NCBI GenBank assembly: GCA_019358855.1
Contig: JAHHII010000007.1
Location: 124,001 to 188,000, forward strand
Reading direction: 5' to 3'
DNA length: 64,000 nt
Source: Timaviella obliquedivisa GSE-PSE-MK23-08B
GTDB taxonomy: Bacteria > Cyanobacteriota > Cyanobacteriia > Elainellales > Elainellaceae
The notes beneath the pieces are model-generated. The model did not search any database. It saw nothing but the letters and a program-made list of their open reading frames with translations, and was not told the DNA's origin. Positions 1 to 64,000 of this stretch are shown here, piece by piece; positions within the stretch are counted from its first letter, which is position 1, and the number at the start of each line of letters is the position of its first letter. A program made the translations under genes and the position numbers.

Positions 1-1
1 G

Positions 2-262
2 CTGGCTAAGCTGACGGGCGATCGCAAAATAGACCCTGTTCCTCTCAAAGAAGTACAGTCGTTGACAGGCTACATTCGCGGTGGGGTCACAGCGTTAGCC
101 TGTAAGCGGGAATATCCCGTTTACGTGGAAGAAGTGATTGCAGTATTTGACCAAATTGCGGTTTCTGCGGGAGCACGAGGACGGCTAGTGCAGCTTACCC
201 CGGCTGATTATCTGCAAGCAGTTCACGGAAAATTAGGGTCAATTTCCATAGAAAAACCTTAG
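2..262 (+). CDS. ybaK: Cys-tRNA(Pro) deacylase, YbaK/EbsC family (3' part)
   Basis: The reading frame is open from the window edge and ends at TAG 260-262, so only the last 86 or so residues are present. They contain the C-terminal YbaK core: a KLTGDRKIDPV-like segment, then GYIRGGVTALACKR, then an EEVIAVFDQIAVSAGARG stretch. The family is a trans-editing enzyme that hydrolyses cysteine mischarged onto tRNA-Pro (and some Cys-tRNA-Cys) in the cytoplasm. The GYIRGGVSP-type loop is characteristic of the family and near-intact here. The start and the catalytic lysine region lie outside the window. No downstream gene continues on this strand; the next gene (thyX) faces it. Confidence 0.85.
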   Translation: MAKLTGDRKIDPVPLKEVQSLTGYIRGGVTALACKREYPVYVEEVIAVFDQIAVSAGARGRLVQLTPADYLQAVHGKLGSISIEKP

Positions 263-458
263 TTGCGGCTGACGCGACGAGGCGTAAAGAACACCCGACC
301 TGCCAAGCTTTGAAAGTAGGTTGATCCAAGGGTGAAGAGGAAAAGGAAATAGGCGATCGCTCGGACAAGATAAGCCGTTCAGCTTATTCAAACAAGGCAC
401 TTAACAAAGTTCGGTTCATACCCTAATTCAGCAACGCCGAAAAAGATTGCAGTAGTGC

Positions 459-1184
459 TTAGGGTGATAGTTTTGCTTTCTTTAAGCGGTTTGCTTCGTA
501 CCAGGTGGCGATCGCTGGAACCCACTGCTTAAAAGGCTCCCACATTAACTCACAAAGCTGTTGCGCCTCCAGTTGAGCATCTAGTTTCCAGCGCAAATCT
601 AACAAGTGCAACATCGATCGCACATTTGCTGACATGACCCAATGCTGCCGAACATCAAACGCAATCAACCCGCGTGCGTGTTCTTCTGAAAAGCCCTGGT
701 TAATTCGCTCTTGATAACGCTTACAGCCCATCAAACACCACTCCAAATCTTGTTGCCGCAGTGCTTCAGTATATTCGTAGCGCTTGCCCTGGCGATCGCT
801 GTACGCTCCTAAGGGACGCAGGTAAAACACCTCTTCAATATCTCGCTGACCGTCTACAACCTCAATAATTCGGTTTCCGGTATAGCGGAAAGACTGGACA
901 TCAAAAGAAATTCCGACGCGATGAGTTCGCATCTGTTGCATCGTCGAGTGGGGAAAGAAACCGCAGTTTAAGGTAATTTGCGGATGCTCCAGCGGTCCAT
1001 AGTGTCCTCGGTTACCTGCCAACAGTTGCTTAACGACAACTTCGCCACTTTTGTCTTCAGAGGGGAAGCGATCGCGCTCTGCCCAGACAAATCCTTCTGC
1101 ATAATCTTGATGCATTGCAGCATAGATAGTTTGCTGAGGGTTAGCAGTTTGAGAAATAACCTCGACAGTAAAAAAACGATCCAT
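459..1184 (-). CDS. thyX: Flavin-dependent thymidylate synthase ThyX
   Basis: Converts dUMP to dTMP using methylene-tetrahydrofolate, NADPH and FAD. It carries the ThyX signature RTHRVGISFDVQSFR (form RHRxxSxxxxSxR), preceded by EHPQITLNCGFFPHSTMQQM and followed by a C-terminal RSMLHLLDLRWKLDAQLE segment with substrate-binding Arg and His residues. At about 241 residues it has normal family length. The frame can be extended to a GTG at 1217, but that extension reads through a perfect 18-bp tandem duplication (1188-1223), and the ATG at 1184 gives the natural MDRFFTVEVI start. It lies 40 bp downstream of the membrane-protein gene at 1225-2082 on the same strand and may be cotranscribed with it. 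The thymidylate kinase gene tmk is in this window but not adjacent. Confidence 0.92.
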   Translation of the reverse strand: MDRFFTVEVISQTANPQQTIYAAMHQDYAEGFVWAERDRFPSEDKSGEVVVKQLLAGNRGHYGPLEHPQITLNCGFFPHSTMQQMRTHRVGISFDVQSFRYTGNRIIEVVDGQRDIEEVFYLRPLGAYSDRQGKRYEYTEALRQQDLEWCLMGCKRYQERINQGFSEEHARGLIAFDVRQHWVMSANVRSMLHLLDLRWKLDAQLEAQQLCELMWEPFKQWVPAIATWYEANRLKKAKLSP

Positions 1185-1187
1185 ATA

Positions 1188-1223
1188 TTCAACTCTCACA
1201 AAACCTTCAACTCTCACAAAACC
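1188..1223. repeat. Perfect 18-bp tandem duplication in the thyX leader
   Basis: TTCAACTCTCACAAAACC occurs twice head to tail (1188-1205 and 1206-1223), directly upstream of the thyX ATG at 1184 and ending 2 bp before the stop codon of the upstream gene (1225-1227). It creates an in-frame GTG extension of thyX, which is why that start is doubtful. It duplicates the likely leader and ribosome-binding region. Confidence 0.9.
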
Positions 1224-1224
1224 T

Positions 1225-2082
1225 TTACTCTTCTATGATCTGTCGCATCGCTGTTACAGAAACTGCTTGCCGAGTTGCAGCATTCAATCGCCCTTGCCCC
1301 AGGCTTTGCAGCCCATCCAGCAGCGCGCTACAAACGCTCGGCTCAGTCTCCCGATTCAACATCAACCGAAAACAATCTGCCAGGTCAGCAGGCGATATTG
1401 AGTTTGAAGCAGGCGAAGCTTCTGTCAATTCGACCTGAAGCCGATGAGTAATCTGTCGAACCGCAATCAAACGCTTTAGCGGGTCGGCATCTGATAGACG
1501 ATCCAAAAGGCTATCCAGCTGCTGGTCTTCTCTCAGACCTGCTGTCTCAAACTGCCGATTCAAGGTTTGCCAGGTTAGCAGTAGTAAAACTGTCAACGTG
1601 CCAAAGCCTTGCAGAATTACGCCTAAAGCCAACCAAGACCGCTCTGCTTCCAGCCAAATTCCTGTAGTGACATAAGCACTAAAAGCCGCAATCCCGCCAC
1701 TGGCGATCGCCAATGTCAACGGACGATGAGAACCTGTCCACAGCCACCGCCAATCTATGTTAGGAATTTTCCATTGTCCTTGCTGTGCCAAATAGATAAC
1801 TACAAGGACTACGATCCCAATAGCCAGCGCCAGCACCAACTGCCAGTTCCAAATCAGCAGTGCAACCACAATCGCAGCGCCCCAAAGCTGCTCTGGAGAA
1901 AACCAGCCTTGTCTTAAAAAGCGACCCAGCCGCCGAAACTCTCTGGAATCCGCGATATGGAGAGAGGCGGATTCAAGCCAATGAACGAATTGTTGCAACT
2001 GTGAAGAAGCCTGTGACACGATGCCAAATAACCAAGAGGGAACTGCCTTTAGAGCATACCAGAGGAACCGAAATCTAGACAT
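1225..2082 (-). CDS. Conserved hypothetical membrane protein
   Basis: A 285-residue protein of unknown function. The first 65 residues are amphipathic. Two hydrophobic segments follow at about 68-100 (LWGAAIVVALLIW then LVLALAIGIVVLVVIYLA), and two more at about 120-172 (LTLAIASGGIAAFSAYV and LGVILQGFGTLTVLLLL), giving about four membrane spans. The C-terminal 100 residues are soluble and helical (LDSLLDRLSDADPLKRLIAVRQI) and look like armadillo/HEAT-type helices; I infer this from the helix pattern only. ATG start at 2082. thyX follows on the same strand. I recognise this as a type of protein found in cyanobacteria but cannot assign a role. Confidence 0.75.
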   Translation of the reverse strand: MSRFRFLWYALKAVPSWLFGIVSQASSQLQQFVHWLESASLHIADSREFRRLGRFLRQGWFSPEQLWGAAIVVALLIWNWQLVLALAIGIVVLVVIYLAQQGQWKIPNIDWRWLWTGSHRPLTLAIASGGIAAFSAYVTTGIWLEAERSWLALGVILQGFGTLTVLLLLTWQTLNRQFETAGLREDQQLDSLLDRLSDADPLKRLIAVRQITHRLQVELTEASPASNSISPADLADCFRLMLNRETEPSVCSALLDGLQSLGQGRLNAATRQAVSVTAMRQIIEE

Positions 2083-2106
2083 GACAGAACAGATTCGGTT
2101 AGGTTA

Positions 2107-2258
2107 GGGGGTTGCGTGAAAATAACACCCCAATGGGATGCATTGACTTATCAGCCCCCTAAATCCCCCATTCTGGGGCAGGACTTCCGAACCTGTCAAA
2201 GTCCCCCAGAATGGGGGATTTAGGGGGCGGTTCGGGGCGTTATTTAATTGCAACTCCC
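2107..2258 (+). mobile_element. MITE-like inverted-repeat element, copy 1 (152 bp)
   Basis: Non-coding element bounded by GGGGGTTGCG (2107-2116) and TTGCAACTCCC (ending 2258), with TTA directly outside both ends (2104-2106 and 2259-2261). The terminal inverted repeat extends inward imperfectly through AAATAAC/GTTATTT to the CCCC/GGGG blocks. Inside is a perfect 25-bp inverted repeat, 2154-2178 against 2204-2228 (core CCCCCTAAATCCCCCATTC), so the whole unit can fold. Copies 2 and 3 lie at 25286-25430 and 44984-45137. It sits between the divergent genes starting at 2082 and about 2306. The TTA flanks fit a 3-bp target duplication. Confidence 0.8.
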
Positions 2259-2305
2259 TTAACTGTTCTACAAGTCCTCCTGCAAATTTCCTTTTGTGTC
2301 AAGTT

Positions 2306-2614
2306 GTGTCAAGCTACCCCGCTATCTACAGAGTCGTTCGCCAAATTCCCTATGGCAAAGTGGCAACCTATGGGCAAGTTGCAGAATTAGCCAATCTCCC
2401 TCGCCGAGCCAGGCTGGTGGGCTATGCATTGTTTCGGGTAGACATTAGCTCTGATGTGCCCTGGCACCGGGTGATTAATGCTAAAGGTGAAATTTCAGAG
2501 TCGCCCTTTCGTCAGGGTGGAGACTACTTGCAGCGATCGCGCTTAGAATCTGAAGGTGTTGAATTTAGCCCTCAAGGAAAAATCAATCTACAGAAACATC
2601 AATGGCGGCCGTAG
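2306..2614 (+). CDS. Alkyltransferase-like (ATL) DNA-binding protein
   Basis: About 102 residues, matching the DNA-binding domain of O6-alkylguanine-DNA alkyltransferase: YRVVRQIPYGKVATYGQVAEL, then ARLVGYAL, then VPWHRVINAKGEIS. In true MGMT/Ogt the last motif is PCHRV with the alkyl-accepting cysteine. Here Cys is Trp, the hallmark of ATL proteins, which bind O6-alkylguanine and recruit nucleotide excision repair instead of reversing the damage. The start is uncertain: GTG at 2306 gives a normal family N-terminus, a TTG at 2294 is also in frame, and no strong Shine-Dalgarno is visible. MITE copy 1 ends only 48 bp upstream, so it may contain or disturb the promoter. The 3' end overlaps the convergent GGDEF gene by 32 bp. 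Confidence 0.85.
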   Translation: MSSYPAIYRVVRQIPYGKVATYGQVAELANLPRRARLVGYALFRVDISSDVPWHRVINAKGEISESPFRQGGDYLQRSRLESEGVEFSPQGKINLQKHQWRP

Positions 2615-4901
2615 CGATCGAGGGCTGAAAAAATGCGTAACAATTCTTGCCCTTCTTTTTGGCTTGGTACATGGCTGTATCTGCCTGGTTGAGCAAACTC
2701 TTCATTTCCTGATCTTCCCCTTCTCTCTCTCCCGCATTGTAGTTAGCAAAACAGTCGTTGGGATAGATGCTGATGCCAATACTTGCAGAAATCGACATTG
2801 CCTTGCTATCAAACACAAAGCTTTGATTCAGCGTCAATAAAATCTTTTCAGTGACTCGACAAACTGTTGATACACTCGGAATATTGGGAAGAATTGCCAC
2901 AAACTCATCGCCTCCTAGCCGCGCCACAGTGTCGCTACTGCGCAGACAATTTGTTAGACGGTGAGCAACTGCTTTAAGCAATGAATCGCCTACTTGATGA
3001 CCATGGGCATCATTGACCTGCTTAAAACCATCTAAATCTAAAAATAAAAGCGCAACCAAATGACCTTGCTCCCTCGCCCGATCCAAAGATTGCTGGAGTT
3101 GCTCGTGGAAGTGCTTGCGGTTGGGTAAGTTTGTTAAATGATCATGGTGGGCGATATGAGACAACAGATCCGTTGCTTTTGCCAGTTCAGAGTTAGAACG
3201 CACTAGTTCTTCTGCGGTACTCCGTAGCGCTTCCTCCATCTGTTTCCGATGGGTAATATCTCGAATGACTCCGACCAGAAACAAATCGCCTGCCGTGTTT
3301 TGGTAGAGCGATCGCTTGGTTGCGACTAAATAGGTTTTTCCTTGAGCATTGGTTAGCTCCTCCTCGCACTCTTGCTCCACTCGGCTGTCAAAGGTCAGTT
3401 CATCCTGTTGCCAAAAATGTGCCGACTGCTGAGGAGGAAAAAAGTCTTGATCAACTTGATTGATCATCGTCTCGCGCGATCGCCCAATAAAGCTACAGTA
3501 AGCATCGTTGACAATGACCCAATGATGTCGCTGATCTTTAACATACACAGGGTCGGGAATTGTGTTGATGATAGAGCCGAAAAACTCTTTAGACTTTTTC
3601 AATTCTTCTCGCAAACAAGAAAAGTACGCTGTCACCCCTGCCGCCGAACCAATCAGAGCCACCAGAGGCGGCACCAGGGGCAACCACCAGCCCCACTGAA
3701 ACGCCAAATTACAGAAACCAAATAAGCCCGTACCTGCCAGCAGTATCCCAGCGGCAGCTTTTTGAGGGGCTCGAATTTTCCAACTCAAGAAGGCTCCTAT
3801 CCATGACCAGCCTAAAATCCATGACCATTCCATCGGGTCATCCCAGAACCGAATCAGCGATCGCCCATCTAACACAGCACTTAAAATCTGGCTCACGAAC
3901 TGCCCTTGTAGCTCTACCCCCGACATGCGCTCAGCATTGCCGCCTTTGCGGCTGCTATGGGAAGTCAAGAAAAAATCATTAGAACTTTGAGCAGTACTCC
4001 CTAATAAAACAATGCGATCGCTTAGTAAATTCGTCATCTGCTCCTGGCTCTGAGGCGATCGGTTCGATGCCAAGAGTTCTGATAAAGATACTTGCTTGAA
4101 CGGTGATACCTGATGCTTGATCGGCAAAGAACTGCGAGGATTCGCCAAGATCTGATAACCCCTCAGCGCGTCAGCATTGATATACGCGCCATCATTAGGA
4201 TTGAGGGGAGGAAACTCTACACCCTTTAACTGGGTATGTTTCGAGCGGTTCACCTTCAGCCTAACGTTATCAGGCTCTAAATACTTCAACACCAGTTTTA
4301 AGGCAAAACTTTGATGAACAGGCTGACCTGTGGGCTTAATGAATAGCGTGTTCCTTCTCACTAACCCATCTAAATCAATGACCACATTGTTAAAGCCGAC
4401 TTGCTGTTTTGCCTTTAACTCAGGTGGAGGCATAACGGCCGCAAAATCTGAGTCGGAAAGGGTTTCTATGCCAATCAATTGAGGGGTATTTTGAAAAATT
4501 TCTTTTAATTGCTTAGAGCCAGGGGGAACTGGGAGATCTCGGTAAATATCTAAGCCAATGGCTCTAGGCTGACGGATCTTAATCAGAGTCAAAACTTCTG
4601 CTAACCGTTGATCTGAAAGCACTCCACCTATGCCCAACCGCTGAAGATCAGCGTCATCAATACTGACTAACACAATCCGGTTATCTTGAGGCTCTAAGGA
4701 ACGCCTCTGAAAAAGCTGATCATAGGCAGTCAACTCGAATAACTGAAAAACACCAAACCCTCGCAGCACAATTACTGCTCCAGCGACTCCAATTGCAATT
4801 CTGCTCAGCCAACGACCCTTGCGGTATCTGCGAAGCAGCGCACTCCAAAACCATTTACTCAGCCGTTTTCGGGAAGCTGAGGCTTGAACTATTTGCGCCA
4901 T
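2583..4901 (-). CDS. CHASE2-PAS-GGDEF diguanylate cyclase
   Basis: A 772-residue membrane sensor predicted to make cyclic di-GMP. Order: one N-terminal membrane span (about 33-52), an extracytoplasmic CHASE2 domain (about 56-345, with VLVSIDDADLQRLG and RAIGLDIYRDLP), three membrane spans (about 358-430), a PAS domain (about 440-555, ending VGVIRDITHRKQME), a short helix, and a C-terminal GGDEF domain. The active motif is intact (RLGGDEFVAIL, about residues 661-671). An RSSD sequence five residues upstream matches the RxxD inhibitory site, so product feedback is likely. No EAL domain is present. A TTG at 4913 is in frame, but ATG 4901 is preferred. Its stop lies inside the convergent ATL gene. 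The signal sensed cannot be told from sequence. Confidence 0.93.
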   Translation of the reverse strand: MAQIVQASASRKRLSKWFWSALLRRYRKGRWLSRIAIGVAGAVIVLRGFGVFQLFELTAYDQLFQRRSLEPQDNRIVLVSIDDADLQRLGIGGVLSDQRLAEVLTLIKIRQPRAIGLDIYRDLPVPPGSKQLKEIFQNTPQLIGIETLSDSDFAAVMPPPELKAKQQVGFNNVVIDLDGLVRRNTLFIKPTGQPVHQSFALKLVLKYLEPDNVRLKVNRSKHTQLKGVEFPPLNPNDGAYINADALRGYQILANPRSSLPIKHQVSPFKQVSLSELLASNRSPQSQEQMTNLLSDRIVLLGSTAQSSNDFFLTSHSSRKGGNAERMSGVELQGQFVSQILSAVLDGRSLIRFWDDPMEWSWILGWSWIGAFLSWKIRAPQKAAAGILLAGTGLFGFCNLAFQWGWWLPLVPPLVALIGSAAGVTAYFSCLREELKKSKEFFGSIINTIPDPVYVKDQRHHWVIVNDAYCSFIGRSRETMINQVDQDFFPPQQSAHFWQQDELTFDSRVEQECEEELTNAQGKTYLVATKRSLYQNTAGDLFLVGVIRDITHRKQMEEALRSTAEELVRSNSELAKATDLLSHIAHHDHLTNLPNRKHFHEQLQQSLDRAREQGHLVALLFLDLDGFKQVNDAHGHQVGDSLLKAVAHRLTNCLRSSDTVARLGGDEFVAILPNIPSVSTVCRVTEKILLTLNQSFVFDSKAMSISASIGISIYPNDCFANYNAGEREGEDQEMKSLLNQADTAMYQAKKKGKNCYAFFQPSIATAAIDVSVD

Positions 4902-5320
4902 ATTTAGAGGCAAAAACGGAATTTCAGGACACTTATAATGGAATACATAGAGCCTCTGCTAGGGAGTTAAAACCGTGAAACCACGGGTTTTCTCCGGCTA
5001 CCTGGGCTTTTTTTAGAGGAGCGAGCCAGAAAAACCTGCGGTCAAAGAGGCTTTGAATGGTAAGCTAATCGCAACACTTTGTTAAAGTTTGTAATGAGTT
5101 GTATATAAAAGCTGACAACGAGGTAGACGCATTTCGCTATCATGCTTTTTGGCGATCGTACTTATATATTAGAAAACTATCTGCAGTGTGATCTCAGATG
5201 CATTTTGTCAGCTTAAACTAATGCGAATTGCATAGCACGTCAGTAGCACGTTAATAGATTTTCTGGGAAATTCAATCCCCACCCTGCCCCTTAAATAACT
5301 TGTTTAGATAGGTAATTCTC
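4902..5320. other. Intergenic region between the GGDEF gene and glgB
   Basis: About 419 bp without a supportable gene. TATAAT is present at 4934-4939 on the plus strand, without an obvious -35 box. At 4969-4992 an imperfect hairpin (AAAACCGTG and CACGGGTTTT with one bulged G) is followed by a run of seven T at 5008-5014; this could be an attenuator or terminator, but spacing between hairpin and T-run is poor. The A/T-rich 5040-5320 stretch probably contains the glgB promoter. I see no known riboswitch. Confidence 0.4.
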
Positions 5321-7624
5321 ATGACCATGACCGTCACTCCAGAGCAGATCGAACGGATTGTTTGGAACCAGCACCACGACCCGTTTGAAGTCCTGGGCCC
5401 TCACCTCATTGAGCAGGAGGGTAAGTCAGTCTGGGTGATTAGGGCTTACTTGCCCCATGCCGATGAGGCTTGGGTCGTTTGCCCCGAAACACGGGAAGAG
5501 TTTCCCATGCATCAGATTCATGATCCTCATTTCTTTGAATGTGTTCTAGGGGTTGAAACGCTTAGCAATTATCAATTTCGCGTTAAAGAAGGTGAGCATG
5601 AGCGGGTCATGTACGATCCCTATGCCTTTCGATCGCCCCTCATGACCGACTTTGATGTTCACTTATTTGCCGAAGGTAATCATCATCGCATCTATGAAAA
5701 ATTAGGGGCACATGTTACCCAGCGAGAAGGGGTTCAAGGTGTTTACTTTGCAGTTTGGGCACCCAACGCTCGCAACGTTTCCCTCCTAGGCGACTTTAAT
5801 AACTGGGATGGTCGTCAGCACCAGATGCGTCTACGCGATGGCGGCATTTGGGAACTGTTTATCCCAGGCTTAGACGTGGGCACTCACTACAAATACGAAG
5901 TTAAAAACCAAGCCGGACACATTTATGAAAAGTCCGATCCTTTTGGGTTTCAGCAAGAAGTGCGTCCCAAAACAGCCTCGATCGTAGCAAATCTAGATGA
6001 CTATCAATGGCAAGACAGCGAGTGGATGGAAACCCGCCGCCACACAGAACCGTTAGTTCAACCTGTCTCGGTTTACGAAGTCCATCTGGGTTCCTGGCTT
6101 CATGGTTCTGCATCTCAACCTGGATTAGATGTACAGGGCAACCCTGTTGCTCCCGTAATTGTGGCAGACCTTAAGCCCGGCGCACGGTTCCTGACTTATC
6201 GTGAACTTGCCGATCGCCTCATTCCCTACGTCAAAGAGATGGGCTTTACCCATATTGAAATCCTTCCGGTTGCTGAACATCCTTTTGACGGCTCTTGGGG
6301 CTATCAAGTCACGGGCTACTATGCCGCTACCTCTCGTTTCGGTAGTCCTCAAGACTTGATGTACTTCATTGATCAATGCCACCAAAACGGCATTGGCGTG
6401 ATTGTAGACTGGGTTCCGGCTCACTTCCCCAAAGATGGACATGGGCTGGCTAACTTTGATGGCACCCACCTCTACGAACATGCTGACCCCCGGAAAGGTG
6501 AGCATAAGGAGTGGGGCACCCTAGTCTTCAACTATTCCCGTAACGAAGTTCGTAACTTCTTGGTGGCAAACGCGCTGTTCTGGTTTGATAAGTACCACAT
6601 TGATGGGGTTCGCGTTGATGCTGTAGCCTCTATGCTTTACCTCGACTATTGCCGTAATCCAGGTGAGTGGGTCACCAACCAATACGGCGGTCGAGAAAAC
6701 ATCGAGGCTGCCGACTTCTTGCGCCAACTCAACCATGCCATCTTCAGCTACTTCCCTGGCGTACTCAGCATTGCCGAAGAATCGACTGATTGGCCTATGG
6801 TGTCTTGGCCGACCTACCTGGGTGGGCTAGGCTTTAACTTGAAGTGGAACATGGGCTGGATGCACGACATGTTGGATTATTTCCATATGGATCCTTGGTT
6901 CCGACAGTTCCATCAAAACAATGTCACGTTCAGCATTTGGTACGCCTTCAACGAAAACTTTATGTTAGCGCTCTCCCATGATGAAGTCGTGCATGGTAAA
7001 AGCCCGATGATTGGCAAAATGCCCGGAGATGAATGGCAGAAGTTTGCCAATCTCCGCTGCTTGTACACTTTCATGTTCACCCATCCTGGCAAGAAAACGC
7101 TGTTTATGAGCATGGAGTTTGGGCAGTGGAGTGAGTGGAATGTGTGGGGTGATCTGGAGTGGCAGTTGCTGCAAAACTCTGCTCATCAAAACCTTAAATA
7201 CTGCATCAGTAAGCTTAACCACCTCTATCGCACCGAGCCAGCGCTTTATACTCAAGAGTTTTCACAAGATGGCTTTGAGTGGGTAGATTGTACTGATAAC
7301 CGTCATAGCGTGGTGTCTTTCATTCGGCGGGCAAAAGATTCTGAGGAGTTTATTGTGACGGTGTGTAATTTTACACCTCAACCTCATTCTCACTACCGAG
7401 TTGGTGTGCCTGAGCTAGGGTTTTACACCGAGCTCTTTAACAGCGATGCCCGTGAGTATGGGGGTAGCAATATGGGTAACCTTGGTGGTAAATGGGCTGA
7501 AGAATGGTCGTTCCATAATCGTCCTTACTCGATCGATTTATGCTTGCCGCCTTTGGGTGTGTTGGTGTTAAAGATCGATCGCCAAAAAACACTTGAAGCA
7601 ACTCAGTTAAAGCCTGCTGAATAG
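5321..7624 (+). CDS. glgB: 1,4-alpha-glucan branching enzyme GlgB
   Basis: Introduces alpha-1,6 branches into glycogen, the main carbon reserve of cyanobacteria. The 767-residue protein has a family-typical length and an ATG start. An N-terminal carbohydrate-binding region is followed by a CBM48 domain (about 130-230, [20 protein letters not shown]), then a GH13 barrel and the C-terminal beta domain. The catalytic triad is visible: Asp433 in [15 protein letters not shown] (codon 6617), Glu486 in [10 protein letters not shown] (codon 6776) and Asp554 in [10 protein letters not shown] (codon 6980). Each is offset by 28 from the E. coli residues 405, 458 and 526. It stands alone: no glgA, glgC or glgP is adjacent. 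A short hairpin of AAAGCCT/AGGCTTT type overlaps the stop and may help termination. Confidence 0.98.
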
Positions 7625-7801
7625 GCTTTAGAGGGTTTTATCCTCATTCAAAACTTTTCTCCTATTCGAGGGAGAGAAGTTGGAATCAACGCTGAAAAAC
7701 GGTAGACAGTTTCTCTCTCTGACCCTTCTGCGCTGAACTCTTGAGCGAGAACCGTTAAAATACTGAGAATAGTCTTTGTATTTTTGGGTGTGGGGAAAGT
7801 T

Positions 7802-8296
7802 ATGGCTATGTGGATGGTTGCGATCGCCTGTTTTATAGCTGCATTTATTCTGGCAAGCCTAGTCGAGTATTGGCTGCATCGCCTCATGCACGTCTCGCCC
7901 AAAATTGGCGAACGCCACCGCGACCATCACCGTCGCAATGAAGGGCAGGGCGTTCTGTGGGAGTTTTTAGACTACGTTAAGGGCAGCATCATTGTCATGT
8001 GCCTGGTGTTTTTTGTGTCTTGGCAGGCAGGACTGGGCTGGTTTTTGGGAGCATTATCCTTTGCTGCCTTCTCAGCATATGCCCACCAGCTTCAGCATGA
8101 AAATCCGGCAAAGGTATTTTGGATGAAGATGCCCGTGCATTATGTTCATCACAAATACGGGATGTGGCACCACAACTTTGGTCTGGCTGTGGATTGGTGG
8201 GATCACGTTTTTGGAACTTATAAACTGGTGGAATGGAATACTGAGGAGGAGCAAAACCGTCCAGCGCTAGGTTACTTAGAATTGCGCTGGTGGTAG
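7802..8296 (+). CDS. Fatty acid hydroxylase / sterol desaturase superfamily membrane protein
   Basis: A 164-residue integral membrane di-iron protein candidate. Histidine clusters expected for the superfamily are all present: HRLMH, HRDHH, HQLQHE and HYVHHKYGMWHHN. Hydrophobic segments lie at the N-terminus (MWMVAIACFIAAFILASLVEYW) and in the middle (IIVMCLVFFVSWQAGLGWFLGALSF). An upstream TTG at 7784 is in frame, but ATG 7802 follows GGGGAAA at good spacing and is the better start. Family members hydroxylate or desaturate lipids, sterols or carotenoids; the substrate here is unknown. The gene lies between glgB and the convergent topoisomerase gene and shows no operon partner. Confidence 0.85.
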   Translation: MAMWMVAIACFIAAFILASLVEYWLHRLMHVSPKIGERHRDHHRRNEGQGVLWEFLDYVKGSIIVMCLVFFVSWQAGLGWFLGALSFAAFSAYAHQLQHENPAKVFWMKMPVHYVHHKYGMWHHNFGLAVDWWDHVFGTYKLVEWNTEEEQNRPALGYLELRWW

Positions 8297-8309
8297 GTTT
8301 GAGGGTTTT

Positions 8310-10826
8310 TTAATCTACTACGGGTTCAATATCAGCGATCGCCACTTCCTTCACCACTTCTTGTTTGTTTAACTTGAGCAAGCGATCGCCCTTCCCTTCT
8401 CTGCCCTGTTGAGGAATTGCCTCAATGGGGTTTTTCATCATGCGGTCTTCACTGGTCATAAACGTGACTTCAGTGTCGGGAAACGCCGGGGCGATCGCTG
8501 CCAGAGCATCGGTTTTCAGGGCAAATTGCATCCCCTGAATCCCTAAGTCTCCTCGCTTGATGGTGCGTACCAGCTTCACCTGCATTCGCTTCGCATAGCC
8601 TTGGGCAGACACCAGCAACATTTCGTCTTCAGTGCCCAAAGCCACACAGCCGACCAAGGCTTCTTGCTTCCGCAACCGCACAATTTGTATCCCTTGCGCC
8701 GCCCGACCCATCACCGGAATTTGCTCATCATCAACCTGAAACCGCAAGATCCGTCCACCCGTCGTGGCAATCACCCACTGATCGCCCACCTGGACTTGAA
8801 TGGCATAGGCTAATTCGTCATCTTCTTTGACTTTTGTAGCCGTTAAACCTCGTCCGCTGAGGTTCGTAAATTCTGATAGAGCGACCCGCTTAATCCGTCC
8901 CTGTTGTGTCAGCATTGCCAAATACCATCCTTTCAAGTCCTCCGGGTCGCTAGGCAAAACAAATTGCGCGACAACCGTTTCAGCTTCACCCTGCGTGGTG
9001 GGGAGAAGTGTAACCGTAGGAGTTCCGCTAGACTGGCGCGGCGTTAAGGGAATATCGCCAACATTGATGGTGTAGGCTTTGCCGCTGCGGGTCAGGACTA
9101 AGAGTTGCTGCTTTTCGATCGCCCGATGCATTTCAGTTGTAAAATCATCGCTTTCCACTAACTTGCCCATGGGCAGTTCCTCTAGCTTCGACTGCTGCCG
9201 CTTTTGAAATGCCTTAGGGGTAAAGCGACGCACATAGCCGCGTTGCGTGATCTCAACGATCGTTTCCTCTGCCACCAATTCTTCAGCCGCAATTTCAGCA
9301 AGTTGAGCCGTTTCGGTCGCGCGTTCAGTGGCAGTCAAAATCCGGGTGCGGCGCGGGTCGGCGTATTTGCGTTTGAGCGATCGCAAATCTTTTTTTAAGG
9401 ACTTCAGCAACTCTTTACGGTTGTCGAGCAGCGTGTGCAGTTCCTCCATGCGCCGGCTTATTTCTTCAAACTCGGTCTGAAGATTTTGCCGCTCTAATCC
9501 AGTCAACCGACGGAGGGGCATTGAAAGAATGGAATCGGCTTGGCGATCGCTAAACTCCAACTGCTCTTTCATTTGTATTTTCGCCGTTGTCCCATCTGGG
9601 GCATTGCGCAAAATATGAATGACCCGATCCAAATTTTCTAGCGCCAACAACTGCCCTTCTAAAATATGGGCGCGCCCTTCAGCTTTCTCTAGCTCATGGG
9701 AATATTGCCGAGTGAGGGTTTCTTCGCGGAAGTCGAGGAAGGTTTGCAATAGCTCTCGCAGCGGCAACTGGCGGGGCTGACCGTTGACGATCGCCAGCAT
9801 AATCACCCCAAAGTTACTTTGCAGCGGCGTGAGTTTATAAAGCGTATTCAGCACTACCGCAGGCTGGGCATCACGCTTTAGCTCAATGACCACGCGCATT
9901 CCATCGCGATCGCTCTCATCTCGAATATCAATAATTCCTTCAATTCTGCCCTGATTTGTCAAGTCAGCAATTTTTTCAATCCAGCTTGCCTTATTCACCT
10001 GAAACGGTAGCTCGGTGACCACAATTGCCATCCGCCGCTGTCGTCCTCGCCCCGTTACTTCTTCTAGAGCCGCAACTCCTCGCACCGGAATACTGCCTCG
10101 CCCAGTCGTGTAAGCATCCTGAACGCCCTCCAGACTCAAGATTTCACCGCCCGTAGGAAAATCCGGCGCGGGAATCAGCCGGAACAAATCAGCATCGGGC
10201 AAGTCTGGACGATCAATCAGGGCAACTAAACCATCGACCACTTCGCCCAAATTGTGGGGCGGAATATTGGTCGCCATGCCGACTGCAATCCCAGAACAAC
10301 CGTTCAGTAGCAAGAAGGGCAACTGAGCGGGTAGAACGATCGGTTCTTGCTGGGAATTATCAAAGTTCCCAGTAAAGTCAACGGTCGCTTCTCCAATCTC
10401 GTTCAGCAAGCCTTCATTACCCACTGATGCCAGCCGCGTCTCGGTGTACCGCATTGCCGCCGGAGGGTCATCGTCCACTGAGCCAAAGTTGCCGTGCCCC
10501 TCTAATAACGGGTAACGGCTGGAGAAGTCCTGCACCATTCGCACCAGGGCATCGTAAACCGACTGATCGCCGTGAGGGTGATATTTACCCAGTACATCTC
10601 CGACGACACGGGCGCATTTACGATAGGGGCGATCGGGCGTTAAACCCAACTCATGCATGGCGTACAAAATCCGTCTGTGCACGGGTTTGAGTCCATCTCG
10701 CACATCGGGTAGCGCTCGCCCCACAATGACACTCATGGCATACTCCAGATAAGACTGTTGTACTTCAAGGTGTAATGCGGTCGGAATCACCTGCCCTGCG
10801 GGGAGAATGCTTAATTGGTCAGCCAT
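8310..10826 (-). CDS. gyrA: Type IIA topoisomerase subunit A (GyrA/ParC family)
   Basis: An 838-residue DNA-breakage subunit. The N-terminal winged-helix domain has [20 protein letters not shown] and [13 protein letters not shown], and the catalytic tyrosine is about Tyr127 in [11 protein letters not shown] coiled-coil arm and a C-terminal beta-pinwheel follow. The loop matching the E. coli Ser83 region reads [10 protein letters not shown], with Gln where gyrases usually have Ser or Thr. I could not find a canonical GyrA box (QRRGGKG type); at its expected place the sequence reads [12 protein letters not shown]. This suggests a second GyrA-like or ParC-like paralogue and not necessarily the main gyrase; cyanobacteria often carry two. 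Partner B subunit is not in the window. Transcribed alone. Confidence 0.9.
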
Positions 10827-11026
10827 GAGATCGGGTTCCTGAAGATTAAAAAAGTGGAGAAGACGAAGCGAATGAGAAGCTTAAAGGGTAAAGTGAGCGT
10901 TCCTGTTTTTTTAACAGGTTGTTTTAACAGTAATATCGTAGGCTTATGAATAGGCATCTAACTGTAGATTGATTGATAAAAAACTAGCAAAGTACAGCAT
11001 TTTGAGATTGAACAGGTAGACAGCTT

Positions 11027-11425
11027 ATGAAGACGGTTCTGATAGTAGAAGATGATTTGATTAACGCACGCGTGTTTTCCAAGATTTTGACGAAACGGGC
11101 TGGGCTGGAAGTTAAGCATACTGAAAACGTGGATGAGGTGATGAAAATTGCCCAATCGCGGGAAGTAGACTTGATATTAATGGATGTTTCGCTCTCTCAT
11201 AGCGTTTATCAGGGTAAGCCAGTCGATGGTATTCGGATTACGCAAATGTTGAAAGCCGATCCAGAAACCGCTAGTTTGCCTATTATTTTAGTAACCGCTC
11301 ACGCTATGGAGGGCGATCGCGAGAACTTCCTGTTACAAAGCGGTGCAGATGATTACATCTCTAAGCCTGTAGTGGATCATCAACAATTTGTGGATCAAAT
11401 CGTGGCATTGCTCCCTCAAGCGTAA
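11027..11425 (+). CDS. Single-domain response regulator (receiver only)
   Basis: A 132-residue REC domain without an output domain. Acidic pocket Glu-Asp-Asp at VLIVEDDLIN, phosphoacceptor Asp in LILMDVSLS, Thr in VTAHAM and Lys in ISKPV are all present, so it should be phosphorylatable. There is an insertion after the phosphorylation site (SHSVYQGKPVDGIRI), a pattern seen in DivK-like receivers. It is likely a diffusible phosphate carrier or adaptor. No kinase is adjacent. A 10-bp inverted repeat lies just after the stop (11429-11455). Confidence 0.92.
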   Translation: MKTVLIVEDDLINARVFSKILTKRAGLEVKHTENVDEVMKIAQSREVDLILMDVSLSHSVYQGKPVDGIRITQMLKADPETASLPIILVTAHAMEGDRENFLLQSGADDYISKPVVDHQQFVDQIVALLPQA

Positions 11426-11428
11426 GTT

Positions 11429-11455
11429 GTTTTAGAAGTCATCAGCTTCTAAAAC
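11429..11455. terminator. Possible hairpin terminator after the receiver gene
   Basis: GTTTTAGAAG and CTTCTAAAAC form a perfect 10-bp stem with a 7-nt loop, starting 3 bp after the TAA at 11423-11425. No T-run follows on the plus strand, so intrinsic termination is uncertain; it may instead protect the 3' end. Confidence 0.4.
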
Positions 11456-11495
11456 CAGGTTATCTCAAATAGTATACACGTACTAACTAAAAGCC

Positions 11496-12815
11496 ATGCA
11501 CTCACTCACCCGCCCCGATCTAGAAGCATTCTGGATGCCCTTTACGGCGAATCGGCAGTTTAAAGCTGCCCCGCGCATTATGGTATCGGCAAAAGATATG
11601 CATTTCACCACTGAAGATGGACGACAGGTGCTAGATGGCACGGCGGGTCTGTGGTGTGTCAATGCCGGGCATGGGCGAGAGACGATCGCCAACGCAGTTC
11701 AAAAGCAGGTGATGACGCTAGACTACGCCCCTGCTTTCCAAATGGGGCACCCTGGCGTTTTTGAACTTGCCGATCGCCTCGTCAAACTAGCGCCGTCTGG
11801 ATTTGACCATGTGTTTTTTGCCAACTCTGGCTCCGAAGCAGTTGATTCAGCCCTCAAAATTGCGATCGCCTATCACCGGGTTTGCGGGCAAGGCACGCGC
11901 CAGCGGCTTATTGGACGGGAACGCGGCTATCACGGGGTTGGCTTTGGCGGCATCTCAGTGGGCGGCATTGGCGGCAACCGCAAGTTCTTTGGAAGTCTGC
12001 TTAACGGAGTTGATCATCTGCCCCACACCCATAGCCTGGAGCACAATGCCTTTAGTCGGCAGCAGCCAGAATGGGGTGCCCATCTCGCCGATGACCTAGA
12101 GCGAATTGTAGCGCTCCATGATGCCTCTAATATTGCCGCTGTTATTGTTGAACCTGTGGCGGGGTCAACAGGAGTTTTGATTCCGCCGCAAGGTTATTTA
12201 CAGCGGTTGCGATCGATTTGCGATCGGCATGGAATTTTGTTGATTTTTGACGAAGTGATCACAGGTTTTGGCAGGCTGGGAGCCAGTTTTGCCACTGAAT
12301 ATTTTGGGGTAATGCCCGATATGATGGTCGTTGCAAAAGGCATTACAAACGGGACTGTGCCGATGGGAGCCGTTTTTGTCCGTCCTGGCATTTACGATGC
12401 CTTTATGAGCGGCGCAGAAAATGCGATCGAGCTATTCCATGGCTACACCTACTCAGGTCATCCGGTCGCCTGTGCCGCCTCACTAGCCACGTTAGATATT
12501 TACGAGCAGGAAGGGCTGTTCCAGCGATCGCAAGAACTGGCGGGCTATTGGGAAGAGGCGGTTCACTCTCTCAAAGGTCTGCCCCATGTAATTGATATTC
12601 GCAACTTGGGCTTGGTTGCAGGTATTGAACTGGCGGCAATTCCAGATCAGCCGGGTGCTCGTGGCTTTGATTGCTTCCTACGCTGCTATGAGAAGGGCTT
12701 ACTCACCCGGACAACGGGCGACATTATTGCGCTTTCGCCGCCGCTCATTATTGAGAAACATCACATTGATCAGATGATGGGAATGCTAACAGACATCTTG
12801 AAGGAATTGACCTAA
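11496..12815 (+). CDS. Class III aminotransferase (omega-amino acid:pyruvate type)
   Basis: A 439-residue PLP enzyme of fold type I, class III. Recognisable features are FWMPFTANRQFK near the N-terminus, LDGTAGLWCVNAGHGR, the PLP phosphate cup FANSGSEAVDSALK, the RGYHGVGFGG loop, the aspartate in LLIFDEVITGFGR, and the Schiff-base lysine in VVAKGITNGTVPMGAV. This order and wording is closest to beta-alanine or omega-amino-acid:pyruvate transaminases, but GABA or ornithine-type activity cannot be excluded. ATG start at 11496. upp follows 63 bp downstream on the same strand; a shared operon is possible. Confidence 0.88.
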   Translation: MHSLTRPDLEAFWMPFTANRQFKAAPRIMVSAKDMHFTTEDGRQVLDGTAGLWCVNAGHGRETIANAVQKQVMTLDYAPAFQMGHPGVFELADRLVKLAPSGFDHVFFANSGSEAVDSALKIAIAYHRVCGQGTRQRLIGRERGYHGVGFGGISVGGIGGNRKFFGSLLNGVDHLPHTHSLEHNAFSRQQPEWGAHLADDLERIVALHDASNIAAVIVEPVAGSTGVLIPPQGYLQRLRSICDRHGILLIFDEVITGFGRLGASFATEYFGVMPDMMVVAKGITNGTVPMGAVFVRPGIYDAFMSGAENAIELFHGYTYSGHPVACAASLATLDIYEQEGLFQRSQELAGYWEEAVHSLKGLPHVIDIRNLGLVAGIELAAIPDQPGARGFDCFLRCYEKGLLTRTTGDIIALSPPLIIEKHHIDQMMGMLTDILKELT

Positions 12816-12878
12816 CTGCCTACTGCTCCCGATGAATGGTAATGTAATCGGTAATCTAATCGTGACCTTTATCATTCA

Positions 12879-13532
12879 ATGGCTCTCCAACTCCGCGTCT
12901 ATGTTCCGCCCCATCCTCTGATTCAACATTGGCTAGCCGTTGCCCGCGATGAAGGAACGCCTTCAGTTTTATTTCGCAGCGCCATGACTGAGTTGGGTCG
13001 ATGGCTCACCTACGAAGCCATCCGAGACTGGATGCCAACGGTGGCAACTACGGTTAATACGCCCCTTGCCCCTTGCCCTGCTACCTTTATTAATCCAGAA
13101 GCGCCCGTGGCGATCGTTCCTATTTTGCGGGCAGGGCTGGCGCTGTTAGAAGGGGCGCAGTCGCTTTTGCCCCTCGCTTCGATCTACCATATCGGGGTCG
13201 TTCGCAATGAGGAAACTTTAGAACCTGCTGTTTATCTCAACAAGCTGCCCCAACAGTTTACGCCAGAAACACGGGTCTTAATTACAGAACCGATGCTGGC
13301 AACGGGGGGCACGATCATGACAGTAATGGGAGAACTGATAAACCGAGGAATCGAGCCAGCACAGGTACGGATTATCTCGGTTGTAACGTCACCGACAGCG
13401 CTACAAAAGCTGAATGTGGCGTATCCCGGACTAGTCATTTACGCTGCCGCGATCGATGAGGGCTTGAACGAGGTTGGCTATATTGTGCCGGGCTTGGGAG
13501 ATGCGGGCGATCGCACCTTTGGTACGCTCTAA
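12879..13532 (+). CDS. upp: Uracil phosphoribosyltransferase
   Basis: Salvages uracil to UMP with PRPP. The 217-residue protein has family length and the expected motifs: LIQHWLAVARDEGT at the N-terminus, VAIVPILRAGLALLEGAQ, the PRPP-binding loop VLITEPMLATGGTI (Glu replaces the more usual Asp before PMLATGG), and the uracil-binding C-terminus YIVPGLGDAGDRTFGT. ATG start at 12879. It follows the aminotransferase gene by 63 bp. Confidence 0.94.
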   Translation: MALQLRVYVPPHPLIQHWLAVARDEGTPSVLFRSAMTELGRWLTYEAIRDWMPTVATTVNTPLAPCPATFINPEAPVAIVPILRAGLALLEGAQSLLPLASIYHIGVVRNEETLEPAVYLNKLPQQFTPETRVLITEPMLATGGTIMTVMGELINRGIEPAQVRIISVVTSPTALQKLNVAYPGLVIYAAAIDEGLNEVGYIVPGLGDAGDRTFGTL

Positions 13533-13588
13533 TCACTACTGCATTTAGGACAGTTCACATTCAATTTAGAATCATAAGGGGATTCAGA

Positions 13589-13936
13589 ATGAGCCAGCAA
13601 GATGATAACTTTTTCGGTGGGTTTATTTTAGGAACTATTGTCGGCGGTGTTGTGGGAGGCATTGCGGGTGTGTTGGTTTCATCGCGACTTTCTCAGCCTG
13701 AAGAGTTAGATGCAGATGGGTTAAAAAAACTGGACTCGAAAGCGAACAAAAAGCGCCGTCTAAAAGCCCCTACCGAGCAGACTATGGAAGTTGCAAGGCG
13801 GGGGCTAGAAGATAAAATTGCGCAATTGAATGATGCGATCGATGATGTTCGTCAGCAACTGGGCGCAGTGAACGGCAACACAGCGGTCGAAAGCAGCGAT
13901 CGCCCTCCGTCTTCAGAAATTCGTAGCAGAGATTAA
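13589..13936 (+). CDS. YtxH-like small membrane-associated protein
   Basis: 115 residues. A glycine-rich hydrophobic segment (about 9-31, FGGFILGTIVGGVVGGIAGV) resembles the single span of YtxH-type proteins. A basic stretch (KANKKRRLK) and a helical, probably coiled-coil region (about 70-98) follow. AAGGGG sits well upstream of the ATG. Function is unknown. Its stop overlaps the convergent mscL stop by 4 bp. Confidence 0.75.
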   Translation: MSQQDDNFFGGFILGTIVGGVVGGIAGVLVSSRLSQPEELDADGLKKLDSKANKKRRLKAPTEQTMEVARRGLEDKIAQLNDAIDDVRQQLGAVNGNTAVESSDRPPSSEIRSRD

Positions 13937-14355
13937 CGAGACTCGATCACTTGAGACAAACGCTCGACCGCAGTAGTCAGACGCTCTTGAGATAACAAAA
14001 GCGGCTCAACTGCTTCTTCCACCACTTCATCTTGCTGCCGTAAAACTCTTCTCTTTGCTGCTTCAAGCATCCGAATTAAGACAAAAATTGACAGAGCAAT
14101 CACAAGAAAGTTGAGGATCGCTGCCAAAAACGAGCCATACCTGATCGTTCCCGCCGTCAGTTGTGACAAGTCATCAACATTCGCTGCTTGTAGCGCTGGC
14201 GTAAGAATAGCAGGCGTAATTACATCTGACACAAAAGAATCGACGATTTTGCTAAAAGCAGTCCCAATGACCACAGCAACCGCCAAATCGACGACGTTGC
14301 CCCGCTGAATAAATTCTCGAAAATCTGACAGAAAATCAGTTGCATGTCTTGCCAT
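13933..14355 (-). CDS. mscL: Large-conductance mechanosensitive channel MscL
   Basis: 140 residues, family-typical. The N-terminal SDFREFIQRGNVVDLAVAVVIGTAF motif leads into TM1, a periplasmic loop follows, then TM2 (FLVIALSIFVLIRMLEAAKR) and an acidic cytoplasmic helix. It opens under membrane tension to release osmolytes during hypo-osmotic shock. Two osmoprotectant-type permeases lie about 42 kb away in the window; no direct link is shown. ATG at 14355. Convergent 4-bp overlap with the YtxH-like gene. Confidence 0.95.
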   Translation of the reverse strand: MARHATDFLSDFREFIQRGNVVDLAVAVVIGTAFSKIVDSFVSDVITPAILTPALQAANVDDLSQLTAGTIRYGSFLAAILNFLVIALSIFVLIRMLEAAKRRVLRQQDEVVEEAVEPLLLSQERLTTAVERLSQVIESR

Positions 14356-14497
14356 AGTTGCATTATCTCAACTTCAGATGTACGTATAGGGGGCTTTAAC
14401 GTTGTAGGTATTTAAACAGTATTGCTACTGTTCATCTAACAAACAAAAGTATATTAGCAGCATTTAATTAATGTGATGTGTTTATTCTTTTACAGGT

Positions 14498-15460
14498 TCA
14501 GAAATGATCATTCTCACCTTGCATTCCTAAAAACGTTACTTCCCAGACCAAACGCGGCTGCACATATTGCAACAGATAACGACGAGCTTTCTCCAAATAA
14601 TGTAAATAAGCAGGCTGACGATGGGTTTCCCAGTAGTGATATTGCAGGTAGTCCAATAGCCAAAGCTGCGATTCGGTATCTAACGATTGAACAATTTGCC
14701 GAGCCAGGTCGAGGGCACTTCGCAGCGACCTAGGCGGCTGAGAGACTGCTTCTAGAAGCTCCGGCGGGATTGCTTGGATTTGTTGCCATTGGGCGATCGC
14801 CTCGCCGGGACTGCCCTGCGCCAGCGCCATCACTTCTGGATGCTGCAAAATTTCGCCATGACCCGTCTGGTTTAGCACTTGAGCGATCGCCTCCCTGTCC
14901 AACCGTCGAAACGGAATGCGCTGGCACCGAGACACCAAGGTTGGTAGTAAACTCTCCGCACTGGGCGCAATCAAAATTAGCGTTGCCCTGCCTGGCTCCT
15001 CCAAAGTCTTCAACAGCCCATTCGCTGCCGCCTCTGCCATCGTTTCGGCATCCTCTAACACCACCACCGATCGTGGCGCTTCAAGGGGCGGACGACCCAG
15101 AAACCGCGCCACCTCTCGCACTTGCTCCAAACGAATCTCGGGCGGCGATTTGCGCTTGACCCCTTGTTCCACTGCTTCTGCTGCCGAGAGGCGCTTGCCC
15201 TGGTGCAGATAAGTCGGTTCTACCCAAAATAAATCAGGATGGTTGCTTTGCTGGGCGCGGGTTGAAATATTTTTTGAGGACTGCCCCCCCTGATTGAGAG
15301 GAGCCAGTAGAAGTCCCGCAAAGTCTCGAGCGGCAAGGCTGCGCCCTACGCCAGGTGCTCCGGCAAAGAGATAGGCGGGTGCAACACGGTTTTGAGCGAT
15401 CGCGCTGCTCAAGAGTTCTACCGCCTGGGATTGTCCAATCAGGGTAGAAAAGGCGGTCAT
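14498..15460 (-). CDS. holB: DNA polymerase III delta-prime subunit
   Basis: Clamp-loader AAA+ subunit of the replisome. About 320 residues: FSTLIGQSQAVELLSSAI at the N-terminus, a degenerate Walker A (FAGAPGVGRSLAARDFAG, with Arg where the lysine would be), sensor-like VVLEDAETMAEAAANGLLKTLEEPG, and the SRC motif in LVSRCQRIPFR. These are typical of delta-prime, which does not hydrolyse ATP, and not of DnaX. ATG 15460 overlaps the tmk stop in an ATGA, so the two are translationally coupled; an in-frame ATG 9 bp upstream is less likely. Confidence 0.93.
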   Translation of the reverse strand: MTAFSTLIGQSQAVELLSSAIAQNRVAPAYLFAGAPGVGRSLAARDFAGLLLAPLNQGGQSSKNISTRAQQSNHPDLFWVEPTYLHQGKRLSAAEAVEQGVKRKSPPEIRLEQVREVARFLGRPPLEAPRSVVVLEDAETMAEAAANGLLKTLEEPGRATLILIAPSAESLLPTLVSRCQRIPFRRLDREAIAQVLNQTGHGEILQHPEVMALAQGSPGEAIAQWQQIQAIPPELLEAVSQPPRSLRSALDLARQIVQSLDTESQLWLLDYLQYHYWETHRQPAYLHYLEKARRYLLQYVQPRLVWEVTFLGMQGENDHF

Positions 15461-16122
15461 GATTCGCACCAGGTTTTAATTCGGGTTGCTAAAACTGCCT
15501 GTACTTGGTCAAAGACCTCTGCCTCCGTGCGGCTGGCATCAATGCGGACAATGCGCTGAGGATAGGCTTGGGCAAGCTGGGTAAAGCCTTGTTGAACGCG
15601 CTGGTGAAAGGCAATCGTCGCTTGTTCAATGCGATCGCGCCCTCCTCGCTGCTGCGCCCGAGCTAAGCCAATTTCCACGTCCACATCTAACCACAGTGTT
15701 AAGTCGCTCTGTAGTCCACCTGTCGCAATTTGATTCAATTGGTCAATCAGTGACCGATCTAAGCCCCGACCATACCCCTGATACGCAATAGTGGAGTCGG
15801 TGTAGCGATCGCACAGAATCAGCGCTCCTAGGGCAAGCTGGGGTTTCAGTAGCCCTTCCACATGCTGCGCCCGATCCGCTGCATAAAGCAATAGCTCTGT
15901 TCGATCCTGCATTGGTTCTTGAGTAGAAGGAGTTAGCAGTAATTGTCGAATAGACTGGCATAAATCTGTGCCGCCCGGTTCTCGAGTCACAATAAGTGGC
16001 ATAGAACTCAAAGCCTTGTTACTTCTAAGCAACTCTGTGAGCCAAACTTGCGATCGCTTCACCTGTGTTGTTTTGCCACAGCCTTCGACCCCTTCAAACA
16101 CTAGCAATCGACCCTGCATGAA
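15457..16122 (-). CDS. tmk: Thymidylate kinase
   Basis: Phosphorylates dTMP to dTDP. P-loop FEGVEGCGKTTQ, the DRY-type motif LILCDRYTDSTIAYQGYGRG, VTREPGG, and LDVDVEIGLARAQQRGGRDRIE are all present, including the Glu-Pro-Gly substrate motif. The frame extends up to 16146, but ATG 16122 is preceded by AAGGA at normal spacing and gives MQGRLLVFEG. It forms a two-gene operon with holB through a 4-bp overlap, a conserved bacterial arrangement. Confidence 0.95.
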   Translation of the reverse strand, partial: FMQGRLLVFEGVEGCGKTTQVKRSQVWLTELLRSNKALSSMPLIVTREPGGTDLCQSIRQLLLTPSTQEPMQDRTELLLYAADRAQHVEGLLKPQLALGALILCDRYTDSTIAYQGYGRGLDRSLIDQLNQIATGGLQSDLTLWLDVDVEIGLARAQQRGGRDRIEQATIAFHQRVQQGFTQLAQAYPQRIVRIDASRTEAEVFDQVQAVLATRIKTWCES

Positions 16123-16245
16123 CATTCCTTTTTGAGTTATTCGCAAATATAGAAATTAATGCCAAAGTAGTCTAGATGACAACAGCAAGAAATAAAATTT
16201 TCCGGGAAAATGCTCATGGCATACGAACTTCTAAAGCAGATGCAA

Positions 16246-16271
16246 GATTAGCCTGTTTTGACAGGCTAATC
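16246..16271. other. Intergenic perfect hairpin
   Basis: GATTAGCCTGT and ACAGGCTAATC form a perfect 11-bp stem around a TTTG loop, in the 300-bp divergent gap between tmk and the gene at 16451. No T-run follows in either direction, so it is not a classical terminator. It could be part of a leader, a small RNA or an operator. Otherwise I see nothing in this gap. Confidence 0.5.
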
Positions 16272-16450
16272 CAGTATTTAACTTGACTCACTTAAGGTAC
16301 TCGATGCTACAGGCGCAAGAAGCTGCTTAAAATCGGCATTGATCAAATCCGGCAATTTACGCTAGGGTTTTACTACTGCATCTTGGCGATAGATCTGAAA
16401 ATGAGTCAATCATGACTAGAAAACCTACAAGTTAACCGTCGGGGTTGCCT

Positions 16451-16798
16451 ATGGCTCGTTATACCAGTCTTTATACTGTCGCAGTGTCGCTAGATCGCTT
16501 CCGGCAACTGCTCACTGATATTCTGTGTTCCTGTAGCCTAGATGTAATTTATGCTTCGGAAGATTACTGGGTTGCCCGCGAACTACCGGGGCATGTTTCT
16601 TACGCAAAATTAGTAACTGTGGAAGTTCTGATTGATCAACCTCAGACTCCGAATGCAGAAGTCAAAATGAATTTTGTGGTCAAAAATGAAGAATTGCCGC
16701 TAAAGAGTAACAATCATTGTCGGCAAATTTTCAACTTGGTGAATCAAGCGATCGCCGAAAATCGTCATTGGCACTTGATCGAGAGTGTTGCGAGTTAA
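16451..16798 (+). CDS. Conserved cyanobacterial hypothetical protein
   Basis: 115 residues from ATG 16451 (a TTG at 16445 is in frame). Sequence is soluble, mixed alpha/beta, with no membrane span and no motif I can name; landmarks are VSLDRFRQLLTDIL, YASEDYWVARE and IFNLVNQAIAENRHW. A strong intrinsic terminator lies 32 bp after the stop, which marks it as a transcribed single-gene unit. I do not know its function. Confidence 0.75.
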   Translation: MARYTSLYTVAVSLDRFRQLLTDILCSCSLDVIYASEDYWVARELPGHVSYAKLVTVEVLIDQPQTPNAEVKMNFVVKNEELPLKSNNHCRQIFNLVNQAIAENRHWHLIESVAS

Positions 16799-16830
16799 CC
16801 TTGCCTCACCATTAAGACTGATTTTTTCCA

Positions 16831-16868
16831 AACATGGGGATAACCGCCGAGTTATCCCCATGTTTTTT
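16831..16868 (+). terminator. Strong rho-independent terminator
   Basis: AACATGGGGATAAC (16831-16844) pairs perfectly with GTTATCCCCATGTT (16851-16864) around a 6-nt loop, and the descending arm runs into TTTTTT. A T-rich stretch (ATTTTTTCC) also lies on the other side, so it may work weakly in both directions. It ends the unit of the gene at 16451-16798 and insulates the histidine kinase gene. Confidence 0.92.
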
Positions 16869-17064
16869 AAGTTTTATTTAGGGAACACTAACGGCTAGTT
16901 ATCTCTTTGGATAGTGAAAAATGATTAAAAATTTGTAGTATAAAATCGCAATGTTCGCTTTTTACTCAACCGCACCCTATTCTTGACACTAATAGGCGAT
17001 TGCGGTCAGCATCAAAATTAAAGAGAAACTGGGTTTGGTTTCCAAGGCATCAGGAACAAAGAGT

Positions 17065-18975
17065 ATGGCAATGAGTGGAAACATTGAAGAAATTACAACC
17101 ATACAAACATCGCGCTCAGCGACCCAATTGCATCATCTTGATAATAGTATGGCGGCTTATCATCAAGTAGTCGAAGAGCTAAACTGTTATCGCAACATGG
17201 GTAGAATCGCTCAGAATTTTCGGCAGGCTTTGCACCCTAATGAAGTTTTGAAGCAAGCGGTAGAAACTGTTCGGCAACTGTTTGGGGTCGATGGTGCAGT
17301 GCTTTATCGCTTTCAAACCTCGGAAGAAGCGATCGCCGCTATTGAATCTACGCCCCATAGCAGCGTTTCTATCTTGTTTGACCCGGTTGATCAAGCCACA
17401 GCCCAAGACCTCAACAAAATTTTTCACCAGTTATCTTTATTTATTATTGACGATTATCAATCAAAAGACTGTCCTGTCGAGATCTATCGCTTGATGCAGC
17501 AGCATCGGGCAAAAGCAGCGCTGATTACTGTGATTCAGGGGGAAGGTGAGTTACTTGGCATTATTTGTGCTTACCAAATAAACCAAATCCGTCACTGGAA
17601 AACTTTTGAGGCAGAAGCTTTGCAGCAACTTTCGATAGAAGTGGCGATCGCCTTGCAACAAGCTGCTCTTTATCAAGAAGCCAAACAGCTTAACGTGCAA
17701 GTGCAAGAGCAGACTGTTGAGTTAAAGCGATCGCTTGACTTTGAATCGGTTCTGCGTCGGATCACTGACAAAGTTCGCGATTCTTTAGACGAAACTCAAA
17801 TTCTTCAGGCAGCAGTCGAAGAACTGACCTTAGGGCTGAAGCTGGGCGGCTGTAATGCCTCGCTCTACGATTGGGCAGAAGGCACCTCGACTATTCGCTA
17901 TGAGTACATTCACTCCATTCCCACCTATTGGGGAAGAGTGGCGCAAATGGCAAACTTTCCTGAAGCTTACCAACAACTTCGGCAGGGACAGTACTTTCAG
18001 TTTTGTTCGCTTCTGCCCAACCCCGATCGCGGCAGGGTTTCGACATTGGCTTGTCCCATTTTTGTTGATGTTGAGTCGGCGGAAAGCATGGAACAAACCG
18101 TTTTGGGCGACCTTTGGTTAATCCATCACGAAGACTATATCTACAAAGAGTTTGAAATTCGCTTGGTTGAGCAAGTGGCAAACCAATGCGCGATCGCCAT
18201 TCGTCAAGCTCGTCTCTATCAAGCTTCCCAGGTGCAAGTCCAAGAACTTGAAAAGCTCAACCGACTCAAAGACGAATTCCTCAGCACCGTCTCTCACGAG
18301 CTCCGCACACCTCTCGCCAACGTCAAAATGGCGATCAAAATGTTAAGATTAGCGCCCACCGAAGAAAAGCGCACTCGATACCTGGATATTTTAGAGGAGC
18401 AATCTTTGCGCGAATCTAACTTGATCAACGACCTCCTGGAATTTCAGCGGTTAGAAGGAGCTTCCTGCGCGATCGCTCTTCAACCCTTACGTCTACACCC
18501 GCTTGCGCTCCAGCCCTTACGCCTACAAGAATGGTTGCTAGAATTAGTCGAACCTTTCCAGGCTCAATTCATTACCCGTGAGCAAACCTTTATCTTAGAT
18601 TTACCTGAAAACTTGCCCACCTTATTTTCCGATATCATCATCTTGCAGCGAATTCTATTTGAGCTACTGAACAATGCCTGCAAATATACTGTTCCTGGCG
18701 GCAAAATTTGTCTAAGCGTTACTTACGAACCGACCGAGCCCCCTACCGTTATCTTTCAAGTTGGCAACTACGCCCAAATTCCTCAAGCAGAGTTAGCTAA
18801 AGTGTTTGATAAATTCTATCGCTGCCCTAACGCCGATCCTTGGAGTCAAGGGGGAACAGGGTTGGGTTTAGCATTGGTTTATAACCTGGTTAAGCAATTA
18901 CAGGCAGCGATCGCTGTTGATAGTCAAAATGAGTGGACTACATTTACTGTCAAACATCCCATGAGAATAGAGTAA
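17065..18975 (+). CDS. GAF-GAF sensor histidine kinase
   Basis: About 636 residues, no membrane span, so cytoplasmic. Two GAF domains occupy roughly residues 25-185 and 215-385; the second is entered by a helix (about 185-215). HisKA follows with the phosphoacceptor His about 411 (FLSTVSHELRTPLANV; codon 18295), then HATPase_c with N box ELLNNACKYT and G box GGTGLGLALVYNLVKQL. No receiver domain is attached. I see no clear chromophore cysteine and do not call it a phytochrome. TTG 17035 is in frame, but ATG 17065 after a GGA-containing leader is more likely. A 30-bp imperfect tandem duplication (18475-18534) repeats ten codons (LQPLRL twice) between HisKA and ATPase. The next gene starts 3 bp after the stop. 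Confidence 0.92.
   Translation: MAMSGNIEEITTIQTSRSATQLHHLDNSMAAYHQVVEELNCYRNMGRIAQNFRQALHPNEVLKQAVETVRQLFGVDGAVLYRFQTSEEAIAAIESTPHSSVSILFDPVDQATAQDLNKIFHQLSLFIIDDYQSKDCPVEIYRLMQQHRAKAALITVIQGEGELLGIICAYQINQIRHWKTFEAEALQQLSIEVAIALQQAALYQEAKQLNVQVQEQTVELKRSLDFESVLRRITDKVRDSLDETQILQAAVEELTLGLKLGGCNASLYDWAEGTSTIRYEYIHSIPTYWGRVAQMANFPEAYQQLRQGQYFQFCSLLPNPDRGRVSTLACPIFVDVESAESMEQTVLGDLWLIHHEDYIYKEFEIRLVEQVANQCAIAIRQARLYQASQVQVQELEKLNRLKDEFLSTVSHELRTPLANVKMAIKMLRLAPTEEKRTRYLDILEEQSLRESNLINDLLEFQRLEGASCAIALQPLRLHPLALQPLRLQEWLLELVEPFQAQFITREQTFILDLPENLPTLFSDIIILQRILFELLNNACKYTVPGGKICLSVTYEPTEPPTVIFQVGNYAQIPQAELAKVFDKFYRCPNADPWSQGGTGLGLALVYNLVKQLQAAIAVDSQNEWTTFTVKHPMRIE
18475..18534 (+). repeat. In-frame 30-bp imperfect tandem duplication inside the kinase gene
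   Basis: Codons 18475-18504 and 18505-18534 are diverged copies: both contain CTN-CAR-CCC-TTA-CGN-CTA. It lengthens the linker between the dimerisation and ATPase domains without breaking the frame. Confidence 0.75.
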
Positions 18976-18978
18976 CCA

Positions 18979-19863
18979 ATGGGCAAATCAACGGGCAGGT
19001 GGGGTAGTTTCTTTCATCACTTCACACCCAAAACCCTACGCAAAGTCATTGTTGCCTCTAATCGCCGCCGCCTCTCAGGTTTGGCATCAGAAATGGCGTA
19101 CAACGCGATGCTGGCTCTTTTCCCAACCATGCTGGCAGTCTTAACCGCGATCGGCTTATTTAAGCCCCTTCAAACAACATTTCAAAACTTTGCAGGGAGA
19201 ATTAGCGAAGTTGCACCTGTTGAAGCGCTTAGTTTAGTCACAAACATTGCCGAGCAGATTAGCGCTAGTCAAAACGGCGGGTTGTTTTCTTTAAGCTTTA
19301 TCTTTGCTGTTTGGTCGGCATCGGGTGCTTTAACGACTGCCATGGCTGCTCTCGACGAAATCCATCAAACGCCTCGCAAACTCAAGCGTCCGTTCTGGAA
19401 AGCAAGACCCATTGCTATTTTGCTGACAGTGAGTGCCATTTTGATGCTGATGCTAGCTGCTACCCTAATTTTTGTCAGCGATATTATTGTTCGGGCGATC
19501 GCCAACCAAAGCGGCGTTTTTTCAGGCAATTTGCTTGCCCTTTGGTGGCTGCTAAGTTTTCCCTTAGCCTTGGCGACGATGGCAGTATTGTTTGCCTTCA
19601 TTTATCGCTTTGGCCCTAGTCGATGGAACCCAGGGCAACCCATTATGCCAGGAGCGGTTTTAGCGGCAATTTTCTGGGCAATTCTTTCTAATGTGCTGCG
19701 CATTGCTGTTCGGTTCGTTGGCACCAATCAGGTTTATGGCGTAGTTGGAGCCGTAATTGTTCTATTACTTTGGCTCTATATGAGTTCATTGGCGCTGTTG
19801 ATTGGCGCTCAAATTAATGTAACGATTGGCAGTGAGATTCGACGTTCGCGCGTGCAGGTATGA
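18979..19863 (+). CDS. YihY/BrkB family inner-membrane protein
   Basis: 294 residues with about six membrane spans. N-terminal RRLSGLASEMAYNAMLALFPTMLAVL matches the family opening, and the later LLWLYMSSLALLIGAQIN segment is its most conserved signature (WLYxSxxxxLxGAxxN). The family was once called ribonuclease BN by mistake; its role is unknown, possibly transport. It starts 3 bp after the histidine-kinase stop and is almost certainly cotranscribed with it. ATG at 18979. Confidence 0.9.
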   Translation: MGKSTGRWGSFFHHFTPKTLRKVIVASNRRRLSGLASEMAYNAMLALFPTMLAVLTAIGLFKPLQTTFQNFAGRISEVAPVEALSLVTNIAEQISASQNGGLFSLSFIFAVWSASGALTTAMAALDEIHQTPRKLKRPFWKARPIAILLTVSAILMLMLAATLIFVSDIIVRAIANQSGVFSGNLLALWWLLSFPLALATMAVLFAFIYRFGPSRWNPGQPIMPGAVLAAIFWAILSNVLRIAVRFVGTNQVYGVVGAVIVLLLWLYMSSLALLIGAQINVTIGSEIRRSRVQV

Positions 19864-19992
19864 AGCGATCGCTTCAATTTATCGTGACAAAACTGAAATT
19901 CTTTTCTAAGAAACGTGTCAACTTTTTGGCAAGATGATATAACCTTTAGGACTTGAAAAATAGACCTAGAGTTAATCAGTCGTGAGGACGCT

Positions 19993-21618
19993 ATGCGGAG
20001 CGCTACGGGACAAAAGTTTTGGCTGAGCCTTGGGCTAATGACAGCGATCGGTAGCCCTGGAATCGTTGCGGTAGAGATTTTGGGAGCTATGGGCGCGATC
20101 GCCTTCACTGCAACTGCTGCCCAAGCTGCTACCCTCAGCAATTGGAGCTTTAATCCCAATACTAATCAGTTAGAAGTTTTACTCCCGGCAGGCGTTCAGC
20201 CTCGCTACTTCTTAGTTGCAGAACCCGCCCGTATTGTTTTAGATTTACCCAGCACTCAAGTTGGGGCAGTTCCCACTGAAGGCAGCTATGGCGGAGCGAT
20301 TCAACAAATTCGTGTCGCGCAATTTCAGCCAGATTTAGCACGCATTGTCCTTCAGCTTTCTCCTGATACTGTCCTAGCGCCAGGACAAGTCCAACTCGAA
20401 AAAGTTGGCTCTGTTGAGCAAGGCGCACAGCGTTGGACGCTTCGCCCACTGGTTGCCGATGCCGCCTCGCCCATTACTGCCTCTGAACCCGCCCAGCCTG
20501 CACCGACTGCTATCGCCCCTCCTTCTATCATTAGCCCTGCTCCTACTCCCTTACTCCGCTCGGAGGTGAGTACGATTCCAACTGGCTTACCGCCTGCGCT
20601 TGCTCCGATCGCCCCAAGCCCTTCTACAGTTGCGGTGCCTGAGTCAGCGAGCTTGCCTCCCGTTTCTCCTGGAGCAGTCTCTATCCCCGTAGAAAATCCT
20701 CCTGAAGAACCGCGTACTCGCCCTTCTGCCAGCGATCGACGATCGGCTAGCAGAGGGGCTCGCCAAGCCCGCCGAGATCGACAAGAAGCTCGACGAGTTG
20801 AACGTCAGTCTGTTGCACAATCTACTCCCCAACCTGCCTCACAGCAGCCCCCGATCGCTCCAGCCTTACCTCCTGCCACATTTACGCCTCCTGTCGCTAG
20901 AACAGTCAACGTCCCAGCCCTCAATCCCCCAGTAGCCCCTATGACTCTGGCTGCTAATGATTCTATTCCTTTTGGACAACCGCTCCCAGGTAGCCCAGTA
21001 GATACGCCATCAGCCCAGCCGACTCAGGAACCCACTCCCCCTCAGGAGCCCACAGTTATTCCCGATCGCCCGAACGATAGTTCCACAAATTCTGCGCCGC
21101 CAATCACTGAGCTTTCAGTCGATGCCACCTTCAATACGTTGATTCCTGCTGATACTGAGTTAAGCCTCTACTATCCTCAAGACACCCCTTTAGATCTAAC
21201 AACCGAGCCCCAAGACGAAGTTTTATTTCTGGCTCAAAATGTGCGCGATCGGGCAGGCAATCTGCTGGTTCCGGTCGATAGCCAAGTAATTGGGAGGTTT
21301 GAAAGCAATAGCGATGGCAGTCAGTTTATCGCGCGATCGATTCGGATCCAGGGAGAGAACCGTCCTGTTTCTGCCGAATCAGACTTCCTGGGCGGCGGAC
21401 GTGAGGAGGCTTCTGGCAACCGAATTGTTCGTAACTCTGCTGCGGGGGCAGTGGTTGGTCTTTTGCTAGGATTAACGACTGGGATAGGCGTATTGGCAGG
21501 GGTTGCCTTAGGCGCTCTTTCAGGAGCAGGCAGTGTTCTCGTCTCAGATCCGCAGACTGCCGTTATTCAACCTAACCAAGTTATAGAAGTGCGGCTCTTA
21601 GAAGACTTACCTCGGTAA
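19993..21618 (+). CDS. Exported AMIN-domain, proline-rich envelope protein
   Basis: 541 residues. An N-terminal signal sequence (hydrophobic to about 39, ending ATAAQA-ATL) is followed by an AMIN domain (about 43-150: LSNWSFNPNTNQLEVLLP, ARIVLDLPSTQVG, IRVAQFQPDLARIVL), which in other proteins targets cell-wall or septal complexes. Residues 155-370 are low-complexity Pro/Ala/Ser with a basic RRSASRGARQARRDRQEARR cluster. A conserved C-terminal domain (DTELSLYYPQDTPLDL onward) ends in a glycine-zipper-like hydrophobic segment (GAVVGLLLGLTTGIGVLAGV). No amidase domain is present. It probably sits in the periplasm or at the outer membrane. Monocistronic. Confidence 0.88.
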   Translation: MRSATGQKFWLSLGLMTAIGSPGIVAVEILGAMGAIAFTATAAQAATLSNWSFNPNTNQLEVLLPAGVQPRYFLVAEPARIVLDLPSTQVGAVPTEGSYGGAIQQIRVAQFQPDLARIVLQLSPDTVLAPGQVQLEKVGSVEQGAQRWTLRPLVADAASPITASEPAQPAPTAIAPPSIISPAPTPLLRSEVSTIPTGLPPALAPIAPSPSTVAVPESASLPPVSPGAVSIPVENPPEEPRTRPSASDRRSASRGARQARRDRQEARRVERQSVAQSTPQPASQQPPIAPALPPATFTPPVARTVNVPALNPPVAPMTLAANDSIPFGQPLPGSPVDTPSAQPTQEPTPPQEPTVIPDRPNDSSTNSAPPITELSVDATFNTLIPADTELSLYYPQDTPLDLTTEPQDEVLFLAQNVRDRAGNLLVPVDSQVIGRFESNSDGSQFIARSIRIQGENRPVSAESDFLGGGREEASGNRIVRNSAAGAVVGLLLGLTTGIGVLAGVALGALSGAGSVLVSDPQTAVIQPNQVIEVRLLEDLPR

Positions 21619-21661
21619 AGACTTACCTTGGTAGACAGTTCAAAGCTTAAGCTGAACGTCT

Positions 21662-22315
21662 TTAGGGTTTAGAAGTCTCAATGTGTTCTGCTTCTGCTTC
21701 CGCCTCAGCTAACCATTGTTTCATGCTGGGAAGCGCCCAAATAGTCTCTACGTAGGCATGAGAAATAGTATCTAGCGGAACGCCATAGGTCACGAATCGC
21801 GAAGTAACGGGTGCAAACATGGTATCGGCAATGGTGAAATGCCCGAAGAGAAAGTTTCCACCTGTGCCATATTGCTGACGGCAGGTTCGCCAAAGCGTTT
21901 TGATGCGATCGATATCGTTTTGAACTTCTGATGAAAAACTTGAGTTGGGAAACCGCTCGCGACAGTTCATGGGTAAATGCTCGCGGAGGTATTGAAAACC
22001 CGAGTGCATTTCGGCACTAACCGCCCGCGCGATCGCCCGATTTTCTGGGTCTTGAGGCCATAGCAGCCCTTCTGGAAACCGTTCTGCTAAATGTTCACAA
22101 ATCGCTAACGAATCCCATATCTTTAGCGTTCCATACTGCAAGATCGGAACTCTGCCTGTCGGTGAATATCGCAAGATTTGATTGCGTGTCTCTGGTCGAT
22201 TGAGCGGTATTCTGATTTCAGAAAAATCAGCGTTCACTTGCTTCAACACTAGCCAAGGACGCATTGACCACGAGGAGTAATTCTTGTTTCCAATAATTAG
22301 GGTCGGCGTAGACAT
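21662..22315 (-). CDS. Glutathione S-transferase family protein
   Basis: 217 residues. The thioredoxin-like N-terminal domain has NKNYSSWSMRPWLVLKQ (probable catalytic Ser), GRVPILQ with the cis-Pro, and WDSLAICEHLAE for glutathione binding. The C-terminal helical domain has FTIADTMFAPV. Substrate unknown. It is the last gene of a three-gene minus-strand cluster after the ferredoxin (12-bp gap) and the methyltransferase. The C-terminus has an AEAEAE run. Confidence 0.9.
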   Translation of the reverse strand: MSTPTLIIGNKNYSSWSMRPWLVLKQVNADFSEIRIPLNRPETRNQILRYSPTGRVPILQYGTLKIWDSLAICEHLAERFPEGLLWPQDPENRAIARAVSAEMHSGFQYLREHLPMNCRERFPNSSFSSEVQNDIDRIKTLWRTCRQQYGTGGNFLFGHFTIADTMFAPVTSRFVTYGVPLDTISHAYVETIWALPSMKQWLAEAEAEAEHIETSKP

Positions 22316-22327
22316 AGAGTGTTCTTC

Positions 22328-22552
22328 CTACGGTGTAGCTTGCAAATCAGGACGTTCTTCTGGCACGATCGCCCCTTCTACGGGGCAGACTTGCAAACAA
22401 ATCCCGCAGTCAATGCAGGTTGCAAAATCAATCCAATACCAGTCGGTTCCTTTAGTGTTTTTGCCAGGGCCGTCGTGAATACAGGCGACAGGGCAAGCAT
22501 CCACGCAGTCTGCAATGCCTTCGCAAACGTTTGTCACAATTGTATGAGCCAT
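22328..22552 (-). CDS. Bacterial-type 2[4Fe-4S] (or 7Fe) ferredoxin
   Basis: 74 residues with two cysteine clusters, CEGIADCVDACPVACI and CIDCGICLQVCPVEGA. The first lacks the classic CxxCxxC spacing (CxxxxxCxxxC), so this may be the seven-iron 3Fe/4Fe type and not a plain 8Fe ferredoxin. The second is a canonical CxxCxxCxxxCP. It is a low-potential electron carrier. ATG at 22552; 12 bp separate it from the GST gene. Confidence 0.93.
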   Translation of the reverse strand: MAHTIVTNVCEGIADCVDACPVACIHDGPGKNTKGTDWYWIDFATCIDCGICLQVCPVEGAIVPEERPDLQATP

Positions 22553-22618
22553 AGCAGTTCTCTCCGTGTTCTCTTTTTCTTTAGCCTATCAGGTTCTTGG
22601 CTGTTGCCTTGAAGCTCA

Positions 22619-23386
22619 TCAAGCAGGCTCAGGCTTTTGAAAAAACATCATGTGCTGTTGGGGGAGCAGGTCTTTCGTTTCTTGCCACGCTAAGCCTACT
22701 GCCTGCATTTCTTTCTTAACCTGCTTTTGCGACATTTTATGGAGACCCTTAATGGGAATCAAAGGATTTTCGCCCCGATATTCCAGCAGCACCACTTGTC
22801 CACCCGGCTTGAGGGCATTAAAGATTCCTGCCATGATTTCCTTAGGATACTCAAACTCGTGATAGGCATCGACCAGCAGCGCCAAGTCAACGCTATTGGC
22901 AGGCAAGTTAGGATCGGTGCCGCTCCCTAAAATGGGTTCAACGTTATCTGCTTGATTTTCGTTTTTAAGGAAGTTGAGAATCTCGATCATTTCGGGTTGC
23001 ACATCCACCGCCAGCACTTTCCCTTGAGAAACGTGGGGGCTAATCCGAAAGCTGAAGTATCCGGTGCCTGCGCCAACGTCAGCAACGACACTCGTCGGTT
23101 TTAGGTCAAGTGCTGCGATCGCCGCTTCGGGTTGTTCTTCAATGCCTCGGCTAGAGCGCTCCAGCCATGCCGCCCCTTGATGCCCCATCACTTGCGCAAT
23201 TTCTCGACCCATATAAAATTTGCCAATTCCATCGGGGTGATGAAGCGATCGCTCCTCGTAGGTTTCGGGCTTACCGCCCAAGGTTTGCCCAGCGAAAGAA
23301 AATGCCTCAGCCGGGAAAGGGTTGAGCAGCAGAGACAAAACGCTTACGATAACGAGTAAACTGCGCAATAAAAAAGTCTTAAGCAT
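22619..23386 (-). CDS. Signal-peptide-bearing SAM-dependent methyltransferase
   Basis: 255 residues. Residues 1-28 look like a cleavable signal peptide (LLRSLLVIVSVLSLLLNPFPAEA, then FS). The rest is a class I Rossmann methyltransferase: motif I VVADVGAGTGYFSFRIS, acidic VLAVDVQPEMIEIL, motif IV region VDLALLVDAYHEFEYP, and LKPGGQVVLLEYRGE. An exported enzyme needing SAM is unusual because SAM is cytosolic; the N-terminus might instead be an uncleaved anchor. Cotranscription with the ferredoxin gene (66-bp gap) is likely. Substrate unknown. Confidence 0.88.
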   Translation of the reverse strand: MLKTFLLRSLLVIVSVLSLLLNPFPAEAFSFAGQTLGGKPETYEERSLHHPDGIGKFYMGREIAQVMGHQGAAWLERSSRGIEEQPEAAIAALDLKPTSVVADVGAGTGYFSFRISPHVSQGKVLAVDVQPEMIEILNFLKNENQADNVEPILGSGTDPNLPANSVDLALLVDAYHEFEYPKEIMAGIFNALKPGGQVVLLEYRGENPLIPIKGLHKMSQKQVKKEMQAVGLAWQETKDLLPQQHMMFFQKPEPA

Positions 23387-23447
23387 CTAGAAATTACTCA
23401 AATAGACTATTAAATATACCGATATCTTCCACTCAAATCGCAATATT

Positions 23448-23945
23448 ATGACTACTACAGAGCTTTATATTATCCGTCATGGACTCGCTGGGGAACACGG
23501 AACCTATGAAAACGATGGCAATCGCCCCCTCACGCCTGAAGGTATTCGCAAAACCAAACAGGTTGCTAAACGCCTGCTTGAGTTAGATTTGCAGTTCGAG
23601 TTGATCCTCACCAGTCCCTACGCACGGGCATTGCAAACGGCTGAAATCCTTCAGTCCACTGGGTTAAGTCAGCAATTGGAAACGTCAGTAGATCTTTTAC
23701 CAGAAGGAAATTTTGAAGCGTGGTTTAATTGGTTTGAGGGGTGGCAAAGTGCTGATAAAAAGGCGTTGGCGATCGTGGGGCATGAGCCGGGTCTAGGACA
23801 ATGGGCAGAGCTCCTCATTTGGGGAGAGGTGCGGAACCGACTGAAGTTAAAAAAGGCAGGGATCATGGGTATCAATGTGCCGTTAGATGACCCAATTAGC
23901 AACAGTGAGCTATTTTGGTTGGTGCCACCGAAGGTGTTACTTTAG
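23448..23945 (+). CDS. sixA: Phosphohistidine phosphatase SixA
   Basis: 165 residues of the histidine phosphatase superfamily. RHG motif in LYIIRHGLAGEHG, second conserved region LTSPYARALQTAEIL, Glu in LLPEGNF, and the second His in LAIVGHEPGLGQWAELL. SixA dephosphorylates HPt domains or PtsN-type proteins. It diverges from the methyltransferase gene (61-bp gap) and overlaps the convergent protease gene by 4 bp. Confidence 0.92.
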   Translation: MTTTELYIIRHGLAGEHGTYENDGNRPLTPEGIRKTKQVAKRLLELDLQFELILTSPYARALQTAEILQSTGLSQQLETSVDLLPEGNFEAWFNWFEGWQSADKKALAIVGHEPGLGQWAELLIWGEVRNRLKLKKAGIMGINVPLDDPISNSELFWLVPPKVLL

Positions 23946-25141
23946 TTCGCAGATTTGGCGATCGCGTGGAGTTGCAATCCAGGAGGATACTCTCCCTCTG
24001 CTTTGATTCGCTTAATCACATCGTCAGGAATAGGAATATTAAGATTTTGGGCTAGGGTTCGGACAATATCGCCCCGGTCAATCACTCCTGCAACAGCACC
24101 AGCAGGCGAAAGAACCGTAATGCGACGGAGCGAGCATGACTCTAGTAAATCAACAACCTCAGTAAGAGACGCTGCTTCTAGCACCGCAGGAAGTGTATCT
24201 AAAGGTCGAATAATGCATTCCAAGGTTTCAGATTCCCACAAACTCCGCTCTATCTCACGCAGTCCCTCAGGTGGAACCAATCCTCGGTAACGTCCTTCAG
24301 AGGAGGCATAATAAGTGACCGACTCAGCTTCATCCAACAAATACTTATCAGCAAACTGCCGCAGCGTCATGTGAGCATCAACCACCCGAAATTCTCGGCT
24401 CATTGCCGCTTCTGCCTTAAGCCGTAATAGCCCTTCTTGTAAATCGCTAATACTGCTATAAGCACTAGCATTGCGAATGCCGAACCAGCCCATTAAGGCA
24501 ATCCACAGAAAGCGAGGACCGATCGGGGTAAAACAGGCTCCTATGCCCAAAATTAGCGCAAACCAGCCTAAGGTCTGTCCAATCCTTGCTGCCCAACGAA
24601 CGCCTTTAATGCGGCTGCCAGTTGCTTTCCAAATGGCAGCTTTAAGCACTTGTCCGCCATCTAAAGGCAAACCCGGAATCATATTAAAAAGAGTCAGAAT
24701 GAAATTGAGTCCTGCTAGCTGTCCTACAACCGCTTCAGCAGGAGCAGCAAGGGAAAAGGTAGCACCAATGATGGCGAAGATGATGAAGAGACTGAAGCTC
24801 ACAGCAGGGCCCGCGATCGCCACTTGGAATGCCTGCATCGGCGTTTTAGATTCTTGATCAATAGAGGCAATGCCACCAAATAGAAACAGTGTAATCGAAT
24901 TGACTGTAATTCCCTGCGATCGCGCCACCAAACTATGCCCAATCTCATGCAGTAGCACCGAGCCAAAGAGTGCCAGCGCCATCACTAACCCAGCAATCCA
25001 GGCAGTCCCAGCTGCGCCCCAAGGAGTCGATCGCCACGTCGAACCGTAGAGATAGGTAAAGAACGCCACAATAAAGAACCATGACGGGTCAAGGTATACA
25101 GGAATGCCAAAGATTGACCCAACTTTCCATCCTGACTTCAT
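23942..25141 (-). CDS. Site-2 protease family (M50) membrane metalloprotease with CBS domains
   Basis: About 399 residues. Zinc motif HEIGH in VLLHEIGHSLVARSQG and the third ligand in NMIPGLPLDGGQVLKA are intact within about six membrane spans. A C-terminal region of about 170 residues carries CBS-type repeats (MTLRQFADKYLLDE, LTEVVDLLESCSLRRITVLS, GVIDRGDIVRTLAQ), which often bind adenine nucleotides. Such SpoIVFB-like proteases cut membrane-bound regulators. The frame reaches 25174, but ATG 25141 follows AGGA at good spacing and gives MKSGWKVGSIFGIPV, the family start. The substrate is unknown. Confidence 0.93.
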   Translation of the reverse strand: MKSGWKVGSIFGIPVYLDPSWFFIVAFFTYLYGSTWRSTPWGAAGTAWIAGLVMALALFGSVLLHEIGHSLVARSQGITVNSITLFLFGGIASIDQESKTPMQAFQVAIAGPAVSFSLFIIFAIIGATFSLAAPAEAVVGQLAGLNFILTLFNMIPGLPLDGGQVLKAAIWKATGSRIKGVRWAARIGQTLGWFALILGIGACFTPIGPRFLWIALMGWFGIRNASAYSSISDLQEGLLRLKAEAAMSREFRVVDAHMTLRQFADKYLLDEAESVTYYASSEGRYRGLVPPEGLREIERSLWESETLECIIRPLDTLPAVLEAASLTEVVDLLESCSLRRITVLSPAGAVAGVIDRGDIVRTLAQNLNIPIPDDVIKRIKAEGEYPPGLQLHAIAKSAN

Positions 25142-25285
25142 GATATTTTTCCTACTCAATGGCGATCGTTGCAACTCATTGCTGAAACTCCCTCCATTGT
25201 AATGAAGTTATGGGTAAGGAATTGGAGGAAATGCGATCGGTTTCTACGGTGCCGAATGGAGAGCAGGATTTCAAAGAGATCTTTA

Positions 25286-25430
25286 GGGAGTTGCGTGAAG
25301 AAAACCAGTGAGATGCATTAACTTTTCAGCCCCCTAAATCTCCCAGAATGGGGGACTTAGAAAGGTTCGGAAGTCCCCCAGAATGGAGGATTTAGGGGGC
25401 AATTCGGAGCGTTATTTAATTGCAACTCTC
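25286..25430 (+). mobile_element. MITE-like inverted-repeat element, copy 2 (145 bp)
   Basis: Same family as 2107-2258 and in the same orientation. It starts GGGAGTTGCGTG and ends TTGCAACTCTC, with TTA on both outer sides (25283-25285 and 25431-25433). The internal inverted repeat (CCCCCTAAAT.../...ATTTAGGGGG) is present but more diverged: one arm reads CTCCCAGAATGGGGGACTTAG and the right terminus has a C-to-T change, so this copy looks older. It lies upstream of the M50 protease gene. Confidence 0.78.
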
Positions 25431-25433
25431 TTA

Positions 25434-25923
25434 GTGAATTGATCCCTCTTTGCAACAAAAGACTGAGTTTTGACTACAATTGACGCTAAAGATTCAAAGT
25501 TTCAATCCAATGTGCAAACCAATGTGCAAACCATTGTTAAAGAACTGTCCACTCTGCACCCGACCATAGTTCAGTTTCTATTTGACGAGTTATTTTGGTC
25601 AGGGAATCGTTCGTTTCATGCAGTTCCTCGTGTGCGATCGCCCATTCTACTTGCAGGTTCAAATAATAGTACTCAGGCTGGTCAGATGGATGGTCCTCCG
25701 CATCTCTTTTCTCGATCGCATCAGAATCAGAGAAAAGTTCGATCGTATGTTTTTCATAGCTGTCACCCACCGAGCTACAAGATTGGTAAAGCATTGCAAA
25801 TAACAAGAATAGTACAAATATAGTACATTATTATGCCTGTTTTTCCAATCAAATCTGAGCAGAGTTTCTGGGCTAATCTATTCTAAATACAGCAACCTCT
25901 GAATACAGTAACCCCCAGAGTTT
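25434..25923. other. Intergenic region without a confident gene
   Basis: Two overlapping frames are open, plus 25470-25823 and minus 25537-25806, but neither has a convincing ribosome-binding site or a family I recognise. The minus frame (acidic, with DQPEYYYLNLQVEWAIAHEE) looks slightly more protein-like and might be a small orphan gene. A perfect 12-bp tandem repeat, CAATGTGCAAAC twice, lies at 25508-25531. Confidence 0.4.
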
Positions 25924-26763
25924 ATGATGACTTCCCAATACTCACCCCCGGTAGATCAACTCTTCTCCTACGGCGGCGCTCACGACAGTATCGGCGACTG
26001 GTCTGGTTATCTGAATCTTGGCATTACCTCTGACCACGTTCCTGACTTAATTCAAATGCTGTCGGATGAGTCTTTGTACCAATCAGAATCGGAAGAGGAT
26101 GATTATTGGGCAGTCGTTCATGCGTGGCGAATGGTATCAGAACTAAAGGCAGAAGCTGCAATTCCGGCTCTAGTTTCTGCCTTGGGTCGTTGGGGCGATG
26201 ACGAAGCTTGGTGGGAGTGGATTAATGAAGAATTCCCAGATGTGTTTAAGGCGATCGGCGTAGCAGCAATCCCGGCATTAGTTGATTTTTTGAGTGATGC
26301 GACGCAGGCAGATTTTCCACGCGGTACAGCGGCTCGTTCTTTGCTAGAGATTGGGCAACAATATCCCGATAGCCGTCTTCAGTGCATTGAGGGCGTAACT
26401 CGGCAACTCCAGGCTTTTACTAACAACACGTCAGAGCTAAATGCTTTTCTGGTTGACGTGCTTGTTGAATTAAACGCGATAGAGTCTGCGGCGGTCATTG
26501 AGCAAGCCTTTCAACTCAATTGTGTCGATGAGTCTATTATGGGCGATTGGGATGAGGTGCAGGTTTCTCTAGGGTTGAAAACCCGTGCAGAAGTGCCCTT
26601 AAAACGATTTAACCTCCTACCAAATGAGCCTAGCAGGCGAGAGCGGTATTCCCCGTTTCCAGAATCTGAAGGCTTTGGGGGGGCATCGAAAAAATCAAAG
26701 ACGAAGGCAAAGCGGAAGCAGCAGAAGGAGTCGCGGAAGAAGAATCGGGGAAAGAAAAAGTGA
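25924..26763 (+). CDS. HEAT-repeat-like conserved protein with basic tail
   Basis: 279 residues. Several helical segments have HEAT-like wording (AEAAIPALVSALGRWG, KAIGVAAIPALVDFLSD, GTAARSLLEIGQQYPD), and I infer a DUF1186-like or HEAT scaffold. The last 28 residues are almost all Lys, Arg, Gln and Ser (SKTKAKRKQQKESRKKNRGK), a disordered tail that could bind nucleic acid. No catalytic motif seen. ATG at 25924 or 25927. It opens the accessory stretch 25.9-29.8 kb. Confidence 0.75.
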   Translation: MMTSQYSPPVDQLFSYGGAHDSIGDWSGYLNLGITSDHVPDLIQMLSDESLYQSESEEDDYWAVVHAWRMVSELKAEAAIPALVSALGRWGDDEAWWEWINEEFPDVFKAIGVAAIPALVDFLSDATQADFPRGTAARSLLEIGQQYPDSRLQCIEGVTRQLQAFTNNTSELNAFLVDVLVELNAIESAAVIEQAFQLNCVDESIMGDWDEVQVSLGLKTRAEVPLKRFNLLPNEPSRRERYSPFPESEGFGGASKKSKTKAKRKQQKESRKKNRGKKK

Positions 26764-26826
26764 TAATTGAGGCTATGCCAAAGCTATACAATGGGCTGAG
26801 TGAACCTACAGATGAGGATCAGCCCG

Positions 26827-27438
26827 ATGACCCAGGCGACTCAAGAACGTAAGAAGAGTTTCTCCAGTTTTACTTACAAAGAAGCGTTTAAGCAGTTGGG
26901 CGTGAATGAATTACAGCGATGGACGATCGCAGCAGAACCTGTGCCGATTAGCGATTTCTTTAGGCAACGGTTAGAACGGCTTCAGCAGTTTGACTTAGAA
27001 AGTCTGGAAGGTTCTAAACCGCTGCTGATTGATGCTATCTGTGAAGAGGGATTGGAAGGGTTTCAGCGGCTCAAGGTGTGGAAGGGAGCTTATCTGGAAG
27101 GGGAAGGGGTTTGTGGTAATGCCGACTATTTGATTGCTAAGCGTCGAGCCTATCTGGAAGCACCATTTGTCTGTGTGATTGAAGCAAAGAAGGATGATTT
27201 CGAGCAGGGAACCGCACAGTGTTTGGTGGAGATGCAGGCTTGCCAATGGGGGCATCGGCAATTGGGAAAGGTGATTGATACTTATGGGATTGTGACGAAT
27301 GGGGAGGGGTGGAAGTTTTATAAGCTGTTGGTGACGGGTGAGGTTTATGAGTCGCTGCTCTATGGCGTTGGGGGAATGCCGATTTTACTGGGACTGCTGC
27401 GATCGCTTTTTCGGCAGTGTGAACAAAATCTAGATTAG
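26827..27438 (+). CDS. PD-(D/E)XK nuclease-like conserved protein
   Basis: About 203 residues from ATG 26827 (ORF open to 26800). The middle has the spacing of a PD-(D/E)XK fold: Asp in VCGNADYLIA, then FVCVIEAKKDD (E-x-K), then a Gln-bearing helix EQGTAQCLVEMQAC. The end, YGIVTNGEGWKFYKLL, resembles the last strands of cyanobacterial type I restriction-like stand-alone proteins. No helicase domain is attached. Activity is inferred only from these residues. It follows the HEAT-like gene by 63 bp on the same strand. Confidence 0.7.
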   Translation: MTQATQERKKSFSSFTYKEAFKQLGVNELQRWTIAAEPVPISDFFRQRLERLQQFDLESLEGSKPLLIDAICEEGLEGFQRLKVWKGAYLEGEGVCGNADYLIAKRRAYLEAPFVCVIEAKKDDFEQGTAQCLVEMQACQWGHRQLGKVIDTYGIVTNGEGWKFYKLLVTGEVYESLLYGVGGMPILLGLLRSLFRQCEQNLD

Positions 27439-27685
27439 AACCCATGCAAGAATTACGGTACGGAATCAATTGATTCGTATGTTTACGAAAATCTTTTGCA
27501 TTACATAAAACTCAAGCGATCGATATGACGTTAGGATTTCTTGATTTGAGTGAAGTAGAGATCATTGTCCAGAGGATGTTTCCTAGGCGCAGGCGAAATC
27601 TCGATTTAGCACAGGATCGCAGCGTTAGAAGAGATAGAATTTGAGGTAAGGTTAAATTGAAATAAACGAGAGGTTAGAGCACGTC

Positions 27686-27955
27686 ATGTCATCTACAAAA
27701 CAGCAACTGCTAGAGGCGATCGAGACTGCGCCTGAATCTGTTTTAGAAGAACTACTGACTCTACTCCAAATTCGTATCCAAGCCACTTCGCTATCTCTCC
27801 CTCCTCTCAACCCGCCGCCTCAGCCCGAAGATATTCCCCTTTGGGCGATCGCTGAGCAAATTCGTAACACAGTTTCACCCGAAGAGTGGTCAGCGCTCCC
27901 TAGCGACCTCGCCATAAATTTTGACCAGTATCAAAAAAGGCATCATCAACTGTGA
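27686..27955 (+). CDS. Antitoxin of a PIN toxin-antitoxin pair
   Basis: 89 residues. Helical N-terminus (QQLLEAIETAPESVLEELLTLLQ) and a C-terminal EEWSALPSDLAINFDQY tail, a form common in cyanobacterial antitoxins. Its stop overlaps the toxin start as GTGA (27952-27955), so the two are translationally coupled. By analogy with such pairs, it should neutralise the toxin and repress the operon. Confidence 0.75.
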   Translation: MSSTKQQLLEAIETAPESVLEELLTLLQIRIQATSLSLPPLNPPPQPEDIPLWAIAEQIRNTVSPEEWSALPSDLAINFDQYQKRHHQL

Positions 27956-28371
27956 ACGCTCTCTTCGCCGATACGGGTTACTTTATTGCCTTACTCAACC
28001 CTGGTGATCAACTACATTCTCAAGCGATTCGTCTTACCCAAACTCTGACCCGTCAAACAATTCTTACGTCAGAACTGATTTTAATTGAACTCTTGAATGA
28101 CTTCAGCGATCGCGGGGCTTTCTTCCGACACACTGCTGGACAGTTCGTTAACCAACTTCAAACCAGCCGTTCTACTCAGGTTATTCATGTAGACTCGCAT
28201 CTCTTTGAGAACGCTCTCACGCTCTACAATCAGCGTTCCGATAAAGCATGGAGTCTAACGGATTGTTCCTCTTTTTTAATCATGTCGCATTACGGTATTA
28301 CTGACGCGATCGCTCATGATAAACACTTCATTCAAGCTGGTTTTCGTGCTTTGCTGAAGATTGAGAAATGA
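27952..28371 (+). CDS. PIN-domain ribonuclease toxin (VapC-like)
   Basis: 139 residues. Acidic residues of a PIN active site are present: Asp7 (FADTGYF), Glu46 (LILIELLND), Asp104 (SLTDCSSF) and Asp123 (AHDKHF). GTG start overlapping the antitoxin stop. VapC-type toxins cut tRNA or rRNA when released. The sequence is of the group ending in ITDAIAHDKHFIQAGF, frequent in cyanobacteria. Confidence 0.85.
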   Translation: MNALFADTGYFIALLNPGDQLHSQAIRLTQTLTRQTILTSELILIELLNDFSDRGAFFRHTAGQFVNQLQTSRSTQVIHVDSHLFENALTLYNQRSDKAWSLTDCSSFLIMSHYGITDAIAHDKHFIQAGFRALLKIEK

Positions 28372-28555
28372 TGTGAGTCAGCAAATCGGCGATCGCATCC
28401 GTCATCCTCTAAGCTGGGGAGGCGATCGCGGGGTAACAGCACTCGGATACTGCGTGGTTGTCCGGCTTCTCGTGAAATCAGTCCTCGTCAGATTAGAGTT
28501 GAGCTTAACGCTTATGATTTCCTAAATACTAACCACTAAGCTTTGTAACCCTACT

Positions 28556-29032
28556 ATGACAGATAAGAATCAAAACATAGTGACAGTCAACCGTGAGTTC
28601 TTAATTAAGCAAAGCGAGATGTTGCAGGGAATTATTACCCGTATGGCGAATAGTTCTCTCACAGTTAAACAAGTGGGTATTGGAATTTGGTCTGCTCTAG
28701 TAGGTTTCGGCTTTACCCATAAAGTCCGACCCTTGTTTGTCCTTGCACTCATTTCCTTCGTAATGTTTGGATTGCTAGATATCTATTATCTGCTACTGGA
28801 GCGGCGATTTCGAGATAACTTTAATAGACTAGCGCGAGTCATTATGGGGTTTGAGCCTGAAACGCCTCAATTAATGATCAGATTAAAAGGTAACTTCCTA
28901 AAGCCAGATAAAATCAGTCGTCTTCAAGCTTTGAAACAATATTTGGATGCCTTCAAGTCTTGGGCAAACCTTCCTTACCTCGTGATTATTTTAATTACAT
29001 TGATAATTCTGACCCAGCCTTTACCTAATTAA
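28556..29032 (+). CDS. Small membrane protein of unknown function
   Basis: 158 residues. The N-terminal helix (FLIKQSEMLQGIITRMANSSLTVKQ) leads to two close membrane spans (about 42-76) and a third near the C-terminus (LPYLVIILITLIILTQPLP). The pattern IxRMAxxS...K before paired spans, followed by LLDIYYLLLERRFR, resembles a widespread family of small membrane proteins found in accessory regions. A role as a membrane effector is my inference from this and from its place between two toxin-antitoxin pairs. No catalytic motif. Confidence 0.7.
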   Translation: MTDKNQNIVTVNREFLIKQSEMLQGIITRMANSSLTVKQVGIGIWSALVGFGFTHKVRPLFVLALISFVMFGLLDIYYLLLERRFRDNFNRLARVIMGFEPETPQLMIRLKGNFLKPDKISRLQALKQYLDAFKSWANLPYLVIILITLIILTQPLPN

Positions 29033-29126
29033 AAAGGAAACGAGATTCTATTCCATAGAAAGGCGAGCCTTATTCAGAATGAAATAACCCTGATTGAAAA
29101 CCGCTCTCCTGCGATCGCTTCTGTAC

Positions 29127-29534
29127 TCAAACCTCAACCTCCCAATCCTCAATCTGCAAACCATCAACTCGCTCAAATTCTCGTGTGTTGTGCGTCACCA
29201 ATGTTAAATTATTGACCAGCGCGATCGCCGCAATCTGCAAATCATAAGCTCCAATGGGCGTGCCTTTAGTCTCTAACTGCGCTCGGACTATCCCAAAAAT
29301 AGTAGCTGCGGAGTCATCAAAAGGGAGAGAGACAAATTGACTCGAAAACTTTTGTTGTAGAGCGAAGTTGCGTTCTGGATTAGCACTTTTCATCGCTCCA
29401 AAGCAAAGCTCCGCTTTGACAATGGAACAGATTGCGATCTCTTGGATATTAACCGCTTCAAGCTCCTGCTTCAAGTTCAAATTTTTGCCCTTCAAATATA
29501 TGATGCAAACGTTTGTATCAAGAAGATAATTCAT
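29127..29534 (-). CDS. vapC: VapC-type PIN ribonuclease toxin
   Basis: 135 residues. YLLDTNVCIIYLKG (Asp6), ICSIVKAELCFGA (Glu42), GAYDLQIAAIAL (Asp98) and TLVTHNTREFERV (Asn116 in the fourth position, common in this subgroup) are a classic VapC set. Start ATG overlaps the antitoxin stop as ATGA. This is the second PIN module within 2 kb; the two toxins belong to different sequence groups. Confidence 0.93.
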   Translation of the reverse strand: MNYLLDTNVCIIYLKGKNLNLKQELEAVNIQEIAICSIVKAELCFGAMKSANPERNFALQQKFSSQFVSLPFDDSAATIFGIVRAQLETKGTPIGAYDLQIAAIALVNNLTLVTHNTREFERVDGLQIEDWEVEV

Positions 29535-29764
29535 TCCAAGCTTTCCCGTTCAGGCTGCTCGCCTTGAGGATATCTAATCAATGAATCATCTTGGATGCAT
29601 CCGTAAAACTGGGACAAAGATACAGCTTCAGAGACATGAGGCTGACTAATTTGATAGACAATAGTAACCTCAACATCCGTATCCCTCATATCGGGTAGAC
29701 GAATCGTCAAAAGACCATCGTTACCAATATGCGATCTTAGGGTGATGCGGTTCATAATTTTCAC
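29531..29764 (-). CDS. Antitoxin partner of VapC
   Basis: 77 residues. N-terminal beta-strand stretch (ITLRSHIGNDGLLTIRLPD) and a C-terminal FYGCIQDDSLIRYPQG segment, a tail often seen in cyanobacterial antitoxins that binds the PIN toxin. GTG 29764 lies at proper distance from AGGAA; an ATG at 29755 is also in frame. It starts 13 bp from the 3' end of the tRNA-Thr gene, which is on the same strand, so read-through from the tRNA promoter is possible. Confidence 0.78.
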   Translation of the reverse strand: MKIMNRITLRSHIGNDGLLTIRLPDMRDTDVEVTIVYQISQPHVSEAVSLSQFYGCIQDDSLIRYPQGEQPERESLE

Positions 29765-29776
29765 TCTATTCCTACA

Positions 29777-29848
29777 AGCCGATGATGAGAGTTGAACTCA
29801 CGACCGTTCGATTACGAATCGAATGCTCTACCACTGAGCTACATCGGC
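29777..29848 (-). tRNA. tRNA-Thr (anticodon CGT)
   Basis: 72 nt. On the minus strand: acceptor stem GCCGATG/CATCGGC, D arm GCTC-AGTGGTA-GAGC, anticodon stem TTCGA/TCGAA with loop TT-CGT-AA, variable CGGTC, T arm GTGAG-TTCAACT-CTCAT, discriminator T. CCA is not encoded. The anticodon reads ACG codons. A tRNA next to an accessory cluster is a classic integration neighbourhood, but I found no repeated att sequence or integrase. Confidence 0.95.
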
Positions 29849-29930
29849 AAACGCACTTTAGTATAGCAAGCAACCGCTCCAGCGCACCAATTTTTCGATC
29901 GCGCCGATCGCTGATTTCTTAATAATGTCC

Positions 29931-31172
29931 CTAGCCGACTTGTAAAATGCTGACCTCGGCTCCAGCCGCGATCGCCGTTTGTTCCATAGGAATCATCGCT
30001 AAACCATTGGTTTGAGCCAAGTTAATTAAATTTCCAGAACTATGGGAGCCGCCTGCAAGCTGAAATTGATATTCGCCTTGAACTAGACTAACCTGCCCCC
30101 AAAGATAGGTTTCACGCTTGCCATCAGAACGCAACTCTTGGAGCGATCGCCCTTTCACAAACATCGGTTCCCACCCTGCCGATCGCCCCGACATTTTCTT
30201 AAGAGCGGGTAAAACAAATCGCCAGAAAGTCACCATTGCCGAAACAGGATTGCCCGGTAAGCCAAAATAAAGGACAGGATTTTCAGGGTTTAAATTTTGG
30301 AACGTGGCAACAGTTAAAGGTTTTCCAGGTTTGACGGCAACTGCGCGAATGTGAATTTCTGCGCCCAAATCTGCCAGAATTTGATCCACATAATCATAGT
30401 CGCCCACCGAGACTCCACCTGAAGACAACACCATATCTGTAGACCGAAGCGCGATCGCCATAGCCGCCTTTAGTTCATCGGGCTGATCGGGCACGATGCC
30501 TAGAAGGATAGGTTCGGCTCCTGCACTTGCCACTAAAGCCGCCAACGCATATTGATTAGAGTCAACAATTTGTCCCGGTTGCAATGGCTGATCAGGGGCG
30601 ACCAATTCGCTACCTGTGGAAAGAATTGCCACCCGCAGACGACGGTAAACTGCAACTTTGACACACTGCGCTGCCGCCAGAACAGCAATATCCGAAGCAC
30701 CTAGAACGGTTCCGGGTTGCAGTAAAGAACCACCTGCCTTATAAAATTCGGCACGGTGACGAACAAAGGCTTGAGGTTTGGGAGCAGAAAGAATGGTGAC
30801 AGAATTGCTTTCCCGCTGAGTTTCTTCTTGAATAACGATCGTGTCGGCTCCATCTGGCATCATCGACCCGGTTAAGATTCGAGCCGCTTGTCCAGCTTGT
30901 ACCGTTTTCTGAGGAAGGTAACCCGCCGGAATTTCTTCAATTATTTTTAGCGTGATGGGGCGATCGCCACAATGTTGCACATCTTCGTACCGCACTGCAT
31001 AGCCATCCATTGCCGAGTTATCCCAATGAGGAAAGTCGAGAGCGCTGCTGACCGGGGTTGCCAGGATGCGACCATTGGCACAGAGCAAATCGAGAGTTTC
31101 TATATTTTGCTGAGGATTGAGCGATCGCACCAATCCTAAAATTATTGCTTCAGCTTGATTAGCAGGTAGCAT
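29931..31172 (-). CDS. moeA: Molybdopterin molybdenumtransferase MoeA
   Basis: About 413 residues. Inserts molybdate into adenylated molybdopterin. Landmarks: LDFPHWDNSAMDGYAVRYED, ARILTGSMMPDGADTIVIQEE, LSTGSELV, IVDSNQYAL, SSGGVSVGDYD, KPGKPL and GLPGNPVSAMVTF. The ORF is open to 31202, but ATG 31172 (MLPANQAEAI) matches the usual family start. No other molybdenum-cofactor gene is adjacent. Confidence 0.95.
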   Translation of the reverse strand: MLPANQAEAIILGLVRSLNPQQNIETLDLLCANGRILATPVSSALDFPHWDNSAMDGYAVRYEDVQHCGDRPITLKIIEEIPAGYLPQKTVQAGQAARILTGSMMPDGADTIVIQEETQRESNSVTILSAPKPQAFVRHRAEFYKAGGSLLQPGTVLGASDIAVLAAAQCVKVAVYRRLRVAILSTGSELVAPDQPLQPGQIVDSNQYALAALVASAGAEPILLGIVPDQPDELKAAMAIALRSTDMVLSSGGVSVGDYDYVDQILADLGAEIHIRAVAVKPGKPLTVATFQNLNPENPVLYFGLPGNPVSAMVTFWRFVLPALKKMSGRSAGWEPMFVKGRSLQELRSDGKRETYLWGQVSLVQGEYQFQLAGGSHSSGNLINLAQTNGLAMIPMEQTAIAAGAEVSILQVG

Positions 31173-31251
31173 TGGCTCCATCCCGAACAGAAAGTTTCTC
31201 ACATAAAAGATAGCGCTAAAATCGATAGTATTTGATGGAGTTAATGAGTCG

Positions 31252-31877
31252 ATGATTTCACTCAGTGCCAGTGATTTGACTTTGGATGAAGTTCATAAGC
31301 TGTTGTTGCTTGAGGAACGGGAAGGTCTATCGTTTGAATCCTTGCTAACTCTAGAGCCAATTACTGAAACCGATCGCCATAATCTTGAGCTAATTAGGAT
31401 GAATTTTAAGCGTTATCTCAGTGCAGGCAGAGCCTTAAAAGGGGTCGTTCGATTCTTGGCGATCGCGCCACTGCTGCAACTCAGCGGCTTCTACTCACCT
31501 TTAATTACACTCAAGGTTGAAGAAAACATCGCACCGATTAACCTGGAAGGAGAGAAGACTAAAATTACTGGACGTTTTGACTTAGTTGCGACTAAAAATC
31601 TAGAAAATGGCATGGAATTTTGGCTGCTAGTCATTGAAACTAAGGAGGGTTTTGCTGCGCCTCGGATCGGGTTGCCCCAGGTCTTAACCTATAGTTACAC
31701 GAGCTTAGAGAGTCAGCCATCCGTTTTGGGTCTGACCACCAACGGAGACAGTTATCGGTTGTCTATCTTCAAGCAGGTCATCCTCCCACCTATTCTTTGC
31801 TACCAGAATTGAACTTAACAGATTCAGATCGAGCAATCCAGCTTTTACAGGTTTTGAAAGCAGTTGTTAAAAGCTAG
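31252..31877 (+). pseudogene. Restriction-endonuclease-like (PD-(D/E)XK) protein, frameshifted near its 3' end
   Basis: The intact part (residues 1-169) has LSGFYSPLITLKVEE, then Asp110 (KITGRFDLVAT), Glu129 and Lys131 (LLVIETKEG), then IGLPQVLTYSY and LGLTTNGDSYR. This is the layout of cyanobacterial stand-alone type I restriction-like proteins. After Arg169 the frame gives a nonsense tail ending at 31812. Reading one frame back from about 31759 gives a natural ending instead (GHPPTYSLLPELNLTDSDRA... to AVVKS, stop TAG 31875-31877). Adding one T at CGGTT-GTC (31759-31761) restores the whole frame. It is a 1-nt deletion or a sequencing error in a short T run. Confidence 0.75.
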
Positions 31878-31927
31878 CAGGCAGGTCGAACAGATTCAAG
31901 CAAATTTTAATTCAGAACTGAAGCGAC

Positions 31928-32860
31928 CTACGGCTTAAGTGAGTTGCGCTCCCAGAACACTCCCTCTGCATAGCCTTGAATCGCGGGGTTGTCAGCCGCG
32001 ATCGCCAATCGTTTTTCTGCCAAACAGCAATAAGCCAAATCCCTCTCAATTCCTACATAGTGCCTGCCCGTCTTCTTCGCCACCACCGAAGTAGTTCCAG
32101 AACCCATAAACGGATCAAGCACGACGTCACCTACGTTAGAACTCGCCAAGATAATTTTTGCTAACAGCTTTTCTGGCTTCTGGGTTGGATGATCCGTGTT
32201 CTCAGGCATCGACCAAAAGGGAATCGTTAAATCTGTCCACAAATTAGAAGGATGCGTCAGCCGATAGTTTCCTTGCTGCGTTTTCTGCCAGTCTTTAGGT
32301 TTTCCCTGAGCATCAGTATAAGGAGCCATAACCCGCCGCTTTAGCTTGACAGCATCCAGGTTAAAAGTGTATTGATCAGAAACCGTACAGAACCAAATTT
32401 GTTCAGAACAATTCTTCCAATTAGCGTTAGCGCCTCTGCCTTTTTCTCGTTCCCAGGTAATGCAATTACGTACCTTTAGATACTTCTCGGTAACTAAATG
32501 AATAGCGGCTGAAGAATGCCAATCGCCGCAAATATAAACAGATGCCGTGGGCTTAAGAGTTCTGAGAAGTTCGGGCAACCAGGATTCTAGCCATTTTTGA
32601 TAAGCCAAGAGCGATCGCTCCTTAAACTCGGTTTCGCCAAAGGTCTTCGTCAAGTTATAAGGCGGATCAATAAACAGCAAATCTACAAATGCGATCGGCA
32701 GTTTATCCAATACTTCCAGCAAATCCTGATTAATGGTTTGATTCAAAACCGCCTCAGCTTCAACCGCACCATTCAACTTCAGTAACCACTGTTGATAATG
32801 CTCAAGCTCTTCGGTTGATAAGGTTAATGTGCGATTTCTGGGCGCTCTAGATTTATCCAT
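31928..32860 (-). CDS. DNA methyltransferase (amino-MTase, DPPY motif)
   Basis: About 310 residues. Catalytic motif IV DPPYN in LLFIDPPYNLTKTFGE comes before the SAM-binding motif I DPFMGSGTTSVVAKK, the order of beta-class N6-adenine/N4-cytosine methyltransferases. MPENTDHPTQKPEKLLAKII lies between them, and YVGIERDLAYC follows. TTG 32872 is in frame, but ATG 32860 is preferred. Specificity cannot be told from sequence. It converges on the frameshifted nuclease-like gene with a 50-bp gap; no cognate specificity subunit is present. It could be a solitary cyanobacterial methylase or the surviving half of a restriction-modification pair. Confidence 0.9.
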   Translation of the reverse strand: MDKSRAPRNRTLTLSTEELEHYQQWLLKLNGAVEAEAVLNQTINQDLLEVLDKLPIAFVDLLFIDPPYNLTKTFGETEFKERSLLAYQKWLESWLPELLRTLKPTASVYICGDWHSSAAIHLVTEKYLKVRNCITWEREKGRGANANWKNCSEQIWFCTVSDQYTFNLDAVKLKRRVMAPYTDAQGKPKDWQKTQQGNYRLTHPSNLWTDLTIPFWSMPENTDHPTQKPEKLLAKIILASSNVGDVVLDPFMGSGTTSVVAKKTGRHYVGIERDLAYCCLAEKRLAIAADNPAIQGYAEGVFWERNSLKP

Positions 32861-32954
32861 TGGCTCTTTCAATCACTGCGGTCATATTAAAGGCATTTAG
32901 CCACCAATCACCAACAGTTGTACAATAGTCACTTGTCTTTTGGAAGTATCAGCC

Positions 32955-34250
32955 TTGATAGAACGTTATACCCTGCCCGAAATGGGCGAACTGTGGACAG
33001 AAACCCATAAGCTCAAAACCTGGCTCCAGGTCGAAATCGCTGCTTGTGAAGCGCAAGCAGAACTGGGCTATATTCCTGCCGAGGCAGTTGCAGAAATCAA
33101 GGCAAAGGCAAACTTTGACCCGCAGCGGGTTTTAGAAATTGAAAAAGAAGTCAAGCACGATGTAATCGCGTTTCTTACCAACGTCAATGAATATGTTGGT
33201 GATGTTGGGCGATATATCCACGTTGGTATGACCAGTTCTGACGTATTAGATACCGCCTTGGCGCTGCAACTGGTCGGCAGTCTTGAACTAATTATGTCGC
33301 AGCTTGAAACTTTAATCCAAGCGGTACGGCAGAAAGCCCAAGAGCATCGCAACACAATCATGATTGGGCGATCGCACGGTATCCACGCTGAACCCATTAC
33401 CTTCGGGTTTAAGCTAGCAGGTTGGTTAGCCGAACTCTTGCGCCACCGCGATCGTCTTTGCGAGTTACAAAAGCGAATTGCAGTCGGCAAAATTTCGGGA
33501 GCAGTGGGCACTTACGCCAACGTTGATCCACAAATTGAAGCGATCGCCTGTCAGAACTTGGGCTTAGAACCCGACACCGCTTCGACTCAAATTATCTCGC
33601 GCGATCGTCATGCCGAATTTGTTCAAGTCCTAGCTCTGGTTGCCGCCTCCATCGAACGCTTTGCCGTAGAAATTCGCAACCTGCAACGCACCGACGTTCT
33701 AGAAGTCGAAGAGTTCTTTTCTAAAGGGCAAAAAGGCTCCTCCGCCATGCCCCACAAGCGCAACCCCATTCGCTCCGAGCGCCTGACTGGGATGGCACGC
33801 ATCATTCGAGGTAATGCGATCGCCGCCCTCGAAAACGTCGCCCTCTGGCACGAGCGCGACATCTCCCACAGTTCTGTCGAGCGCATGATTCTTCCTGACT
33901 CCTGCACCTTGCTACACTTCATGCTTGTAGAAACAACCGACCTGGTTAAAAACCTTCTGGTCTACCCAGAAAACATGAAGCGCAACATGAACCTTTACGG
34001 CGGCGTAGTGTTCAGCCAGCGGGTAATGTTAACGCTCATCGAAAAAGGAATGCTGCGAGAAGATGCCTATGCCTTAGTGCAATCCTGCGCTCACACCGCA
34101 TGGAATCAGCCCGACGGTGATTTTCATAATTTAATTGCCAGCGACCCCAGAGTAAAAGCTCAACTCTCTGAAGCAGAAATAGAGTCCTGCTTTGATCCAC
34201 AGCATCACCTAAAAAATTTAGATCGGATTTATCAACGGTTGAATATTTAG
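32955..34250 (+). CDS. purB: Adenylosuccinate lyase
   Basis: 431 residues. Catalyses two steps of purine synthesis (SAICAR to AICAR, adenylosuccinate to AMP). Family signature SSAMPHKRNPIRSERL is intact, with IGRSHGIHAEPITFG (catalytic His), TSSDVLDTALALQ and ISHSSVERMILPD. The best start is TTG 32955, giving MIERYTLPEMGELW, with GGAAG about 9 bp upstream; the longer TTG at 32940 would include that ribosome-binding site. Monocistronic between divergent and downstream accessory genes. Confidence 0.96.
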   Translation: MIERYTLPEMGELWTETHKLKTWLQVEIAACEAQAELGYIPAEAVAEIKAKANFDPQRVLEIEKEVKHDVIAFLTNVNEYVGDVGRYIHVGMTSSDVLDTALALQLVGSLELIMSQLETLIQAVRQKAQEHRNTIMIGRSHGIHAEPITFGFKLAGWLAELLRHRDRLCELQKRIAVGKISGAVGTYANVDPQIEAIACQNLGLEPDTASTQIISRDRHAEFVQVLALVAASIERFAVEIRNLQRTDVLEVEEFFSKGQKGSSAMPHKRNPIRSERLTGMARIIRGNAIAALENVALWHERDISHSSVERMILPDSCTLLHFMLVETTDLVKNLLVYPENMKRNMNLYGGVVFSQRVMLTLIEKGMLREDAYALVQSCAHTAWNQPDGDFHNLIASDPRVKAQLSEAEIESCFDPQHHLKNLDRIYQRLNI

Positions 34251-34470
34251 CATTTTATCTAGAATAATGACAGAGCAAGAATTTTTGGTCTAAATTACTA
34301 CACACCCGCAAACCCTGTACAGAAGAAAATAGTCACTTTGAGCCAAAAGGTTTAGCCCTAGACCTGAAAATTTCAGTCAATTAGTAGATGGTTGAAGTGA
34401 AAGAAAAATGTAGACTGAGGCGGTTTAGTAATGTATAAGTTCTTGAAGCTGAGACTAGGAGTGTCGTCTC

Positions 34471-36777
34471 ATGGTCAAGAGATCGCTCCAAGCATCGCTT
34501 TCTGGAATACAACAGGCTAAGCAAGCTTTTGATTGTAAAGGGTGGACGCAGGAAAATCTAGCAGAGGAGGTGGGCTTGAAGACACGCCAGCCAATCTGGC
34601 GTTTTTTCACGGGTCAACCAGTTGAACGCCACTGTTTCCTGGAGGTTTGCTTACTATTAGGACTAGATTGGCGAGAGATTGCAGTCAATCCTCCAGTCGA
34701 ACTTCCTGAGCCTGTAGAACCTGCTGGAACTCCTGTTGCAGACATCGATACTCTAGTACAACAGGTCAGGTTGAAGCGGTATGGTAGAATTCAAGACCGA
34801 TGTGGCACCTTGCATCTGTTGGACATTAGCCAACTCGTTAGAATTGATGACCTGTATATTGATGTCAATGTTCTAGAGGAGATTCCTAGCCAGCAGTGGT
34901 TAGAGTTATCTGATCTACAACGTTTCGCGCCTGACGAACTGGGGCGTTTTAGTTTAGGAGAGGTATCTCAATCTCAAATTGAAGGTATGGGAGCGGTCAA
35001 AATTTACTCAAAGCTCCGGATATTGGGTAACCCAGGATCGGGTAAAACTACCTTTTTGAATCATCTCGCCATTCAGTGCAATCGAGGTCACTTTGCTGCT
35101 AATCGGGTGCCTATTTTTGTTACTTTGAGGGATTTTGCCGATGAGTCTAGAACAACAGGCAAGTTTAGTTTACTGAGTTATATCGGTGAAGAGTTTCTTA
35201 CCTCTGGAATTTCACAAACCTTTGTGCTGGAAACTCTGCTGCGAGAGGGCAGAGTGCTGCTGCTACTAGATGGGTTAGATGAAGTGCTTTATCAAGAGCG
35301 TAAGACTGTTGTGAAAGAAATTCGCAGACTTTCTGAAAAATATCAACAGAATTTGTTTGTCGTGACTTGCCGCACAGCGGCTAAAGCCCTTAGCCTGACT
35401 CGCTTTACAGATGTTGAAATTGCTCCATTTACCCCAGACAAAATTAATGGCTTTGCCCAAAAGTGGTTTACAACATTGACGAAGACAAACAGTTACAGTG
35501 GACACAAACTGGCAAATCAGTTCATTGAAAACCTAGACTTGCTTGAAAATAAGCCACTCCGTGAACTTGCCATTACTCCTTTATTTCTACATCTTGCTTG
35601 CCGGGTCTTTCTTCATCAACAAAAATTTCCGACCAAACGATCGGAGTTTTATAAGCAGTGTTTAGACCTTCTGCTTAGTAGATGGGACGAAACTAGGGGG
35701 GTTGAGCGGGACGAAATATACCAAAGTTTTTTGTTGCCGCAAAAGCTGAAGCTACTCGGTCAGGTTGCCACAGCAACGTTTGAACAAGGTGATTATTTCT
35801 TTGAACAACATACCGTTGAACAATATATTTGTGACTATCTTCGTGATTTACCGAATGCCTCGACGGAGCCTGAAGAATTACAATTAGAGAGTGAGGCGAT
35901 ACTTAAGGCGATCGAATTACAACATGGGTTGCTAGCCGAACGTGTACAAGGAATTTTCTCTTTTTCACACTTAACTTTTCAAGAGTATTTTACGGCTCGA
36001 AAGATTGTTGCCAGTTGTAATTTACAGGCATCGGAACAAACATTAGAACAAGCATCGGAACAGCCTCTAGAACACTTAGCGACTCATATTACTGACCCTC
36101 GCTGGCGGGAAATCTTTTTGTTGGTGATCACCATGTTGCCTAATGCAGATGCTTTGGTGCGGTTGATAAAACAACAAATTGATGCGATCGTGGCTGAAGA
36201 TCCTTATCTACAAGAATTTTTAGCCTGGGCAAGCCAGCAGTCTTTGGCTACACCATCGCCTGCGGCTGTTCGTGCCTTTCACCTTGCTCTCGCCCATAAA
36301 CCTCATCTCGTCCCGCACTTGGCACTCGCCTCTCCCCTGGATCAAGGGATTCTTCTAAATATGGTGCTGGATGACTTAGTACAGAAGTGTCTTGCTGCTA
36401 CTACTGATTTTGTCTTGCTCCGAGCCTGTGTCGATGCCCTCAACAATGCTCTAATTATGGTGCTTGATCTTGAGTTCCATCAAGCGCTGCAATGCCTCAA
36501 AGACCAACTCCCCAACTTGACAAAGCACCCAGACAAAGTTCAGTCATGGTGGCAAATAAATGCTTTTGATTGGACGGAGCGGCTGAGAGCAGCGATCGCC
36601 CAGCATCATAACATTTCGCATGATTGGCACTTCAGCTTAGAACAACAACAGTTACTACAACGCTACTACGATGCGAACCAGTTGTTGAGTGATTGCCTCA
36701 ATAGCAATTGTGAGTTGACAGATACTGTACGACAAGAGCTTAGAGCAACCCTACTATTACAGAGTCAGCAAAGATGA
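34471..36777 (+). CDS. NACHT-domain STAND NTPase with N-terminal HTH-like domain
   Basis: 768 residues. N-terminal 70 residues look like a helix-turn-helix of the form KGWTQENLAEEVGLKTRQPIWRF. A linker domain (about 95-165, KRYGRIQDRCGTLHLLDI) follows. The NACHT module has Walker A GNPGSGKT (186-193), Walker B LLLLDGLDEV (263-272) and sensor VTCRT (298-302). A helical region includes FSHLTFQEYFTARKIV, and the C-terminal 200 residues are all-helical. Bacterial NACHT proteins include NLR-like anti-phage sensors, and cyanobacteria carry many; the role here is inferred. A 24-bp imperfect tandem duplication (36028-36075) codes ASEQTLEQ then ASEQPLEH. The 3' end overlaps the truncated ketolase by 13 bp. 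Confidence 0.88.
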   Translation: MVKRSLQASLSGIQQAKQAFDCKGWTQENLAEEVGLKTRQPIWRFFTGQPVERHCFLEVCLLLGLDWREIAVNPPVELPEPVEPAGTPVADIDTLVQQVRLKRYGRIQDRCGTLHLLDISQLVRIDDLYIDVNVLEEIPSQQWLELSDLQRFAPDELGRFSLGEVSQSQIEGMGAVKIYSKLRILGNPGSGKTTFLNHLAIQCNRGHFAANRVPIFVTLRDFADESRTTGKFSLLSYIGEEFLTSGISQTFVLETLLREGRVLLLLDGLDEVLYQERKTVVKEIRRLSEKYQQNLFVVTCRTAAKALSLTRFTDVEIAPFTPDKINGFAQKWFTTLTKTNSYSGHKLANQFIENLDLLENKPLRELAITPLFLHLACRVFLHQQKFPTKRSEFYKQCLDLLLSRWDETRGVERDEIYQSFLLPQKLKLLGQVATATFEQGDYFFEQHTVEQYICDYLRDLPNASTEPEELQLESEAILKAIELQHGLLAERVQGIFSFSHLTFQEYFTARKIVASCNLQASEQTLEQASEQPLEHLATHITDPRWREIFLLVITMLPNADALVRLIKQQIDAIVAEDPYLQEFLAWASQQSLATPSPAAVRAFHLALAHKPHLVPHLALASPLDQGILLNMVLDDLVQKCLAATTDFVLLRACVDALNNALIMVLDLEFHQALQCLKDQLPNLTKHPDKVQSWWQINAFDWTERLRAAIAQHHNISHDWHFSLEQQQLLQRYYDANQLLSDCLNSNCELTDTVRQELRATLLLQSQQR
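36028..36075 (+). repeat. 24-bp in-frame tandem duplication in the NACHT gene
   Basis: 36028-36051 and 36052-36075 both read GCATCGGAACA followed by a diverged TTAGAACA/CTAGAACA ending. It doubles an eight-residue ASEQ(T/P)LE(Q/H) segment in the helical part after NACHT. Confidence 0.8.
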
Positions 36778-37067
36778 CGAACCTTCTGATAGGGCAGGAG
36801 GGCATAGAGTGTAAGGGTGAATTGTCCAATCCAATGACTTAATCGGAGATTGCTGGGAAGAACGACCCCGTGAATCGCGTCATGAGCCACAATGAACAAT
36901 CCAGACTGGATAAAAGTTCGCCCTAAAACAGCCAGCAAAACCCCTAGGGGTGACAATTGCTCAACGTTCAGTGTTGAGAGAAATCCTAGGCTACCGATCC
37001 AAATAGCTACGATCGCGATAGCAAAAAGAAGTCCTATCAGTGGCTTGATCTTAGAATCAGGTTGCAC
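36765..37067 (-). pseudogene. Truncated carotenoid ketolase (CrtW-like) / fatty acid desaturase N-terminus
   Basis: Only 100 residues. Two membrane spans precede IVAHDAIHGVVLPSN, the first histidine motif (HDxxHG) of CrtW-type ketolases and related desaturases, then FTLTLYALLPYQK. Family members continue for about 150 more residues with HxxHH motifs; here the frame ends after VRHLC, about 12 bp before the NACHT stop on the other strand. The sequence beyond is NACHT coding and no desaturase motif is seen there on the minus strand. The gene has lost its 3' part. Its ATG overlaps the upstream minus gene by 11 bp, so the original operon order is still visible. CrtW is preferred over a fatty acid desaturase but not proven. 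Confidence 0.75.
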
Positions 37068-37389
37068 TCAAATCTGCCTCATTCAAAACAACCATCGTTT
37101 CTGCACCCACTCTCCCGAACTCAGGTTCTACTCCTAACTCCATTTCAATGAGATAAGTCCAAGTCCCAGATTCAGATTTAAAGTTTCGTACGATTCCGGC
37201 TCCGCCCACAAAACTGACTCGCTGCGTATGGCAAAAACTGGGTGCTTTCATTGAAATGGCAATCATAAAGTAAGGCTCGTAAGTTGATGCTTCTGTTTTA
37301 AGAGAAGAACTTAACGATGTTTTGCGTCTTTTTAGGTAAAGAACCTGAACCCGCTCTGTGTCTTCAGACTGTTTTAGTGCAATTTGCAC
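37057..37389 (-). CDS. Conserved cyanobacterial hypothetical protein
   Basis: 110 residues from a GTG (37389). Mostly beta-strand, with RVSFVGGAGIVRNFKSESGTWTY and EFGRVGAETMVVLNEADL. No known motif, no membrane span. Overlaps the start of the truncated ketolase by 11 bp, which suggests the two were an operon. The start is not certain. Confidence 0.65.
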   Translation of the reverse strand: MQIALKQSEDTERVQVLYLKRRKTSLSSSLKTEASTYEPYFMIAISMKAPSFCHTQRVSFVGGAGIVRNFKSESGTWTYLIEMELGVEPEFGRVGAETMVVLNEADLSAT

Positions 37390-37489
37390 AACTTATACGT
37401 AAATCAAACGCTTGCTGAAACGTGATTTCTAACAGCAGGATGCAAAACTATGTCTTGTCTACGAATTATGACAAAACCAAGAGGAAACT

Positions 37490-37891
37490 ATGGCTGACAT
37501 TGTAGATACTGCGGTAATGGCTGGGTCATTTAATACCCTCGTTGCTGCTGTTAAGGCGGCTGGTTTAGTTGATACGCTTAAGGGTGCGGGCCCATTCACC
37601 GTGTTTGCACCCAGTGATGAGGCGTTCGCCAAGTTGCCAGCAGGGACAGTAGACGCATTGCTAAAAGATATTCCTAAGCTCAAAAAGATCCTTACCTATC
37701 ACGTTGTGTCAGGTAAAGTGATGGCGGCTGACGTTGTGAAGCTGAAATCAGCAACAACGGTCGAAGGTTCAGACGTAAAAATTGATGCCTCAAGCGGTGT
37801 CAAGGTGAATGATTCTACAGTCACAACGCCAGATGTTGTGGCTGATAACGGAGTCATCCACATTATTGACAGTGTGCTGATGCCTGCGTAA
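37490..37891 (+). CDS. Fasciclin (FAS1) domain protein
   Basis: 133 residues, a single FAS1 domain: [17 protein letters not shown], then [17 protein letters not shown] (H1 motif), [13 protein letters not shown] with the conserved YH, and [15 protein letters not shown] (H2). FAS1 domains mediate adhesion, usually outside the cell, but no signal peptide is seen. AGGA precedes the ATG. A 24-bp tandem repeat lies just after the stop. Confidence 0.95.
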
Positions 37892-37902
37892 GCGATCTCT
37901 TC

Positions 37903-37950
37903 GAGATACCCGCGAGGGGTCGCTGCGAGTTACCTGCGAGGGGTCGCGCC
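37903..37950. repeat. Two-copy 24-bp tandem repeat
   Basis: GAG(A/T)TACC(C/T)GCGAGGGGTCGC plus three bases occurs at 37903-37926 and 37927-37950. G/C-rich, directly after the fasciclin stop. Function unknown. Confidence 0.85.
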
Positions 37951-38038
37951 AACATCAACAATGCTCCTACTATTCATTGGTGAACCTGCGTCTTAATTGA
38001 TTCAGGTTCACCTTTCTAAAATTAATTCAAACTTAAAA

Positions 38039-38230
38039 ATGGAAACTTCTTCAAAGGATTTGTCAGGTTTATTAAGAGATTTCGAGCGACAGGGAATGTC
38101 TCCACCCTTCAGTCAATCTTTGCTTAGTGAGCCTAATTGCCCTTGCTGCTCAGACGCACTACTCCGTCCTATGCGTTTGGAAGAAATCTACTGGCGTTGT
38201 AGTTGCCGCTATCAGAATAAATTTATTTAA
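38039..38230 (+). CDS. Small Cys-rich hypothetical protein
   Basis: 63 residues from ATG 38039 (frame open to 37997). The second half has CPCC...YWRCSC, a possible zinc site (CxCC and CxC). No family recognised. It precedes the NYN gene by 60 bp on the same strand. Confidence 0.55.
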   Translation: METSSKDLSGLLRDFERQGMSPPFSQSLLSEPNCPCCSDALLRPMRLEEIYWRCSCRYQNKFI

Positions 38231-38290
38231 GAAACGCGATCAAATTGCAAAACGCGATCGGTACAACTTCCGCTACCAGGAGACTAACAA

Positions 38291-38962
38291 TTGATACACA
38301 CAGTCTACAAAAAAAAGATTTTAGATGGAGCCATTCAGGAACCCTCTCATCACAGATCAAATTCTACAAGCACTCCGGTTCAAGATGGCACGACCAATTT
38401 AGATAACATTACTAAAAAAAATATTTCTGATCCAGGCGATCGCGGTCGAGTCATCGTTTTTATCGATGGTTCAAACCTATTTTATGCCGCTTCAGATCTC
38501 GAAATTGAGATTGATTATGTCAAGCTGCTAAGTTATTTAGTAGATAAAGCTTATCTCGTTCACGTACTTTTCTATACAGGAAATGATCCTGAGAATAAGA
38601 AGCAGTGTGAATTTCTTAAGTGGATGAGTGGTCATGGGTTTCGAGTAATTGCTAAAGCTCTGACACAAGCTCCAAACGGTGTTAAAAAAGCCAATCTTGA
38701 TGTAGAAATTGCAGTGGATATGATGATGCTAGCTCGGTATTGCGACACAGCCGTTCTAGTGAGTGGCGATGGAGATTTCGCTTATGTGGTGGATGCTGTT
38801 GCTAAACAAGGTGTTCGGGTTGAAGTGGTTGGGTTGCGATCGATGACCAGTGGTACTCTGATTGATGTTGCCAACCGTTATATTAATCTCGCCGACATTC
38901 AACAAGCCGTTAAAAAGATTGATAGTGATGTTGCTTGCTCATTGGTTAATGCCAAAGAATGA
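38291..38962 (+). CDS. NYN-domain (LabA/DUF88-like) protein
   Basis: 223 residues. The first 50 are polar and likely disordered. The NYN domain follows: VIVFIDGSNLFYAA with the first Asp, KKANLDVEIAVDMMM, and AVLVSGDGDFAYVVDAV with the Asp-rich motif, then GVRVEVVGL. The PIN-like fold suggests ribonuclease activity. In Synechococcus, LabA acts in circadian output, but this similarity is at family level only. TTG start at 38291 is supported by AGGAG at 9 bp; no ATG fits. No obvious partner. Confidence 0.88.
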   Translation: MIHTVYKKKILDGAIQEPSHHRSNSTSTPVQDGTTNLDNITKKNISDPGDRGRVIVFIDGSNLFYAASDLEIEIDYVKLLSYLVDKAYLVHVLFYTGNDPENKKQCEFLKWMSGHGFRVIAKALTQAPNGVKKANLDVEIAVDMMMLARYCDTAVLVSGDGDFAYVVDAVAKQGVRVEVVGLRSMTSGTLIDVANRYINLADIQQAVKKIDSDVACSLVNAKE

Positions 38963-38981
38963 GCAGATGATTCCATCAATT

Positions 38982-40028
38982 TTATTGTCGCTCTGACGAT
39001 TCTGCATCTGCTTTAGGAAGGGTACGTTTTGTGGAAAAACCGTTGAGAATAATGCCCCGAACTATTGACACTTCTTCATTCAAGCTATCTGCATGGTCTG
39101 TGTATTCTGTTGCTGCACTTTGGAGGTCAATGGCTTTCATTCGCTCAGACATCTGACGCAGGAACGTTACCTTTTCGTCCATAATGCGAGTCGCTGACCA
39201 CAAAGCATTTTCGAGATTTTGAGTCTGCTCTGCTAAAAAAACATCTGCGGTAAAAGAGTGCCCTGTATGACACCGAAGCCGCACGGGTTCTTCTTTGCCG
39301 ATTTGCCAAATGCTGCCGTTGCATTCTGGGCAAGTATAAGTGGTGCGGGTGCCAATTAATTCAACGTTCTCTAAAAATTCTTTGGCATTGAACTGCTGTT
39401 CGACAATCTTAGATTCGACTTCTATCTCTGCGGTTATGGGATAAGCTTCCTCATTGTTAGTAGGTTCATGCGATAGACGCACTAAAAGGTCTGAAATTTC
39501 TACCATTGGAACGCAGTAATCAACCTTAACGTACCGCAAGGCACTCTTTGCCATGCTGGGGTATTCTGCTTCTTGCGGGTCTTGCACGATCGCCACACCG
39601 CCTCGTTTTTTGACTGCCTGTAACCCTACGGTGCCATCGTCTAAGTGCCCTGTGAGGACAACTCCTACTACTCTTGAACCATAGGCGCGTGCGGCTGAGC
39701 GAAATAAAGCATCGATCGCGGGTCTGAAGCGATTCTCTTGAGGTCCACGCACCACCCGGATCGAGCCTTGATTGACTAACAGGTGATAATCGGGAGGGGC
39801 AACATAAATTCGCCCTTTTTGAATTCTTTCTCCATCGACCGGGTGGGAGGCTGGAAACGAGCTAACGTCTGTCAGAATCTTGGGGAGGATACTGGGTTTA
39901 TCGGCTGCTAGGTGTTGAACAATAAAGAGAACTGCATCAATGTCAGCAGGCAGCGCGCCTAAAATCATGCCCAGTGCCTTGAGTCCACCTGCTGAGGTTC
40001 CAATCACAATAACGTCGTGTTCCGGCAT
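38982..40028 (-). CDS. cheB: Stand-alone CheB-type methylesterase with C-terminal zinc-ribbon
   Basis: 348 residues. CheB catalytic domain (about 1-190) without a receiver: IGTSAGGLKAL (Ser), FIVQHLAADKPSILP (His) and VVLTGHLDDGTVGLQ (Asp). A C-terminal extension carries YTCPECNGSIW...RCHTGHSF, a CxxC...CxxxH putative zinc site, then a helical region. This extension is typical of cyanobacterial and environmental CheBs not tied to flagella. Starts ATG 40028 with AGGAAG; only 10 bp after the stop of the large fusion gene, so the two are one operon. Confidence 0.93.
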   Translation of the reverse strand: MPEHDVIVIGTSAGGLKALGMILGALPADIDAVLFIVQHLAADKPSILPKILTDVSSFPASHPVDGERIQKGRIYVAPPDYHLLVNQGSIRVVRGPQENRFRPAIDALFRSAARAYGSRVVGVVLTGHLDDGTVGLQAVKKRGGVAIVQDPQEAEYPSMAKSALRYVKVDYCVPMVEISDLLVRLSHEPTNNEEAYPITAEIEVESKIVEQQFNAKEFLENVELIGTRTTYTCPECNGSIWQIGKEEPVRLRCHTGHSFTADVFLAEQTQNLENALWSATRIMDEKVTFLRQMSERMKAIDLQSAATEYTDHADSLNEEVSIVRGIILNGFSTKRTLPKADAESSERQ

Positions 40029-40038
40029 AAAGTTCTTC

Positions 40039-43000
40039 CTAACTTTCTTTCACCAGGGTTGCAATTAGCAATATCAATGGATCTAAATCAACAGGTTTTG
40101 CAACATGAGCTTGAAACCCAGCGTCAATTGCCATTTGACGCTCTTGCTCACTCGCGTAGGCAGTAATCGCGATCGCCGGAATCTGTCCTCCAGCTTCGGC
40201 GTTGAACGCTCTGATTTGGCGAATTAATGAATAGCCATCTTCTTCTGGCATCCCGATATCGGTTAGCAGCACATCATATTTACCAGGATTTTCAGTAAAA
40301 GCCGCGATCGCCTCTCTTACCGATGCGACGATGAGCACTTCTGCACCAGCTTCTGCCAACGTATATTCCATCAAGGCACGACTGTCTTCCTCATCATCCA
40401 CTACCAGGATGCATAAGCCAGCAAGAGCAGGAGCTTCAGCAATCGATGTTGATGGCGCTGCGGTAGATGATTCTCCAGTATCCGTTGGCTCTATCGATCG
40501 TGTATCTGCCAAAGGTGACGATCGCAAAGGCAACTTAACTATCATGGTGGTGCCTTGACCCTCACCTGCACTCTCTGCTTCAACCGTACCGCCATGAAGC
40601 TCTACTAGCTGACGCACAATCGATAGGCCCAATCCTAAACCTGCGCTAGCTTTTGTCGTGCTAGAGTCGCCCTGGCGAAAGCGATCAAAGATGTGGGGTA
40701 ACAAGTCTGCTGAAATGCCTCGTCCTGTATCGCTGACTCGAATCTGAGCTTGCTGATTTACAGCTTCCAGAGTAATTTCTACTTGCCCACCAGCGGGGGT
40801 AAACTTGATGGCATTAGACAGGATATTCCACAGAACTTGCTGTAAGCGATCAGGATCTCCTAGAACAGATACGGTTGTTAGATCTGAAACGATTTGAACC
40901 GCTTTTGCTTCTGCCGCCGGCTGAATTGACTCGATCGCTACCCTCACCACCAAAGCCAGATCAATCAGCCGAGTTCTTAACTGTAGCTTTCCGCTAACGA
41001 TACGTGACACATCCAGCATATCGTCAATTAACTGAGATTGCGCTCTAGCACTCCGTTCAACAGTTTCGATCGCCCGTATAGTGGCAGCTTCATCAAACTT
41101 GCGAGTGCGGAGTAAGTTTAACCATCCCAGCATCACGTTGAGCGGATTCCGCAGCTCGTGAGAGAGATTGGAGAGGAAGACATCTTTGGCACTATTTGCG
41201 GTTTCCGCTTCCTGGCGAGCGGCTTGCTCTTGTCTCAGTAACTGCGATCGCTCTGTTTCAAACCGCTTGCGATCGGTGATATCTTCAATCGCTAGCAAAA
41301 TTCTCTGGGCATCCCCATCCTCGACAATTTTCCAGGCATTCAGCAGCATGGTTTTCTGTCCAATTTTCTCAAACTGATGCTCAATTTCAAAGTCTTCAAT
41401 GACCGTATCATCAGCAAAAGCATTGTTGAGGAGCGATCGCAGTCCCGGCAGATTCCATTGTCCGTTTCCGAGTTCAAAAAGAAGCGTTTGCGCGGTTTCA
41501 GCAGGCGAAACCTGGAATGTTTCATAGAACGCTCGATTGGCTTTGTTCACACGGAAGTTAGACTCCAGCACAATCAGGGGAACTTGGACTGTTTCCACAA
41601 TTGCTTCGGCGTAATTTCGGGCAGCTTCTAAAGTAACTGCACTGCGTTTGAGGTCATCAATATCAAACAGCACCAACACCACCCCATCAATCTGGTTTTC
41701 GACCGTGCGGTACGGACGAATCCGCAGCATATAGCAATGACCGCCTGGGGTTTGAACTTCTAGCTCTTTGACAGTCAGCGTCTCCAATACTTCCAATATC
41801 AGAGGTTCTAAATCAGGAGAGTTGAGATTTACTCGGATATCACTTAGAGGTCTGCCGGCATCAGTGGGAATGAAATTAAAGAGGCGCTGCGCCATGGGCG
41901 TGAACCGCCGAATGTGTAAATCGTTTGACAACATCAAAATCGGAATATTGATACTGGCAAGTAAATTGGTTAAATCATTGTTGACCTGGTAGAGTTCCGA
42001 ATTGCGGCTGCGAAGCTCTTCGTTTGTCGTGTTGAGTTCTTCGTTAGTTGCTTGAATCTCTTCTTTGGCAGTTTCTAGCTCTTCGTTAGTGCTTTGAAGT
42101 TCTTCATTGCTCGATAAAATTTCCTCGTTGGCGACTTTGAGGTCTTGATTGACGTGTTCCTGCTCTTGAATCACGACTTGCAGGTATTCTTGAGTTGCTG
42201 CCTGTTCTTGAATGGAGGCTGCAAGCGCTTGCTGCAATCGAGCGATCTCCTGCTCCAGGTTTTCCTGTTGGCTTTCAAAATCAACTGGAGCGATCTCTAT
42301 TAGAGGGACTTCTTCAAACAAAACTAAAAAGTGGCGTTCCTCAGTCGCTGAAGCCTGAAACGGAATCACTTGAAGATTGACCATTCTAGAGCTATCACCC
42401 TCTGCGATACATAGCTCGTTTTTTCGGACGAGAACATTTTGCCGTTGTGCCTGATAAATGGCAGCGCGTAACTCAACTAGCAATCCCTCTCGTACCATGT
42501 TGAATAAATTGTGGGTGGCGGTTCCAGAAACCAGCTTAAGGTAGCGATCGATATCTCCCCGCAGTTGCAAAACATCCATCTTGTCGTTAATGACTACACC
42601 CACAGGAGCGTAATAGTTCAAGATCACCTGATCAGTCTCTTTTTGTAAGTCAAACTCATTAGTCGAAGATTGAGCGCCCTTCAAGCGATCGCTTGGCTTA
42701 ATACTTCGATAACTGCTAGTTACAAAGGAAAATGTGGGACGAGTAGCGTTTGGCTTCTTAGCGTAAAGCTTGTATTTTCTGTCTACTGAAGTAAACAAAT
42801 CTGAGTATTGTCCAGTACCTTCTGCTGTGCCCAATAGCAGGAAGCCTTTTGAATTAAGGCCGTAATGGAAGATCAGCATAATTCGTTTTTGCAGGGCTTC
42901 TCCTAAATAAATCAGCACATTCCGGCAGCTCACGAGATCCAAGTTGGAAAAAGGCGGATCGCTACCTAAGTTTTGGCGGGCAAACACGCACAGTTCACGC

Positions 43001-44247
43001 ACTGCTTTACCAACTTGATAGTTGCCTCCTTCCAGCGTATTGAAAAATCGTTGGCGGCGCTCTGATGAAACTTCTAACATCTGATTTTCCTGGTAAATGC
43101 CTGCCCTTGCCTTTTCAATTGCCGTCTCGCTAATGTCTGTAGCAAAAATTTGGATCGTTGGTCGAGTTGCTTTACTATCCAAAAACTCCAGCAGACAAAT
43201 GGCGATCGAATACACTTCCTCACCCGTCGAGCAGCCCGCCACCCAAATCCGAATCGGAAACTCTAGCGACTTGTTTTGCGTAATGGTGGGAAAAACTTGC
43301 TCTTTTAACTGTTGAAACGCTTCAGGGTCACGGAAAAAACTGGTGACATGAATCAGGATTTCCTCATAAAGTGCCTTCACTTCTCCTGGATGCGCTTGCA
43401 AATATTGAGCATAATCCTCCAATCGTTCCAGCTTATACAACAACATCCGTCGCTGAATCCGGCGATCGAGCGTATTTGGCTTATAGTGGCTGAAGTCAAC
43501 GCCTGTAGCCGATCGCAGTAACCTAAAAATGGTTGTTAGGGCATCCTCAATTTCGGGAGATTTCTCAGCCGTTATGAGAGGTAGCACGCAAGAGAGAAAG
43601 GGATTGCGACTCAGAATTGCTAGTTCCTCGGCAATTTTTTGGGGCGGCAAAGCAAAGTCTACACTACCCGTTGCTACGGCTGTATTGGGCATACTATCGA
43701 ATTGTGCTGTGTCTTCACATTGAGCAAACGTTACACCTCCCGCCGCTTTCACCGTCTTTAGACCCAGTGCGCCATCGCCATCCGTTCCTGACAAAACAAT
43801 GGCGATCGCTTTATGTCCCCGATCTACTGCCAGCGATGAAAAGAACACATCTGCTGGCATATATTTTCCATGAACCTTCTCGCGTGGGCTTAATTGCAGC
43901 ACGCCGTCTACCAGCGTCATTTTCGTGTTGGGTGGAATGACATAAACCTGATTCGGCGCGATCGCCATCCCGTCTTCTACCTGAGTAACTGGCATTTGAG
44001 TTGTCCGATCCAAAATCTCGCTCAGCAAACTCTTATGATCAGGAGCTAAGTGCTGAATCAACACAAATCCCATGCCAGTGTCGATTGGTAAATGTCTAAG
44101 TAATTGCGTGAAGGCTTCTAACCCCCCTGCCGAAGCAGCAATGCCAACGACCGGAAAAGCAGCTTCGACCTGGGCTTGTTGGGCTACGTCGATCTCATTC
44201 TCAACAGATTCAAGGGTTGACGGATTGGGGAATTGCTCGGAGGTCAT
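40039..44247 (-). CDS. CheB-CheR-PAS-histidine kinase-receiver fusion
   Basis: 1402 residues. Order: CheB methylesterase (about 30-215; AASAGGLEAF, LIQHLAPDHKS, LSGTDGDGALG), CheR methyltransferase (about 235-500; CSTGEEVYSIAI, FATDISETAIEKA, VSCRNVLIYL), a coiled-coil (about 655-760; SNEELQSTNEELETAKEEI), two PAS-like regions (about 765-990), HisKA with His about 1028 (SNLSHELRNPLNVML), HATPase_c (GLGLGLSIVRQLVELHGG) and a C-terminal receiver (VVDDEEDSRAL, phospho-Asp about 1328 in VLLTDIGMPEEDG). It combines methylation and demethylation enzymes with phosphorelay in one polypeptide, without an adjacent chemoreceptor. ATG at 44247. Confidence 0.95.
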   Translation of the reverse strand: MTSEQFPNPSTLESVENEIDVAQQAQVEAAFPVVGIAASAGGLEAFTQLLRHLPIDTGMGFVLIQHLAPDHKSLLSEILDRTTQMPVTQVEDGMAIAPNQVYVIPPNTKMTLVDGVLQLSPREKVHGKYMPADVFFSSLAVDRGHKAIAIVLSGTDGDGALGLKTVKAAGGVTFAQCEDTAQFDSMPNTAVATGSVDFALPPQKIAEELAILSRNPFLSCVLPLITAEKSPEIEDALTTIFRLLRSATGVDFSHYKPNTLDRRIQRRMLLYKLERLEDYAQYLQAHPGEVKALYEEILIHVTSFFRDPEAFQQLKEQVFPTITQNKSLEFPIRIWVAGCSTGEEVYSIAICLLEFLDSKATRPTIQIFATDISETAIEKARAGIYQENQMLEVSSERRQRFFNTLEGGNYQVGKAVRELCVFARQNLGSDPPFSNLDLVSCRNVLIYLGEALQKRIMLIFHYGLNSKGFLLLGTAEGTGQYSDLFTSVDRKYKLYAKKPNATRPTFSFVTSSYRSIKPSDRLKGAQSSTNEFDLQKETDQVILNYYAPVGVVINDKMDVLQLRGDIDRYLKLVSGTATHNLFNMVREGLLVELRAAIYQAQRQNVLVRKNELCIAEGDSSRMVNLQVIPFQASATEERHFLVLFEEVPLIEIAPVDFESQQENLEQEIARLQQALAASIQEQAATQEYLQVVIQEQEHVNQDLKVANEEILSSNEELQSTNEELETAKEEIQATNEELNTTNEELRSRNSELYQVNNDLTNLLASINIPILMLSNDLHIRRFTPMAQRLFNFIPTDAGRPLSDIRVNLNSPDLEPLILEVLETLTVKELEVQTPGGHCYMLRIRPYRTVENQIDGVVLVLFDIDDLKRSAVTLEAARNYAEAIVETVQVPLIVLESNFRVNKANRAFYETFQVSPAETAQTLLFELGNGQWNLPGLRSLLNNAFADDTVIEDFEIEHQFEKIGQKTMLLNAWKIVEDGDAQRILLAIEDITDRKRFETERSQLLRQEQAARQEAETANSAKDVFLSNLSHELRNPLNVMLGWLNLLRTRKFDEAATIRAIETVERSARAQSQLIDDMLDVSRIVSGKLQLRTRLIDLALVVRVAIESIQPAAEAKAVQIVSDLTTVSVLGDPDRLQQVLWNILSNAIKFTPAGGQVEITLEAVNQQAQIRVSDTGRGISADLLPHIFDRFRQGDSSTTKASAGLGLGLSIVRQLVELHGGTVEAESAGEGQGTTMIVKLPLRSSPLADTRSIEPTDTGESSTAAPSTSIAEAPALAGLCILVVDDEEDSRALMEYTLAEAGAEVLIVASVREAIAAFTENPGKYDVLLTDIGMPEEDGYSLIRQIRAFNAEAGGQIPAIAITAYASEQERQMAIDAGFQAHVAKPVDLDPLILLIATLVKES

Positions 44248-44331
44248 AGGATGAAGCTTACTTCGTGAAGATGTGGCAGCTAAGGGAGATTATTCAAGTG
44301 GTGTTGACCACAGGAAGCAGCAGAGTAAGAT

Positions 44332-44601
44332 TTAGGGTTTTTTAGGAAAGTACTGTTCGAGCAGGAGATGAGCGATCGCCTGGTCAGTGTCATTCTCAGA
44401 CTGATTCATTTCTATCAACAAAACTTTCACTTGCTGGAGGGCTAAAGGCATGGGTTTAGCTCGATAATTCTCCCAGCGATTAACCGTTACAACAGTCACG
44501 CCTAACCGAGCGGCAAATTGCCCTTGAGTGAGTCCACACAACTCTCGTAGAGGGCGAATCAAGGCGTTTGTATCAATATCAAGAGTTTTAACTTTGCTCA
44601 T
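44332..44601 (-). CDS. XRE-type helix-turn-helix regulator
   Basis: 89 residues. HTH of the form RELCGLTQGQFAARLGVTVVTVNRWENYRAKP, close to antitoxin-like or HigA-type regulators. No toxin gene lies next to it in either direction that I can support. ATG 44601. Could regulate the downstream signalling operon on the same strand (stop 85 bp before its start), which is only a guess from position. Confidence 0.85.
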   Translation of the reverse strand: MSKVKTLDIDTNALIRPLRELCGLTQGQFAARLGVTVVTVNRWENYRAKPMPLALQQVKVLLIEMNQSENDTDQAIAHLLLEQYFPKKP

Positions 44602-44867
44602 GATTAATAACGCTCATTATTGATCGTCAGATTAACGGATGATATATCATCTGTCTCTCTATCAAAAGGAATGAAGAACTTAAGTATGCCTTTTAAGGAA
44701 TTTGAGTCGCCCTTTGTCTTTTCTGGCAGTCAGGCAAAGTCAAACACAATCACACAGAAAAGTAAGACGATCGATACTAGAAGCTCTCTTATTAGAGCCA
44801 GTCCGACACAACGGAAAGCTATGTTTTTTGCCGATACTAGTAACTTCTGGCGGAAGTTCACCTATTG
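44602..44867. other. Non-coding stretch upstream of the 30-bp palindrome
   Basis: Two overlapping plus frames are open (44620-44868 and 44702-44884), but neither has a ribosome-binding site or recognisable family. The region is A/T-rich and could be a degraded transposase tail ending at the palindrome; I can show only the palindrome. Confidence 0.35.
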
Positions 44868-44897
44868 ACGAACCAGGGGCTTAAGCCCCTGGTTCGT
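44868..44897. repeat. Perfect 30-bp palindrome
   Basis: ACGAACCAGGGGCTTAAGCCCCTGGTTCGT, centred on CTTAAG: two perfect arms of 15. As RNA it forms a 13-bp stem with a TTAA loop. No T-run follows, so it is not a clean terminator; it could be the end hairpin of a lost insertion sequence or a protein-binding site. MITE copy 3 begins 87 bp further on. Confidence 0.9.
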
Positions 44898-44983
44898 TAT
44901 CGTTAGTTTAAACATGCTAACAGTAGCTGTACTTATTTATATAGCCTTTCTGTTTGTATTGAACGTGATAGCTGAGAATCTAA

Positions 44984-45137
44984 GGGAGTTGCGATTAAAT
45001 AACGCCCCGAACCGCCCCCTAAATCCCCCATTCTGGGGGACTTTGAAAGGTTCGGAAGTCCCTGCCCCAGAATGGGGGATTTAGGGGGGCTGATAAATCA
45101 ATGCATCCCATTGGGGTTTTATTTTCACGCAACTCCC
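44984..45137 (-). mobile_element. MITE-like inverted-repeat element, copy 3 (154 bp)
   Basis: Opposite orientation to copies 1 and 2, and nearly identical to copy 1 when reversed. Ends GGGAGTTGCG (44984) and CGCAACTCCC (45137); flanks TAA on both sides (44981-44983 and 45138-45140), i.e. TTA in element orientation. The internal CCCCCTAAATCCCCCATTC inverted repeat is intact. It ends about 15 bp from the 3' end of the pyruvyl transferase gene, so it could act as its terminator. Confidence 0.8.
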
Positions 45138-45152
45138 TAAGTAATAAACTGT

Positions 45153-46010
45153 CTATAAACAGTTCATCACTTGTTCATAAAACCACTGATTCCGTTCGCG
45201 ACATTCCTCAAGACTTTCTGGAGAAGTTAGGCAATGTTTTAATTCAGACTGCCAGCCCTCTGTTGAACACAGCAACTTATTCTGATTCTGAGACTCATAA
45301 ATTACTTTGCTAAAAAATCGGATTTTTCTTGAAGAACTTGACCACTTTTTTACCGGATACAAACCTGGCTGATGCTTAAACGTAGCGAACTTACTGCTGA
45401 ACGGAAAAGCTAACACTTTTCTTCCTAAAAGCGTTCCCCAGTAAGCACCGTGGTAAGAACTCGTCAAGATTGTTTCACCAGAACCCAAAAAGTCCAGCAC
45501 TTCATCCAAGCTGTCGTTAGCATGAGTCATGCGCGGAAACTGGTCAATGTGGATCTGAAATTTTCTATGGGAAAATACCACAAACGGATGCTTAATTGCT
45601 CGCGGTTTATCGAACGACGAATGCATACAACTTGCACAAGGCACCCAGTGGTAGCCACTGTTAATATCTCTAATTCCCACTAGATCAAAGCGATCGAGAT
45701 ACTCAGCATAATTAAAAGATCGAATGCTGTTTTGATCTGTAGCGCCATAGGCTTGTTGACCGATACCCCAGGCAATTAACTTGCCGCGCGATCGCATTTT
45801 CACAAGCTGTTGAATCGGTTCTAGAAACCGGGGGAACAGTAATCCGCCCCCACCCACAATCAGGTTACTACTGAGCGCATGATCTGAAATACTGCGCAAA
45901 TCAGCCGATGATTTTTCGTAACCTGGAAACGGAAAATAATGAATCGGAGCCGATAGCAAATCACCAATGTTGTGTGGATCAATCACGTGCATATTAATGA
46001 TTGAATTCAT
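45153..46010 (-). CDS. Polysaccharide pyruvyl transferase family protein
   Basis: 285 residues. N-terminal DPHNIGDLLSAPIHYF, the glycine loop LIVGGGGLLFPRF, IAWGIGQQAYG, and the C-terminal LTSSYHGAYWGTLLGRKVLAFPF are the landmarks of this GT-B-like family, which adds ketal pyruvate to sugars of surface polysaccharides. No glycan cluster is adjacent, but a WecG-type glycosyltransferase lies 5 kb away. Followed by MITE copy 3. Confidence 0.88.
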   Translation of the reverse strand: MNSIINMHVIDPHNIGDLLSAPIHYFPFPGYEKSSADLRSISDHALSSNLIVGGGGLLFPRFLEPIQQLVKMRSRGKLIAWGIGQQAYGATDQNSIRSFNYAEYLDRFDLVGIRDINSGYHWVPCASCMHSSFDKPRAIKHPFVVFSHRKFQIHIDQFPRMTHANDSLDEVLDFLGSGETILTSSYHGAYWGTLLGRKVLAFPFSSKFATFKHQPGLYPVKKWSSSSRKIRFFSKVIYESQNQNKLLCSTEGWQSELKHCLTSPESLEECRERNQWFYEQVMNCL

Positions 46011-46080
46011 GGGATGTTCCTATCGGGCGAAAAACAACACCTTTAGTAATCCCCAAATCCTTCAAAAACCGAGCATTGAC

Positions 46081-46500
46081 TCACCCCGGTATTCTAGTCA
46101 GTGCCTCTTGAATGATGGGCGGCAACTGTCGCATAATTTTCGCTTTGTGCCAATCGATCGCCACTATCGTTACCCGTGCTGTAACGTGCAATCCTTCAAG
46201 CGATTCAATGCGATAGTCCCAGTTAATGCGTACGCCCTTAAGTTCGCAAAGGCAGGTCTTAACAACAACTCCTGCTGTCCCCATCTTAATTGCCCGATGG
46301 TAGCGAATTGATAAATCCACCACAGGCAACTCACAACCAGCCGCTATTAGGTCGGCGTACTCTATACCCAATGCCCGGAGATACTCGACTCTCGCTTCTT
46401 CCAGCCAAACTACGTAAGAGCCATGCCAAATTACCCCGGCATAGTCGGTTTGGTGAGGATGGACTCTTACAGGATACTCAAACCAATAATCAGCCAGCAT
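46081..46500 (-). CDS. Acyl-CoA thioesterase, 4HBT hot-dog family
   Basis: 139 residues. VRVHPHQTDYAGVIWHGSYVVWLEEARVEYL contains the active-site Asp of the 4HBT family (QTDYAGVIWHG), followed by a hot-dog fold pattern. In cyanobacteria one such enzyme hydrolyses DHNA-CoA in phylloquinone synthesis, but this motif alone does not show that. Its start overlaps the upstream gene by 11 bp. Confidence 0.88.
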   Translation of the reverse strand: MLADYWFEYPVRVHPHQTDYAGVIWHGSYVVWLEEARVEYLRALGIEYADLIAAGCELPVVDLSIRYHRAIKMGTAGVVVKTCLCELKGVRINWDYRIESLEGLHVTARVTIVAIDWHKAKIMRQLPPIIQEALTRIPG

Positions 46501-46984
46501 TCTGACGCAGGCAGAACTTGATTAACGTGCCACAAGCAAGCAACTTGAGCAGTTCCAAAGCCCAGTACTCTCCATGCATGAGGTTCATCAAAGCAGGAGG
46601 TTTAACAAAGTCTAGGCTGAGGGGAAGCCCGAGAGCGCTCATTTGGGGGGTTAACGCATAAGTGTAGATGAGGGCGATCGCCAACAGAGCGATCGCTAAC
46701 AGCGTGCCCTGTCGTCCACCAAATTTAGCTGCCTGAGTTAAGCGTAGGGTAATAGCTCCAGTTAAAATGACTGCCGCACAAAGAACCTCAATGTGGTTGA
46801 ACGCTCCGAACAAGGAGTAGCCTGCACTGGCAAAGCTCGGCTCAACCATCATGCCCGTGAAAAACATAGAGGGCATAATCACAAAGTCTAAAAGAATGCT
46901 ACTGCTGAGCCAAAAAGCCAAGCTAGAAACAACAATCATCTGCCAGTTAAAGCGTTTGGGGTCTGAGGTGATAAAAGCAGTCAT
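46490..46984 (-). CDS. Conserved membrane protein (DUF4149-like)
   Basis: About 164 residues from ATG 46984 (frame open to 47017). Four membrane spans: IVVSSLAFWLSSSILLDFVIMPSMF, EVLCAAVILTGAITLRL, TLLAIALLAIALIYTYALTP and ALELLKLLACGTLIKFCL. Function unknown. Overlaps and probably cotranscribes with the thioesterase gene. Confidence 0.78.
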   Translation of the reverse strand: MTAFITSDPKRFNWQMIVVSSLAFWLSSSILLDFVIMPSMFFTGMMVEPSFASAGYSLFGAFNHIEVLCAAVILTGAITLRLTQAAKFGGRQGTLLAIALLAIALIYTYALTPQMSALGLPLSLDFVKPPALMNLMHGEYWALELLKLLACGTLIKFCLRQNAG

Positions 46985-47125
46985 AATTGTTCTCGCCAAA
47001 AACGTAGTTCTCGTCAAAAATATTCCTGTACTTCGAGCTTAGCCGATTCCACCTGAAGGAAACATGAACTATCGTTGCAAAGTGTTGTGTTTGCAACATA
47101 ATTGCCCGTACTGGGTTAAGGACTA

Positions 47126-47770
47126 TTAAGGAACGCCAGAAGCTTCAAAGGTAAATGTGACACGAAGCCGATCTTCTGCCGATGCCAGCGGGAGTTGGGC
47201 AAATGGAGCAGCTGTTTGCACTGCTTTGACAGCCGCTTGATCAGCGCTCACATCACTTGAAGATTGGACTAACTCTAAGTGGATGAGGTGCCCCTGGCGA
47301 TCGATGATGAACCTGACTTGAGCAGGGCGATCGGTCTTGACAGATAGGGCAGCTTGCCATCGTTGATAAATCTTCTCTTTTAGAGTGGCAAGGTACATGT
47401 CCCAGACTTCATCCTTCACTGCTGCAACCGAAGGGAGAGAGGCGGGCGGAAGCGTTTTCGGCTGATCAGGTAGAACAGCAAGAGAAGCGGGCGATCGAGT
47501 TGTTCCGGTCAATGTGGAGATGACTTGAGGGATTGGTTGTATCGGGCTGGTCAAAGAACGGGTCGTAGCGAGTTTATTGGAGGAGATCGGTGAAAAATCA
47601 GACTGGTCTATAGCGATAAACTGAATCGGGTCTATGGACGTAGAATGCTTTGTCCACGGCTGGATGAGAGCGATCGCCCCACCATGCAGCATTCCAGCCG
47701 CCGCTAGACAAAGCCTAAGACGGTTGCGTTGTCTTACGACGGCTTTCAGGCGATATTCAGCAAGGTTCAT
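47126..47770 (-). CDS. TonB-like energy transducer
   Basis: 214 residues. N-terminal span (RLCLAAAGMLHGGAIALI), a Pro/Ser/Thr linker, and a C-terminal TonB domain (about 130-212: YLATLKEKIYQRWQ, VRFIIDRQGHLIHLELVQSSSD, AVKAVQTAAPFAQLP, VTFTFEA). Couples inner-membrane proton force to outer-membrane transporters. No exbB/exbD or receptor is adjacent. The linker lacks the long Pro-Glu/Pro-Lys repeats of E. coli TonB. Confidence 0.88.
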   Translation of the reverse strand: MNLAEYRLKAVVRQRNRLRLCLAAAGMLHGGAIALIQPWTKHSTSIDPIQFIAIDQSDFSPISSNKLATTRSLTSPIQPIPQVISTLTGTTRSPASLAVLPDQPKTLPPASLPSVAAVKDEVWDMYLATLKEKIYQRWQAALSVKTDRPAQVRFIIDRQGHLIHLELVQSSSDVSADQAAVKAVQTAAPFAQLPLASAEDRLRVTFTFEASGVP

Positions 47771-47857
47771 AGATCAGGTAACCGATAAATCTCAAGTCCA
47801 ATTTGGATTATGATGAAAGTGTGCAAAAAATCTTGATTACCATTTTGGCATTACGTT

Positions 47858-47947
47858 ATGGACATTTTGACTTTTGGTTGGATTTCACTATTGACCGTTT
47901 TTACTTTCTCAATTTCTATGGTGGTTTGGGGTCGTAACGGTTTCTAA
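47858..47947 (+). CDS. petN: Cytochrome b6f complex subunit VIII (PetN)
   Basis: 29 residues: [15 protein letters not shown] then [14 protein letters not shown], with TAA at 47945-47947. One membrane helix. The WGRNGF ending and length match PetN exactly in type. It is an essential small subunit of the photosynthetic and respiratory b6f complex in the thylakoid membrane. The gene is isolated from other pet genes, as is usual. It diverges from the TonB gene. Confidence 0.96.
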
Positions 47948-47965
47948 ATTTGCGCATCTTAACTT

Positions 47966-47993
47966 CTAGCCATGTCAGACTAGCCATGTCAGA
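47966..47993. repeat. Perfect 14-bp tandem duplication carrying a start codon
   Basis: CTAGCCATGTCAGA twice (47966-47979, 47980-47993). The first ATG is followed after two codons by TAG; the second opens the small membrane protein. The leader of the next gene has thus been duplicated. Confidence 0.9.
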
Positions 47994-48138
47994 TTTCAAC
48001 CTGGAATCCTCCCTTCTAAGTGTCCTTGCTGTCCTATCAGTAGGGCTATTGGTAGCAGTTACGGGTGGAGTTGCCTATTTGACCACGATAGAATGGCGCG
48101 ATCGCCGTCGAATTGATAACGAAAAGCGGGGTCGCTAG
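47986..48138 (+). CDS. Small conserved cyanobacterial membrane protein
   Basis: 50 residues from ATG 47986. A membrane span (SSLLSVLAVLSVGLLVAVTGGVAYL) and a basic tail (TIEWRDRRRIDNEKRGR). Small proteins of this type with a TxEWRDRRR tail are found in cyanobacteria, sometimes mislabelled NAD synthetase. Function unknown. It lies 38 bp after petN on the same strand. Stop 4 bp before the hppD stop. Confidence 0.75.
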   Translation: MSDFNLESSLLSVLAVLSVGLLVAVTGGVAYLTTIEWRDRRRIDNEKRGR

Positions 48139-48142
48139 CGGC

Positions 48143-49201
48143 TTAGTTCAAGCTTCCCCGCTTAATTTGCTCTCGTTCAATTGCTTCAAACAATGCCTGA
48201 AAATTGGCTTCCCCAAATCCCTGGGCAACTTTCTCCGTTGCTCCTGCCCAATACCGTCGTCGCTCAATCAACTCAAAAAAGAAAGTGGGTTGAGAAAAAA
48301 TGGGTTGGGTAAAGGCTTGCAATAGCAAAGCTGGCGATTGATCAGCCTGCCAATCGACGAGGACTTCTTGACTGGCGATCGCCTTCCACTCTGCCTCTGT
48401 AAGTTGAAAACCTTGGCGCTGACGAAGTTGCTCATAGTAGCTCAGGGGAACTCGTAAAAATGCTAGCCCTTGTTTGCGAAAGTGGGCGATCGCTTCAACA
48501 ATTCCCTCTGTCCTGAGTGCTAAATGCTGAATTCCGGCTCCACCGTTAAGGTCTAAAAACTCTTGAATCTGGGAACCTTCGGTAGCAGGTTCATTAATGG
48601 GCAGCTTAATGGCTCCATCTGGATGAGTAAGCACCTGGCTGCACAAAGCGGAGCGATCGGTGCGAATAGCAAAAGATTGTTGACGCTGAAACCCAAATAC
48701 TCGTTCATAGAAGGCGATCGCTGGCTCAAGCTCTCCTTTGGCAACATTGAGAACAACGTGATCAATGCCTGTAATGGCGGTTTCCCCCCTTATCACGGGC
48801 ATTTCTATCACGGGTATAGGAGAGGAAACTTCCACCAAAGTATGCCGCAGTTTTCCCCAACCAACAATCTGACAAGCTTTAGCGAGATCGAAAGACTGAA
48901 TAATAGTGGCGTTGGCATCTAAGGCACGAGCGATCGCTGTTGCCATATCCTTGACTTGAAATGCCACATCTACTATTCCAGGCGGATGACACTGTAGATA
49001 TGTAGCAACAGGGCTTTGTGCAGTTAAAGCTGAAGAGAGCCAAAAGGAAACCGCTCCACTGCTAACCACTTCTGTTTGAGTATGGCGATCGGTTTGACTA
49101 GAAAACTGACTAGAAGCAGATTGAAATCCTAAAACCTGGATAAACCAGTCTCGCCAGAACGGGGCATCTTCAACGTAAAAATGGACGTGATCGATGTTCA
49201 T
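48143..49201 (-). CDS. hppD: 4-hydroxyphenylpyruvate dioxygenase
   Basis: 352 residues. Makes homogentisate for tocopherol (vitamin E). Two vicinal-oxygen-chelate halves; iron ligands in GIDHVVLNVA (His), GIQHLALRTEGI (His) and FFFELIERRRY (Glu). Length and C-terminal motif fit. The N-terminal half begins MNIDHVHFYVEDAPFWRDWF. ATG at 49201. Confidence 0.94.
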   Translation of the reverse strand: MNIDHVHFYVEDAPFWRDWFIQVLGFQSASSQFSSQTDRHTQTEVVSSGAVSFWLSSALTAQSPVATYLQCHPPGIVDVAFQVKDMATAIARALDANATIIQSFDLAKACQIVGWGKLRHTLVEVSSPIPVIEMPVIRGETAITGIDHVVLNVAKGELEPAIAFYERVFGFQRQQSFAIRTDRSALCSQVLTHPDGAIKLPINEPATEGSQIQEFLDLNGGAGIQHLALRTEGIVEAIAHFRKQGLAFLRVPLSYYEQLRQRQGFQLTEAEWKAIASQEVLVDWQADQSPALLLQAFTQPIFSQPTFFFELIERRRYWAGATEKVAQGFGEANFQALFEAIEREQIKRGSLN

Positions 49202-49260
49202 GAGTGAGGCTGTGGTTCAAAACCTCTCTAATATCACCCATTCTGGAGCTATTCCTGACA

Positions 49261-50079
49261 CTAAGAGTGCCAAACTTTAGGTTGGGCGATCGCTTCAGAC
49301 CGGTGAGGAGTGGCGATCGTCTGATTCTGGCTTCTAGAAACATAGGTTTCGGCAGGATATAGCTCAATGTGACGAAATAGGGCGATCGGATGGGTCGTTC
49401 GCCAGGTAAAAAACTCAACAGCAGCTTGTCCATCTGGCATAATTTTGACTTTAGGAGCCATATCAGTGGGCTGCTGATGTTTCCATTGCCATTCAGCCTG
49501 CCCTGGAACTGCATCAATTAACTGATGATGCCCCCAATGACAACGTTGACCCAATTTTCCAAACTCCTCCAGCCCTCGGCGCAAGAGAGAAGCCACTACA
49601 AAGGAGACGGCAGAGCGATCGCCCCTAATCGCTTCCATAAAATGACCCAAAGCTCCTTCTGGTTGAGGCGGTTGAGAAGCCTCTTTGCTGGCGATCGCGT
49701 TTTCCAACGCAAACGTTGTGCTGAACTGTTTAGGAACTGCCCAGACTGCTCCCAACCCATCATCTTTAAATTGATAGACATATCCCACCAGGCGCATCCC
49801 AGGTTTTAAGCTAATACCCGGTAGCTTAACTAGTGCAGCGCCCGGATTAACAGTGCTTACGACCCAACTGCCGTGGCAGTGAAGCTGTTCTGGAGATAGA
49901 CTGCCAAACGCAAATATGCTGCTCAAGTTATCTACAGACGCAGGCTCGGGCAAATCATCAAAATCATCCAGCATTGCCCAATCTTGAAATTTTTGATCAA
50001 CATCTGTCAGAGTGATTGTACTTTTAATGTACTGCCGCACCTGCTGAAGCGCTGCCAATGGTAGCTTTTGAATGGACAT
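49261..50079 (-). CDS. Conserved cyanobacterial hypothetical protein
   Basis: 272 residues, soluble. Landmarks: SIFAFGSLSPEQLHCHGSW, GMRLVGYVYQFKDDGLGAVWAVP, VVASLLRRGLEEFGKLGQRCHWG, EWQWKHQQPTDMAPKV. I recognise none as a known catalytic motif. It is upstream of hppD (59-bp gap) on the same strand and may be cotranscribed. Function not assigned. Confidence 0.75.
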   Translation of the reverse strand: MSIQKLPLAALQQVRQYIKSTITLTDVDQKFQDWAMLDDFDDLPEPASVDNLSSIFAFGSLSPEQLHCHGSWVVSTVNPGAALVKLPGISLKPGMRLVGYVYQFKDDGLGAVWAVPKQFSTTFALENAIASKEASQPPQPEGALGHFMEAIRGDRSAVSFVVASLLRRGLEEFGKLGQRCHWGHHQLIDAVPGQAEWQWKHQQPTDMAPKVKIMPDGQAAVEFFTWRTTHPIALFRHIELYPAETYVSRSQNQTIATPHRSEAIAQPKVWHS

Positions 50080-50269
50080 ATAGAGGGCGTAATGCTAGCT
50101 GATACTTCTGCTAAAGCATAGTGTTCCCAGATTAGGCGGTGCTAGAGAATCTGACGAATGGAATACAACTCCAATTTGAAGCAGATTCAAAAAACAGAGT
50201 CATCGCTGATAAGTGACCCAATATCTCTATGCTCTCTTTCAACTCCGCTGGATAACTCTGCTAATGCCC

Positions 50270-51082
50270 TCAAATATCCATTACTTTACTTAAAGGATTA
50301 TATTTAGCATCACTCTTAAGTGATGCCTCAATTTCCTTAAACGGGTCAGTGTAGAGATTAAACCTCTGCAAAATCGCTAGCCAAAAGAACTGAGGCCCCT
50401 CTACCAAATAACGTTTCCACAGCCTCCGAGGTTCAGAAAGTAAGCGATAGAGCCATTCCAAGCCCATTTCGCTAACCCACTTGGGAGAACGTTTGATATT
50501 GCCAGCCTCAAAATCAAGAGTCGCACCTACTGCCATAAAAATTTTGATCTTTTTGAATCTGCTTTTGTACTTATAGATGAACTTTTCTTGCTTAGGCGCA
50601 CCAACCCCAACTGCCAAAACATTGGCATCTGATTGATTAATCAGGTCAATGATTCTCAAACACTCTTCCTCGTCTTGCTCAAAACCGAAGGAAGGAGAAT
50701 GAACATCGACAATGATGGCTCGACCTGTTTTCGCATTAATCAGTCGCTGGGCTTGGGCTGCTACGCCTTCTCGAGCGCCCAGTAGAAAAATCTTGATGTC
50801 AGGATTGTGACGATGATGCCAGTAGAATGCGGGGAAAAGATCAGAACCTGATATTTTTTCCTTCAGTGGCACCCCTAGCAGCCTAGACACGTAGAACAAG
50901 ATTTTGCTATCACAAGTTTTAAAGTCTGCTGAATGATAAGCCTCAAAAAACTCTTGATCTGACTGTAACTTGACAAGATGGTCAACGTTAGGGGTAAAGA
51001 CGACCCCTCGAGTTAATGCCTCTAGGAGCTCTGCCATTGATACGTCATCAATGACTGCATTTAGTACTTTTACTCTACTCAT
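50270..51082 (-). CDS. WecG/TagA/CpsF family glycosyltransferase
   Basis: 270 residues. TPNVDHLVKLQSDQEFFEAYHSAD, SGSDLFPAFYW, FLLGAREGVAAQAQ, LAVGVGAPKQEKFIY and MAVGATLDFEAGNIKRSPKWVSEMGLEWLYRLL are the family signature. These enzymes add N-acetylmannosamine or related sugars to lipid-linked precursors of surface glycans. GGGAGAGG precedes the ATG. A long A/T-rich gap lies upstream. Confidence 0.94.
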   Translation of the reverse strand: MSRVKVLNAVIDDVSMAELLEALTRGVVFTPNVDHLVKLQSDQEFFEAYHSADFKTCDSKILFYVSRLLGVPLKEKISGSDLFPAFYWHHRHNPDIKIFLLGAREGVAAQAQRLINAKTGRAIIVDVHSPSFGFEQDEEECLRIIDLINQSDANVLAVGVGAPKQEKFIYKYKSRFKKIKIFMAVGATLDFEAGNIKRSPKWVSEMGLEWLYRLLSEPRRLWKRYLVEGPQFFWLAILQRFNLYTDPFKEIEASLKSDAKYNPLSKVMDI

Positions 51083-51787
51083 TCAGAGTACCTCTCCCTT
51101 GGAAGCTCTTGACTAAAATTCTCTATAGATAAAAACTCTGGTATTGCTACCTGCTCAGATTTGACTAGTTTGCTAGACCTAATACAACCGCTTTTTGGAA
51201 TAGAGCAAAAAACAAATTAGGTTCTACCAGACCTTAGTATCAATAATAGCAATTTTACCGATGTGCGCAAATATACTGAGATTGCTCTTAGGTATCTTCT
51301 CTTAGGTATCTTCAATGAAGTATCAAAACTGAGTGCTTGAGGTCTTAAGGCATATGCTTACAACGTTGGCATCTTACTTCTGAAAAGGCTAGTGGAATCA
51401 CTGTAAGTTCATCGAAAAATTATGGCATCTCATAAAGCTTGGCTTTAGATCACGACTCTCCCATACAAGGTCTAAAGATATGACTCTTTTAGAGACTAAA
51501 GGAATTTTGAGAAATTGCTTTTTCAAAACTCTATATTTACCAAACCTTCATAAAAACTTTGTATCAATCTATTACTTTTAATATTTTAGGTCTTAGCCTC
51601 ATAGCTTTATACCGCCCTGGACAGATGACATCTTTGGAGAGAATCTCGCAGAAAAAGGGTACTGAACTTAGCCTGGTTTCATATAAATCAAGAACGACTC
51701 TGATATCATAGGAAGTAAGGCTTAGAAAAGTTAAGCTAAGACGTTCGTGCTCCAGCCTATCTACTTTAAAGTTCTGAGGATTTTTGA
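51083..51787. other. Long intergenic region (705 bp)
   Basis: Divergent gap between the WecG-type gene and the anti-sigma-type gene. A/T-rich with no supportable frame. It contains one perfect 14-bp tandem duplication (51285-51312). No tRNA, terminator or known RNA element is evident to me. It likely holds two promoters and may hold a small RNA. Confidence 0.45.
51285..51312. repeat. Perfect 14-bp tandem duplication
   Basis: CTCTTAGGTATCTT occurs at 51285-51298 and 51299-51312, inside the long divergent intergenic region. Possibly a doubled regulator site; no proof. Confidence 0.85.
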
Positions 51788-52267
51788 GTGATTGCTACAT
51801 CGATGCGTCCATTCAATCGCAAGTGGAGTACAGTTAGTTTTGCTTCCACTCTTCACTTGAGTCCTGTGCTAGAGCTACTCTTGGCAGATGTCCCCGCAAA
51901 GTGGCGACCGGATCTGCATCTAGGTTTGCAAGAGGCTTTAGTCAATGCGGCTAAGCATGGCAATAACTTAGATCCGAGTAAGACAGTATTAGTTAAGTTC
52001 TTTACGTTAAGTAATCAACGCTGGTGGATCATTGCTGACCAGGGCTCTGGATTTTCTCCGGGTTGTTGCTGCGTCTCTCAGGTGGACTCAAACAGCCAGG
52101 AGTTGGCTGACGTTGGTGAGTGTGGTCGAGGGCTTTATATTCTTCACCAGATCTTTGACCAGGTTCTTTGGAACAAACAAGGGACAGAGTTACGTTTATG
52201 CAAGGAAATGGGCAACCGAGCCAGGCTGCCTTTAGTGCGTCCGAGACAACTGATACCAAGCTTCTAG
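51788..52267 (+). CDS. Anti-sigma-type serine kinase (RsbW/SpoIIAB-like ATPase)
   Basis: 159 residues, GHKL ATPase fold only: N box LQEALVNAAKHGN, G1 IIADQGSGFSP, G2 GECGRGLYILHQIFD. No HisKA, so it fits the RsbW-like group that phosphorylates anti-anti-sigma proteins or binds sigma factors. It lacks the partner STAS gene here. GTG start 51788. The 3' end overlaps the convergent larC by 36 bp. Confidence 0.86.
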   Translation: MIATSMRPFNRKWSTVSFASTLHLSPVLELLLADVPAKWRPDLHLGLQEALVNAAKHGNNLDPSKTVLVKFFTLSNQRWWIIADQGSGFSPGCCCVSQVDSNSQELADVGECGRGLYILHQIFDQVLWNKQGTELRLCKEMGNRARLPLVRPRQLIPSF

Positions 52268-53656
52268 CGCTAGACGATGAATTTCTTGCCAGGGAATTTG
52301 GGTTTGGCGAGCTAGTTTTGCACAGTCTTCGTATTCTGGCTGCACGTTGAGGATTTTGCCCACGGCAGATTGCCGCGCAACTTTAACTCGAATAATTCCA
52401 TGGTCGATCGCCACTTCTTGTATTTCTCTTTTCAACACAGTTCGCTGTTGGATAGTGCGGCGGATTCCCAGAGTCGTTGTCTCTTGAAAGACGATCGCCT
52501 CACAAGCTTCTACCTGCTGTGGCTGACAAATCACCGATAGCAGAATGCCAGGACGCGATTTCTTCATGCCGATCGCCTGGGTAAACACATCTAACGCGCC
52601 TGCCGCCAAGAGTGCCTCAAAGACGTAGCCAATTACTTGAGGGTTAACGTCATCTAGTTGAGTCTCTAGAACTGTGACCGATTCTTGTTGATCTTCATAA
52701 GCGGAAGGGTGTTGTTTAAAAGAGTTCACTTGAGCTAGCCTACTTTCGGTTTCACCAATCCAGAGCCGCAAAATGTTAGGAATTTCTAGATCAATGGAGC
52801 CTGCGCCTAATCCAACTTGCTGAAGGGTCATTGCTGGAGGTGCGCCAAATTGAACCGCTAAAGTGGTGGCGATCGCTGCTCCAGTAGGAGTGACCATTTC
52901 TCGATTAATACCATTGCTGTATAGGGGAATTTGTCGCATTTCCCATAGCTTTAGCACAGCCGGAGCCGGCACAGGTAGCCGACCATGCGCCGCCCGAATC
53001 GTGCCGCCGCCAATGGGTAAAGCTGAGCAATAAAGCTGGTCGATACCGAGCCAATCTAGTCCTAAGCAGGTGCCGACAATATCAACAATGGCATCAGTCG
53101 CTCCAACCTCATGAAAATGAACTTGGTTGGCAGAGATACCATGTACTGCGCCTTCAGCGATCGCCAAGCGACGAAAAACGTCCAAACTCCAAGTCTCTGC
53201 ACGCTGGGGCAGGTTAGCAGATTGAATCAACTGCTCAATTTCGGGCAAATGCCGGATTAATGAAGCGGTTTCATGCCTCTGCTCGTGACTCTGCTCCTCT
53301 CCATGCTCGTGGTGCGGCTTAGGGTCATGGTGTGGCTCATGCTCGTGGTGTGGCTCAGGATCCTGAAGAGATTTACCTCCTTTCTGCCGCTCCTGCTTCT
53401 GCCTATCGTGCTGATGAGACTGCGCAAAGGTAAACTGGGGATCGCTGTTGTCAGACAAAGCTAAGTCTACGTGGACTTTTGTGGCTTGCTGCCCGTTGCG
53501 AAGAACCCGTTCTGCCCACAGCTTATATTCTGAGGCAATTCCCAACTGCCCAAGTTTCTCAATGAGATAGGTTAAAGGAACTCCAGCATGAACTAAAGCT
53601 CCCAGGCACATATCTCCTGCAATCCCAGTCGGACAGTCTAAATAAGCAACTTTCAT
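52232..53656 (-). CDS. larC: LarC-like nickel pincer cofactor protein (DUF111)
   Basis: 474 residues. N-terminal YLDCPTGIAGDMCLGALVHAGVP and middle VHFHEVGATDAIVDIVGTCLGLDWL are the DUF111/LarC signature, followed by GRLPVPAPAVLKLWE and TPTGAAI. LarC inserts nickel into the lactate racemase cofactor. A histidine-rich insert (about 80-125, with PHHEHEPHHDPKPHHEH) is a likely metal-binding or storage linker; its DNA is made of degenerate GGTGTGGCTCA-type repeats (53280-53370). larA, larB and larE are not adjacent, so the substrate system is unknown. Confidence 0.9.
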   Translation of the reverse strand: MKVAYLDCPTGIAGDMCLGALVHAGVPLTYLIEKLGQLGIASEYKLWAERVLRNGQQATKVHVDLALSDNSDPQFTFAQSHQHDRQKQERQKGGKSLQDPEPHHEHEPHHDPKPHHEHGEEQSHEQRHETASLIRHLPEIEQLIQSANLPQRAETWSLDVFRRLAIAEGAVHGISANQVHFHEVGATDAIVDIVGTCLGLDWLGIDQLYCSALPIGGGTIRAAHGRLPVPAPAVLKLWEMRQIPLYSNGINREMVTPTGAAIATTLAVQFGAPPAMTLQQVGLGAGSIDLEIPNILRLWIGETESRLAQVNSFKQHPSAYEDQQESVTVLETQLDDVNPQVIGYVFEALLAAGALDVFTQAIGMKKSRPGILLSVICQPQQVEACEAIVFQETTTLGIRRTIQQRTVLKREIQEVAIDHGIIRVKVARQSAVGKILNVQPEYEDCAKLARQTQIPWQEIHRLALEAWYQLSRTH

Positions 53657-53698
53657 ACGCCCATTGCCTCACTAAGAGGTATTCAAAAAAAGGTCATC

Positions 53699-54337
53699 AT
53701 GGCTACTGTTTACAATCTTCATCCCGATACGCCGCAAAATCGTCAGGTCGAAAAAATTCGGGATGCGTTGCGCAGTGGAGCCGTCATGCTTTACCCAACC
53801 GATACAGTGTACGCCATTGGTTGTGATCTCAATGCTAAGTCAGCAGTGGAACGGGTACGGCAAATTAAACAACTTTCCAGCGATAAACCCCTAACGTTTC
53901 TCTGTTCTTCGCTGTCTAATATTTCTGAGTATGCGCAGGTTAGCGATTCTGCTTACCGACTCATCAAGCGCCTGATTCCAGGGCCCTATACCTTTGTATT
54001 GCCCGCTACCAAGGCGGTACCGCGTTTAGTGATGAATCCAAAACGCAAAACAACGGGCATTCGAGTCCCTGATCATGTCATTTCTCAGGCGTTGCTACAG
54101 TCGTTAGGTAATCCTATTATTTCAACGTCGGCAACGACAGCCGCTCAAGCTGAGACGAAGATGTCACAGGCAGAGCTATTTGATCAACTCGACAAAATAG
54201 TAGACCTGATTATTGATGATGAACGAACCTCTGTGGGCTACCAAATGTCTACTATTTTGGATTTGACTGAGACAGAACCTCAGGTCGTGCGCCAAGGGCT
54301 GGGCTGGGAGGCGATCGCCGATTGGATTGAAGGATAA
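53699..54337 (+). CDS. YciO/YrdC/Sua5 family protein
   Basis: 212 residues. The YrdC-fold core is present: GAVMLYPTDTVYAIGCDL, IKQLSSDKPLTFLC, LIPGPYTFVLPAT, TGIRVPDH and GNPIISTSA. Sua5/YrdC makes threonylcarbamoyl-AMP for t6A tRNA; the shorter YciO branch has unclear activity. The KRKTTGIRVPDH region and length favour the YciO-like branch. ATG at 53699. Confidence 0.88.
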   Translation: MATVYNLHPDTPQNRQVEKIRDALRSGAVMLYPTDTVYAIGCDLNAKSAVERVRQIKQLSSDKPLTFLCSSLSNISEYAQVSDSAYRLIKRLIPGPYTFVLPATKAVPRLVMNPKRKTTGIRVPDHVISQALLQSLGNPIISTSATTAAQAETKMSQAELFDQLDKIVDLIIDDERTSVGYQMSTILDLTETEPQVVRQGLGWEAIADWIEG

Positions 54338-54799
54338 AGCCCCAAACTCAGGGATGAAGTTAACTTACTTACTTTCCCAGAAGGCAGGTTCCCGATCTCA
54401 GCAGAAATTGCAGCATCTTCACGAAAAAACTTTTTTTATGTTTCTTCTCAGTAGCCGGATTAAAAATTGCCCCTTTGGCTGCCCAACATTTTAAAGTTCT
54501 CATAAACAAGACAGTTGCCTGGGGAAGCCTTCTCACCAAAGAAAAATCATGATCTCAAGTTGGATTTTGGACATTTGCTTGCAGGTCTTTATTGGCGAAT
54601 CAGGAAACCACCTAGAAAAGTGACATAGCTCAACCGAGGTTTAACCGCAGTTTCAAAAAAAAGCTTGTAGAAGAATTCATCAAGGCAGAAACAACTCTGC
54701 AAGTTTTGAGTTCTAAGGTTTTAAGCCGGGTTAAATGGCAGCACACATTGCCCCAGTCATTAACTCTCTTTTCGCCATGCATCCACCCGTAGGAAAGTT
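54338..54799. other. Intergenic region upstream of the HetZ-like gene
   Basis: 462 bp without a supportable frame. Contains T-rich and A-rich runs (around 54426-54440 and 54655-54665) but no terminator, riboswitch or clear promoter that I can name. Long leaders are common before developmental genes in cyanobacteria. Confidence 0.4.
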
Positions 54800-56026
54800 A
54801 TGAATCTCGATACCAACACCCCCACGCCAAACGGCTCCGTTCATTCGCCTGTTGAGACACCGATCGCCGCTAGTGGTGACACAGTAGTTTCAAAATTAGC
54901 ACAAGTTTTATTGACCGAATTTCAAACTGATTTGCCCAAGCCTTCTAGCAATGTCTGCTCGGTGATTACTCGGATGGTTGAGGAAGTAGAGCGAATTTGT
55001 GAAAAGAGCGATCGCATTCAAAGCTCTGGACAGGTTCAAAACTGGCAATTAACTTTAACGCGTCATAAAGTCCAAAAATGTTTAACTTATTACCGCTTAG
55101 GGTCAAAACACGGTCGAATAGAACTTCATAGCCATCTGAGCACGATGGTTTATCGCCACATTGTGCTGAGCCAAGCTCAAATGGGGTTTGGGGCACGTTA
55201 TACCCTGATCGAAGATTTCTTACAAGGTTTTTATATCGAAGTCCTCAAAGCGTTCCGCCGCGAACATCAGCTTCCGGCAGACTATAGCCCCCGGACTCGC
55301 TTAGAACTAGCGGAATATATGGCATTTACTGAGCATTATGCAAAACGGCGTATTACCCTACCCGGTCGCCGCAGCCAGCAGTTGATTGTGTTAAGGGCAC
55401 AGGGATTTGCTCACCGTCAGCCCCCTGAAACTTCGATGGATTTAGAAATGGCGATGGAATCGGCTAAGGGCGAAGAAGCTGAAATGCAGAGTCGATCGCC
55501 TCTGGCGCAGCAGCTTCGTGAGCACCTAGTAGCAGATGTGACTGATCCCTCGGATTCAGTAGTGCGCGATCGGGTCATTCAAGACCTCACTGAGTACCTG
55601 GAAGCACAAGGACAAAGTGATTGCGTCGATTATCTTGCCCTTAAGCTTCAAGACCTATCTGCCCCTGAAATTGATGACATTTTGGGGCTCTCTTGTCGGC
55701 AACGCGACTACTTGCAACAGCGCTTTAAGTACCATGTTGAAAAATTTGCCCGATCCCATCGCTGGCAGCTTGTTCATCAATGGCTAGGAGCCGACCTCGA
55801 CCAGAACCTAGGGATGCCTCAGCAACAATGGGAAGCCTTTGTGCAAGAGCTTTCTGGTGATCAACAGCGGCTACTCACGCTCAAAGGGCGGCAAGTAAAC
55901 GACTCAGACATTGCTAAAATCTTGCACTGCACTCCCAAGCAAGTTCATAAACGCTGGGTGCGGATCTTAGAATTGGCATGGCAAGTTCGCAACAATGCTG
56001 ATCCCGTAAGTTCTAGTGAGAATTAA
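54800..56026 (+). CDS. hetZ: HetZ-like differentiation protein
   Basis: 408 residues, soluble. Two conserved blocks: HKVQKCLTYYRLGSKHGRIELHS with YTLIEDFLQGFYIEVLKAFRRE and LELAEYMAFTEHYAKRRI, and a C-terminal part with helix-turn-helix-like LQDLSAPEIDDILGLSCRQRDYLQQRF and VNDSDIAKILHCTPKQVHKRW. Layout and length fit HetZ, a regulator of early heterocyst differentiation in Anabaena that also exists in non-heterocystous filaments. AGGAAAG precedes the ATG. Not followed by PatU. Assigned from recalled family wording, so moderate confidence. Confidence 0.7.
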   Translation: MNLDTNTPTPNGSVHSPVETPIAASGDTVVSKLAQVLLTEFQTDLPKPSSNVCSVITRMVEEVERICEKSDRIQSSGQVQNWQLTLTRHKVQKCLTYYRLGSKHGRIELHSHLSTMVYRHIVLSQAQMGFGARYTLIEDFLQGFYIEVLKAFRREHQLPADYSPRTRLELAEYMAFTEHYAKRRITLPGRRSQQLIVLRAQGFAHRQPPETSMDLEMAMESAKGEEAEMQSRSPLAQQLREHLVADVTDPSDSVVRDRVIQDLTEYLEAQGQSDCVDYLALKLQDLSAPEIDDILGLSCRQRDYLQQRFKYHVEKFARSHRWQLVHQWLGADLDQNLGMPQQQWEAFVQELSGDQQRLLTLKGRQVNDSDIAKILHCTPKQVHKRWVRILELAWQVRNNADPVSSSEN

Positions 56027-56179
56027 CAGTCAAAAATATACTTTCATTAACTAGGACAGGAATAATAGCAAGTGTTGCCAGTTCCAACTATGGCAGTTGC
56101 TTAGGAAGAAATGAAAGAACAGTAAGTATCGAGGTTATGCTGAGATTTGCTGTTCTTTCTATACTAGTGGGGACATTAA

Positions 56180-56845
56180 GTGAGCACTTTTATTCAGGCT
56201 TATGATTACGCAATTAATCATGCTGATGACTTGTTAACCGCAATGCAAGAACACTTACTTCTGGTGCTTGTACCGATGTTAATAGGTTTGTTGCTAGGGC
56301 TGCCTTTAGGACTTTTGAGTGCGCGATCGCGCTTTGCTTCTATAGCTCTAATCAATACCTTTAATGGATTACGAGTTATTCCAAGCTTGGCAATTTTGTT
56401 TTTAGCAATCCCCTATTTTGGATTGAGCTTTCAATCGGCAGTTATTGCTCTAACACTATTGGTAATGCCTCCTATTTTGATGAGTACTGACATTGCTTTT
56501 CGTTCAATTGATCCAATGATTCGGGAAGCAGCTTATGGGATGGGAATGAGCAACAGACAAGTATTACAGCAAGTTGAAGTGCCTTTAGCGTTGCCAGTAA
56601 TTTTAACGGGAATTAAAACAGCGGTGGTAGAAGTCATCGCTAGTGCTACGTTGGCAGCATTTATTGGGGCAGGTGGCTTGGGAATATTTATCGTCCGAGG
56701 ATTTGCGTTGTACGATAATGCAATTCTACTGGTCGGGGCGATTCCTGTGGCGCTACTAGCATTACTTACAGAAATCACTTTAAGCGCACTCCAGAGAATA
56801 ATTCAGCCTTTTCAAGGCAGTCTTTCTACCCCTCTTGCTGAGTAG
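56180..56845 (+). CDS. Osmoprotectant-type ABC transporter permease (ProW/OpuBB-like)
   Basis: 221 residues, about five to six membrane spans. The EAA loop reads IREAAYGMGMSNRQVLQQVEVPLALPVILTGIK, and IGAGGLGIFIVRGFALYD follows, typical of glycine betaine/choline permeases. GTG start with GGGGA upstream. There is no ATPase or substrate-binding gene next to it. The second permease at 57276-57974 converges on it from the other strand. Confidence 0.9.
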   Translation: MSTFIQAYDYAINHADDLLTAMQEHLLLVLVPMLIGLLLGLPLGLLSARSRFASIALINTFNGLRVIPSLAILFLAIPYFGLSFQSAVIALTLLVMPPILMSTDIAFRSIDPMIREAAYGMGMSNRQVLQQVEVPLALPVILTGIKTAVVEVIASATLAAFIGAGGLGIFIVRGFALYDNAILLVGAIPVALLALLTEITLSALQRIIQPFQGSLSTPLAE

Positions 56846-57130
56846 TTTTTTTACATCAGTTTTTATTGCCTAATTTTTTATTACTGAGTCTTTTTTGTAA
56901 CTTACTGATCAATCTAAATCAACATATCCTATAGCGGCAATATATACCGACGACAACAATTGATGATTTAGTAATTGAGAGGTTTCGCAAGAAGTTATTG
57001 GTATAGAAGATGATCCATTTGAATGATTATTGATTCTCAATCCATTGTTAACATTAAGGAGATAGAATACGAACAAACTGACCTAGCTCAAGTATTTTCT
57101 TCTACCATTTAATGTGGGACTTGTGTCACT

Positions 57131-57364
57131 ATGCTTCCTGCCCAGCGATCGAGCTTGTCTGCGTACTTGAGAGGGTTTAATCTTTCGACTATTGGGTCTA
57201 GTTTTCGAGCCTGGATCCGTCATGAAATCGTTGATGACGATCCCTGGGATACAGAAACTTTGCATCCTTTGTCGTCTATATCTTCAGAAAAATCTGTCCT
57301 CGAAGAAACCGACCTAGAGGAGACGACCCCGGAGAAGACGACCCCGGAGAAGACGACCTTCTAG
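57131..57364 (+). CDS. Putative small hypothetical protein with repeat-coded tail
   Basis: 77 residues. N-terminal half (LSAYLRGFNLSTIGSSFRAWIRHEIVDDDPWD) looks protein-like; the tail EETTPEKTTPEKTTF is encoded by a 15-bp tandem repeat. Its 3' end overlaps the permease gene on the other strand by 89 bp. No Shine-Dalgarno is strong. May not be a gene. Confidence 0.4.
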   Translation: MLPAQRSSLSAYLRGFNLSTIGSSFRAWIRHEIVDDDPWDTETLHPLSSISSEKSVLEETDLEETTPEKTTPEKTTF

Positions 57365-57974
57365 CAGGTGTCATCTTTTCCAATACCAGCAACAGCCCAT
57401 TTAGGGTAAGCGCGAGGATCGTTACGGCGATCGCCCCTGCCCAAATTTTGTCAGCCCGTCCGGCTTGAGCAATTCCTTCAAATAAAAGAGTCCCTAATCC
57501 ACCTGCTCCAAATTTTGCGCCAATGGTGCCAGTCGCGATCGCCACTACTGCGGCAATTCTAAGACCTGCCAGAAAAATCGGTAGCGCCAGCGGCACTTGA
57601 ATTTGCCACCAACGCTGCCAGAGGTTCATCCCCATGCCTCGTGCTGCTTCTAGGATGGAAGGTTGAATAGACTGCAACCCAACCACTAAACTGCGGACTA
57701 AAATAACTTGGGAATATACCACCATCGCTACAATCACAGAACGGACATTTAACCCAAAAATGGGGATGAGTAAAATGATCAATGCCAGGCTAGGGATTGT
57801 GTAGAGAATGCCTAAACTTCCTAGAATGGGCAGATTGAGCCAGCGGTAGCGAATCACTAGCAAGGCTAACGGTAAGGCGATTAAAACAGCGATGGCAAGC
57901 GTTAGGATCGTCATGCCAAGATGAGCCAGGAGTAGGCTCCAAACCGTTCCAGGATACTTCAGAATGTAGCTCAT
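57276..57974 (-). CDS. Osmoprotectant-type ABC transporter permease
   Basis: 232 residues, five to six spans. EAA loop ILEAARGMGMNLWQRWWQIQVPLALPIFLAGLR and KFGAGGLGTLLFEGIAQAGRADKIW mark the same family as 56180-56845. The two are paired in many Opu/OsmU systems as two distinct permeases. Its C-terminal tail SSSPGSSSPGSSPLG comes from the 15-bp tandem repeat. The ATPase and binding protein must lie elsewhere, if the system is complete. Confidence 0.9.
   Translation of the reverse strand: MSYILKYPGTVWSLLLAHLGMTILTLAIAVLIALPLALLVIRYRWLNLPILGSLGILYTIPSLALIILLIPIFGLNVRSVIVAMVVYSQVILVRSLVVGLQSIQPSILEAARGMGMNLWQRWWQIQVPLALPIFLAGLRIAAVVAIATGTIGAKFGAGGLGTLLFEGIAQAGRADKIWAGAIAVTILALTLNGLLLVLEKMTPARRSSSPGSSSPGSSPLGRFLRGQIFLKI
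57321..57358. repeat. 15-bp tandem repeat read by two opposing frames
   Basis: AGACGACCCCGGAGA occurs twice and starts a third time (57321-57335, 57336-57350, 57351-57358). It encodes the Ser/Pro/Gly tail of the minus-strand permease and the Thr/Glu/Pro tail of the doubtful plus-strand frame. Confidence 0.9.
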
Positions 57975-58152
57975 CAGAGCATTCTAAAGCAAGGTGCGAA
58001 GAGTCGCACGGTAATTCAGCTTAGTAGAGTCATTAAACTCTTCTACACCCTGGTTGAGAATGAGACAATCAACAAAAGATTTTAAGATCTTCAAAAACTA
58101 GACAAAGTAATTCAATAATAATTCATTTAAAGCGCTTAATTTAAGACACTAA

Positions 58153-58517
58153 TTGCAACAGGTTCTTGAACAGAACGAAGAACAACGCGATCGCGCCTTT
58201 AATGCTTCGGTTAGTCTAGGTAAACCATTGTCCAACCTTGCTTCAGCAATGCCAAAAAAGGTTTTATCAGGCTCCGGGTTCAACATGACGAGACTGGGCG
58301 ATCGACCCTTTGTCGTTACCTTAGAGAGACACCCCAAAGCGCTGCATTAGAGTTTGAAATTGAAGGACAGGTTTATCAAACGTTACTCCTACCCGATGGC
58401 GCTTCCACCACTTGTCCAAAGCAAATTACTGGGGGAACCCCTTCTTTCGAGAGAGCAGTTGGTTGCGTCCGCCTGTCAGTCTCCCAAAGAGCTTGCCCAT
58501 TGCCCGACAGCGGTTGA
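58153..58517 (+). pseudogene. Possible degraded ORF with a frameshift
   Basis: From TTG 58153 the frame reads QQVLEQNEEQRDRAFNASVSL and GFNMTRLGDRPFVVTLE, then stops at 58348-58350. The next frame continues sensibly (SAALEFEIEGQVYQTLLLPDG) to TGA 58515. Removing one AG from GAGAGACA (58324-58330) joins them into about 120 residues. I do not recognise the protein. The TTG directly follows an in-frame stop and there is no clear ribosome-binding site, so this may be an old fragment or chance. Confidence 0.35.
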
Positions 58518-58600
58518 TTCGTCGGTATGACGAGAGGGGTGAGTGGATAAGCGAAAGTGTAAAAAGGAGCCAGAGCTTATGACTGTCTGATGCTCTAACT

Positions 58601-58634
58601 CCCCTCGTCTATGGATTCCCCTCGTCTATAGATA
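58601..58634. repeat. 17-bp tandem duplication
   Basis: CCCCTCGTCTATGGATT (58601-58617) is followed by CCCCTCGTCTATAGATA (58618-58634), 12 bp upstream of the HU stop (58647). It may be part of the HU 3' untranslated region. Confidence 0.8.
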
Positions 58635-58646
58635 CAGTGATAAAGC

Positions 58647-58922
58647 CTACTCTGCCACCATTTCTTTAAACTGCTTCCCTGCTGAGAAGGCAGGAACGGT
58701 GGTTGCAGGAATTTGGATAGTTTGTCCGGTTTGGGGGTTGCGTCCATCTCGAGCTGCTCGTTGGCGAGGCTCGAAGGAGCCAAAGCCGACCAATGTCACT
58801 TTTTCACCCGCTGCCACAGCTTCCATGATGGAATCAATTGCAGCCGATAAAACTGCATCAGCTTCCTTCTTGGTTACTTCGGCTTTGGAAGCCACTGCAT
58901 CAACCAATTCACCTTTATTCAT
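58647..58922 (-). CDS. hup: HU-family nucleoid protein
   Basis: 91 residues, one HU domain. MNKGELVDAVASKAEVTKKEAD, LVGFGSFEPRQRAARDGRNPQTG with the DNA-intercalating loop, then IPATTVPAFSAGKQFKEMV. Binds and bends DNA; in cyanobacteria it is often the sole HU. A small palindrome CCCCTTAGGGG (58931-58941) lies 9 bp upstream of the ATG and could be an operator. Monocistronic. Confidence 0.97.
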   Translation of the reverse strand: MNKGELVDAVASKAEVTKKEADAVLSAAIDSIMEAVAAGEKVTLVGFGSFEPRQRAARDGRNPQTGQTIQIPATTVPAFSAGKQFKEMVAE

Positions 58923-59106
58923 ACGGTTTGCCCCTTAGGGGTACATGAGAAACGTTTTGAATTGTAGTGTATTCTTTCCAAAATGAACGTCATTTGCAGA
59001 GAAAATACCCACTTTTTTATCGAAATTGAAAATATTCCGTTACACAGAACGCACCATCCTACTGAACATACTTTCTAAACTAATGACCCATCTCAAAATT
59101 TCTACT

Positions 59107-59140
59107 AAAAAAGCCGAGTCGCTCAGTGCCACTCGGCTTT
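59107..59140 (-). terminator. Rho-independent terminator of fba
   Basis: On the minus strand, AAAGCCGAGT pairs with ACTCGGCTTT around an 11-nt loop and runs into TTTTTTAG. It lies about 52 bp after the fba stop. Clear intrinsic terminator. Confidence 0.92.
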
Positions 59141-59191
59141 ATCGAAATGAGTTGATCAAACGTCAGCTTTGCTCAGGTTGCTGAATTGATG

Positions 59192-60274
59192 CTATACACC
59201 CAAAGCAGCCTTCGCAACTTTAGCTGCCAACTCGCCCTTGGCATACTTCGCTGCATAATCTTCTAGCGAAACTTGCTTAATTTTGCTGGCGTTGCCTGCG
59301 GTGCCGAACTCTTGATAGCGATCGCTGCACACTTTTTGCATGTACTTAATCGATGGCTTGAGGAAGTGACGGGGGTCAAATTCCTTGGTGTTTTGCGCCA
59401 AGGCTTCGCGCACTGCGGCAGTAATGGCTAAGCGGTTATCGGTGTCGATGTTGATCTTGCGCACACCGCTCTTGATGCCCTTTTGAATTTCTTCAACAGG
59501 AACGCCGTAGGTTTCTGGAATGGTACCGCCGTATTGGTTGATCAGCGCTAGCAAATCTTCGGGAACGGAGGAGGAACCGTGCATGACCAAGTGGGTGTTG
59601 GGCAAGCGATCGTGGATTTCTTGAATGCGGCTGATAGCTAAAATTTCGCCCGTAGGTTTGCGGGTGAACTTGTAGGCTCCGTGACTAGTGCCGATCGCTA
59701 CTGCCAAGGCATCAACTTGGGTTCTTTCGACAAAGTCAACTGCTTCATCAGGGTCGGTCAACAGCATGGAGTGATCCAACTCACCCTCAAACCCATGACC
59801 ATCTTCGGCTTCGCCTTTACCCGTTTCGAGAGAACCGAGGCAACCCAGTTCACCTTCAACGCTGACTCCAATAGCATGGGCGACTTTGACGACTTCTAGA
59901 GTTGTCGAAACGTTGTAATCGTAGCTTGCAGGAGTTTTAGCGTCTGCTTGTAAGGAGCCATCCATCATGACACTGCTGAAGCCGTTCTTCATAGCAGAGT
60001 AGCAAGTGCTAGGCTCGTTGCCATGGTCTTGGTGCATGACTACAGGAATGTGAGGATAGGTTTCGATCGCCGCCAAAATTAGGTGACGGAGGAAGTTTTC
60101 ACCAGCATAGTTACGAGCGCCCCGTGATGCCTGTAGGATGACCGGGCTATCCGTTTCATGTGCAGCGTACATGATGGATCGAATTTGCTCTAGGTTGTTG
60201 ACGTTAAATGCAGGGATACCGTAGCCATTCTCGGCGGCATGGTCCAGCAGTAGTCGCATTGGCACTAATGCCAT
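59192..60274 (-). CDS. fbaA: Fructose-bisphosphate aldolase, class II
   Basis: 360 residues. Calvin-cycle and glycolytic aldolase: [42 protein letters not shown] with the Asp and the first zinc His, [33 protein letters not shown] (His) and [15 protein letters not shown] (His). The length with the extended C-terminus and this wording fit the cyanobacterial/Calvin-cycle subtype. A strong AGGAGGAA lies upstream of the ATG at 60274. Ends in the terminator at 59107-59140. Confidence 0.97.
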
Positions 60275-60590
60275 AAGAAATTCCTCCTAATTTGGTGTGA
60301 TCAACGGGCGCTTTTAAAACACTCAATGCTTACGACAATCTTAAGACAGATTGCCCCTCAGGTGAATCTGATCTTTTTAACCTAATGATTCAACCTAAGG
60401 ATTCTCAGGCTGAATCTCCCTCGATCTGTAGTAAGTCGTAATGTTAAGTATAAATGCTTAACTGCAAACTTCTGCTAAAAAATGTATCAACGTTTAGCGT
60501 AAATTGTGCCCTCAGATCCTTGTTAGAAGATGAGTGCTACCATAGCCTGAGAAGAAAAAAAGGACATAAGTAATAAGGATTGAGCGCTTC
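60275..60590. other. Divergent promoter region between fba and pnp
   Basis: 316 bp. It holds the fba ribosome-binding site and likely both promoters. AAAAAAGGACAT lies about 30 bp upstream of the pnp ATG, and the last 20 bp contain ATAAGGATTG. In E. coli the pnp leader is auto-regulated by an RNase III hairpin; I see no comparable long hairpin here. Confidence 0.4.
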
Positions 60591-62741
60591 ATGGTGAATG
60601 AAATAACAAAGTCAATATCCTACGCTGGAAGGGATATTAGGCTCACCGTAGGTCTGCTTGCACCGCAAGCAGGCGGTTCTGTGTTGATTGAATCGGGCGA
60701 AACGTCAGTACTAGTGACCGCTACAAGAGCTGCTGGACGTGAAGGAATTGATTTTCTACCGCTGCTCGTAGACTATGAAGAACGCCTTTATGCAGCCGGT
60801 CGGATTCCGGGTGGTTTTTTGCGGCGCGAAGGTCGTCCGCCGGAGCGAGCAACGCTGATTAGTCGGCTGATCGATCGCCCCATGCGTCCCCTTTTTCCAG
60901 GGTGGCTGCGGGATGATATTCAAATTGTTGCAACCACAATGTCAATGGATGAAGCGGTTCCGCCAGATGTACTGGCAGTTACAGGTGCTTCGATCGCCAC
61001 TTTGCTAGCCGGAATTCCCTTTTATGGACCTATGGCAGCTGTCCGAGTTGGGCTAGTAGGCGATGACTTTATTATTAACCCAACCTATGCCGAAGTTGAA
61101 TCAGGCGACCTAGATTTGATCGTAGCTGGCTCTCCTGATGGCGTAATCATGATTGAGGCTGGTGCAAACCAACTGCCTGAGCAAGATGTGATTGAAGCGA
61201 TCGACTTTGGTTATGAAGTCGTGCGTGATTTGATTCAGGCGCAGCGCGACCTGATGGCAGAGTTGGGAATTGAGCTAGTCACTGAAGAGGCTCCCGTTGT
61301 TGACCCGACTCTAGAAGATTTTATTACCGCCCGAGCCACAGATGCAGTCAAGCAAATCCTGGCGGAGTTTGAATTAACGAAGCCTGAGCGGGATGAAAAG
61401 CTAGATGGGGTCAAGGCGACAATTGTGGATGCGATCGCCGAGTTATCTGAAGAAGATGCGATTCGGGTCGCGGCTAGTAGCAATCCTAAAGCATTAGGCA
61501 ACACGTTTAAGAGCGTCACCAAAAAGCTGATGCGCAAGCAAATTGTGGACGACAATGTGCGGGTTGATGGACGCAAACTTGATCAAGTTCGTCCTATTTC
61601 TTGCCGTACTCAGGTTTTGCCGCAGCGGGTTCATGGCAGTGGACTGTTTAATCGGGGGCTGACCCAAGTCTTGTCGATCGCCACTCTGGGTACTCCTGGC
61701 GATGCCCAAGACATGGATGATCTGCATCCTGATGAGCATAAGCGCTATATGCACCACTACAACTTCCCGCCATACTCAGTTGGAGAAACTCGCCCCATGC
61801 GATCGCCTGGTCGGCGCGAAGTGGGTCACGGTGCTCTAGCAGAACGCGCTTTAGTTCCCGTCCTTCCTCCTAGAGAAGCATTCCCTTACGTTCTCCGCGT
61901 TGTTTCCGAGGTTCTTTCCTCCAACGGGTCTACCTCAATGGGTTCAGTGTGTGGCTCTACTTTGGCACTGATGGATGCAGGTGTTCCTATCACTAAGCCC
62001 GTTAGCGGTGCAGCCATGGGCTTGATTAAAGAAGGCGAAGAAGTCCGAATTTTGACCGATATTCAGGGCATTGAAGACTTCTTGGGCGACATGGACTTTA
62101 AGGTGGCTGGAACCGAAACAGGCATCACTGCCTTGCAAATGGATATGAAAATCTCTGGCTTGCCCCTAGAGACGATCGCGGCTGCCATCACTCAAGCTAA
62201 GCCTGCCCGAATGCACATTTTAGAGAAAATGCTAGAAGCGATCGACAAGCCCCGTGAAGAACTGTCGCCCTGGGCACCTCGACTCCTGACCATCAAAATT
62301 GATCCTGAGTTTATTGGCATGGTGATTGGGCCTGGCGGTAAGAATATTAAGGGCATCACCGAGCAAACTGGAGCCAAGATCGACATTCAAGACGATGGCA
62401 CCGTGACGATTTCGGCAGTGGATGGGAGCAAGGCAAAACAAGCGCGCGCCATTATTGAAGGCATGACTCGTAAGCTGAGTGCAGGCGATGTCTATGTGGG
62501 TCGTGTGGTGCGGATTATTCCGATTGGCGCATTCGTAGAATTCCTGCCTAATAAAGAAGGCATGATTCATATCTCTCAGCTTGCCGATTACCGCGTGGGT
62601 AAAGTGGAAGATGAGGTGGGAATTGGCGATGAGGTGATCGTCAAAATCCGTGAAATTGATGGTCGGGGGCGAGTGAACTTGACCCGATTGGGAATTCATC
62701 CTGATGAGGCAACTGCGGCTAGAGAGGCTGCTGCTGTCTAG
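60591..62741 (+). CDS. pnp: Polyribonucleotide nucleotidyltransferase (PNPase)
   Basis: 716 residues. Two RNase PH domains (first with [20 protein letters not shown] and [22 protein letters not shown]; second with [19 protein letters not shown] and [11 protein letters not shown], then [17 protein letters not shown]), a KH domain (about 565-625, [21 protein letters not shown]), and an S1 domain (about 632-700, [22 protein letters not shown]). It degrades RNA 3' to 5' and, in cyanobacteria, also adds poly(A)-rich tails. No rpsO is directly upstream. ATG at 60591. Confidence 0.98.
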
Positions 62742-62779
62742 AACAGAAAGTTTAAGCAGAAAGTCTACCGCCGATCGCA

Positions 62780-63331
62780 TTATTCCAACGCCCGATACAT
62801 AATCACGGCATCTGCCTTCTTTCCGTCGATGAAGTTAACGGCGTTGGGAATAGTTCCAACAATCGAAAAATCTAGGGATTTCCAAAGGTTAAGGGAGGGA
62901 GTATTGGTCGAGAAAATGACATTGAACATGACGGCGGTATAGCCTTTAGCACGGGCGATCGCCAGCATCGTTTCTCCCATATATCGTCCAATCCCCAGCC
63001 CTCGCGCTGAAGGTTGTACAATAAATCCAGCATTGCAGATATGGCTGCATCGTCCGGGGAAGTTAGGTCTAAGATAGAACGCTCCCCAAATCTTCTCTCT
63101 CAAGTTTGTTCTTCCTGCCGAATCGTCCACTAACCTGACGACAAATGTATCTTGACTCATCCAGTAAGCTGCAAACTCCTCTTCACTCAATGGCTGCGCT
63201 TGCGGATAGGTTTGTCCTTCAATGATGACTATGTTAAGCAATGCTCTAACATCTTCTTTTTCATCCCCACTCATTTCGTCGAGCTCAATTCGAGTGCCGT
63301 CTTTAAGAGTTGTCTGAATCGGTAATTGCAT
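62780..63331 (-). CDS. GNAT family N-acetyltransferase
   Basis: 183 residues. The acetyl-CoA loop is in FIVQPSARGLGIGRYMGETML (R/Q-x-x-G-x-G/A form), with LNLWKSLDFSIVGTIPNA at the C-terminus. Substrate unknown. It lies 38 bp after pnp on the opposite strand and diverges from the SNF2-like gene. ATG at 63331. Confidence 0.9.
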   Translation of the reverse strand: MQLPIQTTLKDGTRIELDEMSGDEKEDVRALLNIVIIEGQTYPQAQPLSEEEFAAYWMSQDTFVVRLVDDSAGRTNLREKIWGAFYLRPNFPGRCSHICNAGFIVQPSARGLGIGRYMGETMLAIARAKGYTAVMFNVIFSTNTPSLNLWKSLDFSIVGTIPNAVNFIDGKKADAVIMYRALE

Positions 63332-63398
63332 TGTCTCGTCTTCCTGAATCTCACCGTTGTTCTCTAATCTCAGACCGCTCTAAGGATTTAGACCCAGC

Positions 63399-64000
63399 AT
63401 GGCAATTCTACACGGCAGTTGGATTTCCCAATCTCAGGCTTCCGAAGCTGCGGAGCATTTCTTTGTTTGGGGAGAAACCTGGCGCAGAATTGACCCCATC
63501 GAGATCCCGATCGCATCTTCCAGTATTCCTCATCCCTTTGCAATGGCTGAGGAGGAATTGCGGGAGTTACTGCGATCGCTCCACGCCGCTCAATCTCTCA
63601 CCTGGGATGTTGCCGAGTTTCCGCTGCAAGAATTAGTCGCCGCCGGACAACCTGGCACTCGTAAACGGAAGACAGCACCCCTCGCTTCTGCGGAGGCTTC
63701 TAGGCGATGGCAGGCGATCGGGTTTACGGTTCCCACTCAACGGTTTGAGAATACTGCTCTTCCTCAGCATTCTGCCTCCAGCGAAGAAGATGCTCATCTT
63801 TCTTTAGATCTGTTCTCATGGCAAGTTCAGGGGATACGGCTAACGGCGATCGAAGCATTGCAGTTTCTCCAATCTCTTCCCTTAAGCTCGGTTTTAGATG
63901 ATGAGAATTCTTGGCTAGGCGATGACTTGCGGTTCTGGTCACACATTGCGCGATGGCAGTTAGATTTGTCGGCACGCGCCAAGTTTTTGCCAATTTTAGA
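63399..64000 (+). CDS. N-terminal part of an SNF2-family helicase-like protein (cut by window end)
   Basis: Frame open from ATG 63399 to the window end, about 200 residues. MAILHGSWISQSQ followed by AAEHFFVWGETWRRID is the opening typical of long cyanobacterial SNF2-type proteins (N-terminal helicase-associated region), with LQELVAAGQPGTRKRK and LDLFSWQVQGIRLTAIEALQFL after it. The helicase motifs would lie beyond the window, so the assignment rests on the N-terminus only. It diverges from the GNAT gene (67-bp gap). Confidence 0.65.
   Translation, partial: MAILHGSWISQSQASEAAEHFFVWGETWRRIDPIEIPIASSSIPHPFAMAEEELRELLRSLHAAQSLTWDVAEFPLQELVAAGQPGTRKRKTAPLASAEASRRWQAIGFTVPTQRFENTALPQHSASSEEDAHLSLDLFSWQVQGIRLTAIEALQFLQSLPLSSVLDDENSWLGDDLRFWSHIARWQLDLSARAKFLPIL

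Follow-up and report, generated by a model that had tools for sequence, protein, structure and literature searches.

A truncated carotenoid ketolase gene meets a shortened NACHT gene at a probable deletion scar within a recurrent cyanobacterial gene cluster

The DNA analysed here (the window, 64,000 nucleotides, G000:C7:124001-188000) belongs to a genome of 4.9 Mb in 29 contigs, cyanobacterial as judged by its nearest crtW loci, and within it a NACHT NTPase gene and a piece of a carotenoid ketolase gene (crtW) end against each other on opposite strands. The features at this meeting point are the following:

34471..36777 (+): NACHT NTPase gene, 768 aa, with NACHT and C-terminal NCH2 domains, without the conserved last ~12 residues
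36760..36782 (no strand): junction of 23 bp, matching neither NACHT orthologues nor clearly crtW, and holding the NACHT stop codon
36765..37067 (-): what is left of crtW, namely codons 1-95 of ~250-280 followed by VRHLC-stop, with the first histidine motif only
37057..37266 (-): small gene p110, conserved over ~69 aa and predicted to fold as a small beta barrel of SH3/Tudor-like type
37282..37450 (-): leader preceding p110, conserved, with 71-72% nucleotide identity over ~170 nt with G374 and G333

The crtW remnant is an open reading frame of 100 codons with a GTG start, whose residues 9-96 correspond to positions 23-110 of the 257 in the NCBIfam CrtW model (NF045690) at 88.1 bits, below the curated cut-off of 350 bits for a CrtW ketolase. 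It shares with the beta-carotene ketolase the N-terminal 95 residues, including the first histidine motif, but lacks the two other histidine motifs and more than 60% of the protein. In the CrtW family, three histidine motifs bind the iron centre, and because two of the three are gone, the piece cannot be a ketolase. The preliminary description had recognised a truncated crtW that keeps its start and first histidine motif (HDAIHG), and this is borne out by the homology, which stops at K95 (36783-36785): the remnant then reads LLPYQK-VRHLC-stop, whereas relatives go on as LLPYQK-L-xxxxHWQHH, or close variants, through the second histidine motif. Such a truncation is unusual: among the best 80 of 227 crtW loci in genome contigs, 76 give a single continuous match that reaches at least residue 220, three are broken up but jointly pass residue 220, and one stops at a contig end.

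A search of the same genome for the missing 3' part of crtW returned no orphan, just a full paralogue and a distant (28%) match, and no further crtW piece was present at 30-50 kb of the window. The paralogue, a 263-aa frame at G000:C6:165879-166568, is full-length and carries all three motifs (HDAMHG, HHLHH and HQEHH), so that the genome search proposed earlier for a second crtW did find one. Judged from these sequences, the window piece is a lost extra copy and not the sole copy. The earlier suggestion that the strain had lost a ketocarotenoid step is accordingly not supported at sequence level, since a predicted full-length CrtW paralogue remains and ketocarotenoid loss is not implied.

The NACHT protein falls among the NACHT NTPases by its Pfam score (PF05729, 65.3 bits against a gathering score of 26.7) and by the motifs GNPGSGKT and LLLLDGLDE, which we take to be Walker A and B, and PF22727 matches its residues 669-763 with 108 bits. 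Its resemblance to orthologues extends to about residue 763 (36759), and its end, LLLQSQQR-stop, closes with five residues (QSQQR) unlike all 28 readable orthologue ends. A C-terminal tail like PQKELEDREWQGN was present in 28 of these 28 and missing in the window gene, which likewise lacks the element LLLPQKELEDREW carried by every readable end; orthologue tails are of type LLLPQKELEDREWQGN, with variants that include LLLPRKELFEQEWQGG and LFLPIKELSQREWQGL. These ends were read from 13 orthologues and 16 further copies (29 in total, from 98 other listed places), of which L324 was unreadable owing to an internal stop and L310 and L312 are nearly alike; five short copies (L189, L208, L210, L318 and L329) and a contig-end copy (L209) were left out. 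In the short copies residues ~600-710 are missing, but the helical C-terminus is retained. Leptolyngbya sp. PCC 7375 has, 0.9 kb behind its full NACHT gene, a further piece of the NACHT C-terminus (residues 733-767; L038 3616-3720).

From this comparison of sequences, the NACHT end in the window is not a natural end, and the gene is truncated too. The preliminary description had placed the break in crtW about 12 bp from the NACHT stop codon; the position is confirmed and becomes tighter, with 5 bp between the stop (TGA, 36775-36777) and the last homologous crtW codon, and the NACHT end there is itself cut. The homology boundaries, known from one assembly, support a rearrangement that cut crtW short and has its end at the NACHT gene.

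The p110 gene, which overlaps the crtW start by 11 nt, had been described as an intact 110-residue operon partner of crtW. It is intact, but the length does not hold: the conserved part starts at M42 (37266) or M47 and comprises ~69 instead of 110 aa. What precedes this part in the 110-aa frame resembles leader sequence that is conserved but non-coding, because stops interrupt it in several other genomes. This leader groups with those of 19 other loci through blocks like CTAAAACATTCAAAAG and AAAAAGATACAAAAC, and part of the group carries a TTTCT-N8-AGAAA palindrome. RNAalifold yielded no consensus structure for 20 aligned leaders, and Rfam gave zero matches in window 34000-45500 and eight loci. 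The p110 protein has no Pfam match; its AlphaFold model, built with 10 sequences, is mostly beta strand (mean pLDDT 87), and Foldseek with this model gave weak CAP-Gly, Tudor and UvrD-Tudor-like matches (best E 0.027), with 435 matches at E<=10 and zero at E<=0.001. Promoter-like sequences upstream of NACHT (34420-34441) and p110 (37390-37411) are alike. Among 35 regions upstream of NACHT, four (those of the window, L199, L317 and L324) had at most one of 100 shuffles that scored as well, compared with 0 of 19 purB control regions, and NACHT regions as a group scored higher (Mann-Whitney p 0.001); most NACHT upstream regions show no clear site, and a shared NACHT-p110 promoter motif is not claimed.

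The arrangement of these genes was then compared across 388 genomes of the class. Of these, 89 carry a NACHT orthologue (E<=1e-220), 55 carry p110 (E<=1e-8) and 31 carry both, window genome counted, and in 19 of these 31 the two genes lie less than 5 kb apart, giving 20 pairs in five families (19 pairs in 18 of 30 genomes with the window excluded). Random placement in 6-Mb genomes would give 0.12 such pairs, an estimate that ignores relatedness (the G189 and G270 regions, for example, are nearly alike). In all 20 pairs p110 is downstream of NACHT, convergent in 13 and codirectional in seven. Seen from the NACHT side, just 19 of the 89 carrier genomes have p110 within 5 kb.

What lies between or beside the two genes varies among the twenty regions examined, most of which are close NACHT-p110 pairs. 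A near-full crtW is found in G316:C1, G088 and G332, where NACHT and crtW are codirectional (NACHT carries an internal stop in G332); a desaturase in G147, G303 and also G016; two uncharacterised genes in G270, G189 and G142; fragments of crtW in G235 and of a desaturase in G333; only a small ORF of a 63-aa type in G264 and G308; and nothing recognised in G374 and G207. In G037, NACHT, p110 and crtW follow in order on one strand, and crtW can be matched as far as residue 181, beyond which the contig has 90 bp left. When 58 distinct p110 loci were checked for a set of genes behind p110, the first one encountered was crtW or a piece of it in 17 (window included), a desaturase or piece in five, B224 in three, DUF1830 in two and a phycobilisome-like gene in one, with none in 29 and one locus too short; 14 of the 17 crtW genes or pieces start in the overlap register of the window. 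A gene of the PF04116 fatty-acid-hydroxylase family stands behind NACHT in L199, L201, L206 and L038, and members of this family also stand just before crtW in L034, L042, L043, L048, L050 and L051. One locus from a bin titled Bifidobacterium breve (L045) holds crtW and an OCP-like gene, and this bin is likely mislabelled or contaminated.

Several genomes retain crtW relics at these places. In G235, NACHT is followed by a gap that contains part of some other gene, then by crtW 220-244, 33-107 and 1-30, and finally by p110, with the crtW relic and p110 on the strand opposite to NACHT; the last crtW piece is weak (E 0.14), and both crtW ends remain with the middle lost. In G147, G023 and G303, 5' stubs (codons 1-21, 1-22 and 1-18) sit right after p110 and are followed by a desaturase; each scored above 60 shuffles, G316:C184 was only borderline, and 14 of the ~20 p110 places tested had no stub above shuffles. 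With full-length CrtW as query in 36 family genomes, two copies lack the 3' part, namely the window copy and that of G017, a genome of another genus; crtW is split in G006, G012 and G016, and the G029 copy reaches a contig end. The p110 and crtW of G017 (L237 5911-6107, G017:C176) are decaying, with crtW codons ~31-58 lost and the frame changed, and this crtW ends at the same codon as the window's. The relics in several genomes argue, as far as sequence goes, that crtW loss beside p110 is recurrent.

Around the junction, a larger stretch is missing from G033, the one other same-genus genome in the searches. This segment and its further genes are as follows:

34253..45153 (no strand): segment missing from G033, 10.9 kb by blastn, with 167 bp there instead
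37490..37891 (+): fasciclin-domain protein, 133 aa, PF02469 140 bits
38039..38230 (+): ORF of 63 aa with cysteine; several genomes have a member of its family downstream of NACHT
38291..38962 (+): NYN-domain protein, PF01936 113 bits, PADLOC LabA-like NYN nuclease PDLC01154 109 bits
38982..40028 (-): presumably CheB-like protein, found close to p110 elsewhere too

In G033, window 32886-34252 and 45154-58061 adjoin with only the 167 bp between them; the genome gave no match to NACHT (E<=1e-30) or to p110 (E<=1e-4), and the one sequence that matched the crtW piece (E<=1e-5) falls inside an open CrtW frame of 341 aa. Nor does NACHT occur at the 18 purB loci examined in other genera, over stretches of up to 12 kb. 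Within the searched loci, the segment would thus occupy this place only in the window genome, for which a gain seems simpler than repeated loss. It holds NACHT, the crtW piece, p110, the fasciclin gene, the 63-aa ORF, the NYN gene, the CheB-like gene and a 1402-aa gene, presumably CheB/CheR-histidine-kinase-like. Since the whole segment is missing from G033, NACHT and the ketolase piece may have arrived together. The two border stretches share no match longer than 9 bp and hold no tRNA gene; nested inverted repeats, with perfect arms of 24 nt enclosed by arms of 29 nt that are 79% complementary, occupy 44980-45141 at the right end. Near-full-length copies of the CheB-like gene, 72-80% identical, occur in L310, L312, L313, L316, L317, L328 and L214. 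A short repeat (GAGATACCCGCGAGGGGTCGC-like) occurs twice behind the fasciclin gene (37903-37947), and G033 has similar ones. A fasciclin-ketolase link exists in the algal AstaP (PMC10147662, PMC7477208); here, a fasciclin gene was near one of 23 crtW, three of 20 p110 and one of 15 NACHT loci and in one of 20 further regions, a rarity for which no such link is claimed here.

Taken together, these observations suggest with good confidence that the junction is a deletion scar fusing the 3' ends of two convergent genes, and that the window carries, in decayed form, a gene cluster that recurs among cyanobacteria. Before the decay, NACHT would have stood tail to tail with a p110-crtW(-desaturase) operon, and one deletion would have taken the last ~12 codons of NACHT, the intervening DNA and crtW from codon 96 onwards, leaving 23 bp; NACHT would have retained its NTPase and NCH2 domains and gained a new stop codon at the junction. 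This reading draws on the homology boundaries, the lost NACHT tail, the conserved neighbourhood and the order-preserving relic of G235, and further on the segment missing from G033 and the lack of an orphan crtW 3' part. That a single event was involved, and in this direction, is what we infer. Against the reading as a whole stand the absence of an intact crtW tail to tail with NACHT from every genome searched, the 14 of ~20 p110 places without a crtW stub, the 29 of 58 p110 loci without tested genes behind p110, and the mere 19 of 89 NACHT genomes with p110 nearby. An inversion plus loss, or two steps, would fit as well as one deletion, because the near-full crtW genes beside NACHT are codirectional with it, as are seven of the 20 pairs.

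The preliminary description had offered an account that now appears highly improbable, namely that the insertion of a defence-type NACHT gene cost a resident crtW its 3' part. The closeness of the junction (within 5 bp), the match of the NYN gene, 1.5 kb away, to a PADLOC nuclease model, the absence of both NACHT and the crtW piece from G033, and the known role of NACHT proteins in phage defence (bNACHT25, PMC12169576) would all suit an insertion. However, NACHT is truncated at the same junction and adjoins p110 or crtW in other genomes, and neither the 30-50 kb stretch nor the rest of the genome holds the displaced 3' part. With conserved neighbours, a NACHT gene that is cut as well, and all of it inside one segment missing from G033, the claim that NACHT arrival cost crtW its 3' part is left unsupported. 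NACHT is probably no intruder that broke an enzyme gene and rather an old neighbour of p110 and crtW, because the scar sits inside a gene set whose members stay close to each other in many cyanobacteria.

A breakpoint hot spot, or a shared ancestral truncation, at crtW codon 95/96 is highly improbable. The blastn alignment of the window with the G017 locus does begin at 36784, but this makes two cases only, other relics end at codons 18-22, 107 or ~181 (the last near a contig end, G037), and in a tree of crtW N-termini, too weak to place either, the window and G017 remnants are not sisters, though G017 is nearest by path and identity. Least credible of all is a real, selected protein of ~95 residues, such as a regulator or membrane anchor produced together with p110: the frame is open across all 95 codons and the G017 remnant shares the end codon, but that copy lacks codons ~31-58, has a frame change and does not have the VRHLC tail, and the natural family of ~100-residue proteins that the preliminary description had named as its possible refutation has no member among the best 80 of 227 crtW loci.

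The deletion scar is ordinary as an event, and its context is more interesting. The window NACHT has the NACHT NTPase domain in common with the bNACHT25-type (NLR-related) bacterial proteins. It remains below the cut-off of curated antiphage models (closest EruA, 34.3 bits against 1000) and gives a weak PADLOC match to PDC-S60 (21.3 bits, a model without a given cut-off); the NYN gene was the sole strong defence-model match among four window genes tested with PADLOC. It also differs in its recurrent neighbours, which are pigment, lipid and signalling genes, although one NYN gene in the window matches a PADLOC model. Compared with OCP/CrtW photoprotection neighbourhoods, p110 or this crtW lineage lies in some loci near DUF1830, desaturase and phycobilisome genes and near genes that we take to be OCP and NblA. 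The recurrent association of NACHT, p110 and a ketolase or desaturase appears to be new, and no NACHT-p110 partnership was found described in titles and abstract openings of the literature; PMC4773052 treats NACHT proteins and mentions cyanobacteria, and may hold more.

Most likely, we infer, the cluster would serve light- or cold-stress acclimation of membranes and pigments, with NACHT as a resident sensor ATPase. More tentatively, and with doubt outweighing belief, NACHT and p110 might form a functional module with a di-iron membrane enzyme, either a ketolase or a desaturase; in it, a STAND-type ATPase and a small SH3-like adaptor would be tied to pigment or lipid remodelling, and the enzyme slot would be swapped and lost repeatedly while NACHT and p110 persist. 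The analysis removes the story of a defence gene breaking a pigment gene, together with the loss of ketocarotenoids, and puts in its place an NLR-like ATPase beside carotenoid- and fatty-acid-modifying genes in several cyanobacterial families. If this link is functional, NACHT proteins would act in light or cold acclimation, beyond phage defence.
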